Of a DNA stretch of 45,195 nucleotides, positions 1 to 45,195 are shown piece after piece. The notes under the pieces are model-generated. The model did not search any database. It was not told where the DNA came from and worked only from the letters and a program-made list of their open reading frames with translations. Positions within the stretch are counted from its first letter, which is position 1. Each line of letters begins with the position of its first letter. Both the position numbers and the translations under genes were made by a program. The DNA comes from Phycisphaerae bacterium (GTDB taxonomy: Bacteria; Planctomycetota; Phycisphaerae; Sedimentisphaerales; Anaerohalosphaeraceae): assembly GCA_018433925.1 (NCBI GenBank), contig JAHDQI010000069.1, positions 1-45,195 of the forward strand, written 5' to 3'.

Positions 1-146
1 GCCAAGAGAACGGGGCAGACGGCTGCGAAAATACGAGCCAAAGCAGGCATCTTGATTATCACTGTAAAAACCAACACGCCGAGAAGACAAAACGCGGATA
101 ATCCCAAAGTAATTTTATAAATGATAGACTTTATCAGCAGCGTCAT
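1..146 (-). CDS. Unidentified membrane protein, N-terminal part only (runs off left edge)
   Basis: An ATG on the minus strand at 146-144 is preceded by AGGAG with 5 nt spacing, and the frame stays open to the window edge. The 48 visible residues begin MTLLIKSIIYKITLGLSAFC and form a basic start followed by one strongly hydrophobic segment, so a membrane anchor or first transmembrane helix is likely. It lies 103 bp downstream of the racemase-like gene on the same strand and is probably the next gene of the operon. A transporter small subunit (for example TRAP DctQ-like) is possible, but too little is visible to assign a family. Confidence 0.6.
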   Translation of the reverse strand, partial: MTLLIKSIIYKITLGLSAFCLLGVLVFTVIIKMPALARIFAAVCPVLL

Positions 147-249
147 GTGTACTCCTAAAGGTTTTCAGTTACACATCCTCACAAATCACTATCAAGAACG
201 CAAAAAATGGGCAAATTGCCTGCCTCCTTTCTCGCCATAGCAAGAGATT

Positions 250-903
250 TTATTTTAATACAGTTGCCAAATGCTCAATCGCAAGTCTCGGACTGGCAAG
301 TACCGGTACTGTCATTGTATCAGCCGGAAGCGCAGTAACTGCGCAGGCCATGGAGGCCTGGGCCAAAACGATTACATCGACCCTGCCGGCCAGTTCGAAG
401 ATGCCATTGGTTACAATTTTATCATGGACGGCTGTATCGCCCGCCAGGACCGCTTCAAAGGCACCTTTGCACAATTTTGCCGTAACTTCGAGGTTATTTG
501 CTTGTTGTCTCTGGATGAGATCAACGGTAGGATTCAAAGTGGACGGCAGAGTGGCAATGACACCGATCCGCCTGCCGAGTTCAATCGCCTTTCTTACCAT
601 GGGTTCGTCGACCCGTAGTACCAAGGTATCGACCAATTCGCGCCCGATTTCGGTTCCTTTACCAACGGAGGAGCAGGTAACCAGGATGGCGTCTGTACCT
701 GTCTGGTCGGCGGACAGGATATGATTTACCACACGGCGAGCAGTCGGCTTGGTCAGGCAGCCATCTCGGATAATATCTTTCAGCAGGCTCTCATCGACCA
801 TGTGTATCTGTTCGATATCGGCCAGCAGCTTCCGACAGAGTTCACTAAAAACAGGGATCATAACGTTTGAGGTATGGATTAAGGTCAGTCGTTTTTTCTT
901 CAT
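250..903 (-). CDS. Asp/Glu/hydantoin racemase superfamily protein
   Basis: This 217-residue protein has the two-domain length and motifs of the aspartate/glutamate racemase superfamily. The first catalytic-cysteine motif is intact (LVTCSSVG, Cys77), followed by a conserved RVDEPM segment and an RIGVIATLPST stretch. The position of the usual second catalytic Cys instead reads LAQASM (Ala183-Ser184), although a Cys lies three residues further on. A single-cysteine arrangement is typical of decarboxylase or isomerase members such as arylmalonate decarboxylase rather than two-base racemases, so 'racemase' should not be taken literally. The start ATG overlaps the stop of the transketolase C-half gene by 4 nt (ATGA), implying translational coupling and a shared pathway. 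No signal peptide is visible, so it is cytoplasmic. The substrate is unknown. Confidence 0.8.
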   Translation of the reverse strand: MKKKRLTLIHTSNVMIPVFSELCRKLLADIEQIHMVDESLLKDIIRDGCLTKPTARRVVNHILSADQTGTDAILVTCSSVGKGTEIGRELVDTLVLRVDEPMVRKAIELGRRIGVIATLPSTLNPTVDLIQRQQANNLEVTAKLCKGAFEAVLAGDTAVHDKIVTNGIFELAGRVDVIVLAQASMACAVTALPADTMTVPVLASPRLAIEHLATVLK

Positions 904-1850
904 GAGTCTCTTCTCTTAAGGGTAGTGTGGGCGGCAGTTACGATATCTTTTACGCCGATGCCGTAATAGTCCAACAAAGACTCCGGATTGCCGGAACGGG
1001 TATAAAGATCCTGTATACCCAATCGTTTAATATAGGCGGGGCATTCTTCCGCACTCAACTCGGCAATCGCACTGCCCAGACCGCCGATGATGTTGTGATC
1101 CTCAATGGTTACGGCTGCGTTTGTTTTCTTTAACAGCGTAACAATCCCTTTCCGGTCCAGGGGCTTGAGAGTATGAACATCCGCCACGGTGGCTTTGATC
1201 CCTTCCTTGCTTAGAACTTCGGCTGCCAGCAGAGCACGATTGGCCACAAAGCCGGCTGTAAACAGGATGATGTCTTTGCCGTGCTCAGCGAGGATACGGA
1301 TCCTGCCCAGTTCAAAAGGAATCTCTTCACAATCCACGACCGGATCACGACCACTGCCGATGCGCAAATAGGCCGGACCTTTGACCTGATGAATTGCGCG
1401 TGTGGCATGTCGTACCTGGTCTGCATCGGCCGGAACCACTACGGTAATGCCGGGAATCGTGCGCACGATGCCAAGGTCTTCAAAGAACTGATGAGTTACG
1501 CCTTCACGTTCACCGGCCCCGATTCCGCCGTTGGCGCCAACCAGCTTGACATTCAGCCCGGGATAGGCCACAAAAGTCCGCACCTGTTCGCAGGCTCGCA
1601 TTGTAATGAAACCCGCATAGGTTGCAACGAAGGGAATCAATCCGCAGGCAGCCAGACCCGCGGCACAGTCCACGGCATTTTGTTCCGCAATACCTACGTC
1701 AATAAAGTGATCTGGATATTTCCGGATAAAGTCCTGGCCCTTGACCACCAGCACCGAATCGGCACAAACCAAAACTGCCTTGGGATCCTGTTCCACTAAT
1801 TCGATCATTGTTTCGATAAATGCAATGCGGGTATTTCCTAAGGAAGTCAT
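900..1850 (-). CDS. Transketolase, C-terminal half (pyrimidine-binding and C-terminal domains)
   Basis: About 316 residues corresponding to the PYR and C-terminal domains of transketolase. GIAEQNA holds the Glu that activates thiamine diphosphate, and the run EQVRTF, NGGIGAGEREGVTH and VVVPADADQ follows the family order. It works with the adjacent N-half gene to form one two-subunit enzyme that transfers a two-carbon ketol group between sugar phosphates in the cytoplasm. I place the start at the ATG at 1850: AGGAGG precedes it with good spacing, and it overlaps the upstream stop by 4 nt (ATGA). An upstream in-frame TTG at 1856 sits too close to the Shine-Dalgarno. Substrate preference cannot be read from motifs. 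Canonical pentose-phosphate transketolase and apulose-4-phosphate transketolase (also split into two subunits) are both possible. Confidence 0.92.
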   Translation of the reverse strand: MTSLGNTRIAFIETMIELVEQDPKAVLVCADSVLVVKGQDFIRKYPDHFIDVGIAEQNAVDCAAGLAACGLIPFVATYAGFITMRACEQVRTFVAYPGLNVKLVGANGGIGAGEREGVTHQFFEDLGIVRTIPGITVVVPADADQVRHATRAIHQVKGPAYLRIGSGRDPVVDCEEIPFELGRIRILAEHGKDIILFTAGFVANRALLAAEVLSKEGIKATVADVHTLKPLDRKGIVTLLKKTNAAVTIEDHNIIGGLGSAIAELSAEECPAYIKRLGIQDLYTRSGNPESLLDYYGIGVKDIVTAAHTTLKRRDS

Positions 1851-2704
1851 AGGCAAGGGCCTCCTAAATGGCGCATGGCCTCTCGATATTCTTCTGTTGT
1901 GGGAACCCGCTTGTGCCAGGAATTGTCACCCACCATAAAAGGAACGCCTTTCCCTTTGACGGTATGGGCCTGAATGACTGAGGGTTGATCGGTACATGCC
2001 TGGGCCTTTTCAATCGCACTCAGAATCTGGCTAAAGTCATGGCCATCAATTTCCTGACAGTGCCAGCCGAAGGCCGCCCATTTGGGCAGGATGGGATACA
2101 AACCGCTGACCTTGTCCACAGGGCCACTGCTCTGGATTCCGTTATTGTCTACAAATACAATCAAGCGACCGGCTTTGTACTTACTGGCGGTCATTGCCGC
2201 TTCCCATATCACGCCCTCCTGAATTTCACCGTCCCCGGTAATCACATAGGTGAAGTAGTCATGCCCCGTAAGGCGTCCGGCCAGAACCATCCCCAGACCG
2301 ATAGAGACACCATTGCCCAAGGAACCGGCGGTGCTGTCGATCCCGGGGGTTTTATTCATGTCGGGATGCCCTTGCAAGTGAGACTCCAGGCTGCGCAGGC
2401 GGGGCAATTCGTCGCGGGAGAAATACCCTTTGCGTGCCAGGGCGGCATAGAGGGCCGGGCAAGCGTGCCCCTTAGACAGGACAAAACGGTCACGATCCGG
2501 TTTTTCCGGATGTTTGGGATCCACGTTCATGACTTCAAAATACAGGGCCGTGATCATGTCGGTGACCGAGAGCGATCCCCCCGGGTGACCGTCCCCGGCT
2601 TTGTGGATCATGGTGATGATATCGATTCGAATCTGGCAGGCAATTTCCTCGAGTTCGCCGATACGATCATGCACATTTCTGATGGAATGCTGTTTTTTTA
2701 TCAT
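1847..2704 (-). CDS. Transketolase, N-terminal half (thiamine-diphosphate-binding domain)
   Basis: A 285-residue protein matching the PP domain of transketolase. The thiamine-diphosphate/Mg motif is present as GDGE (157-160) followed by NN at 187-188. AGDGHPGGS (His40), LSKGH (His80) and LQGHPD (His113) provide the conserved active-site histidines. It forms the complete enzyme with the coupled downstream C-half. Split transketolases are common in anaerobes and archaea, so splitting is not itself unusual. What is notable is that the pair lies inside a glycosidase/transporter cluster and is followed by a racemase-superfamily gene, which suggests a dedicated catabolic role. The start ATG follows AGGA a few bases upstream. 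A 62-bp gap with an inverted repeat separates it from the symporter gene. Confidence 0.93.
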   Translation of the reverse strand: MIKKQHSIRNVHDRIGELEEIACQIRIDIITMIHKAGDGHPGGSLSVTDMITALYFEVMNVDPKHPEKPDRDRFVLSKGHACPALYAALARKGYFSRDELPRLRSLESHLQGHPDMNKTPGIDSTAGSLGNGVSIGLGMVLAGRLTGHDYFTYVITGDGEIQEGVIWEAAMTASKYKAGRLIVFVDNNGIQSSGPVDKVSGLYPILPKWAAFGWHCQEIDGHDFSQILSAIEKAQACTDQPSVIQAHTVKGKGVPFMVGDNSWHKRVPTTEEYREAMRHLGGPCL

Positions 2705-2725
2705 GTTCCTATTCCCTTTCGAACA

Positions 2726-2749
2726 GACTAAGTTGAGTACTACTTAGTC
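2726..2749. repeat. Perfect 8-bp inverted repeat between symporter and transketolase genes
   Basis: GACTAAGT (2726-2733) and ACTTAGTC (2742-2749) are exact reverse complements separated by 8 bp. The element lies in the only sizeable gap (62 bp) of this part of the leftward operon, 22 bp before the transketolase N-half start. No T-run follows on the minus strand, so it does not look like an intrinsic terminator. It may be an operator, an mRNA-processing stem or a stabilising hairpin. Confidence 0.45.
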
Positions 2750-2766
2750 CAATCTATTGATACTTT

Positions 2767-4224
2767 TCATTCACATGCCTCCCTTTGCCCCTTGATTTGA
2801 GCCATAAAGTTCCGATCAATCGGATAGAGGATCAGAATCGGCAAGGCCAGCAGCATCACAACCGGCCCGGTCGTAAAAGTAATCATTGCGAGGTTACGAA
2901 TAACCCCTTCCGTCTGGATTTCCTGTCCGGAAACATATCCAGCCCAGTTCATTAAGTAGCCATTGACGTACATCCCCAGCGCCATTGCAAACTTAAGCAC
3001 AAAGCTGAACACGGCCGAATAGCTGCCATCCTTCAAAACGCCGGTTTTGTGTTTGTTAATTTCGGAGACATCGGCAATCATCGAGGTGGCTAACGGGATC
3101 AGCATACCACATCCTCCCCACCACATGCCCTGGAAAATGCCAAACGTAATAACGGAGATTGGCAGATTGAGTTTGCCGATTTTCCAAACAGTTTCCGGCG
3201 GCAGAAATCCGCCCAGAAAGATAATCCAGAGCATCACATTGCCAAGGATACAGAAAAAGAGCCCGGCGTATCCGGCCGGTTTCTTATCATATTTGCGAAC
3301 GAGCTGAGCTTGCAGCAATGCCCCCAGGCCAAAGGCCACCATACCGCCTCCGTGAACAAAGGTTTTTTGGGCCGCCGTAAATTTCATAAAGTCAACATAG
3401 GTAAACATTTGGACTTGAGCGACCAGCATCATGCCCCACTGAGCAATCCCGATAAACACAAAAACATATAGAGCATACTTATCCGATATCGTCTGAAGAA
3501 AATCCGAGAAGAATGATTTGAGATTATTGTGAGTTTCCATGTTCCGAGTATCGGTCGCATATCGGCGGGTAAAAAACACACAATAAAGAATTAAGAGAAC
3601 TGTGGTGATTGTTAAAATAACGCTCATGTTGAAGTAATTGGAAGCAATATTGGTTCCATCCAAGCGGCTGCCGTCCTGATTGATCTGATCCGGAAAGAAC
3701 AGGATCCAGGCCATGGCGCCAAAAAAGAAATTGACGACCTGATTGACAAAGTAACGGACACTCTGCAACTTGGATCGGCCTTCATACTCCGGGCAGACTT
3801 CAAATCCCAATGCGGTATAGGGCACTAAAAAAACTGTCACGGCGGTCCGAAAAATCAGGTTAATAACCATCAAGTACCAAAACAGAAGGGTTGGTTGTTT
3901 GAAAAAATCAGGTACAAACCACAGGAAAAAGAAAGAGATTGCCAAAGCCAGCCCGCCCAATAACATGTAAGGATGACGCCGGCCGTAACGGCTTCGGGTA
4001 TTATCCGTTAGATGTCCCATAATCGGATCGGAAATGGCGTCCCAAAGCAATGTCAGACCTAATGCCAAACCTGCATTTTTAGCGTCCATCCCCAACACTT
4101 TCGCGTAATACAGCATGGCAAAATTGGCAACTCCGTTCATCGAAATTGAAGTGGCGCCTTCACCGATGGAATAATTGATGATGTCTCGTAATGACGTTGC
4201 TGATTGTCTTTGACTCAATGGCAT
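2767..4224 (-). CDS. GPH-family (MFS) sugar:cation symporter
   Basis: A roughly 485-residue, 12-helix permease of the glycoside-pentoside-hexuronide:cation symporter family (MelB/XynP/UidB type). The family motif after helix 2 is clear: DAISDPIMGHLTDNTRSRYG, followed by RRHPYMLLGG. Such proteins import mono- or oligosaccharides through the inner membrane with Na+ or H+. I place the start at 4224 (MPLSQRQ), because a perfect AAGGAGGAA lies 8 nt upstream. The longer reading frame to 4308 would overlap the upstream glycosidase and add a non-conserved leader. It sits 28 bp after the GH127-like gene and probably takes up the sugars released by the three preceding glycosidases. The substrate cannot be deduced from sequence alone. 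Confidence 0.92.
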   Translation of the reverse strand: MPLSQRQSATSLRDIINYSIGEGATSISMNGVANFAMLYYAKVLGMDAKNAGLALGLTLLWDAISDPIMGHLTDNTRSRYGRRHPYMLLGGLALAISFFFLWFVPDFFKQPTLLFWYLMVINLIFRTAVTVFLVPYTALGFEVCPEYEGRSKLQSVRYFVNQVVNFFFGAMAWILFFPDQINQDGSRLDGTNIASNYFNMSVILTITTVLLILYCVFFTRRYATDTRNMETHNNLKSFFSDFLQTISDKYALYVFVFIGIAQWGMMLVAQVQMFTYVDFMKFTAAQKTFVHGGGMVAFGLGALLQAQLVRKYDKKPAGYAGLFFCILGNVMLWIIFLGGFLPPETVWKIGKLNLPISVITFGIFQGMWWGGCGMLIPLATSMIADVSEINKHKTGVLKDGSYSAVFSFVLKFAMALGMYVNGYLMNWAGYVSGQEIQTEGVIRNLAMITFTTGPVVMLLALPILILYPIDRNFMAQIKGQREACE

Positions 4225-4252
4225 ATCTTGTATTCCTCCTTGTTTTGTCTGC

Positions 4253-12373
<8,121 letters not shown>

Positions 12374-12480
12374 ATCTTTTCCTCTTGCTATACCTATAAC
12401 CAGAATCGGGCATGGTGCTCCCTCGTAATCCAGAAAATGACTGTGGCAACCTAACTTTAGCAAACGAATACTTGCAAACC

Positions 12481-12509
12481 ATTATACCCTTCAAAAAGAA
12501 AAGAGTCAT
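12481..12509 (-). promoter_or_regulatory. Predicted sigma70-type promoter for the leftward glycosidase operon
   Basis: On the minus strand, -35 ATGACT (12509-12504) and a perfect -10 TATAAT (12486-12481) are separated by 17 bp. Transcription would begin near 12474, leaving a leader of about 100 nt before the TTG start with its Shine-Dalgarno. This is a consensus match by eye only. Confidence 0.55.
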
Positions 12510-12802
12510 GCCTGTATTTCTGAAAAAAAATGCCACATCCTTGGAATCGCAGGGATGCTATAGTTTGGTTATAGATTACATTTTCTACGGCTATTGGCTG
12601 CAGAGAAATTTGGTGAATATGAAAAAACGCTTTTACAGTCATTAAATTTCCTTAATCACCTTCGGGTTTATGATTATATCAATATAGGCGATATCCATTC
12701 CTTGCCTTATACGGGGGCCTTAAGGTTCATTTTTTATTGTCTATATCGCGTCTGCCTGGAAAAGGAATTCATGGGATTGGCTTCTTGGGTCCGATTCTCT
12801 CC

Positions 12803-12812
12803 GGGGGGGGGG
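12803..12812. repeat. G10 homopolymer tract
   Basis: Ten consecutive G residues in an otherwise AT-rich intergenic region. Such tracts can slip during replication. Here it lies outside a supported gene, about 300 bp from both promoters, so no effect on expression can be claimed. Confidence 0.6.
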
Positions 12813-12922
12813 CAGGAAGTCACCATATCTCTGCTGCAGAAAGAAAGGAAAAACTATATTTTTCGGTAAAAGTCAAAAATTGACCTCGACCGGCTGGCTG
12901 ATATAGCAGAAAAGGCATTGCT

Positions 12923-12961
12923 TTGCGCAAAATTGCTTTATATGTTGCGCAAAATTGCTTT
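12923..12961. promoter_or_regulatory. Tandem 17-bp repeats with TTGCGCAA palindrome, candidate operator
   Basis: TTGCGCAAAATTGCTTT occurs exactly twice, at 12923-12939 and 12945-12961, so the starts are 22 bp apart, about two helical turns. Each copy contains the 8-bp palindrome TTGCGCAA. The ATTGCTTT part occurs a third time just upstream (12917-12924). Helically phased repeats with a palindromic core are typical of cooperative binding by a dimeric regulator. The site lies about 130 bp before the rightward promoter and about 410 bp from the leftward one. Confidence 0.55.
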
Positions 12962-13087
12962 TGCGGGATATTTTTAAAGAAATATATATAAGAATATGAT
13001 AAGTTATTTCCTTAATATGACGAGATATGACTGTTATTTTTTTCTATAATGGGTAATAATGTGGAGTGCCTGTAAGAATCTGAGTAT

Positions 13088-13111
13088 ATGAGACTTGATT
13101 AATCGTCTCAT
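13088..13111. promoter_or_regulatory. Inverted repeat overlapping the -35 of the pilin-like gene
   Basis: ATGAGAC (13088-13094) and GTCTCAT (13105-13111) are perfect reverse complements separated by 10 bp. Between them sits the palindrome GATTAATC. The element covers the -35 hexamer of the predicted promoter, a position typical for a repressor operator. Confidence 0.5.
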
Positions 13112-13124
13112 TGAATGATATAAT
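13095..13124 (+). promoter_or_regulatory. Predicted promoter for the pilin-like gene
   Basis: -35 TTGATT (13095-13100) and a perfect -10 TATAAT (13119-13124) are 18 bp apart. The predicted start near 13131 leaves a leader of about 33 nt carrying GAGGGA 8 nt before the ATG at 13164. Confidence 0.6.
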
Positions 13125-13163
13125 ATAGTGTATGAAGAAGATTATTTTTGAGGGAATACTGAC

Positions 13164-14072
13164 ATGTTAAATAATTTTACTTCAAGGTGCGGCTGTTTAA
13201 GGAAACGCTCACGAGTAACAAGGGCTTTCACACTGATTGAATTATTGGTTGTGATTGCCATCATTGCCCTGTTGCTTTCGATTATAATCCCATCTGTAAA
13301 TCTGGCCAAGCGTAAAGCGGCCTCTGCCGTCTGCTTGATCAATGTAAAGAATTTGTCTCTGGCGTGGTACTCCTACCAGGAAGCCAATGACGGCCGCTTG
13401 GTAAATCCCAACACCACCAATGTGGATATTCATGGAACTCATGATGATGCTAAATACATCGGCTGGGTTGTAAATCCGATCCGGCAAGATGGAACCATGT
13501 GCAATGGGGGAGAAGGCCCCCTCAATCCCGTTACAGACGAGGATGAAATTCGAGGTATCGAAAAAGGCGCATTGTATCCGTATTTGGAAGCCCCGGACGT
13601 CTTTCATTGCCCTGCCGATAACCAGCGAAAAAGCAAAATTGACCTCAGTAGAATCTTTCGGACCTATTCCAGTCCGCGTGCCTTGAAAAGAGTCACAAAA
13701 TTTTCTAAAATCACACAACCCTCAATGCGCTTTAACTTCATAGAGGAGGCCGAAGGTCGGAATTGGAATGCAGGGACATGGGATTTTTACAACATGCCGG
13801 AGAACGGTTACTGGGAATGGCGGGATCCGGTCGGCAACAATCATGGAGACAGTGGTATTTTAGGTTTTTGTGATGGGCATGCAGAAGTTCATAGGTGGCA
13901 GGAAGCGTTTACGTTAGATCGGGTTCGATACTTTTTTGAACATGAATATATCACGGGCTATGGGAGCCCTGGCCTGAATGACGAATATTCTCGATTTGAT
14001 GCGGGGGCGCCTAAAGCCGAAAATGACCGCGACATTCAATACGTAGCCAGGAGCTGGGCAGACCGCGACTAA
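13164..14072 (+). CDS. Type IV pilin-like protein (prepilin N-terminal methylation motif)
   Basis: A 302-residue protein with a class III prepilin signal: a basic leader of about 20 residues, then AFTLIELLVVIAIIALLLS with the conserved Glu5 of the mature protein. The residue before the cleavage site is Ala rather than the usual Gly, which some prepilin peptidases accept less efficiently. After the hydrophobic helix comes a globular domain with several Cys and, near the C-terminus, GFCDGHAEVHRW, the H/DG-type end found in the large planctomycete pseudopilin families. These proteins are numerous in Phycisphaerae and are usually adjacent to glycan-degradation genes; their job is not established. 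Surface attachment, a type II secretion pseudopilin or glycan binding are options. It stands alone between the divergent CAZyme operons and has its own promoter. Confidence 0.85.
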   Translation: MLNNFTSRCGCLRKRSRVTRAFTLIELLVVIAIIALLLSIIIPSVNLAKRKAASAVCLINVKNLSLAWYSYQEANDGRLVNPNTTNVDIHGTHDDAKYIGWVVNPIRQDGTMCNGGEGPLNPVTDEDEIRGIEKGALYPYLEAPDVFHCPADNQRKSKIDLSRIFRTYSSPRALKRVTKFSKITQPSMRFNFIEEAEGRNWNAGTWDFYNMPENGYWEWRDPVGNNHGDSGILGFCDGHAEVHRWQEAFTLDRVRYFFEHEYITGYGSPGLNDEYSRFDAGAPKAENDRDIQYVARSWADRD

Positions 14073-14637
14073 TTAAGACGTCGGCATAGTTAACATGCGT
14101 GAGATTCAACGATTTGTTCTTAACAAGATCGAGTTCTTAGGATATTTGCTTCAGTCTTTTTTTTTCGAATTGGAAATTCCGGGGATGGAACATCGGAATT
14201 CATACAGAGAATCCCGATCTCCAATTGGGCGATTTGGTTTATGGACCAAGGGCGCCAAGGAAGATGAATACACTCAGGAACGAAGGATATCCCAACAAAG
14301 CAAATCCATATTGGCATCATTCTGTTCATGGAATCATATAATTTATTAGGTGATCCGGAAGCACATTATGGTTTTGGATAACCCGGAACAGCAATCTCGA
14401 ATACATGTAGAAACCCGGAGAAATAGTGTCTGTTGATCTTAGCGGGATATCAATCCATCTCGTAATTTATTATAATAATAATAAGAGATGAGAACCGACA
14501 AGACAACTTTATTGACGGGTTTTTAAATAAAAGAAAAATCAAGGATATCAAAATACGAGGCACACCATGCCCAGTAACCGGCAACGGATTACAAACAGAG
14601 GATTGAAGGAACACATTTTATACAAAAGGATATTGGG
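14073..14637. other. 565-bp intergenic region before the rightward CAZyme operon
   Basis: No supported gene; an 84-codon frame at 14095-14349 has no recognisable features. There is an inverted repeat with 7-bp arms AATTCCG/CGGAATT (14175-14181 and 14194-14200). A weak promoter-like pair, TTGGCA at 14311 and TATAAT at 14337, has a 20-bp spacer, longer than ideal. A second TATAAT lies at 14471 without a good -35. The region probably holds the promoter for the 22-kb operon, but I cannot place it firmly. I see no strong intrinsic terminator for the pilin-like gene. Confidence 0.45.
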
Positions 14638-16212
14638 ATGAGGAACGATCATCACTTGATTGCACTGTTTTTAATATCATTGAATTGTCTGGGCCTGGCA
14701 CAAGACAAAAATGTCGAAAAATGGGGAGTTTATGAGCTGTCATTGCCTGGGCCCACGGGGGGGAATCCATTTGTCGGCATTGAATTCAGCGCTGTTTTCA
14801 AACAGGGCAACCAAACCTTTGAACCGGAAGGTTTTTATGATGGCAACGGAGCATTTAAAATCCGTTTTATGCCGAATGCCGAAGGTCTCTGGACCTATCA
14901 GACAAAAAGCAACTATGATGCCTTAGACAATAAACAGGGACAGTTTATCTGTGTCCCCCCTTCATCGGGAATTCATGGCCCGGTGCGGGTGAGAAATCAG
15001 TATCATTTTGAATATGCAGACGGAACACCGTTTTTCCCTTTTGGCACAACCATTTATGAGTGGCCATTTCAATCGGATACAATGCAGGAGCAGACCATTG
15101 AAACATTGAAAACGTCACCCTTTAACAAAGTTCGTTTTTTAGTAATCCCTCCCTGGCAGGAATATTATATTGAAGGGTCGAAGGTGCTGACTTGCTTTCC
15201 GTTTGAGGGCAATTCAAAGGAGAACTGGAACTTTTCCCGATTTAATCCGGAATTTTTCCGGCGACTGGAAAGGTGTATCCTGGAGTTAAAAAAGATCGGG
15301 ATACAGGCAGAACTCATCCTGTTCAGGCCCTATGATAACGGGAAATGGGGTTTCGACACAATGGATAGGGCGACGAATGACCGCCTTCTCCATTATGTTA
15401 TTGCTCGTTTTGCGGCTTATCATAATGTGTGGTGGAGTCTTGCCAACGAAAACAGCTATATCGAACACCTGACGGATGAGGACTGGGACCATTATTTCCA
15501 GGTGGTGCAACGCTGCGATCCTTATCACCGCTTACGTTCTATCCACAATGCGGATCGGATTTATGATCATACAAAGCCCTGGGTGACACATGTCAGCCTG
15601 CAATATTACATGGCGGTCCGTTTTTTCGGGGTCTCTCCTTTGTTGCGGGACATTTATAAAAAACCGATCATTCACGATGAGATTAATTATGAGGGCAATC
15701 GGGATCGACGCTGGGGACAGCTCTCGGGCGAAGAAATGGTGTATCGGTTTTGGATCGCATATATCGGAGGCGCATACGCAACCCACGGAGAAACGATTCA
15801 ACGGCCGAACAATCCCGACTGGATATCTGTTGGTGGCGACCTGCGGGGGAAAAGTCCGGAACGAATCGCATTTCTGAGAAAGATTGTAGAGCAGGGACCG
15901 GCCCGGGGACTCGATCCAATCGATCAATATTATGAAACAAATATGGCCGGACAATCAGGTCAGTATTATTTAATTTATTTCGGCAAAGAATCTGTGAAGG
16001 AGTGGGCCTTTAAGCTTCCCCAGAAGGGACTTGAGCCAGATATGCGATTTCGCGCAGACGTAATCGATACCTGGAATATGACAATTACACCCGTTGAACA
16101 AGTATTTGAAATCGAAAAATTGAATCCTTATACCTATATTGACAGAAAGCAATCAAAAATTAACCTGCCGGGTAAACCCTACATGGCTCTGAGAATCCAG
16201 CGACTTCAATAA
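14638..16212 (+). CDS. DUF5060/DUF5605 glycoside-hydrolase-like protein (apiosidase-like TIM barrel)
   Basis: A 524-residue secreted protein (signal peptide to about residue 21, GLAQ). It has three parts: an N-terminal DUF5060 beta-sandwich (about 28-105, KWGVYELSLPGP, GFYDGNG, GLWTYQT), a TIM barrel of the DUF4038/GH140-like type (about 120-425), and a C-terminal DUF5605 beta domain (about 435-520). Candidate catalytic acids sit where clan A enzymes carry them: Glu271 in SLANENSY after strand 4 and Glu348 in IIHDEINYEG after strand 7. The related DUF4038 family GH140 cleaves apiose-galacturonic acid linkages in RG-II, so apiosidase is one possibility, but this subgroup has no known activity that I can name. 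It heads the rightward operon; the next gene starts 47 bp later. Confidence 0.8.
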   Translation: MRNDHHLIALFLISLNCLGLAQDKNVEKWGVYELSLPGPTGGNPFVGIEFSAVFKQGNQTFEPEGFYDGNGAFKIRFMPNAEGLWTYQTKSNYDALDNKQGQFICVPPSSGIHGPVRVRNQYHFEYADGTPFFPFGTTIYEWPFQSDTMQEQTIETLKTSPFNKVRFLVIPPWQEYYIEGSKVLTCFPFEGNSKENWNFSRFNPEFFRRLERCILELKKIGIQAELILFRPYDNGKWGFDTMDRATNDRLLHYVIARFAAYHNVWWSLANENSYIEHLTDEDWDHYFQVVQRCDPYHRLRSIHNADRIYDHTKPWVTHVSLQYYMAVRFFGVSPLLRDIYKKPIIHDEINYEGNRDRRWGQLSGEEMVYRFWIAYIGGAYATHGETIQRPNNPDWISVGGDLRGKSPERIAFLRKIVEQGPARGLDPIDQYYETNMAGQSGQYYLIYFGKESVKEWAFKLPQKGLEPDMRFRADVIDTWNMTITPVEQVFEIEKLNPYTYIDRKQSKINLPGKPYMALRIQRLQ

Positions 16213-16259
16213 CGATAAGACTCAGGGCCGGTTAGACAGAAAGGATTGTCGATATCATA

Positions 16260-19200
16260 ATGAAAGACAAACTGCTTGTTTGGATATTCTTCCCTGTATT
16301 TCTTTCGGCTTCTGTTCTTTGGGCATCCGTCGGCGATGAAGATGAACCTGTTCGCTTCGTGGGAGAGGCGAAGGTCTCTAACAGTGATTACGAAAACGGG
16401 TATCATGATGGACAGATGCCGGTGGCAATCGGCGTGCAGAATTATCAGATTATGCGTGCCAACCGTACTCATCCGGAGTGGTCCGACGGCCTGGGATGGA
16501 CGTATAATCATGCCCCGATGCTGGCTTATGCAAACGGGCAGTTCTATTGTCAATATTTGAATAATCCTACCGGGGAGCATATCCCTCCGGGCATGACAAT
16601 GCTGACACGTTCTTCCGACGGCAAGCACTGGACCAAGCCGCAGGTACTGTTTCCTGTTTATTTCACATCGGATCCTGAGGATGCAACCAAAATAACATTT
16701 CAGTTTATGCATCAGCGAATGGGCTTTTATGTGGCTCCGAACGGACGTTTTTTAACAATGGCCTTCTATGGTTCGCCTTATGGCGACGGTGTCGGCCGGG
16801 TTGTCCGGGAAATATATCCGGATGATTCCCTCGGACCGGTTTATTTTATCCGTGTTAATGATAATTGGACCGGTGAGGTTAACTATCCGCTTTATACCGC
16901 TTCGAGTGATGCTGGATTTATAGAGGCCTGTAAATCCTTTCTGAATGACAAAATTCGAAGAATTCAATGGTGGGAAGAGGACCACGAAGCCAAGGACCGA
17001 GATGAGTTTTATCGAGTCACATGGGGCGGTCAAACGGGGCGAAGCAAACCGGCCAAAGCGTTTTGTTTTTATACGCGCCCGGATGGAGCCGTGGTAGGTT
17101 TTTTCAAGAGTCGGTGGACGTCGATGACACGAGACCAGGGCCAAACCTGGTCACCATTGGTCCGCTGCGAAACGCTGACTTACGGAGGAGCAAAGATATG
17201 GGCACAAAAACTGGATAACGGCCAATATGCACTGGTCTATAATCCGACTGACAGCATGGCTCGCCATCCATTGTGTATTACCCTCAGCGACGATGGTATT
17301 TATTACGATCATCTTCTTAATATTCACAGTGAAGTGCCTGTCAAGCGGTTCTGGGGACGTGAAAAACGTCCCGGGGCGCAGTATGTTCGGGGCATCGTCG
17401 AGGGCAACGGCAATCCTCCCGGTGATGATCTATGGGTTGTTTATTCTTCCAATAAAGAAGATATCTGGATTTCCCGTGTGCCGATTCCGGTCCAAAGGGA
17501 GGTCCGAGGGCCTGTTCATGACGATTTCAACCAAATGGAAACCGGAGGGGTCATTGACGGGTGGAATATTTATTCACCGAAATGGTGCCCCATCGAAGTC
17601 GTGGACTTTCCGAGTGCAACTGAAAAAAGCATGTGCCTGAAAGATGCCGACGCCTGTGACTATGCGAAAGCCGTCCGAGTGTTTCAAAAATCTTCTGCTT
17701 TATCGCTTTCATTCGAACTGTATATTGAATCATCTGAACAGATTCTGGATATTGAAATTGTGTCGGCCAAAGGCGGCCGTTTGATTCAAACCCGAATCAA
17801 TCAAGACCGTCAATGGTTGGTCAAAAACGGAAATCAGGCCTATCAACCCGAAATGAGATTGAATGCCGGGCAATGGTATTCAATAAATTTTCGGGCGGAT
17901 GCATCGAAACAGCAATTTTCCGTTCAGTTGGATGGGAATTCAATTGTCAAAGACGCCTCTTTTACATCCCTCGAAGGGCTTCCGGAAAGAATTATCTTCA
18001 GGACAGGCCACTATCGGCTGACGGAGGATGTTCAGAAATATAAAAGCGGCAGTGCGACGGTAAGAGGTACAGATGAACCGGGAGCAGATGAGCCGGTTCC
18101 GGCAGCCGTGTATTATATTAAAAATTTCCAGGCAGTCGGCTCAGCGGCGTCCTTGTTACAGCCTGAGACATTCCGGAGTTATGTAGATTATTTTAACGCC
18201 ATGGAGGAGGAAAATATTGTCAACGAAATTTCAAATGCCGAATCCTGGGATTGGATGAAAGACCATATCCCTTTTTTTGAATGCCCTGACAAGACCATTG
18301 AGCAAATTTACTATTATCGTTGGTGGACCTTTCGTAAGCATTTGAAAAAGACACCGGATGGCTACGTCTTTACTGAATTTCTTGACAAGGTAGGCCACAG
18401 CGGAAAATACAATACGATTAGCTGTGCCATCGGCCATCACGTCAGCGAAGGCACCTGGCTGCGGGACCCTCGGTATATCGATCAGTACGCCCGTTTCTGG
18501 TACACCGGCAATAACGGCGGCCTGCAACCGCATCTGCACAAATACAGCAACTGGGCTGCGGCAGCATTGTATCGCCGATTCCTGGTCAATCGGGACAAAC
18601 TGTTTTTGATTGGTTTGCTGGATGCTTTGGTACGGGACTATGAGACCTGGGTAGAGAACAAAGGTTTAGAAAACGGCCTTTTCTGGCAATACGATGTCCG
18701 GGATGCAATGGAGGAATCCATCAGCGGCGGCCGAAAAGTGAAAAACATTCGCCCCCCACTGAACTGTTATATGTACGCCAATGCCGCGGCCATAGCGAAA
18801 ATCGCCGAGATGGCCGGCGACCCGAAGTTGACCCAAGAGTATACGCAAAAGGCAGCCAATCTAAAATCATTGGTTCAGGAACTGCTGTGGGATGACAGCG
18901 CCTCATTTTTCGTTGTGCGCCGCCCGGATGGAACCTTTGCCAATGTTCGTGAGGAAATCGGCTTTATCCCCTGGTATTTTAATTTACCGGACAGGGGTTT
19001 TGAAAAGGCATGGCAGCAGTTGACGGACCCCCAGGGATTCAAGGCTCCCATGGGAATCACGACCGCTGAACGTCGTCATCCGGAGTTCCGCAGTCACGGG
19101 ATTGGGACTTGCGAATGGGACGGGGCTGTATGGCCGTTTGCCACCAGCCAAACCCTCACCGCGATGGCAAATCTGTTGCGGCATTATGATCAGGCCTATG

Positions 19201-19613
19201 TAACCAACGAAGATTATTTTGAGGCATTACAGACGTATGCCCGCTCCCATCAATATAATAACAAACCCTATATCGGAGAATATCTTGATGAAATTAACGG
19301 GACATGGTTAACACCGGATTCGGACCGAAGCCGATATTATAATCATTCGACTTTTTGTGATCTCGTAATTACCGGCCTGGCCGGCCTGGTGCCCCGGGCA
19401 GATGATATTGTAGAGATCAAACCGCTGCTGCCGAGTGAAACATGGGATTGGTTCTGCCTGGACGGGGTTTCGTATCATGGGAAAATGCTTACGATTTTAT
19501 GGGATCGAACGGGCGAAAAATATAAAAAGGGGAAGGGGTTGCGTATTTTTTCTGAGGGCAGGGAAATCGGACAGGCCGACAAGCTGACACCCCTGACTGC
19601 GAAACTTCAGTAA
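16260..19613 (+). CDS. Sialidase-like beta-propeller fused to (alpha/alpha)6 hydrolase; GH143-GH142-like bifunctional enzyme
   Basis: A 1117-residue secreted protein with a signal peptide to about residue 22. Residues 30-410 look like a five- or six-bladed propeller with Asp boxes SSDGKHW (118-124) and TRDQGQTW (290-297). Residues about 420-625 form a jelly-roll/LamG-like module (starting HDDFNQMETGG). Residues about 640-1110 form an (alpha/alpha)6 domain of the MGH1/GH63-like type (GTCEWDGAVWPFATSQTL at 949-966). The order propeller, beta-sandwich, (alpha/alpha)6 and the length match, as I recall it, Bacteroides BT1020, whose GH143 and GH142 modules cleave DHA and beta-L-arabinofuranose from RG-II chain D. 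That specific assignment is inference. The alternative is an unassigned BNR-repeat protein with an MGH1-like glycosidase. The GH78 gene follows closely. Confidence 0.75.
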   Translation: MKDKLLVWIFFPVFLSASVLWASVGDEDEPVRFVGEAKVSNSDYENGYHDGQMPVAIGVQNYQIMRANRTHPEWSDGLGWTYNHAPMLAYANGQFYCQYLNNPTGEHIPPGMTMLTRSSDGKHWTKPQVLFPVYFTSDPEDATKITFQFMHQRMGFYVAPNGRFLTMAFYGSPYGDGVGRVVREIYPDDSLGPVYFIRVNDNWTGEVNYPLYTASSDAGFIEACKSFLNDKIRRIQWWEEDHEAKDRDEFYRVTWGGQTGRSKPAKAFCFYTRPDGAVVGFFKSRWTSMTRDQGQTWSPLVRCETLTYGGAKIWAQKLDNGQYALVYNPTDSMARHPLCITLSDDGIYYDHLLNIHSEVPVKRFWGREKRPGAQYVRGIVEGNGNPPGDDLWVVYSSNKEDIWISRVPIPVQREVRGPVHDDFNQMETGGVIDGWNIYSPKWCPIEVVDFPSATEKSMCLKDADACDYAKAVRVFQKSSALSLSFELYIESSEQILDIEIVSAKGGRLIQTRINQDRQWLVKNGNQAYQPEMRLNAGQWYSINFRADASKQQFSVQLDGNSIVKDASFTSLEGLPERIIFRTGHYRLTEDVQKYKSGSATVRGTDEPGADEPVPAAVYYIKNFQAVGSAASLLQPETFRSYVDYFNAMEEENIVNEISNAESWDWMKDHIPFFECPDKTIEQIYYYRWWTFRKHLKKTPDGYVFTEFLDKVGHSGKYNTISCAIGHHVSEGTWLRDPRYIDQYARFWYTGNNGGLQPHLHKYSNWAAAALYRRFLVNRDKLFLIGLLDALVRDYETWVENKGLENGLFWQYDVRDAMEESISGGRKVKNIRPPLNCYMYANAAAIAKIAEMAGDPKLTQEYTQKAANLKSLVQELLWDDSASFFVVRRPDGTFANVREEIGFIPWYFNLPDRGFEKAWQQLTDPQGFKAPMGITTAERRHPEFRSHGIGTCEWDGAVWPFATSQTLTAMANLLRHYDQAYVTNEDYFEALQTYARSHQYNNKPYIGEYLDEINGTWLTPDSDRSRYYNHSTFCDLVITGLAGLVPRADDIVEIKPLLPSETWDWFCLDGVSYHGKMLTILWDRTGEKYKKGKGLRIFSEGREIGQADKLTPLTAKLQ

Positions 19614-19654
19614 ACAAAATGAAAAAACCAAAAAACCGTGGAAGGAATAGTAAA

Positions 19655-22600
19655 GTGAAACGTTTTTTATTTTTAATTGGATTCAGTGTTGTTTTTACCT
19701 GTGCCGGCTGCCAGTTCTTTTCTAATTCTGCCGGCTCGAAACCCACTCCGGCATTACTTCGCTGTGAATACCGGGTAAATCCGATGGGGATTGATGTGCT
19801 GTCCCCTCGTTTAAGCTGGCAGATTCTCTCTGATCAGCGAAGCCAAAAACAAACGGCATATCAGGTATATGTTGCGTCGAATGAGAATCTTCTCAGGAAC
19901 AATCAGCCTGACATGTGGGATTCCGGAAAAGTTCAAAGTGATAACACAACCGCAATTGTCTACGCCGGAAAAAGTCTAAGATCCGATCATGTTTATTTCT
20001 GGAAGGTTCGAGTTTGGGACACAAGCGGCGCTTCTTCCTGTTGGAGCCGACCGGCTCAATGGTCAATGGGACTGCTCGATCCCGATGACTGGCAAGCCGA
20101 ATGGATTGGATATGACATTGAGGAAAAGCCTGTTCCGGCACCGAAAATTCTGAGTCATGCAAACTGGATATGGTCAGACTCAAATGCAAATGACAAGGCC
20201 CGGCCGGGCTCCTGTTATTTTAGAAAGTCTTTCCATCTGCCCGAAGATTGGGTCATCAAAAAAGCAGATTGTTTTTACACAGCGGATGATTTTGTTCAGT
20301 TACATGTCAACGAAAATCTGCTCAGAAGATTTCGCAACAAGAAAGTCATTTATGAAGTCTCACTGATCGATACCCTCAGACCCGGACAAAATACGCTGGC
20401 ATTTTTAGCTTCCAACGAGGGGGACAAGGATTCTCCGGCTGGTTTTCTCGCGGCGGTCAGGATCGAATCAATGGATGGTCGAATCTTGGAATTTTCATCA
20501 GATAACAATTGGCTGATGAACTCGCACGAAGAGTCCGGGTGGATGACGGATAACCATGACGACTCTGACTGGTCAAAGGCAAAGGTGATCGGCCCGCTCG
20601 GGACTGCTCCGTGGCAGGAAACAAAACCGATAAAGCGATTGCTTCCTCCGGCCCGTTATTTCCGCAGGGATTTCAAGACAAGGAATAAACAAATTGAACG
20701 TGCCTGCCTTTACGTTACCGCATTGGGAATTTACCAGTGTTTCATCAATGGGCAGCGAGTCACGGAGGATTATCTGTCCCCGGGATGGACGGATTATCGA
20801 AAGAGGGTTTACTTTCGAACGTATGAGGTGACCGATCAACTTCAAAGCGGCAATAATGCAGTTGGCGGGATTTTGGCGGACGGCTGGTATGCCGGCTATG
20901 TCGGCGGCGGATTGCGCAGAAACCATTACGGCCGCAAAACTCGTCTTTTATTACAGTTAAATATTGAATACGAAGACGGCACGAAACAGGTCATTGCAAC
21001 AGGAAAAGGGTGGAAAGCGTCGACAGGCCCGATTCTCTATGCAGATTTACTTCAGGGCGAGGGGTACGATGCGCGTCTGGAAATGCCGGGTTGGAATAGG
21101 CCGGGCTTTGACGATTCCACATGGCGGCCCGTTCTTGTCGGCGACACGGAGGTTAATCCCGCGGTACAGGCCGCTGTGACTGAACCGGTCACTGTTTTTT
21201 CAACCATCCAACCTGTTTCTGTTTCCGAACCTGTACGCGGCAAATACGTCTATGACATGGGGCAGAACTTTGCCGGGGTCGTTCGTCTTCAGCTTCGGGG
21301 CCGGGAAGGCCAACGCATACAAGTACGTCATGCCGAGCGGCTGAATCCGGACGGCACCATTTATACAACGAATCTGCGAACGGCCTCCGCTACCGATGTT
21401 TATATCTGTAAGGGAAGCGGAAAAACGGAAGTCTGGCAGCCGCATTTCACACAGCATGGATTCCAATATGTCGAAATTACCGGGTTGGATAAAAAACCGG
21501 ACCTGGACACGGTTACCGGATTGGCCCTGGCCAGTGACACCCCTGTCGCCGGCCGTTTCAAGTGTTCAGACCCGATGGTCAACCAACTCTATTCCAATAT
21601 TGTCTGGACACAGCGAATGAATTTTATTGATATTCCAACTGACTGCCCGCAACGAGATGAGCGTTATGGCTGGACGGGAGATGCGCAAGTTTATATTAAT
21701 ACGGCTTGTTACAACAATGATGTGCAGTCTTTTTTCACAAAATGGCTGATCGATCTGGCTGATGCGCAGCGTGATGACGGCCAATTTCCCCGTTATGCAC
21801 CGCTGAAGGTCAATCCCACGGATGGCGGGCCGGCCTGGGCCGATGCCGGTGTTATTTGCCCATGGACAATATATCAGATGTACGGCGACATACGCATTCT
21901 TCGAACGCATTATGACGCCATGAAAAGATTTATTGAGTTCAATCGAAAACGCTATACGAGCCGGCTTTTACCACCGGATAAATTTCATTGTTTTGGCGAC
22001 TGGCTGAATATCAACGATGAAACCCCGCACGATGTTATCTATCTGGCATATTTTGCACACAGTACAAATCTTTTCGCCGAAATTGCTGAAGTCCTGGGCA
22101 AAACAGAAGATGCCGGGTTTTATCGCGCCTTATTCGAACAACTCAAGGCCTCTTTCAGAAAAACCTATATAGAACCCGATGGTAAAATCAAAGGCGACTC
22201 ACAGACAGCCTATGTATTAGCCATCGCCTACGACCTGTTGGACGAAGCACAGAAGAAGCTGGCAGCGGATCATCTGGCCCGGCGAATCAATGAGTGCGAC
22301 GGACACCTGTCCACCGGCTTTGTCGGAACAAAGGATCTGATGCTGGCATTGGCGAAGGTCGGGAGAAATGATATGGCTTACCAACTTCTTCATAAGGAAA
22401 CCTACCCCTCCTGGGGATTTACAATTAAAAATGGCGCCACTTCCATCTGGGAACGATGGTACGGTTGGACACCGGAGGACGGTTTTGCGGATCCCGGAAT
22501 GAACTCCTTTTCACACTATTCTTTTGGAGCCGTGGGTCAGTGGATGTTTGAGAACATCGGAGGCATCAAAACAGAGGACCCCGGCTTTAAACGAATTATT

Positions 22601-22897
22601 ATTCATCCTCAGCCGGGGGGCAAACTGTCGTGGGCAAAGACATCCTATCATTCCATTCAGGGATTGATTGAGTCGAATTGGGAAATCAAGAGCGGACGTT
22701 TTAAATTGGAGGTGACAATCCCCCCAAATACAACAGCCGCTGTCTTTATTCCATCCCTAAATGCTGATCAGATTTTAGAGTCTGGAATCATGGCTCACAA
22801 TGCAGATCATGTTAGATTGTCCAGACAAGAGGGCGAATGCACGGTTTACCATGTGGGATCAGGACAGTACACGTTTAATGCACCGTGGGAACAATAA
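19655..22897 (+). CDS. GH78 alpha-L-rhamnosidase, predicted lipoprotein
   Basis: A GH78 enzyme of about 1080 residues. I choose the GTG at 19655 because GGAAGGA lies 8 nt upstream and the protein then begins with a compact lipoprotein signal (VKRFLFLIGFSVV, then lipobox TCAGC, Cys19). An ATG at 19619 is in frame but has no ribosome-binding site. The catalytic motif TDCPQRDERYGWTGD supplies Asp663, Glu669 (general acid), Trp673 and Asp676. TSIWERW and MNSFSHYSFGAVG near the C-terminus complete the active site. Compared with the first GH78 protein it carries an extra N-terminal module of about 150 residues (roughly 165-320, starting HANWIWSD), a second jelly-roll-like domain that may bind the glycan. 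It lies 41 bp after the propeller fusion gene, so the two probably act on the same polymer. Confidence 0.93.
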   Translation: MKRFLFLIGFSVVFTCAGCQFFSNSAGSKPTPALLRCEYRVNPMGIDVLSPRLSWQILSDQRSQKQTAYQVYVASNENLLRNNQPDMWDSGKVQSDNTTAIVYAGKSLRSDHVYFWKVRVWDTSGASSCWSRPAQWSMGLLDPDDWQAEWIGYDIEEKPVPAPKILSHANWIWSDSNANDKARPGSCYFRKSFHLPEDWVIKKADCFYTADDFVQLHVNENLLRRFRNKKVIYEVSLIDTLRPGQNTLAFLASNEGDKDSPAGFLAAVRIESMDGRILEFSSDNNWLMNSHEESGWMTDNHDDSDWSKAKVIGPLGTAPWQETKPIKRLLPPARYFRRDFKTRNKQIERACLYVTALGIYQCFINGQRVTEDYLSPGWTDYRKRVYFRTYEVTDQLQSGNNAVGGILADGWYAGYVGGGLRRNHYGRKTRLLLQLNIEYEDGTKQVIATGKGWKASTGPILYADLLQGEGYDARLEMPGWNRPGFDDSTWRPVLVGDTEVNPAVQAAVTEPVTVFSTIQPVSVSEPVRGKYVYDMGQNFAGVVRLQLRGREGQRIQVRHAERLNPDGTIYTTNLRTASATDVYICKGSGKTEVWQPHFTQHGFQYVEITGLDKKPDLDTVTGLALASDTPVAGRFKCSDPMVNQLYSNIVWTQRMNFIDIPTDCPQRDERYGWTGDAQVYINTACYNNDVQSFFTKWLIDLADAQRDDGQFPRYAPLKVNPTDGGPAWADAGVICPWTIYQMYGDIRILRTHYDAMKRFIEFNRKRYTSRLLPPDKFHCFGDWLNINDETPHDVIYLAYFAHSTNLFAEIAEVLGKTEDAGFYRALFEQLKASFRKTYIEPDGKIKGDSQTAYVLAIAYDLLDEAQKKLAADHLARRINECDGHLSTGFVGTKDLMLALAKVGRNDMAYQLLHKETYPSWGFTIKNGATSIWERWYGWTPEDGFADPGMNSFSHYSFGAVGQWMFENIGGIKTEDPGFKRIIIHPQPGGKLSWAKTSYHSIQGLIESNWEIKSGRFKLEVTIPPNTTAAVFIPSLNADQILESGIMAHNADHVRLSRQEGECTVYHVGSGQYTFNAPWEQ

Positions 22898-23031
22898 ATA
22901 TTGCAAAGAACATTTTATTACAGGGAATTTCCAAACCGGTCCTGCTTAATGCACAACGAACCGAAAATAAAACGAATCGAACAGTTTCTCGAAAATCATG
23001 ATGTCCGCTGTTTTTAAATACCGGAGCGTTC

Positions 23032-24615
23032 ATGCAGAAACAATTTTCGAGTTTTGACTGGTTTATTCTGATCGTTTACTTTTTGAGTACGATGAGTATC
23101 GGCTTTTATTTTTATCGAAAAAGTCGATCACGGGAGGGTTTCACGGCCGCCGGCCGGGCGCTGCCCGGTTGGGCGTGTGGGCTGTCTATTTTTGCAACCT
23201 ATCTCAGCAGTATCAGTTTTTTGGCTTTACCCGGGAAATCCTACGCCGCCAACTGGAATCCTTTTGTTTTCAGCCTTTCTTTACCGATCGCAACATGGAT
23301 TGCGGTTCGTTTTTTTCTGCCTTATTATCGACAAACAGGAGAGATTTCCGCTTATGCACACCTGGAACATCGATTTGGCAGCTGGGCAAGAATGTATGCC
23401 AGCTTTTTCTATATTTTGACTCAGTTGGCCCGGATTGGTGTTGTAATGTACCTGATGGCATTGCCGCTGAGCATTTTGGTTGGCTGTGATATTCGGATTC
23501 TTATTATCATTACGGGAATCTCGGTAACGGTTTATTCATTTGTCGGGGGAATTGTCGCAGTGATATGGACGGATGCATTACAGGCTGTCATATTAATGGT
23601 TGGAGCGGTTGTCTGTGCTTCGCTGATATTGTTTAATATGCCGCAAGGACCTCAACAGGTATTTCAAATTGCCGCGGCTGATCAGAAATTCAGTCTGGGT
23701 AGCTTTGGAGGTTCTTTCACGGAATCAACATTTTGGGTTGTCCTCGCTTATGGAATTATCATCAACCTGCAGAATTTCGGGATTGACCAGAGTTATATCC
23801 AGCGATATATCTCTTCTAAAAATGATATCGAAGCACGCAAAAGTGTCTGGCTGGGCGGGCTTCTCTATCTGCCGGTCTCGGCGGTCTTTTTTTTCATCGG
23901 GACAGGATTATTTGCCTATTATCAAGTTCATACGGAGGATTTGTCACGCATCCGTCAATACGTAGCTGAACAACAATTGCTTCAGGAGGGAATCGACACC
24001 GGACATAAAGAATATACCTCAAGGATCCTTGAACGAACGTCTTTGATGACGGACAAAGACATTGGCGATAAAGTGTTTCCTTATTTTATAGGCCGGATGC
24101 TTCCAAGTGGAGTCCGGGGATTATTGGTGGCTGCGATTTTTGCGGCTGCGATGAGTACCATTTCAACCAGTTTAAACTCCTCAGCGACACTGATTGCAAC
24201 AGACTGGTATCAACGGTACATAAAACCTGATGTCTGCGAAAAACATTTTATGCTCGTTCTGTATATTTCTACTGTAATCTGGGGAGTTTTAGGAACAGGA
24301 CTTGCCCTGTTGCTGATGAATGTGACTAGCGCATTGGATACATGGTGGATTCTGTCGGGAATACTGGGCGGCGGGATGCTCGGATTGTTTTTATTGGGAT
24401 TTATCAGCCGAGCCAATAGTCCAGTTGCCGCTGCGGCAGTATTCTTAGGCCTGCTGGTTATCGCATGGATGACACTATCTGCCCGAGTTCAAAGCTGGCC
24501 GGAACATTTACAAAGTCATTTACATGCTTTTCTTATTCCGGTGGCAGGGACTTTGACGATTTTATTAACAGGATTACTCTTGCAGTTCCTTCTCAGATCA
24601 AAAAAAACAGAATAA
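23032..24615 (+). CDS. SSS-family sodium:solute symporter
   Basis: A 527-residue integral membrane protein with about 13-14 hydrophobic helices and SSS/SGLT hallmarks: FTAAGRALPGWACGLSIFAT and YLSSISFLALPGKSYA near the N-terminus, GGIVAVIWTDALQA in the middle, and AAAMSTISTSLNSSATL, the conserved Na+-site region, near residue 385. It imports a sugar or sugar acid using the sodium gradient. CGGAG lies 6 nt before the ATG. It is flanked by two GH78 genes in the same orientation (134 bp and 125 bp gaps), so a rhamnose-containing or other sugar product of these enzymes is a plausible substrate. It is a divergent paralogue of the SSS symporter at 36698-38242. Confidence 0.93.
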   Translation: MQKQFSSFDWFILIVYFLSTMSIGFYFYRKSRSREGFTAAGRALPGWACGLSIFATYLSSISFLALPGKSYAANWNPFVFSLSLPIATWIAVRFFLPYYRQTGEISAYAHLEHRFGSWARMYASFFYILTQLARIGVVMYLMALPLSILVGCDIRILIIITGISVTVYSFVGGIVAVIWTDALQAVILMVGAVVCASLILFNMPQGPQQVFQIAAADQKFSLGSFGGSFTESTFWVVLAYGIIINLQNFGIDQSYIQRYISSKNDIEARKSVWLGGLLYLPVSAVFFFIGTGLFAYYQVHTEDLSRIRQYVAEQQLLQEGIDTGHKEYTSRILERTSLMTDKDIGDKVFPYFIGRMLPSGVRGLLVAAIFAAAMSTISTSLNSSATLIATDWYQRYIKPDVCEKHFMLVLYISTVIWGVLGTGLALLLMNVTSALDTWWILSGILGGGMLGLFLLGFISRANSPVAAAAVFLGLLVIAWMTLSARVQSWPEHLQSHLHAFLIPVAGTLTILLTGLLLQFLLRSKKTE

Positions 24616-24740
24616 CGGAATAATAACAGATTCGGTATACGGCCTGCACAGTCGCGAAAATGATTCTTGGCTCTTTTTACAACAATGCTTTTATCGCAGA
24701 GATTACAATGTGGCTTGGCAAACTCAATTGGAGCAGAACA

Positions 24741-27683
24741 ATGAGGAGTCCCTCTTTTTTTGTGCGGCGATGCTCACTTCATCCTTTGATAGATATCCGC
24801 ACATTGATACTGAACAGAGATCATCTGGTTAAAAGGAAGTCGCCGCGAATATCTCCACTTGTCCATAATCCTGTTTTACAAATCATCCTTTGTGCCATAT
24901 TATTCTGCTTTTCACTTCAGGGTTGCGGCGCCGGCACATATTCTGAACTTTTCTCACACGAGATTCGCGTCGACACGCTACGTTGCGAATACCTGGCAAA
25001 TCCAATGGGAATCGATACCCGCAAGCCCCGCTTGAGTTGGGTGATTGATTCGGCAGCCAGGAGTATCAGGCAAAGTGCTTATCAGGTACTGGTTGCTTCG
25101 GATGCAAAAGCATTAGACAAAAATATTGGAGATCTTTGGGACAGCGGAAAAGTGTCTTCGGATCAATCTGTTCATGTAGAATATGAAGGGACGAAACTTG
25201 CGTCTTATCAGGATTGTCATTGGAAAGTCAGGATCTGGGATCAAAACGGCAGGGTATCCGGTTGGAGCCCCCCTGCTCATTGGTCCATGGGGATCATCGA
25301 GCCGAATGAATGGAAAGCCAAATGGATTCAGCAGCAGGATCCTGCCTCTTCGAATGCTGAACAGAATGAACTCCTTAACTCTCTCTACCCGTTGCCTATT
25401 TTCCGAAAAGATTTTCAAATTAAATCCGGCTTAAAAAATGCGAAAGTGTACATCTCAGGCCTTGGCCATTATGAGTTATTTCTAAATGGGAAAAAAGTAA
25501 GCTCACGCTTTCTTGATCCGGCGTGGTCTGTTTACGAAAAAACGGTTTATTACAACACCTTCGACATCACCAATCAGCTAACAAAGGGGGAAAATGCTTT
25601 TGGTGTCATGGTAGGCAAGGGATTTTATAATACCAAGGGAGATCGCCGTATTCATTTTGTCGATGTCTATCGTCCGCTCAAGCTCATCGTGCAATGCTAT
25701 CTTGTATATGAAGACGGTACTTCTCAGGTTTTGGTATCGGATAATTCCTGGAAGTTTACAAGAGGCCCGCTTACACATTGTGCGATTCTGGGCGGCAGCA
25801 GCTATGATGCCCGTCGTCTGCCGGAGGATTGGTGTTTGCCGGAATTTGAAACGAATGACTGGCTGTCTGCTGAAGAAACATCCGGCCCGGGCGGGCAACT
25901 GAAAGCATTTACTGGGGCCCCCATGCAAACAATACATACCTTTGTCCCAACCGCTGTCGATGAGCCGGAACCCGACTGCTATGTCTATGATTTTGGACAG
26001 AACGCTTCATGTATTCCCTGCATTAAGGTAGAAGGCAAAGCAGGACAAACCATACGATTAACACCATCCGAACAGCGACACGGTCAGACGGGAGTTGCCA
26101 ATGACGGCAAGGGCAGAGTCAACCAGGCTCGTGTGGGGCGTCCTAATTATTGGGAATATACTCTCAAAGGTGAAAATCCGGAAACATGGTCGCCCCAATT
26201 TACCTATACCGGTTTTCAATATATGGAGGTATCTGGAGCGGTTCCCGTCGGTCGGCCCAATCCCAAAAACCTGCCGGTTATCAAGGAGCTCGTCGCCAAA
26301 CAGGTCCGAAACACCTCCGCCCGGGCAGGAACATTTGAATGCTCGAATCAATTATTCAACGCAATCGACAATTTGATTGATTGGTCAGTCCAAAGCAATA
26401 TGTCCCATGTATTTACGGACTGTCCCCATCGGGAAAAACTCGGCTGGCTTGAGCAGACTTACCTCATGGGCCCATCTTTTTTTTGGAAATATAAGGGTGG
26501 AGCTTTTTATACAAAAATAGTGCGAGACATCCAGGATTCACAGGGACCTGACGGGATTATCTATACCGTGGCTCCGAAGTATCCGGATTTTGGGAGCTAT
26601 GACATTTTTAACGATAGCCCTGAGTGGGGGGCGGCGGGTGTGTACCTTCCGTGGCAGCTTTACGGCTGGTATGGCGACCGAAGAATTCTTGAAGAAAGCT
26701 ATCCCATGATGAAGAATTATGTGGATTATATGCAGTTGACCTCGAAGGATTTGATCGCTCGGCCCGGCCTTGGGGACTGGTATGATTACGAGCCAGGCAT
26801 CCCCCCCGGATACTCACGTTTTACACCGCCGACTCTGACAGCCACAGCTACCTTTTACGCGTGCTGTGAGATTGTATCTAAAACAGCCGCTCTCCTTGGA
26901 AAACAAGAGGATGCTGAAACGTATGCATTGCGCTGCCAGAACATCAAACACAGATTTAATCAGGAATTTTTCGACGGTTCAGCAATCTATTCAAATCATG
27001 GAAGTCCGCAGACAGCAAACGCCATGGCTTTGGTTTTGGGCCTGACTCCGCCAGACACTGAAGCGGCAGTGCTCGAATCCATTATTGCCGACTTAAAAGA
27101 GCGTGAGTATCAGCATACAACCGGTGATGTCGGGTATTTTTATCTTGTTCAGGCCCTCAGTGAAAATAATCGGTCAGATGTGCTTTATAAAAACACGAAT
27201 CGGGATACAGTGGGAAGCTATGGCTATATCATCAAGCAGGGCTGGACCAGCATGACGGAAGCATGGGAAGCCACGCTGACTTCATCAATGAATCATTGTA
27301 TGCTCGGACATATTCAGCAGTGGTTTCAGCAGTGCCTTGCAGGCATCCGGCCGGATCCAACCGGTCCCGGATTTAAAAAGTGTATCATCAAGCCGGAAGT
27401 TGTCGGCGATATTACGTGGTGCAGAGGATCTCATGAATCGCTTTATGGAACAGTCAAAACGGCCTGGGAATTGAAAGACGGCCGTTTTGCGCTGGATGTA
27501 ACCATTCCGGCAAATACAACCGCAAGGGTGTATATTCCGACCGTCAAACAGTCCGATGTAATGGAAGGGCCGGGTTATGCTGCGGACTCAGAAGGGATTC
27601 TATTTGATCGGATGGAGGCCGGCAAAGCTGTGTTTAAAATCGAATCCGGCTCTTATAAATTCAGAGTGCCCTATGATCCATAA
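24741..27683 (+). CDS. GH78 family protein, second subtype, predicted lipoprotein
   Basis: About 980 residues. I choose the ATG at 24741, with GGAG 7 nt upstream; a longer frame starts at 24660 without a ribosome-binding site. The N-terminus has an unusually long polar stretch (about 40 residues) before a hydrophobic helix and lipobox (SLQGC). Domains follow the GH78 order, beginning LRCEYLANPMGID. The active-site segment is TDCPHREKLGWLEQ: the spacing between Asp560 and the general acid Glu565 is one residue shorter than in the other two GH78 proteins, as in Bacillus RhaB, and Gln replaces the second conserved Asp. The C-terminal base motif reads TSMTEAWEA instead of TxIWERW. These features mark a different GH78 clade, probably with a different rhamnosyl linkage or acceptor. 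Confidence 0.9.
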   Translation: MRSPSFFVRRCSLHPLIDIRTLILNRDHLVKRKSPRISPLVHNPVLQIILCAILFCFSLQGCGAGTYSELFSHEIRVDTLRCEYLANPMGIDTRKPRLSWVIDSAARSIRQSAYQVLVASDAKALDKNIGDLWDSGKVSSDQSVHVEYEGTKLASYQDCHWKVRIWDQNGRVSGWSPPAHWSMGIIEPNEWKAKWIQQQDPASSNAEQNELLNSLYPLPIFRKDFQIKSGLKNAKVYISGLGHYELFLNGKKVSSRFLDPAWSVYEKTVYYNTFDITNQLTKGENAFGVMVGKGFYNTKGDRRIHFVDVYRPLKLIVQCYLVYEDGTSQVLVSDNSWKFTRGPLTHCAILGGSSYDARRLPEDWCLPEFETNDWLSAEETSGPGGQLKAFTGAPMQTIHTFVPTAVDEPEPDCYVYDFGQNASCIPCIKVEGKAGQTIRLTPSEQRHGQTGVANDGKGRVNQARVGRPNYWEYTLKGENPETWSPQFTYTGFQYMEVSGAVPVGRPNPKNLPVIKELVAKQVRNTSARAGTFECSNQLFNAIDNLIDWSVQSNMSHVFTDCPHREKLGWLEQTYLMGPSFFWKYKGGAFYTKIVRDIQDSQGPDGIIYTVAPKYPDFGSYDIFNDSPEWGAAGVYLPWQLYGWYGDRRILEESYPMMKNYVDYMQLTSKDLIARPGLGDWYDYEPGIPPGYSRFTPPTLTATATFYACCEIVSKTAALLGKQEDAETYALRCQNIKHRFNQEFFDGSAIYSNHGSPQTANAMALVLGLTPPDTEAAVLESIIADLKEREYQHTTGDVGYFYLVQALSENNRSDVLYKNTNRDTVGSYGYIIKQGWTSMTEAWEATLTSSMNHCMLGHIQQWFQQCLAGIRPDPTGPGFKKCIIKPEVVGDITWCRGSHESLYGTVKTAWELKDGRFALDVTIPANTTARVYIPTVKQSDVMEGPGYAADSEGILFDRMEAGKAVFKIESGSYKFRVPYDP

Positions 27684-30600
27684 ACCCTTAAGAACAGACT
27701 CAATAAACAGGCATAACAACGCAACACAAAAGCGAAACGTTATGTGCAGCCCCTGGTTTCTGTATGCGGCCATTCAAACCGCCGTGGCATGTTCGTTTAG
27801 TGGGCACGGTTTTTGCGAAACACCGGTGCGTGAAATAAAGTCTCTTAATAATGACTGGTTTACAGTCCTTCATGAACCGAATCAGCCCGATGAAATGTAT
27901 AGGAGCAAGGCGGCAGGATCTAACTGGAAGAAAGTAACCCTGCCTCATAACTGGGATGATTATGGGGGGGCTCGCCAACGGCGGCATGGAAATCTGCACG
28001 GCACGGCATGGTATAAGAAGCAAATTGAGATTCCGGGTAGAACGGAAAAAAAGCGGTATTTTCTGCGATTTGAAGGGGTTGGTACGTATGCCACCGTGAT
28101 CCTAAACGGAATCAATTTAGGACGGCATCCCGGCGGACGCGTATCGTTTACGCTGGATGTAACTTCGGCTGTCAAGCCGGGACAGACCAATCTGCTCCTT
28201 GTCAAAGCGGAACATCCCGTCATGATTTCTGATATGCCCTGTGTATGCGGAGGATGCAGCAGTGAGTGGGGATTTTCCGAGGGATCACAGCCTTTCGGAA
28301 TTTATCGGCCGGTTGTGATGGAAGTTACGGATTCAATCCGAATCGAACCGTTTGGGGTGCATGTATGGAACGACGAAAAAGCAGAGACCGTATGTATTGA
28401 AACAGAGGTAAAGAATTACGGGGACACTGCTGAAACCATTGAAATCATCAGTACTTTCAAAGACAAAAGGAATCAAACCGTTTTTCGATTGGCGAAGGAA
28501 ATTACCCTTGAAGCGGGGCAGGTTAAAATCGTAAAGCAGTCTGCAACGCTTGACAATCCGCACTTCTGGTCAGTTGATGATCCTTATCTCTATGCAGTAA
28601 GCAACAGCATCATTCACAACAATAAAAGGATTGACAAGGTTCTAACGCCGTTTGGTATTCGGACTGTAAGCTGGCCGGTCATACGCAAAGATGGTGATCA
28701 TCGTTTTTTACTGAATGGCAAAGCGGTGTTCATTAACGGGACCTGTGAATACGAACATCTTCTTGGACAAAGCCATGCTTTCAGCAGCGAGCAAATACAA
28801 TCCCGGGTCAAGCAGATCAAGGCGGCCGGTTTTAACGCGTTTCGAGAGGCGCACCAGCCCCATCATCTTTTGTACCAAAAACTCTGGGATGAAACCGGAA
28901 CGCTGTTTTGGTCGCAGTTCTCCGCGCATATCTGGTATGACACGCAGTCATTTCGGAACCATTTTATAAGTCAACTGCGGCAATGGATCAAGGAAAGACG
29001 CAACAGCCCCTCTGTAGTGATGTGGGGTCTGCAGAATGAAAGTGTTCTGCCGAAGGCATTTGCCGAGGAATGTTGCAAGATTATTCGCCAGATGGATCCG
29101 ACGGCATCCCGCCAGCGTATCATTACAACATGCAACGGCGGCAAGGGGACCGATTGGAACGTTGTGCAAAACTGGAGCGGAACCTATGCCGGGGATCTGT
29201 ACAAGTACGATGAAGAATTGTCGCGCCCGGATCAGTTGCTCAACGGCGAATACGGAGCATGGCGAAGCATTGACCTGCACACAGAGGGTTCCTTTGATCC
29301 CGAAGGCGTTTGGAGCGAAGACCGAATGACTCAGCTACTGGAGATGAAAGTCCGACAGGCCGAATCTGTTAAAGACCGGGTATGCGGACAATTTCAGTGG
29401 CTTTTCAATTCACATGATAATCCCGGCCGCCGGCAGCCGGACGAAGGATATCGTATCATCGATAAAATCGGCCCGTTCAATCATAAAGGACTGGTGACAA
29501 TTTGGGAAGAGCCGCTGGATGTCTATTATATGTATCGGGCCAATTACGTCCCGGCCCGAGATGATCCGATGGTTTACATTGTCTCGCATACGTGGCCCGA
29601 CCGTTTTTCGGCCGCCCGGAAAGCAACGCTGCGCGTATATTCGAATTGCGAGGAAGTAGAACTGTTTAATGATGCGGCAGAAACCCAATCTCTTGGCAGA
29701 CGCAAACGCAGCGGAGTTGGCACCCATTTTGTTTGGGAGCAAGCAGAGGTCCGATATAATGTACTGTATGCAAGAGGATACTACCAGGGCAAATCCGTTG
29801 CAGAAGATCTGATTATTCTGAACAATCTTCCCCAGGCCCCTCATTTTGATAGGGTATATCAAAATATCGAACCGCTTTTGCGGGCTGAACCGGGATATCA
29901 TTACCTCTATCGTGTCAACTGCGGCGGAGATACTTATATAGACAGGCATGGACAAAAGTGGCACCAGGATACGGCCCTGGGCAACAGCAATGGGCACTGG
30001 GGATCACGTTCATGGGCGGATGATGATCCGGACCTGAATCCTTATCTTGCCAGCCAGCGTCGAACGTATGATCCGATTAGACGAACACGGGACTGGGAGT
30101 TGTTTCAGACCTTTCGGTTCGGACGGCATAAGTTGTCATATCATTTCCCCGTTCCAAACGGCCGCTATCGGGTAGAACTGTATTTTATTGAGCCATGGCA
30201 CGGAACCGGCGGCAGTATTGATTGTCAGGGTCTTCGGATCTTCGATGTAGCTGTCAATGACATTACATGGATCAACGATCTGGATATCTGGGCAGAGGTC
30301 GGAACTGATACCGCTTATAAAAAAGTGGTTCAGGTAAATATCACGGACGGCCGTTTAGACATTACCTTTCCTGAAGTCAAGGCCGGCCAGGCCGTGATTT
30401 CGGCGATCGCGGTAGCGTCTCTGGACAAAACGATCAAACCGGCCCCCGCCTCACCCGCTAAGGGCTGGTCATGGGAGACTATTCCAAAAGTGATGAAAAC
30501 CCCGACAAGTGAATTACCCGAAGGAATGGGACCTCGCCCGGTCACAACGTATCCAGCGCAGGAGGCCCGGTCCGGTGGGAATTTCACGAAGGTAACGCTG

Positions 30601-30921
30601 GCTAAACGAGAAGCCGTTTGTTTTGAAGAAGGGAATGTTAATCGTATCGAATGGGATATTTCCGTTGGATTAGCCCAAGTCTATGCGCTGCGTTTTAAGT
30701 ATATGAATACAGGCAATCAGCCGATTGTCGTGAACCTCCAAATCGTGGATGATAAAGGGGATATTCTGAAAGATGACAGGATAACGTTTCCTGAAACAGG
30801 CGAAAAATGGCGCCTTGTCAACACGACGACAGAACACTGCATCAATGCAGGGAAGTACGTAGTACGACTTTTTTCGGCCGAGACGAAAGGGTTGTGTTTT
30901 CATGTGCTGGATGTACAGTAA
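27673..30921 (+). CDS. GH2 glycosidase with malectin domain (beta-galactosidase-like)
   Basis: About 1082 residues. Order: export signal, GH2 sugar-binding jelly roll (about 55-210), Ig-like domain, TIM barrel (about 330-620), an Ig-like DUF4982-type domain, a malectin carbohydrate-binding domain (about 765-930, YLYRVNCGGDTYIDRHGQKW, VPNGRYRVELYFIEP), and a final beta domain. Catalytic acids are Glu456 in GLQNESV and Glu526 in LNGEYGAWR. The start is uncertain: ATG 27673 overlaps the GH78 stop by 11 nt and is preferred. ATG 27742 would begin right at the hydrophobic signal. The frame itself opens at 27577. The malectin module suggests tethering to a glycan. The exact sugar is unknown; beta-galactoside, beta-glucuronide and arabinopyranoside are all compatible with GH2. 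Confidence 0.88.
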   Translation: MIHKPLRTDSINRHNNATQKRNVMCSPWFLYAAIQTAVACSFSGHGFCETPVREIKSLNNDWFTVLHEPNQPDEMYRSKAAGSNWKKVTLPHNWDDYGGARQRRHGNLHGTAWYKKQIEIPGRTEKKRYFLRFEGVGTYATVILNGINLGRHPGGRVSFTLDVTSAVKPGQTNLLLVKAEHPVMISDMPCVCGGCSSEWGFSEGSQPFGIYRPVVMEVTDSIRIEPFGVHVWNDEKAETVCIETEVKNYGDTAETIEIISTFKDKRNQTVFRLAKEITLEAGQVKIVKQSATLDNPHFWSVDDPYLYAVSNSIIHNNKRIDKVLTPFGIRTVSWPVIRKDGDHRFLLNGKAVFINGTCEYEHLLGQSHAFSSEQIQSRVKQIKAAGFNAFREAHQPHHLLYQKLWDETGTLFWSQFSAHIWYDTQSFRNHFISQLRQWIKERRNSPSVVMWGLQNESVLPKAFAEECCKIIRQMDPTASRQRIITTCNGGKGTDWNVVQNWSGTYAGDLYKYDEELSRPDQLLNGEYGAWRSIDLHTEGSFDPEGVWSEDRMTQLLEMKVRQAESVKDRVCGQFQWLFNSHDNPGRRQPDEGYRIIDKIGPFNHKGLVTIWEEPLDVYYMYRANYVPARDDPMVYIVSHTWPDRFSAARKATLRVYSNCEEVELFNDAAETQSLGRRKRSGVGTHFVWEQAEVRYNVLYARGYYQGKSVAEDLIILNNLPQAPHFDRVYQNIEPLLRAEPGYHYLYRVNCGGDTYIDRHGQKWHQDTALGNSNGHWGSRSWADDDPDLNPYLASQRRTYDPIRRTRDWELFQTFRFGRHKLSYHFPVPNGRYRVELYFIEPWHGTGGSIDCQGLRIFDVAVNDITWINDLDIWAEVGTDTAYKKVVQVNITDGRLDITFPEVKAGQAVISAIAVASLDKTIKPAPASPAKGWSWETIPKVMKTPTSELPEGMGPRPVTTYPAQEARSGGNFTKVTLAKREAVCFEEGNVNRIEWDISVGLAQVYALRFKYMNTGNQPIVVNLQIVDDKGDILKDDRITFPETGEKWRLVNTTTEHCINAGKYVVRLFSAETKGLCFHVLDVQ

Positions 30922-30976
30922 AGCGATGAAACACATGTATGCTTGGAAAATATTCAACGAATAAGGAAGCTCAAAT

Positions 30977-33958
30977 ATGAACAAAATGCTGATTCACTGC
31001 GTGCTTACGGCATTGACAGCCGCCAACTGCGCTGCTGTCCCGTTTGACCGTAACAATAACGATTATACCGTGTCTCTTAACGGCAAGTGGAAATTCTGCC
31101 TGGCTGAAAAGTCTCAAACTCAGATGCTTTCCGATTTTTTAAAAACGGATTTTAATGACGACAAGTGGGGGCATATCCATGTACCGTCAAATTGGGAGAT
31201 GCAGGGATATGAAGAACCTCATTATTACCGGCCGGATCCTTCTAAACTGGGCCTATATCGAAAAGAATTCATGCTTCCAAAAACCTGGAAAGACCGTCAG
31301 GTAATCGTGCATTTTGAAGGGATTTCGTTTGCTTATACCCTGTATGTAAACGGAGAGAAAGCGGGCTCATTCCAGCATGCATTTCTGCCCTGTCAGTTTG
31401 ATATCACTCCCCACGTCAGCTATTCTGAAAAAAACACAATCGCCATCAAGGTTTATCGTGATCATGAAGAACGTGATTTTGATTGTAATGATGCATGGGC
31501 TCTGTCCGGGATCTATCGTGATGTGTATTTATTCTCCCCTGACCGCTATCATATAGACCGGTATTCGCTTCATACAACGCTTGATTTTGCAAGGCAGGCC
31601 GCCGTGATCCAGGGCAAGATAGAAATACGGATATTTCGTCACAATCACAACAGTCAACACCAGGATCATCGGGAACTGTTTAAGCCCATGGCGATCCATT
31701 TAAAGCTCAAAGATGCCGAAGGAAAGATCATAGCGGATCAAACCGAAATGGTTTCCTGGATAACGCCGCGTGTCGTACCGTCCCATCTCTTCGAAATACC
31801 GGTTACGAACGCCCACTACTGGAATGCGGAGCAACCCTATTTATATGATTTGTCAATGACATTGCTGACCGACGGCCGGATCTCACATATCATTCATCAA
31901 AAAGTGGGGTTGCGTGAGGTAACAATTGAAAATGGAATTCTCAAAGTTAATGGACAACGTGTTAAACTTCGTGGTGTGTGTCGGCATGAAATTCACCCGG
32001 AGGTAGGACGGGCATTGCGGGAAGACCACTGGCGGAAAGATATCCAGTTGATGAAAGCCGGAAATATCAACGCCGTACGCTGCAGCCACTATCCCCCACA
32101 CCCGCGATTTTTGGAGTTATGTGACGAAAACGGATTATATGTCCTCGATGAAATACCGATTGGATTCGGTCACGAAAATCAACATGATCCTGTTATGCTG
32201 GGAGCGATGCTTTCTCGGGCCCAGCGAACGGTTGCCCGGGACCGCAATCATCCCTGTGTAATCATTTGGGATATCGGTAATGAAAATCCACTTTACGGCC
32301 TTCAGGAAACCGCCGCTTTCTATGTCAAGAGGATGGATCCGACACGTCCGCTTCTGTATCCGGGCGAAAATTTCGTCGGTCTTGATAAAAGCTTTGCCAG
32401 CGGTTCCGCGGAGTTCATAGACATCATTGCTCCGCATTACCCGCACAATGAGGAAATCCAAAGAGATCTGGAAGATGCAAGGATTCAAAAACCAATCCTA
32501 TTTACCGAGATCAACCATGCGCTGGATACGGCCTTTAGCGATTTTGAGACAAAATGGCAGATGATCGAAAACAGCGACAAAATGGCCGGATCAATGATCT
32601 GGCTGTGGGCTGACCAGGGAATCAAGCGTACAGTAAACGGCCGAGAAGTGGTCGATTCTTACAAGGATATATCGCTAATACGGGGAAAACCTGCCATTCT
32701 GTCGGGAGATGTATGGCTGGATGACAATACCATTCTCGACAGTCACGGTCCGGATGGAACCGATGGGATTGTGTATGCAGACCGCCGCCCACAGACGGAT
32801 TATTATGAAACTCGAAAATTGTATTCTCCGATCCATATATCACAAAAATATATAAAACTGGACGCGGACGGCAAGATATCCGTGAATATCGAAAACCGTC
32901 ATGATTTTACGAATCTGAATCAATTCGACGGAAATTGGAAATTCCTGATAAATGGACACCCTTTTAAGAAAGGTCGATTCTCTCTGGATTGTCCTCCGCA
33001 TGAGAGAACAACCGAAGAAATTCAGATTGGACTTCGGAAACTCCCCGTCAGCGATCTCATGCTCCAGATAGAATTTGTCAACAAGAACCAAGTTCCGGTT
33101 TATGAGCGCACGCTGGTATTTGAAAATTCTCAAGTGGATTGGTTTGCGAAGATGGACCAGGAAATAGAAGCAACATCGTCTACAAACGCGAGGATTCAGG
33201 TAAACGAAAGCGGGATCTTTACGATCAGCGATTCGAAAAAAACGATCCTGATAAAAGGGCCCTTTGCCCGTATTGGCAGAAAACCTACGATGGCCGAACG
33301 CAAGACCTATCCAAGAATGGATTTGACAATCTGGGAGCCCTCGATGTTGACTGATTTTGAAATCACTCAACGTACGGAAACAAAAAAGGGTGATGGATTC
33401 GTTGTTCAGACGGAAGTGAAATACAATAATCCTGAAAATACCGAACAAACCGTCCACGCGGATGTCACCTATACAATCAGTCCGTCCGGATGGGTGGATA
33501 TTGAATATTCAATCCGTCCTGACAGCGAGAATGGCGCGCTGCTGGAACTGGGTCTTGCATGGGAAATACCGGATGTAAAAAACATTAAATGGCTGGGTAA
33601 CGGCCCCTATCCTGCTTATCCATACAAGAGTCAACTGACGGAACGCGGGATCTATTCAATTGCCCCCGGGGATTCCTTTTTCACCGGGAACCGGATAAAT
33701 GTCGAACTGGTTAATCTTGTATATGCAAGCAACCAACTGGGCCTGATAACAGAAAGATCGAATATTGGATGGGAACAAGACCTCTTTGCCGACAGAATTT
33801 ATTTGTATCAAAATCAAAAGCTTGCCAGTCTCGGCACGAAATTTAAACTCCCTCGCCAGGTCATACGCTCCAAGGAAATCCGTCATGTTCAGGGGCATCT
33901 AAGATTGCAGGTGTTAAGTGATAAGCAGACAGAACTGATTCAGGAAATATTGAAATGA
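30977..33958 (+). CDS. GH2 glycosidase, LacZ-like but with atypical active-site motifs
   Basis: A 993-residue exported protein (hydrophobic N-terminus to about residue 21) with AAGGAAG 7 nt before the ATG. It has the five-domain LacZ layout including a C-terminal Bgal_small_N domain (about 725-985, WLGNGPYPAYPYKS). The acid/base Glu436 is in WDIGNENP instead of the usual WSLGNE. The nucleophile Glu511 is in FTEINHALD instead of CEYAHAMGN. The catalytic glutamates are kept but the subsite residues around them differ, so the sugar may not be beta-galactose. The gene lies 55 bp after the malectin GH2 gene and its stop overlaps the next GH2 start by 4 nt (ATGA). Confidence 0.88.
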   Translation: MNKMLIHCVLTALTAANCAAVPFDRNNNDYTVSLNGKWKFCLAEKSQTQMLSDFLKTDFNDDKWGHIHVPSNWEMQGYEEPHYYRPDPSKLGLYRKEFMLPKTWKDRQVIVHFEGISFAYTLYVNGEKAGSFQHAFLPCQFDITPHVSYSEKNTIAIKVYRDHEERDFDCNDAWALSGIYRDVYLFSPDRYHIDRYSLHTTLDFARQAAVIQGKIEIRIFRHNHNSQHQDHRELFKPMAIHLKLKDAEGKIIADQTEMVSWITPRVVPSHLFEIPVTNAHYWNAEQPYLYDLSMTLLTDGRISHIIHQKVGLREVTIENGILKVNGQRVKLRGVCRHEIHPEVGRALREDHWRKDIQLMKAGNINAVRCSHYPPHPRFLELCDENGLYVLDEIPIGFGHENQHDPVMLGAMLSRAQRTVARDRNHPCVIIWDIGNENPLYGLQETAAFYVKRMDPTRPLLYPGENFVGLDKSFASGSAEFIDIIAPHYPHNEEIQRDLEDARIQKPILFTEINHALDTAFSDFETKWQMIENSDKMAGSMIWLWADQGIKRTVNGREVVDSYKDISLIRGKPAILSGDVWLDDNTILDSHGPDGTDGIVYADRRPQTDYYETRKLYSPIHISQKYIKLDADGKISVNIENRHDFTNLNQFDGNWKFLINGHPFKKGRFSLDCPPHERTTEEIQIGLRKLPVSDLMLQIEFVNKNQVPVYERTLVFENSQVDWFAKMDQEIEATSSTNARIQVNESGIFTISDSKKTILIKGPFARIGRKPTMAERKTYPRMDLTIWEPSMLTDFEITQRTETKKGDGFVVQTEVKYNNPENTEQTVHADVTYTISPSGWVDIEYSIRPDSENGALLELGLAWEIPDVKNIKWLGNGPYPAYPYKSQLTERGIYSIAPGDSFFTGNRINVELVNLVYASNQLGLITERSNIGWEQDLFADRIYLYQNQKLASLGTKFKLPRQVIRSKEIRHVQGHLRLQVLSDKQTELIQEILK

Positions 33959-36687
33959 TCTCGAAGAGTGAGATTAAAATCAAAAAATGGGAAGAACGTA
34001 TGTTCGATCAACGGGTTCAAAACAAATTGGCTCTTTTTCTATTTCTATTGCCGCTTTTCATCTTTGTTGTAAATGCCGAAGACATAACGACTGATCCAAG
34101 AACAGCATCTCAACGGCAACAGAACTTTTCAATGGCCGGATTTTTCCCGATTAAGGGCAGTGGTCGCGAGGTGATGAATTTTAATGTTGGCTGGCGATTT
34201 ATTAAAAAGGATATCAATAATGCTCAGGCTCGAGACTTCGATGACTCCGCCTGGGAGATCGTCAATTGTCCCCACGGACTGGAACTGCTGGGTTCCGAGG
34301 CCAGCGGAAGCGTGAATTATCAAGGCGTCGCGTGGTATCGAAAGCATTTTAAGCCCGGCGAAGAGATGCGGGGAAAACAGGTTCGTCTTTATTTCGAAGC
34401 CGTCATGGGTTCATGTCAAGTCTGGGTCAACGGCACACAGGTGGCCTCTCATTGGGGCGGGTATTTGCCCTTTTCAGCGGATCTGACGGATACGCTTGAT
34501 TTTGGAACAGATAATATCATCGCGGTCAAAACAGAGAACAGCAATGATCGTTCCTATCCGCCGGGAAAATCCCAGGAAACGCTTGATTTTACTTATTGTG
34601 GAGGCATTTACCGGGATGTCTGGCTGGTGACGACTCATTCTATCCATATAACCAATCCGAATGAGGTAGACAAAGTGGCCGGGGGCGGTGTATTTGTTCA
34701 TCTGGAAGACTTCTCAAAAGAAAAGGTCACCCTTGTAATTGATACCGACATTGCGAATCAAAGCACCCGTGAGGAAACCATTGATTTGAACATTGCACTG
34801 ATTGATGCCATGGGAAATGAAGCAGGGATGTCCCGCCGTTCTTTAAAGATTCAGGCAAACGGGGCCGCATCGATGACTCAAAGAATGGTCCTAAACTCGC
34901 CTCATCTTTGGACACCGGACAATCCCTATTTGTATAATCTAATGCTTACGATAACGGAATCTGAAGGCAAAAAGATCGATGGAATGCGACAGCGGATCGG
35001 TATTCGAAAGATCGAGTTTCGTGGCCGGGATGGATTTTATCTGAACGGCCAGCCGTTTGGCGAGATACTGAATGGAGTTAATCGCCACCAGGATTATGCC
35101 TATGTCGGCAATGCGGTTCCCAATTCAGGCCAATGGCGTGACGCCAAAAAAATACGGGATGCGGGACTCCGGATTGTCAGGGCAGCGCACTACCCGATGG
35201 ATCCGGCATTCATGGATGCCTGTGATGAAATGGGGCTTTTTGTGATTGTGGCGGCTCCGGGGTGGCAATTCTGGAATAAGGACCCGATTTTTGAGCAGCG
35301 CATGAATAATGATATACGGCAGATGATCCGTCGGGACCGCAATCATCCCTGCGTGCTCATCTGGGAATCCGTATTAAATGAAACGTCGTATCCGCAACGC
35401 GTTCGCCAAGAGGCGCATCGAATTGTACACGAGGAGTATCCTTATCAGGGAGCGTTTTCCGCTTCTGATGCCTCTTCCTATGCGAAGGGATATGAAGACT
35501 TTGATATCTATTACTATTGGGGTGGACAGCTTGAGGGAGAGCACAGTTCGTTTATTCGCGAATACGGAGAGCATGTAGATGATTATCGAGCGCAAAATGC
35601 CGACAGTCGCGTTTCTTTACGATGGGGCGAAAGACCTCAATTGCTCCAGGCGCTGCATTTGGCCGATGTGATGAATGCCCACATCTACGGACAGCATAAG
35701 GGATTAGCCGGCGGGACGTTATGGGCCGGCTTTGATCATCAGCGGGGATATCATCCCGATCCGTTTTATGGCGGTCTGCTGGATGTTTTTCGGCGCCCCA
35801 AGACATCCTATTATCTCTATAGGAGCCAGCGTGATGCCGTTATCCGGCTCACGCATGCGGATTCCGGCCCAATGGTGTATATTGCGCATGAATTGACGCC
35901 GTTTTCGGACCCTGATGTGATCGTGTTTACCAATTGTGACCAGATTCGCCTGACAATACCCGGCCGGGAGGTCTATACACAGCCCGTCCGGCGACAGGGT
36001 CAATCGCTTCCAAATCCGCCGGTTGTGTTTGAGGATGTTTACAGCTTCGATGACTGGGTATCGCTAACGCGGAAAACAGAGGATAAATCTACCCTGAGCA
36101 TTCTGGCTGAAGGGCTGATTGAGGGTAAGGTTGCCGCCGTCCATAAACGAACAGTAGCGCGTAATGTAACGAATATTAAACTGTCGGTTGATGATGAAGG
36201 AATGGCGCTGATCGCAGATGGATCTGATTTTGTGCCGGTCATTGCTTCCGTAACCGATCAGCAGGGAAACGTCAAACGATTAAACAATATGACAATACAC
36301 TTTGAGGCAGAAGGACAGGGGCACATTATCGGCAATCGCCAGAACGGCGCCAATCCAAGAATTGTCGAATGGGGCACTGCGCCGGTTCTGATTCAGTCCA
36401 CCACGACGCCCGGAACCATCCGGGTCAGGGCAGTGCCGATCTGCAAGGGACTGATGACTCCGGTCGGAGATGTAATTGAGATTGAAAGTATCCCTGCTCC
36501 TGCAACATTGGTTTATTCGGAACAGCCAAACCTTACTACGGAAACCCCGTCTCCGAAACAGGCAGAGGACAGCGAACCTATTCAATCGCTTCGGCGGGAA
36601 CTGGAGAAAATCCGACAGGAGTTGAATCTTCTGAAACTTGAAAAAGTCAGTAAAGATCAGGAGGATTCTCCCGCAGCCGCTTTTTAA
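33955..36687 (+). CDS. GH2 glycosidase with C-terminal coiled coil
   Basis: A 910-residue exported GH2 protein. The start at 33955 is ATGA-coupled to the preceding GH2 gene. An internal ATG at 34000 with GGGAAG upstream would give a tighter signal peptide, so that start is also possible. Order: signal, jelly roll (about 65-225), Ig-like domain, TIM barrel (about 360-640), two Ig-like/DUF4982-type domains, and a charged C-terminal tail (about 870-905, LRRELEKIRQELNLLKLEK) predicted to be a coiled coil. Catalytic acids are Glu476 (SVLNETSY) and Glu536 (FIREYGEH). The family resembles beta-galactosidase/beta-glucuronidase-like GH2 proteins of gut and marine glycan degraders. It is the last gene of the rightward operon and its stop lies 10 bp from the stop of the convergent symporter. 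Confidence 0.88.
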   Translation: MISKSEIKIKKWEERMFDQRVQNKLALFLFLLPLFIFVVNAEDITTDPRTASQRQQNFSMAGFFPIKGSGREVMNFNVGWRFIKKDINNAQARDFDDSAWEIVNCPHGLELLGSEASGSVNYQGVAWYRKHFKPGEEMRGKQVRLYFEAVMGSCQVWVNGTQVASHWGGYLPFSADLTDTLDFGTDNIIAVKTENSNDRSYPPGKSQETLDFTYCGGIYRDVWLVTTHSIHITNPNEVDKVAGGGVFVHLEDFSKEKVTLVIDTDIANQSTREETIDLNIALIDAMGNEAGMSRRSLKIQANGAASMTQRMVLNSPHLWTPDNPYLYNLMLTITESEGKKIDGMRQRIGIRKIEFRGRDGFYLNGQPFGEILNGVNRHQDYAYVGNAVPNSGQWRDAKKIRDAGLRIVRAAHYPMDPAFMDACDEMGLFVIVAAPGWQFWNKDPIFEQRMNNDIRQMIRRDRNHPCVLIWESVLNETSYPQRVRQEAHRIVHEEYPYQGAFSASDASSYAKGYEDFDIYYYWGGQLEGEHSSFIREYGEHVDDYRAQNADSRVSLRWGERPQLLQALHLADVMNAHIYGQHKGLAGGTLWAGFDHQRGYHPDPFYGGLLDVFRRPKTSYYLYRSQRDAVIRLTHADSGPMVYIAHELTPFSDPDVIVFTNCDQIRLTIPGREVYTQPVRRQGQSLPNPPVVFEDVYSFDDWVSLTRKTEDKSTLSILAEGLIEGKVAAVHKRTVARNVTNIKLSVDDEGMALIADGSDFVPVIASVTDQQGNVKRLNNMTIHFEAEGQGHIIGNRQNGANPRIVEWGTAPVLIQSTTTPGTIRVRAVPICKGLMTPVGDVIEIESIPAPATLVYSEQPNLTTETPSPKQAEDSEPIQSLRRELEKIRQELNLLKLEKVSKDQEDSPAAAF

Positions 36688-36697
36688 CCGAGCCGTG

Positions 36698-38242
36698 TCA
36701 GGACCCTTTCATACATTCTGAATGCTTTTGTCTTTCAAGCCAGCCATAAAAGGTCATATGACGGATGTTTTTGTCCGGTTTGAAAAAGAAGCTGGCCGTA
36801 TAGCCGACCCCAAAGAGAACCAGATGACTGTATACCCCCAGCATGTATTTGTGGTGGGTAAAATTATAGGGTCCCAGATCGATAAATCTTTCCGACGTCA
36901 GCAGCGCATACCCTGTAAATAAAACACAGGCTGCCATGCCTGCGTAAAGACCTTTGGTATTGGCCCGTATCGTAAAAAATGCCAGCATAAATAGGCCCGC
37001 AATGCCTCCTGAAAAGATCGCGTATAAAGTAAATACGGTTTTCAGAACAGTGGCCCCTTCGCTCCGGACATACCAGAAAGCCACGCACATTGCTAAAAGG
37101 CCGCAAAGGACAACGACGATTCGTCCTACGTTCAAACACTGTGGATCACTGCTGCCCGGCCTGAAACGAAGGTAATAATCCGATACACCCACGGCAGCAA
37201 GGCAATTCAGATCCGAATCAAGGCTGGACATCGCGGCGGCAATCAGCGCCGCAAGAATAAGTCCTGTAATCCCTGCCGGAAGTTCAGTCATAATAAAGTA
37301 CGGAAACACAGCATCCGCTTTGATACCCTCCGGCAATGAATGCCCCGCCCCCTGGTAATAAGACCACAGGCAGGTTCCAATAAACATAAACAACGTCCAG
37401 ACCGGCACACACAGAAGAGTTCCCATGAAAGCGGCTTTTATAGCGGCCCGATCAGATTTGGCGGCCAGAAATCGCTGCACAATGGTCTGATCCGTACCGT
37501 ATTTTTGAATCGCATAGAATATTCCATTCAGCGCCATCACGATAAAAGTCAACCGTGTAAAAGAAATATCATAGGGTCCGGTAGATATTTTATTGTTTTC
37601 CCACGCTCTCTGTAGAATGGCCGCTGGCCCTCCTTCAGGCCTGAACAACAACACACACAAACACATCAGCCCCCCCGTAATCAGCATAAATCCCTGAATA
37701 ACATCGGACCACACAACGGCTTCAATACCGCCAAGCAGTGTATAGATAATGGTAAACAGGCCCAGCACCAGGATCACCATATACGTGTTATAACCGGTCA
37801 TTTTACTTAACGCCAATGCCAGAAGATAAAAAACCGTTCCCATTTTCGAAAAATGGGCCAACGCAAACGCTAAAGAACTATATAAACGCGCAAAGTATCC
37901 AAATCGTTTTTCAAAATATTCATAAGCACTCAACCCGATGATCCTGCGATAACACGGCACGATAAACCAAATGATCCCCAGCAGTGCGATTGGAACCATG
38001 ATTCCCTGCACCAAACGGATCCAGTTGGAAGCATACCCTTCTCCCGGATACGCCAAGAATGTCACGCTGCTTATCAGCGTTGCCAGCAGACTCATCCCCA
38101 GCGCCCAGGCCGGAATATTTCTGCCGCCCGCGAAATACTCATCCGTCGAATTCTGTTTCCGTGAAAAGTATCCCCCAATAGCAATGATCACAGCCAGGTA
38201 AACCAAAACCACACAGTAATCCAAAATGTGTAAACCGGGCAT
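36698..38242 (-). CDS. SSS-family sodium:solute symporter (acid-sugar operon)
   Basis: A 514-residue membrane protein of the SSS family: STDEYFAGGRNIPAWALGMS and ISSVTFLAYPGEGYA near the N-terminus, GGIEAVVWSDVIQGF in the middle, and AAAMSSLDSDLNCLAAVG at the sodium-site region. About 13 helices are apparent. AGAAAGGAAAT precedes the ATG. It is the last gene of a five-gene operon, 33 bp after the DUF1537 kinase, so its likely cargo is the acid sugar consumed by that pathway. SSS members include sialic acid (2-keto-3-deoxy acid) transporters, which fits the idea that a related keto-deoxy acid is imported, but the cargo is an inference. Confidence 0.93.
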   Translation of the reverse strand: MPGLHILDYCVVLVYLAVIIAIGGYFSRKQNSTDEYFAGGRNIPAWALGMSLLATLISSVTFLAYPGEGYASNWIRLVQGIMVPIALLGIIWFIVPCYRRIIGLSAYEYFEKRFGYFARLYSSLAFALAHFSKMGTVFYLLALALSKMTGYNTYMVILVLGLFTIIYTLLGGIEAVVWSDVIQGFMLITGGLMCLCVLLFRPEGGPAAILQRAWENNKISTGPYDISFTRLTFIVMALNGIFYAIQKYGTDQTIVQRFLAAKSDRAAIKAAFMGTLLCVPVWTLFMFIGTCLWSYYQGAGHSLPEGIKADAVFPYFIMTELPAGITGLILAALIAAAMSSLDSDLNCLAAVGVSDYYLRFRPGSSDPQCLNVGRIVVVLCGLLAMCVAFWYVRSEGATVLKTVFTLYAIFSGGIAGLFMLAFFTIRANTKGLYAGMAACVLFTGYALLTSERFIDLGPYNFTHHKYMLGVYSHLVLFGVGYTASFFFKPDKNIRHMTFYGWLERQKHSECMKGS

Positions 38243-38275
38243 GGTTATTTCCTTTCTGTAAAGTGACTCGATTGT

Positions 38276-39451
38276 TTACTTTTCATCTCTTTTTTCCCAT
38301 ATGATTTTCGGCCAGGGATAACTGCCCGGCTTTATCGTCAGATGAATAGGATCGCTTTCCAAAACCTTCATCCGAACAACTCCGGGGCCCAGCAGATCAC
38401 AAGGTTCAAAACGAGTCCACCCAAAGCAGGCGGCGATCTCAGAAGCGGTCGCTCCTCCCTCCGCAAATAATTCGTTCAATGGCATCCTCTGAAGTACGGT
38501 CAATACGATGTGCGCTAACCTTCGGCGAAGTGTTTCGGCAAACTCCGCCTTTCCGGCAACCTCACGATCAATCGCAATGAATACATGATCCCAATGTTTA
38601 AAACTTCCGATGATCTCATCGGTCCATTTCTGAAAGGAAGCATCCTCGGGACAGTTCGATCTAAAAAGTCCCTCCGGCATTCTGCAAACTCTCCCCCCAA
38701 GACGCTCTGCTTTTCGTAAGGCCTGGCGGCTGGTATTCGAACTGCTGCCGCAGATCAATAATGCTTTTTGATCTAAGCGATATGGGCTTTCTTCCACATT
38801 CTTTTTCCTCACAAATCCTTTGCCCTCGAGAATCGCCTCAAAAAAGTCTCCCGCTCCGGCCATCATGGTTTGTTCATCCGTTCGTTCTGACCACCGGATA
38901 AGATCTTCTTTCGTTTCGGCCTGGCCGATCACAATTCCTTCGCATGGAAACGGCTGATCGCTTTTTAGATAATGGATTTGACGGGCTCCGGACAAAGCCG
39001 GCATATCAAGAACACGGGAGGTTCTTGCGGGATATTCCGGATCCTTGGCAAAATCCGTATTACTCAGCAGCTTTCCGTTTATCAGGTAATTGCCGTCATA
39101 TACCACCCGTCCTTTAGAGGGATTTGCCGGAACAAGCAAAACTCTCGCAGTCCTCATGACATCCCTCAGCGCTTCCAATTCGCCGGCAACGGGTCCGCGA
39201 AGAACCGAGTCGGTCTTTTTGTAAATCCATTCAATCGGCAGCCGCGATGCAGTCAGGCGACAAGCAACATCCCGTATCACCCGCCCGGCCGCTTCCGGCG
39301 AAAAAGATCGGGTATCTGTATCAATAACCAGCAACTCCGCATCGCTTTCAGCACAAAACCCCCTCTGTAGCTCCACGCTTAAGCCATAGGCAAGACCAAG
39401 GCCCCCAATCTCCCCGGCCCCAGTCAGGTCATCCGCAATCACAACAATCAT
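38276..39451 (-). CDS. DUF1537 four-carbon acid sugar kinase family protein
   Basis: A 391-residue cytoplasmic kinase. Family motifs are clear: IADDLTGAGEIG at the N-terminus, IYKKTDSVLRGPVAGEL (substrate-side Lys-Thr-Asp-Ser), GNYLINGKLLSNTDFAKDP, LLICGSSSNTSRQAL, and EGGATASEIAACFGW in the nucleotide-binding C-terminal domain. Characterised members phosphorylate D-threonate, L-threonate, D-erythronate or 3-oxo-isoapionate with ATP. It is slightly shorter than the usual 420 residues or so. It lies 23 bp after a PdxA-family dehydrogenase, the partnership of the D-threonate pathway (DtnK with PdxA2), which makes D-threonate or a close C4 acid the best substrate guess. The Shine-Dalgarno is weak, hinting at coupling to upstream translation. 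Confidence 0.92.
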   Translation of the reverse strand: MIVVIADDLTGAGEIGGLGLAYGLSVELQRGFCAESDAELLVIDTDTRSFSPEAAGRVIRDVACRLTASRLPIEWIYKKTDSVLRGPVAGELEALRDVMRTARVLLVPANPSKGRVVYDGNYLINGKLLSNTDFAKDPEYPARTSRVLDMPALSGARQIHYLKSDQPFPCEGIVIGQAETKEDLIRWSERTDEQTMMAGAGDFFEAILEGKGFVRKKNVEESPYRLDQKALLICGSSSNTSRQALRKAERLGGRVCRMPEGLFRSNCPEDASFQKWTDEIIGSFKHWDHVFIAIDREVAGKAEFAETLRRRLAHIVLTVLQRMPLNELFAEGGATASEIAACFGWTRFEPCDLLGPGVVRMKVLESDPIHLTIKPGSYPWPKIIWEKRDEK

Positions 39452-39474
39452 AAAATGTCCAAAATAAAACCGGA

Positions 39475-40500
39475 TTAGGATACAAGTTGAACGGCATACT
39501 CAATCGCATGGATCAGACTTTCCTCATTGGCTGTTCCCTTGCCCGCCTGATCGAAAGCAGTGCCGTGATCCACTGATGTTCGAATGATCGGAAGGCCCAG
39601 CGTAATATTCACCCCCTTAACCGATTCCCATTTCCGGGTCTGATTATTAAAAACAAATCCTGTCACTTTCACGGGAATGTGTCCCTGATCATGGTACATC
39701 GCCACAGCAATATGATACTGCCCTCCTTTTACCTTCGAAAACAAAGTGTCCGCCGGCACAGGCCCCTCTGCTTGAATTCCAAGAGATACGGCGCTTTTTA
39801 CAGCCGGTATGATTTCTCTTTCTTCCTCATCTCCAAACAGCCCCCCTTCCCCAGAATGCGGATTTAAACCCGCCACACCAATGACCGGTTTTGCGATACC
39901 AAGTCGCCTGCATGCATCATCCGCCAATTGAATAACTTCCAGAACCCTTTCTTTCGTGACAAGCTCGCACGCGCGTTTTAGCGAAACATGCGTAGAAACA
40001 TGCACCACCCTCATGTCCCCTTCCACGAGAAGCATGGCATATTGTTTTGTCTTTGTATAATCAGCAAAGATTTCTGTGTGGCCTGCATACGAGTACCCCG
40101 CCTGGTTTAAGGATTCCTTGTTAATCGGCCCCGTCACCGACGCATCGATTTGACCGTCCATCGCAAGCGCAATTACTTTTTCAATGGCCTCAAAAGCCGC
40201 CTTCCCCGCCATCGACGAAACCTTCCCATACTCGAAAGCTTCGATGTTGACATTGTTTAAATCCAGAACCTCCGCCACTCCGTATTGAAATAGTGATTCA
40301 CTGGGCCGGGTAACAGCTCTTATCTCAAAACTGGCTCCCACAAGACCTGCCGCCCGTGTCATGACTCCGGCATCGCCGACAATAATCGGCCTGGCGATTT
40401 CATACACTTTTTTATTGGCCAGTGCTTTGGCGGCTATTTCCGGGCCGACACCGGCAGGATCGCCCATCGTAATTCCAAGGATCGGTCGTCTTTCAGGCAT
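39475..40500 (-). CDS. pdxA2: PdxA2-like 4-phospho-acid-sugar dehydrogenase
   Basis: A 341-residue NAD-dependent oxidative decarboxylase of the PdxA family. Motifs: GITMGDPAGVGPEIA at the N-terminus, GHTEIFADYT (His141), and metal ligands His171 (STHVSL), His215 (LNPHSGEGG) and His270 (AMYHDQGH). A GTANEES motif follows near the C-terminus. PdxA proper makes pyridoxal precursors from 4-phosphohydroxythreonine; PdxA2 enzymes beside DUF1537 kinases oxidise D-threonate or D-erythronate 4-phosphate to DHAP and CO2. The kinase neighbour, and the absence of pdxJ or other vitamin B6 genes, support the catabolic role. It sits 36 bp after the aldolase gene and 23 bp before the kinase. Discriminating PdxA from PdxA2 by sequence alone is uncertain. 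Confidence 0.9.
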   Translation of the reverse strand: MPERRPILGITMGDPAGVGPEIAAKALANKKVYEIARPIIVGDAGVMTRAAGLVGASFEIRAVTRPSESLFQYGVAEVLDLNNVNIEAFEYGKVSSMAGKAAFEAIEKVIALAMDGQIDASVTGPINKESLNQAGYSYAGHTEIFADYTKTKQYAMLLVEGDMRVVHVSTHVSLKRACELVTKERVLEVIQLADDACRRLGIAKPVIGVAGLNPHSGEGGLFGDEEEREIIPAVKSAVSLGIQAEGPVPADTLFSKVKGGQYHIAVAMYHDQGHIPVKVTGFVFNNQTRKWESVKGVNITLGLPIIRTSVDHGTAFDQAGKGTANEESLIHAIEYAVQLVS

Positions 40501-40536
40501 CCTTCATATTCCTTTAGAATAGTCTTGAAAACGGCT

Positions 40537-41442
40537 TCAAGAGTAGATTCCCGTTTCCATTTGTTTTTTGAGATCAGCAATATCTTCTTCTTGAAGTGTT
40601 TCAAGAGGAGCCAAAACCGTTGCCCCGCAAAATCCAAGAAGATGCATTGCCGCTTTTAAGGCCGCTAATGACTGGCCCAATGACCTGTTTTTTTGATAGG
40701 ATTGTGAAATACGGTCGGTTTGGTGCTGAAGTTTTTCTGCTGCAGACAGATGGCCGTCCAGGGCCGTTTCAAAAAGAGCTTTATAAAGTTGCGGCTGCAG
40801 ATTCGCGGCACTCGGGACAATCCCCGCTGCTCCCAGCGAAACGGCCCTGGCCGAAAGAGCTGCACAGCCGACAACATAAGCAAAATTGCTTCGCCCGGAA
40901 AATCGCCCGATCGCGGCCTCCAGTCGTCCGGGGGTATTCTCGGAATCCTTCATACCCACAATTCGCTCATGAAGACTCAATTTGGCTGCTGTATCAATCG
41001 AAATAGAAAGCCCCGTCGTCGCGGGAATATTATAGATCATCAAGGGCCCGGGTACACAGTCGGCTAAGGTCATGAAATACCTGACGATCTCATCCTGACC
41101 AAGCGGATAATAATAAGGGGCGTGAGCGACTAAAACATCAGCCCCAAGATCCATATAGCGCTTTGCCGCCTGAATAGACTCATCCATGCAGTTCCCGGAT
41201 ATGCCTGCATAAACAAGGGCCCTGTGTTTCGTGTCTTCGACAGTACTCTCAACCAGCTTCGCTTTCTCCATGAAAGAGATTGAAGCCGCTTCTCCAGTCG
41301 TCCCAAGGACAAAAATACCGTCCATGCCGCCGGCAATGAGATGGTCGACAATTCGATGAACCCCTTCCGGATCAATCTGTCCTGCTGCCGTAAAAGGGGT
41401 TACCATGGGTACAATTACACCTTGACATCTTCCGTTAGCCAT
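40537..41442 (-). CDS. DHDPS/N-acetylneuraminate lyase family aldolase
   Basis: About 301 residues of a class I pyruvate aldolase. Schiff-base Lys165 is in VGMKDSENT, Tyr137 in MIYNIPATTG, and the pyruvate-binding motif is GTTGEA (47-52). The Arg that true dihydrodipicolinate synthases use to bind aspartate semialdehyde (E. coli Arg138) is Thr142 here. It is therefore unlikely to be DapA and more likely cleaves a 2-keto-3-deoxy sugar acid to pyruvate and an aldehyde. I choose the ATG at 41442 (MANGRCQG), which overlaps the dehydrogenase stop by 8 nt. A longer frame to 41493 adds a leader that overlaps the neighbour. Its place between an alcohol dehydrogenase and PdxA2 suggests that its aldehyde product feeds those enzymes. 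Confidence 0.92.
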   Translation of the reverse strand: MANGRCQGVIVPMVTPFTAAGQIDPEGVHRIVDHLIAGGMDGIFVLGTTGEAASISFMEKAKLVESTVEDTKHRALVYAGISGNCMDESIQAAKRYMDLGADVLVAHAPYYYPLGQDEIVRYFMTLADCVPGPLMIYNIPATTGLSISIDTAAKLSLHERIVGMKDSENTPGRLEAAIGRFSGRSNFAYVVGCAALSARAVSLGAAGIVPSAANLQPQLYKALFETALDGHLSAAEKLQHQTDRISQSYQKNRSLGQSLAALKAAMHLLGFCGATVLAPLETLQEEDIADLKKQMETGIYS

Positions 41443-42592
41443 TCTTCCATGCGCTCCTGTAAATTGCCAATGCATCCTTATACGTAATCTCACGAAGATT
41501 ATTTTTCAAAAGTCTTGTAACCGTCATCGCGGATTCGGCCATGGCCTCAAGGTCTTCATAAGGAATGTTCAATTCCGACAGCTTCGAGGGGATCCCGCAC
41601 TGATCTGACAACTCGCGGACAAGAGCCAATCCCCGTTGAGCCGTTTCCCTGTCATCCCTTCCTTTTTCCGCACCCAGAGCTTCCGCAATTCCTGCATATC
41701 TTTCGGGAGCCGCCTGCAAATTAAAATGCATGACATGCTGCAAGAGCACTGCATTCGATACGCCATGAGGAATATGATATTTCCCCCCCAGCGGGTAGGC
41801 CAATGCATGGACGGCCCCGGTATTCACGGGACCCAGGCAAAGCCCGCCATACATACTCCCCAGGGAAAGCTTTTCTCTGGCCTCCGCATCCAAGCCGTTT
41901 TTATAAGCGATTGCCAGATTGGCCGCGATTAGCCGAATCCCTTCCAGCGCGTAATGATCTGTAATCGAATGAGCAAATCGGTTCGCATAGGCCTCGATAC
42001 AATGGACAAGTGCATCCATCCCTGTGGCCGCTGTTACAGACGCAGGAACGGTATGAGTCAACAGCGAATCAATATAGGCCGCATCCGCGACAAGATGCCT
42101 ACTGACGACACCTTTTTTTAATTGATCCAAAGAATCAAAAAGGATCGCATTGGGTGAAACCTCGCTGCCGGTCCCCGCCGTTGTGGGCAAACACGCAAGA
42201 GTGACGCCTCGGCTGTTTAGCTTGTCAATGCCCAAAACATCCATGATTGACTGCTCACTATCGCACAAGGCAGCCATGAGTTTGGCCAGATCAAGAACGC
42301 TTCCTCCGCCGAATCCGATAACGGCATCGGCCCGAACCTTTCGGCAGGTCTCCAGTCCCTCTTCCAGCATCTCTATTGTGGGTTCCCGGTCCCCTGCCTG
42401 CCATACATTCGCAGGAATCCCTTTATTCTTGAATTGCTCAACCAGAGGCATAACAAGCGGAACAATGGGCTCTGATGTCACGATTAACACCCGGCTGCAG
42501 CCAAGGCACGATAAATCTTCTGCGACCTGTTCGCTGCAGCCATTGCCGAAAACCAATTTCTGTGGTTGACGTAAAGTGACACTTCTTTCCAT
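41435..42592 (-). CDS. Iron-containing alcohol dehydrogenase (group III)
   Basis: A roughly 385-residue NAD(P)-dependent Fe-ADH. The N-terminal dinucleotide domain has GFGGGSVLDLAKL (94-106) and TTAGTGSEVSP. Metal ligands match FucO spacing: Asp193, His197 (MDALVHCIEAY), His262 and His276 (HALAYPLGG, HIPHG). Such enzymes interconvert small aldehydes and alcohols. In this operon it would reduce the aldehyde made by the adjacent aldolase (or lactaldehyde from rhamnose). I choose ATG 42592 (MERSVTL), where family homology begins; a longer frame starts with TTG at 42628. The Shine-Dalgarno is weak at either start. It is the first gene of the leftward acid-sugar operon, placed just after the terminator of the LamG gene. 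Confidence 0.92.
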   Translation of the reverse strand: MERSVTLRQPQKLVFGNGCSEQVAEDLSCLGCSRVLIVTSEPIVPLVMPLVEQFKNKGIPANVWQAGDREPTIEMLEEGLETCRKVRADAVIGFGGGSVLDLAKLMAALCDSEQSIMDVLGIDKLNSRGVTLACLPTTAGTGSEVSPNAILFDSLDQLKKGVVSRHLVADAAYIDSLLTHTVPASVTAATGMDALVHCIEAYANRFAHSITDHYALEGIRLIAANLAIAYKNGLDAEAREKLSLGSMYGGLCLGPVNTGAVHALAYPLGGKYHIPHGVSNAVLLQHVMHFNLQAAPERYAGIAEALGAEKGRDDRETAQRGLALVRELSDQCGIPSKLSELNIPYEDLEAMAESAMTVTRLLKNNLREITYKDALAIYRSAWKNG

Positions 42593-42652
42593 TGCACTCA
42601 CTTCGTTTGCCAATCCTTCTTTAGGCAATGCCGGATTTCCCTGCCTTCAAGT

Positions 42653-42688
42653 AAAAAAGATGGAGAGCTCCTCAGACAGGAGCCCTCC
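42653..42688 (-). terminator. Intrinsic terminator of the LamG/dockerin-tail gene
   Basis: Read on the minus strand, an 11-bp stem (arms 42678-42688 and 42662-42672, one G-U wobble) with a 5-nt loop is followed after two bases by T6 (42658-42653 on the minus strand). It lies 34 bp after the stop of the LamG gene and upstream of the dehydrogenase gene, and it separates the surface protein from the acid-sugar operon. Confidence 0.85.
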
Positions 42689-42721
42689 ACGCTGTCAGCC
42701 AATCTCAATCCCATCCTGTGC

Positions 42722-44848
42722 TTAGTCTGGGAAAACCCGATAATCTTCCATCCAGTGGGCGGCAATCTCCGCAAAATCGCGAAGATCTATCTGGCAATTC
42801 CTGTCGTAGTCCCAGTCATACAAATCATAGTTTTCCATATCGCAAAGCGATTCTTCAGGGACAATACCCAAATAATCCTGGGCAATTTCCTCACTTGTCC
42901 TGGCGTAGTTATAGATCTTGAATTCATCGATCCGGCCGTTAAAGAGCGGGGCAGAAAATCCGATATTTTTGCCAATATAATGGATTGTCTTTGTCATTTC
43001 CTTCATATTGGGGACATTTAATATCTGGGGTGTTTCGGTCTCTGTGCCGTGCTCACCGCCGATATAGATGCGTCCTCTGCCGCCTTCCCCATCGTCGTCG
43101 GCTTCGATGGTGATCGCTACATAATACCAATTTCCGGCAGCAATATCCGGATGTTCCGCGTCGAGTTCAGGATTCCCATAATCAGGATGCCTGATCTCAC
43201 AACGCGCCACATCCAGTCCGCCCTGCCGTGGATCATCCTGTCGATAAAGCATGGTAAAGAAAATATACTCCGCAGAATCTTTACCAAAGTCAAAGATCCG
43301 GGCCCATCGGTCTTTATCGTTCTCGTTAACCAGGGTGGTCGCATTGCACCAGAAGCTAATGGTAATATCCTCATAATCAGCCACTGTGATATCTGCGATC
43401 TGGGCGTACTGGTTCTTGGGGTTATCAAGCCACAGGTGTTTTCCAACAACGGAGTTTTCATCCGACAAGCTTGCCCCATTCATCAATTCCATATGTTTAT
43501 TGCCAACAACATCATAGGTATAAAGTCTTCCGCCCTCAGTAAAGGTTTCCTCAAAGGAATAATGGGTCATCAATTGTTTAATCCACAATTCGCCGCTGGA
43601 TTCACTCTGTTTAGTCATCCCGGTCGAAGTTTCCTTCCCGATACAAAAGTACAATCCTGCATCCTCGGGCTGAACATTATGAATGGTCAGGGTATCCGTT
43701 GTGGTACCGGAATAACTCGGATCACTGTCAGAAAGCACCACATTCGGATCGCCTTTTTTGTACCACTGGAGAGTATCCGCTTTCGAGATACTGGTTACTG
43801 TGAATTCAACATCATCCCCGGGGTGAGCGGCCTGATCGGCCGGACTAACCTCACCAAGATAGGGACCTTCCTGGATGCTTTTGAAACTCCAGGCCGGGCT
43901 TGTGTATTTTAGCACCAGCTCCGAACCATTCTGCTCATAAGCAAGAACCCGCCAGAAATACTCTGTACTCCAGTCAAGGTCTTCCGGCCATTCGGTTTCA
44001 AGCGTGATCGTTTGTTGACCTTGCGATACGGACCTGCCGTCAACGATTTTATCCGACTCAGAAACATTAGGATCTTCGGGGGCAAACAGAACGTCGATGG
44101 CAACAATATCCTCATCCGCAATATCGAAAATCAAATCATTCTCAGAGGAAGTGCGCTCCACCGCGACATACTCTGTCCCGTCTTTCGGATACGGACTGAC
44201 AACACTCGGCTCCAGGTCAACGATCTGAACATTGTCGATCGAGAAACGGTCGTCCGTCTTATCGTCCTCGTCCTCGTCCTCTTCGTCCTCGTCCGTTTCA
44301 TTCTCAAAACGCAAAAACAGTTCGCCGCTGGTCGTGTTTAAATAGTGAAGTGTAACGGAACCGGTTACGTAATTACCGATCCCCATCGTAGGATGTGTAA
44401 CTGTAACGGAGTCAATCAGGGTAACCCCGTCCGCTCCGTCAATATCCCGGCCATCGGAACCTTCAAAGGAGCCGTCCGATTCATAGAGCGAAACAATAAG
44501 GGTCAGCTCCGGTGCAGGGGATGGGGGATCTTCATTATTCTCCGAGATCTCTAAATCCAAAGATCCGATTTCATACTGAATCTGCAAGGCAGACAATCCG
44601 CCCGTATTGACACCAATACCCTGGTAGGCCCAGCAGCCTCCGTCTCTTAGTCCCATATACTGCGTGCCGTTTGGGCTGTAGAGCAATCGCAGGTAGGTCC
44701 CTACGGCCCCCTGGCCCGCATTATAGTCAAACCAGTCCGGAACATCTTCGCGGACGCCCAGGGCCTCAAAATCCCCGTTGGTAATCGACAGCGCAGACAC
44801 CATCGAAGCCATACTTAAACACATCAAAATGCAAATGATTCTTCTCAT
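42722..44848 (-). CDS. Secreted LamG/Ig-domain protein with dockerin-like EF-hand tail
   Basis: A 708-residue exported protein (signal peptide to about residue 19, VSA) with AAAGGA upstream of the ATG. Domains: an N-terminal beta-sandwich resembling carbohydrate-binding modules (about 20-212, SITNGDFEALG, DDRFSIDNVQIV), a fibronectin/Ig-like segment (about 215-325), an Ig I-set-like domain (about 330-425, PEDAGLYFCIG), a LamG/concanavalin-like domain (about 435-645, MTHYSFEET, GRIDEFKIYNYA), and a C-terminal single EF-hand loop (DWDYDRNCQIDLRD) with a W...PD tail. A run of alternating Asp/Glu (about 185-195) lies in the first domain. Such proteins are abundant in Phycisphaerae and are probably surface or extracellular glycan-binding proteins. 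The tail may bind calcium or mediate docking. Confidence 0.85.
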   Translation of the reverse strand: MRRIICILMCLSMASMVSALSITNGDFEALGVREDVPDWFDYNAGQGAVGTYLRLLYSPNGTQYMGLRDGGCWAYQGIGVNTGGLSALQIQYEIGSLDLEISENNEDPPSPAPELTLIVSLYESDGSFEGSDGRDIDGADGVTLIDSVTVTHPTMGIGNYVTGSVTLHYLNTTSGELFLRFENETDEDEEDEDEDDKTDDRFSIDNVQIVDLEPSVVSPYPKDGTEYVAVERTSSENDLIFDIADEDIVAIDVLFAPEDPNVSESDKIVDGRSVSQGQQTITLETEWPEDLDWSTEYFWRVLAYEQNGSELVLKYTSPAWSFKSIQEGPYLGEVSPADQAAHPGDDVEFTVTSISKADTLQWYKKGDPNVVLSDSDPSYSGTTTDTLTIHNVQPEDAGLYFCIGKETSTGMTKQSESSGELWIKQLMTHYSFEETFTEGGRLYTYDVVGNKHMELMNGASLSDENSVVGKHLWLDNPKNQYAQIADITVADYEDITISFWCNATTLVNENDKDRWARIFDFGKDSAEYIFFTMLYRQDDPRQGGLDVARCEIRHPDYGNPELDAEHPDIAAGNWYYVAITIEADDDGEGGRGRIYIGGEHGTETETPQILNVPNMKEMTKTIHYIGKNIGFSAPLFNGRIDEFKIYNYARTSEEIAQDYLGIVPEESLCDMENYDLYDWDYDRNCQIDLRDFAEIAAHWMEDYRVFPD
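44263..44294. repeat. GTCCTC hexanucleotide-like repeat encoding an Asp/Glu run
   Basis: Repeated CGTCCT/CGTCCTC units within the LamG gene encode an alternating Asp-Glu stretch (about residues 185-196). The tract is low-complexity and could expand or contract in frame, and it inserts a strongly acidic loop into the N-terminal beta-sandwich. Confidence 0.7.
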
Positions 44849-44893
44849 TTTTCCATCCTTTCAGTTATAAATGAGCTTCTTTATAATGGTGCT

Positions 44894-45195
44894 TTAGTCG
44901 GGATAGATAAAGTAATTCAGCAGCCATTTTTCAGCCATCACGGCAAGGTCGAGAAGATCGATCTTGCAGTTTTCATCGTAGTCCCAGTCGCCCAAATCAT
45001 AGTCATCCAGATTGCAGAGAAAGTCAACATCCGTTCGAATAGCCATGTATTCCTGGGCGATCTCCTCGGCTGTCTGGGCATAGTTATAGATCTTCAGCTC
45101 ATCGATCAAACCGTTAAAATTCGGATAACTCTCTGCAGTGGAGATGGCTTTCCCAAGGTAATTGAGTGGTTTTTCTATCTCTGAGGGATGGCGCA
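44894..45195 (-). CDS. LamG-type protein with dockerin-like tail, C-terminal part (runs off right edge)
   Basis: The minus-strand frame is open from the window edge to a stop at 44894, giving about 99 residues. The visible part is the end of a LamG domain (PLNYLGKAIS, NFNGLIDELKIYNYA) followed by an EF-hand-like loop (DWDYDENCKIDLLD) and a terminal YPD. It is closely similar to the C-terminus of the neighbouring LamG protein, pointing to tandem paralogues. Its internal Met at 45109 is within the LamG fold and is not the real start. Only 45 bp separate it from the downstream gene. Confidence 0.85.
   Translation of the reverse strand, partial: RHPSEIEKPLNYLGKAISTAESYPNFNGLIDELKIYNYAQTAEEIAQEYMAIRTDVDFLCNLDDYDLGDWDYDENCKIDLLDLAVMAEKWLLNYFIYPD

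Follow-up and report, generated by a model that had tools for sequence, protein, structure and literature searches.

Few plant polysaccharides are as complex as RG-II, and what is known of its breakdown comes mainly from gut Bacteroides. According to the accessible text of PMC6811678, an enzyme of B. thetaiotaomicron has two sites, of which one frees L-Araf from chain D of RG-II and the other then detaches DHA from the galacturonic acid chain; the nucleophile of GH143 is a Tyr-Glu pair, given there without residue numbers. The available portion of PMC7263609 lists BT_1020 as a GH142 beta-L-arabinofuranosidase, states that the catalytic residue of GH142 was not identified, and describes HypBA2 as retaining and its structural relatives as inverting. 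These accounts agree with the GH143 and GH142 activities that the initial annotation had given for BT1020. A survey, in the part available of PMC7922503, placed GH142 and GH143, together with their RG-II companions, primarily in Bacteroidetes.

The window analysed here, a stretch of 45,195 nucleotides from a planctomycete of the Sedimentisphaerales, encodes a relative of BT1020 (Table 1). The open reading frame begins with ATG at 16260, its stop codon ends at 19613, and no internal stops were present, and the antisense strand, read in one frame, had numerous stops. The N-terminus was hydrophobic and, judged by eye, resembled a signal peptide. Pfam domain order matched the combination of propeller, beta-sandwich and MGH1-like (alpha/alpha)6 domain that had been read from the sequence of these 1117 residues: PF24067 Beta-prop_BT_1020 at residues 44-244 (E 2.9e-83; 279.5 bits against a cut-off of 27), PF13088 BNR_2 at 275-358 (E 3.3e-9), PF22585 Sialidase-like_CBM at 435-591 (E 2.8e-25), PF22422 MGH1-like_GH at 716-1030 (E 7.7e-87) and PF03633 at 1048-1103 (E 1.4e-7). 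In a search of NCBIfam, no model scored above its own cut-off, and a search of PHROGs gave no match. The expectation that automated annotation would probably return only "sialidase" or "hypothetical" need not hold, as current Pfam names the propeller after BT_1020.

Table 1. Features of the window, with coordinates, strand and the basis of each assignment.
Feature	Coordinates	Strand	Basis
GH127-type beta-L-arabinofuranosidase	4253..6283	-	Nearest solved structure 5mqo
DUF5060-apiosidase-like-DUF5605 glycosidase, directly upstream of the BT1020 gene	14638..16212	+	Pfam; nearest solved structure 4n0r
BT1020-like GH143-CBM-GH142 protein	16260..19613	+	1117 aa; Pfam, PDB search, 47.1% identity to BT1020
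GH143-type five-bladed propeller, predicted DHA hydrolase	16389..17495	+	Pfam; right edge approximate
Sialidase-like CBM beta-sandwich, PF22585	17562..18032	+	Pfam
Codon of Glu706 (BT1020 Glu694, GH142 residue bonded to bound beta-L-Araf)	18375..18377	+	Alignment; Glu in 77/77
GH142-type (alpha/alpha)6 domain, PF22422 MGH1-like_GH, predicted beta-L-arabinofuranosidase	18405..19349	+	Pfam and PDB
C-terminal domain, PF03633	19401..19568	+	Pfam
GH78-type alpha-L-rhamnosidase, directly downstream of the BT1020 gene	19619..22897	+	Pfam
SSF sodium:solute symporter, predicted DHA importer	36698..38242	-	Profile matches, locus comparison
DUF1537 four-carbon acid sugar kinase, predicted D-threonate kinase	38276..39451	-	Profile matches
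PdxA2-like dehydrogenase	39475..40500	-	Nearer PdxA2 than other PdxA
DHDPS/NAL-family class I aldolase, predicted DHA aldolase	40537..41493	-	Catalytic Lys and GTTGE kept
Fe-type alcohol dehydrogenase, predicted D-threuronate to D-threonate reductase	41435..42628	-	Profile matches, locus comparison

The likeness to BT1020 extended beyond the shared layout that had been proposed. In a search of all PDB sequences, BT1020 of B. thetaiotaomicron (5mqr/5mqs) aligned with residues 47-1113 in a single stretch (1033.6 bits, E printed as 0), with similar length, identical domain order and 47.1% identity over 1039 aligned positions; the (alpha/alpha)6 domain itself scored 418.8 bits over chain positions 791-1102. 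The next real relative was HypBA2 (6m5a), a GH121 beta-L-arabinobiosidase, whose (alpha/alpha)6 and C-terminal domains aligned at 51.6 bits; unlike the window protein, it has another specificity and lacks the BT_1020 propeller. A structural comparison with BT1020, suggested by the initial annotation, added little. BT_1020 (5mqr) ranked first among solved structures against an AlphaFold2 model built from 20 sequences (mean pLDDT 77.5, pTM 0.57; E 4.3e-95), but the overall superposition was poor (whole-chain TM-score 0.51, rmsd 22 A), which we ascribe to probable misplacement of the domains in the model.

Of the five published residues at the GH142 ligand site of BT1020, Glu694, Trp943 and His1019 were kept as Glu706, Trp953 and His1029, whereas Tyr702 was replaced by His713 and Gly805 by Ala816; the published BT1020 numbers equal the PDB chain index plus 1 for four of the five, with Glu694 as the exception. 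In the alignment, Glu1007 sits where HypBA2 has Glu713. Propeller residues Tyr271, Tyr327, Tyr375, Glu239, Glu240 and Glu400 were identical in all 77 aligned sequences, and every acidic residue tested was kept in the window copy. If the published Tyr-Glu pair is among these invariant tyrosines and glutamates, it is present in the window protein. Residue counts cover 75 of 80 loci; L100, L105, L111, L125 and L155 were left out for having no single open frame, their in-frame stops lying between the GH143 and GH142 halves, as expected of two adjacent genes. The absence of a significant match or the loss of catalytic residues had been named as evidence against the BT1020-type assignment; instead, the match was full length, three of the five ligand-site residues were identical and both changes also occurred in some Bacteroidota homologues.

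His at the Tyr702 position was found in 7/7 named planctomycete copies and in only 2/68 Bacteroidota copies. Together with Ala at Gly805 and the latitude left by 47% identity, this could reflect a BT1020 homologue of shifted specificity, acting on another furanoside or ulosonic acid, for example in an algal or bacterial polysaccharide of anaerobic sediment; in the accessible text of PMC12282258, a Verrucomicrobium GH139 homologue of an RG-II enzyme was inactive on the substrates tested. We regard such a shift as improbable, given that the remaining ligand-site residues are invariant, that more RG-II-type enzymes occur in the window and genome, and that a C4 acid cassette common to Bacteroidota GH143 loci suits DHA. 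The two changed positions are ligand neighbours; since His occurs in 2/68 and Ala in 6/68 Bacteroidota copies, they were not taken as defining GH142. Ala816 also stands where 7/7 named planctomycete copies keep Gly, as might be seen in a relic without activity or in a relative that binds sugar; with the same Ala in those six Bacteroidota copies, a 1117-codon open frame and all tested acidic residues kept, both of these readings are most improbable. On the Pfam, PDB and alignment evidence, the protein is very likely a GH142 and GH143 enzyme that would act on RG-II chain D, and it belongs to a known kind.

The company of the gene is also of RG-II type, with GH127, three GH78 and four GH2 proteins in the window and GH106 elsewhere in the genome. 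The DUF5060 glycosidase directly upstream, which together with the DHA-type cassette distinguishes the window from BT1020, adjoins a BT1020 gene in G025, G059, G005 and L089 as well. A GH140 apiosidase label for it was unsupported: an enzyme of the BT1012 type would be expected to carry a C-terminal Collagen_bind_2 domain (PF12904), which was not found in the whole genome, and the nearest structure was 4n0r.

Between 36698 and 42628, the window holds five genes of a predicted DHA cassette, among them an aldolase whose true start is probably internal to its open frame. A D-threonate pathway of DUF1537 and PdxA2 proteins was reportedly described by Zhang et al. in 2016. PMC7954711 cites that study. 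The window has the same kinase and PdxA2 pair, but adds a preceding aldolase and reductase and a link to a glycosidase. The PdxA2-like dehydrogenase scored 287 bits with PdxA2 (2hi1), 278 with D-threonate 4-phosphate dehydrogenase (6e85) and 188 with other PdxA; against the curated model NF002891 it scored 319, short of the cut-off of 583. Because the DUF1537 kinase scored 115.5 bits against the D-threonate kinase model NF047819, whose cut-off of 450 was not reached, we suggest that it works like a D-threonate kinase, not that it is one.

These genes suggest how chain D, in which beta-L-Araf-1,5-DHA is borne on a galacturonan backbone, may be used. In the putatively secreted planctomycete orthologue, the GH142 domain would remove the terminal L-arabinofuranose, and the GH143 propeller, using the retaining Tyr/Glu mechanism known from sialidases, would then release DHA from the backbone. 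The SSF transporter would import this DHA, and the DHDPS-type aldolase would split it into pyruvate and D-threuronate, which the Fe-type alcohol dehydrogenase would reduce to D-threonate. The DUF1537 kinase would phosphorylate D-threonate, and the PdxA2-like enzyme would oxidise and decarboxylate the product to dihydroxyacetone phosphate. Homology, domain order, conserved active-site residues and the recurrent linkage of cassette and GH143 in two phyla are observations; all enzyme activities, the sequence of reactions in the cassette and the localisation are inferred. In Fischer bookkeeping, D-lyxo DHA gave D-threonate after pyruvate-aldolase cleavage and reduction; applied to Kdo, the rule gave D-arabinose, matching the known product of Kdo cleavage. 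The assignment of the cassette to DHA is likely, and the window probably contains a complete outside-to-inside DHA route ending in pyruvate, dihydroxyacetone phosphate and CO2, an unnamed pathway common to Planctomycetota and part of Bacteroidota. In the literature searched, with most subscription papers outside its scope and sources available in part, no description of DHA catabolism was found. The route is a prediction, testable with the five gene products.

The initial annotation took the presence of this operon in the same window as independent support for both assignments, and the association held in other genomes. The cassette recurs beside GH143 genes in Bacteroidota, and linkage is seen in two phyla, with the order Fe-type alcohol dehydrogenase, aldolase, PdxA, kinase and transporter identical in the window and in Bacteroidota. 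The family sampled around a Draconibacterium centre comprised 140 genomes; 16 carried the cassette transporter (E<=1e-150), and these same 16 were the only ones with a GH143 match of at least 394 bits, a split chosen post hoc, with no matches between 357.2 and 394.6 bits. Both genes lay on one contig, 2.5-22.7 kb apart, in 14/16 of these genomes; in G484, a Draconibacterium, 16.5 kb separates the transporter from a BT1020-type gene. Without the split, the transporter was found in 16/31 GH143 genomes and in 0/109 others of this family, as well as in 0/383 of a class sample, these absences being slightly uncertain since it was scored at up to 10 candidate places per genome in the family and up to three in the class sample. 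In an order-level planctomycete sample, the cassette aldolase (at least 41% identity) occurred in 6/10 GH143 genomes versus 1/88 others. All p-values for association are inflated by the relatedness of the genomes.

The match is not one to one. The BT1020 gene was present and the cassette not found in G001, G003, G004 and G059; in Bacteroides ihuae PF24067 was present and PF07005, the kinase, not found. The DUF1537 kinase was not found in 25/40 named GH143 genomes, including B. finegoldii, B. faecis and B. xylanisolvens; these loci were hand-chosen from 80 (39 of Bacteroidota type, 1 planctomycete), and 15/40 is not a random rate. G046 has the cassette, with PF24067 not found, beside a different BNR_2/PA14 protein. 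Such genomes would fit a cassette for a different substrate, be it D-threonate itself, some other aldonate or Kdo, its linkage to GH143 reflecting only general pectin clustering. We consider this unlikely in view of the shared gene order and the transporter's absence from the GH143-free family genomes and the class sample; Kdo in particular is disfavoured by stereochemistry, as its product, D-arabinose, requires neither DUF1537 nor PdxA. If the cassette does serve DHA, GH143 genomes without the kinase must handle DHA otherwise or leave it. In two phyla, GH143 can serve as a marker in the genome by which this cassette of five genes is recognised.

The planctomycete copies formed one clade with support 1.0, not nested in Bacteroidota; it comprises ten full-length or near-full rows, of which L088 and G002 represent one genome, and weak sub-cut-off PF24067 matches in distant planctomycetes were set aside. 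Recent horizontal transfer from gut Bacteroidetes was ruled out by this separate clade. With anaerobic planctomycetes also carrying a full BT1020 orthologue, the range of these enzymes widens beyond Bacteroidetes. Prolixibacteraceae-type Bacteroidota (L105, L208-L211, L213 and L217) likewise have GH143 and GH142 domains and the cassette, with GH127 nearby in several, but their GH143 and GH142 are mostly two adjacent genes and not one fused gene.

The BT1020-type gene encodes 1117 residues without internal stops. In a search against the PDB, residues 47-1113 were matched in one stretch by the Bacteroides thetaiotaomicron enzyme BT1020 (5mqr/5mqs) at 1033.6 bits, with 47.1% identity over 1039 aligned positions; the GH121 enzyme HypBA2 (51.6 bits) was the sole other meaningful relative. 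An AlphaFold2 model built from 20 input sequences was of moderate confidence (pLDDT 77.5), and its first-ranked solved structure was BT_1020 (E 4.3e-95). The BT1020 layout proposed in the initial annotation was thus confirmed by the Pfam domain order, the single-stretch match and the level of identity. The predicted RG-II chain D enzyme is itself of a kind already known; the predicted DHA pathway linked to it is the part that deserves pursuit.

Coordinates of the features discussed, in the window unless a locus is named
Feature	Position	Strand	Description
BT1020-type gene	16260-19613	+	Pfam, in order: BT_1020-type propeller, BNR_2, sialidase-like CBM, MGH1-like (alpha/alpha)6, GH65-type C-terminal domain
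Cassette	36698-42628	-	transcribed leftward
Split transketolase	900-2704	-	two genes; MFS sugar transporter adjoins
Asp/Glu racemase-like protein	250-903	-	adjoins split transketolase
Ig + LamG protein	42722-44848	-	adjoins cassette
L069 (G005, same genus)	2618-6027		BT1020-type gene split over two overlapping frames (596 + 577 aa); frameshift or assembly error
L074 (G092)	12152-18966		three tandem GH143 genes without GH142 part (616, 661, 612 aa); third cut by contig end
L079 (G046)	12428-15256		cassette-adjacent BNR_2 protein that also has matches of PA14 and FGE-sulfatase type; may be a DHA-type hydrolase of another sort

The excerpted text of PMC12282258 describes an RG-II homologue of GH139 from Verrucomicrobium that lacks both activity and a catalytic acid, which warns against naming function by homology alone. 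At the GH142 ligand site, where published BT1020 numbers equal the PDB chain index plus one for four of five residues, the window protein retains Glu706, Trp953 and His1029 and carries tyrosine-to-His713 and glycine-to-Ala816 changes. Among 75 aligned loci from the best 80 of at least 557, the Glu, Trp and His showed zero variation; the Tyr-to-His change occurred in 7/7 planctomycete versus 2/68 Bacteroidota rows, and Gly-to-Ala in 6 of the 68 Bacteroidota rows. Glu1007, opposite HypBA2 Glu713 in the phmmer alignment, was invariant across rows. For GH143, the excerpt of PMC6811678 describes a five-fold propeller with a sialidase-type tyrosine-glutamate pair and a retaining mechanism, and gives no residue numbers. 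Propeller residues Tyr271, Tyr327, Tyr375, Glu239, Glu240 and Glu400 were identical in 77/77 aligned rows; the GH143 pair is therefore kept, provided that it is among them. At L100, L105, L111, L125 and L155, GH143 and GH142 appear to be separate neighbouring genes, of which the second has a signal-like start of its own.

The window is the entire 45195-base contig C279 of a metagenome-assembled genome (3.76 Mb, 98.8% complete). The GH143 propeller family PF24067 was present in 11/98 close relatives and in all searched genomes of the host's genus (one copy cut by a contig end), and scored above cut-off in 8/392 genomes sampled across the phylum. The best 80 of at least 557 confirmed BT1020-type loci in the genome collection comprised 7 planctomycete and 73 Bacteroidota-type loci, the closest named sequences among them being Sedimentisphaerales/Phycisphaerae MAGs (L086-L092). 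The planctomycete rows formed one clade (support 1.0) beside the Bacteroidota rows. A Bacteroidota-type locus, L129, lies in a MAG labelled Staphylococcus, a label that is probably wrong.

Besides an Fe-ADH and an SSF transporter, the window cassette encodes a DHDPS-type aldolase, a PdxA and a DUF1537 kinase. The aldolase has both the Schiff-base lysine and the GTTGE motif, and the PdxA is closest to PdxA2 and to D-threonate 4-phosphate dehydrogenase. In NCBIfam the kinase was matched best by D-threonate kinase, at a score under cut-off. Aldol cleavage of DHA between C3 and C4 would yield pyruvate and a four-carbon aldehyde acid, and reduction of the aldehyde would, by stereochemical bookkeeping, give D-threonate. 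Identical bookkeeping applied to Kdo gives D-arabinose, the known product. A DUF1537/PdxA2 pair characterised in 2016 work by Zhang reportedly uses D-threonate. Since cleavage and reduction would end in the substrate of that pair, every cassette gene has a predicted step and none is spare. DUF1537 acts on four-carbon acid sugars, as cited in the excerpt of PMC7954711.

The entire cassette, or most of its genes, recurred in planctomycetes G002, G005, G025, G046, G084 and G092. Among 98 planctomycete relatives, the aldolase (at least 41% identity) was found in 6/10 GH143 genomes versus 1/88 others (Fisher 1.3e-6, relatedness ignored). The G092 GH143 genes begin ~5 kb beyond the cassette and have no GH142 part; thus, the cassette link is to the DHA-hydrolase half. 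Four planctomycete genomes carried the BT1020 gene without the cassette, and G046 carried the cassette without PF24067, a different BNR_2/PA14 protein adjoining it.

Among the best 80 of at least 557 loci, cassette genes adjoined the BT1020 gene in two named loci, L102 (Tannerella sp.) and L105 (Sunxiuqinia sp.). In 40 named GH143 genomes, author-chosen from these 80 rather than randomly sampled, DUF1537 was present in 15, beside PdxA and the same transporter in 15/15, with the aldolase in 13 and Fe-ADH in 11. The kinase was not found in the other 25/40, where DHA must therefore be handled otherwise or left unused. In a class-wide sample (n=395), GH143 exceeded cut-off in 12 genomes and the transporter was found in 2, both within those 12 and one being the chosen centre. 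In the 140-genome family of a Draconibacterium centre genome, GH143 occurred in 31 genomes; the 16 scoring at least 394 bits, a split chosen post hoc, were exactly the 16 with the transporter (E<=1e-150). Relatedness inside the family means fewer independent events than 16. In 14/16 both genes lay on a shared contig, separated by 2.5 to 22.7 kb. In 12 newly fetched regions of the 16, the cassette genes followed the window's order of Fe-ADH, aldolase, PdxA, kinase, transporter (L212 incomplete at a slice edge, L216 at a contig end); at L210, L211, L213 and L217, GH127, cassette and GH143/GH142 stood in succession. This recurrence with GH143 in planctomycetes and Bacteroidota upholds the earlier view that the nearby operon supports the BT1020-type assignment. 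A second GH143 group in the family scored 357 bits and less; the transporter was absent in the 15 genomes having only this group, which may have another substrate.

The window also contains a GH127 gene (nearest solved structure 5mqo), three GH78 and four GH2 genes, with a DUF5060 glycosidase gene immediately upstream of the BT1020-type gene; GH106 genes lie elsewhere in the host genome. A GH78 gene begins five bases past the BT1020-type stop codon, and GH78 started within 400 bases downstream in 53/73 Bacteroidota loci among the best 80 of at least 557. The two genes of the split transketolase may encode the subunits of an apulose-4-phosphate transketolase that would act on apiose from RG-II. 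A tktN-like gene (77% identity) shares a contig with the cassette genes of L203 (G479). Relatives of the racemase-like protein (37-38% identity) occur near non-cassette DUF1537 genes in L187 and L202, and in both G025 and G005 the cassette is bordered by genes similar to the Ig + LamG gene.

Follow-up and report, generated by a model that had tools for sequence, protein, structure and literature searches.

The hydrolases that strip rhamnogalacturonan-II (RG-II), a pectin of the plant cell wall, are already known. One of the sugars in RG-II is 3-deoxy-D-lyxo-2-heptulosaric acid (DHA), a rare seven-carbon acid, and the question raised by the present locus is whether it encodes a route for the use of this sugar. 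The window (the whole stretch of DNA analysed, 45,195 nucleotides of contig JAHDQI010000069.1 from a Phycisphaerae bacterium) carries RG-II glycosidase genes and, convergent with them, a five-gene operon on the minus strand at 36698-42592. Our analysis makes it very probable that this operon encodes a catabolic pathway for DHA released from RG-II by a GH143 enzyme. The five genes are, in order:

41435..42592 (-): Fe-ADH, iron-containing alcohol dehydrogenase (PF00465/PF25137); proposed to form D-threonate by reduction of the C4 aldehyde acid
40537..41442 (-): DHDPS/NAL-superfamily class I aldolase (PF00701); proposed DHA aldolase, yielding pyruvate and 2,3-dihydroxy-4-oxobutanoate
39475..40500 (-): PdxA2-type dehydrogenase (PF04166); predicted decarboxylating 4-phospho-D-threonate dehydrogenase, giving DHAP
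38276..39451 (-): DUF1537 acid-sugar kinase (PF07005 and PF17042); proposed D-threonate kinase
36698..38242 (-): SSS-family Na+ symporter (PF00474 and TIGR00813, above cut-off); proposed DHA importer

Coordinates and family scans confirmed all five family assignments made in the earlier note, which had also described the genes as an operon. The Fe-ADH gene overlaps the start of the aldolase gene (41442) by 8 bp, and the gaps that follow are 36, 23 and 33 bp long (aldolase-PdxA, PdxA-DUF1537 and DUF1537-SSS, respectively), so the five genes read as a single operon. In the family-model scan Fe-ADH reached no curated NCBIfam subfamily cut-off. A gap of 10 bp lies between the end of the SSS gene and the convergent GH2 gene, which belongs to the following set:

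4253..6283 (-): GH127-type aceric acid hydrolase, RG-II specific (NF049879, 996 bits, cut-off 950)
14638..16212 (+): GH140-like apiosidase family protein (PF13204, PF16586 and PF18310)
16260..19613 (+): GH143-GH142 protein, homologue of BT1020, with a signal-like sequence at the N-terminus and the PF24067 propeller; predicted to release DHA from RG-II chain D
27577..30921 (+): BT0996-like RG-II glycosidase, GH2 part (NF049877, 1697.8 bits, cut-off 1800, positions 366-1400; N-terminal part of the model unmatched)
33955-36687: GH2 gene, convergent to the SSS gene

The window also encodes three GH78 enzymes and further GH2 enzymes. The neighbouring locus, in part previously called an RG-II-like glycosidase operon, is an RG-II locus, with a BT1020-type GH143-GH142 protein, an aceric acid hydrolase and a BT0996-like protein. 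The GH143-GH142 protein, the sole copy in the genome, matches PF24067 with 279.5 bits and aligns over its full length (1033 bits) with 5mqr, which by its Pfam name is BT1020. In 27 GH143 homologues Tyr82, Tyr375, Glu106, Glu239, Glu400 and at least seven Arg residues are invariant. Catalysis by GH143 involves a Tyr/Glu nucleophile pair (PMC6811678). The family was founded on BT1020, which cleaves DHA from RG-II and combines the DHA-hydrolase site with a beta-L-arabinofuranosidase (GH142) site, both acting on RG-II chain D (PMC6811678). With its homologue at 16260-19613, an enzyme predicted to release the proposed substrate lies within the window itself, something that the earlier note could only guess.

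The aldolase has the TIM barrel, the Schiff-base lysine and the catalytic tyrosine of the DHDPS/NAL class I superfamily (PF00701, 206 bits). Its predicted structure (pLDDT 91.9) has N-acetylneuraminate lyase 5c54 as top fold match (E 2e-25). Schiff-base Lys165, Tyr137 and Thr48-49 are retained, and Lys165 and Tyr137 are invariant across the clade of operon-type aldolases. DapA was rejected as the identity of this protein: Thr142 stands where E. coli DapA has Arg138, the residue binding the carboxylate of aspartate-semialdehyde (the arginine was correctly said to be lacking), TIGR00674 gives 173.5 of the 206 bits required, and a better DapA exists elsewhere. N-acetylneuraminate lyase was rejected as well (TIGR00683, 114 of 382 bits), and there is no Asp or Glu at positions 193/194. 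All 28 operon-type aldolases examined lack an acidic residue at these positions, where NanA, YagE and DapA have one or two; the missing distal acidic residues are compatible with a substrate that has an acidic far end. In the tree the 28 proteins form one clade (SH-aLRT 99) beside a NAL-like group. Two Firmicutes plasmid gene sets (L229, L230) that resembled the operon were discarded, their aldolase falling outside this clade. Because the genome encodes a separate PdxA and, on a different contig, a stronger DapA, lysine and vitamin B6 synthesis can do without the operon copies; these are additional paralogues, and a role in either pathway was dismissed.

The best solved relatives of the operon PdxA are the PdxA2 structures 2hi1, 4jqp and 6e85 ('D-threonate 4-phosphate dehydrogenase'; E 1e-84 to 1e-81), whereas the match to E. 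coli PdxA is weaker (E 2e-54). The operon PdxA proteins score higher with NF002891 (D-threonate-4-phosphate dehydrogenase) than with NF002520, and E. coli PdxA ranks the two models in the opposite order. By these sequence comparisons the protein is of the PdxA2 class, not PdxA, with a score of 319 bits that stays below the curated equivalog cut-off of NF002891 (583 bits). The genome has no second DUF1537 gene, and both domains of the kinase are above cut-off (PF07005 109.9 bits, PF17042 28.5 bits). The D-threonate kinase model gives 115.5 bits with the window kinase, against 49.5 for 3-oxo-tetronate kinase, and it is the top model for all five operon kinases scanned, albeit far under the curated cut-off. 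This cut-off (DtnK, NF047819) is 450 bits; given the distance, specificity for D-threonate is only suggested.

The kinase and dehydrogenase chemistry is itself established: D-threonate kinase and 4-phospho-D-threonate dehydrogenase together lead to DHAP (PMC10079672). We infer the individual enzymatic steps, the import and the order of the steps as follows. The GH143 domain of the convergent operon would free DHA from side chain D of RG-II, and the SSS symporter would take it up. Cleavage of DHA by the aldolase would yield pyruvate plus an aldehyde acid of four carbons (C4 to C7 of DHA), which Fe-ADH would reduce to D-threonate. The DUF1537 kinase would then form 4-phospho-D-threonate, and its oxidation and decarboxylation by the PdxA2 enzyme would give DHAP and CO2. 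With one NAD(P)H used and one regained, the route would be redox-neutral. The earlier note had named D-threonate as the product from D-lyxo DHA. When the configuration was recomputed, cleavage between C3 and C4 followed by reduction at C4 again gave D-threonate, the (2S,3R) form of 2,3,4-trihydroxybutanoate, as distinct from L-threonate (2R,3S) and D-erythronate (2R,3R).

Co-occurrence of the operon with GH143, proposed earlier as a check, was scored in 289 Verrucomicrobiota genomes for the operon aldolase and for GH143. Both score distributions are bimodal (GH143: at least 149 bits in 12 genomes, at most 87 in the rest; aldolase: at least 318 bits in 11 genomes, at most 258 in the rest), and the thresholds were placed at these gaps, not by outcome. 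GH143 was found in 11/11 genomes with the aldolase, and the aldolase in none of the 277 genomes lacking GH143, which have neither; one genome has GH143 without the aldolase. Fisher's p is 4.9e-19 (1.2e-17 without the seed genome); the test takes no account of relatedness, but the aldolases of this group are diverse in sequence. The test rules out a chance neighbourhood of the operon and the RG-II genes. In each of the 11 genomes, among them the named isolate Pelagicoccus sp. SDUM812005 with the full cluster, a stand-alone GH143 gene is clustered with the Fe-ADH, aldolase, DUF1537 and PdxA2 genes. It usually directly follows the PdxA2 gene, and a GH142 gene often lies divergently on the opposite side.

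With the aldolase as query against 84,980 species genomes, relatives of 38-66% identity were found in Planctomycetota, Verrucomicrobiota, KSB1 and Bacteroidota; in Gemmatimonadota, Pseudomonadota and Acidobacteriota the matches were lone fragments or incomplete loci. At least 12 relatives have the aldolase, PdxA2 and DUF1537 genes clustered as a core, in a gene order that differs by group, and most operon clusters have an SSS gene. Remoter aldolases (28-34% identity) are not linked to PdxA2/DUF1537 genes. Outside Verrucomicrobiota, linkage to GH143 occurs in KSB1, another Planctomycetota genome and Bacteroidota. A GH143 gene immediately precedes aldolase-PdxA2-DUF1537-SSS in a KSB1 genome (L067) and lies about 13-25 kb from the operon, on contigs that are putatively the same because their lengths are identical, in three further loci (L062, L069, L076). 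Among 18 genomes that have a related aldolase, 14 show a strong GH143 match (255-413 bits). Of the other four, G394 and G401 are draft genomes, one is an archaeon in which the aldolase is not linked to the operon genes, and G311 has the operon, adjoined by two sialidase-like BNR proteins, and no detectable GH143. In the Planctomycetota sample the operon was found in 2/392 genomes, one of them with GH143, too few to judge co-occurrence. Three GH143 genomes of the same genus as the window (G157, G209, G261) have neither the kinase nor the aldolase, and their GH143-GH142 proteins are 65-73% identical to that of the window. A Bacteroides control genome has GH143 and no DUF1537 match. The operon is therefore not required for RG-II use, and GH143 genomes without it may discard DHA or handle it differently.

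Could the same genes serve another purpose? DUF1537 and PdxA2 genes also occur as pairs without RG-II genes (L052, L231), which would suit a general operon for D-threonate or another tetronate that merely lies near RG-II genes. Such an operon would need no aldolase, and GH143 accompanies the aldolase clade across the Verrucomicrobiota and is linked to it in other phyla, which leaves this reading extremely improbable. The aldolase could instead act on Kdo, likewise an RG-II sugar, or on another 3-deoxy-2-ulosonic acid, with the DUF1537/PdxA2 pair acting on a different C4 acid. Membership in the superfamily of the NAL and KDG aldolases, and the G311 operon next to sialidase-like genes, are in line with this. 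Cleavage of Kdo, however, yields D-arabinose and would leave the kinase and PdxA2 without a role, and the linked hydrolase in 11/11 Verrucomicrobiota clusters is of the DHA-specific family GH143; we consider such a substrate very unlikely.

There is a small but appreciable chance that DHA is the substrate and the steps differ, with Fe-ADH acting elsewhere, phosphorylation preceding reduction, or a housekeeping dehydrogenase carrying out the reduction. Fe-ADH, linked in most operons and having no dedicated family model, is missing beside four of them (L062, L067, L072, L076) and may be replaceable or non-essential. An Fe-ADH gene is adjacent in the remaining complete clusters, all 11 of the Verrucomicrobiota among them, and a reductase is precisely what the gap between the aldolase product and D-threonate calls for. 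The proposed route from DHA through D-threonate to DHAP stood up to each test applied. It draws its support from gene content, clustering and co-occurrence with GH143, and stereochemistry, and its enzyme steps should be read as predictions.

Several known systems share parts of this scheme. The D-threonate pathway of DtnK, a DUF1537 kinase, and PdxA2 has in common the kinase and a dehydrogenase of the same PdxA paralogue class, giving DHAP and CO2. It differs in that here an aldolase and a reductase precede, through which D-threonate would arise intracellularly from a C7 sugar, and the operon kinase belongs to a diverged subfamily, as its score with the DtnK model indicates. NanA and YagE are also class I Schiff-base TIM-barrel aldolases of the DHDPS superfamily, but they carry an acidic pair at positions 193-195 (numbering of the operon aldolase) and lie outside the separate clade of the operon aldolase. 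NanA follows a sialidase, and the operon aldolase is proposed likewise to follow a sialidase-fold hydrolase; its genomic link is to GH143 and not to a sialidase. The RG-II loci of B. thetaiotaomicron (BT1020) share the GH143-GH142 and BT0996-like proteins and the aceric-acid hydrolase, GH140-like, GH78 and GH2 enzymes, whereas the Bacteroides control genome, with no DUF1537 match, does not have the operon's route. In Verrucomicrobiota, unlike in the BT1020 fusion, GH143 and GH142 are separate genes.

The open-access literature searched describes no bacterial route of DHA catabolism. The enzyme types are individually known, and the pathway assignment appears to be new. We think it likely that these genes constitute a bacterial DHA pathway, in which DHA aldolases of a dedicated family, together with a reductase, feed the D-threonate kinase and PdxA2, and that it is spread over Planctomycetota, Verrucomicrobiota, KSB1 and Bacteroidota, possibly also Acidobacteriota and Gemmatimonadota. 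If so, a family of DHA aldolases would be defined, together with a redox-neutral route from a C7 diacid to pyruvate and DHAP, whose genomic signature would be one aldolase clade beside GH143. The full cluster in Pelagicoccus sp. SDUM812005 would make the DHA claim directly testable, and bacteria with GH143 would divide into users and non-users of DHA by this operon route.

In Verrucomicrobiota (loci L210-L217 and L150) the two halves of BT1020, the GH143-GH142 protein of Bacteroides thetaiotaomicron, are encoded by separate genes: the stand-alone GH143 gene lies inside the operon proposed for DHA catabolism, and the GH142 gene is divergent, on the opposite side. The operon does not stand beside the GH143 genes of L220 and L223 (genomes G569 and G527). 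Around the GH143 gene of L223 lie genes that resemble those of sulfatases and ABC transporters, together with one for a distantly related (28%) DHDPS-type aldolase.

In G311, a genome from the same order as the window genome, GH143 was not found, although the operon is present. The operon is flanked there by two PA14 and BNR sialidase-like proteins, one per side, which are candidates for other ulosaric-acid hydrolases:
L051 1992-3620, PA14 and BNR sialidase-like protein
L051 14428-17256, PA14 and BNR sialidase-like protein
Aldolase, Fe-ADH, PdxA2 and DUF1537 genes form a divergent cluster in L055 and L056 (Planctomycetota family f39), accompanied in L055 by apparent TRAP-type transporter genes (read by eye).

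Both ends of the window carry further genes:
250-903, minus strand, Asp/Glu/hydantoin racemase family protein, member of the transketolase operon
900-2704, minus strand, split transketolase pair
42722-44848, minus strand, LamG/Ig-domain protein with dockerin-like C-terminus, just upstream of the proposed DHA operon
LamG/Ig proteins likewise precede the operon in L062. The transketolase pair has the aceric-acid hydrolase and a GPH-type symporter as neighbours, and may serve to break down a different RG-II sugar, e.g. apiose; a similar pair is close to the proposed DHA operon in L067 (KSB1) and L074. The racemase family protein matches nothing in NCBIfam.

Parallel gene sets, comprising DUF1537, Fe-ADH, DHDPS-type aldolase and PdxA2, occur on two plasmids:
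L229 3641-9669, Enterococcus raffinosus plasmid
L230 685-11221, Subdoligranulum variabile plasmid
Their PdxA2 proteins reach 57-58% identity, their aldolases 30%, the latter falling outside the operon aldolase clade. Each set is accompanied by a BNR_2 sialidase-like protein, and L229 additionally by YhcH and a CitMHS-type transporter. These sets may have been recruited independently, as a second way of breaking down a 3-deoxy-ulosaric acid in which the hydrolase does not belong to GH143.
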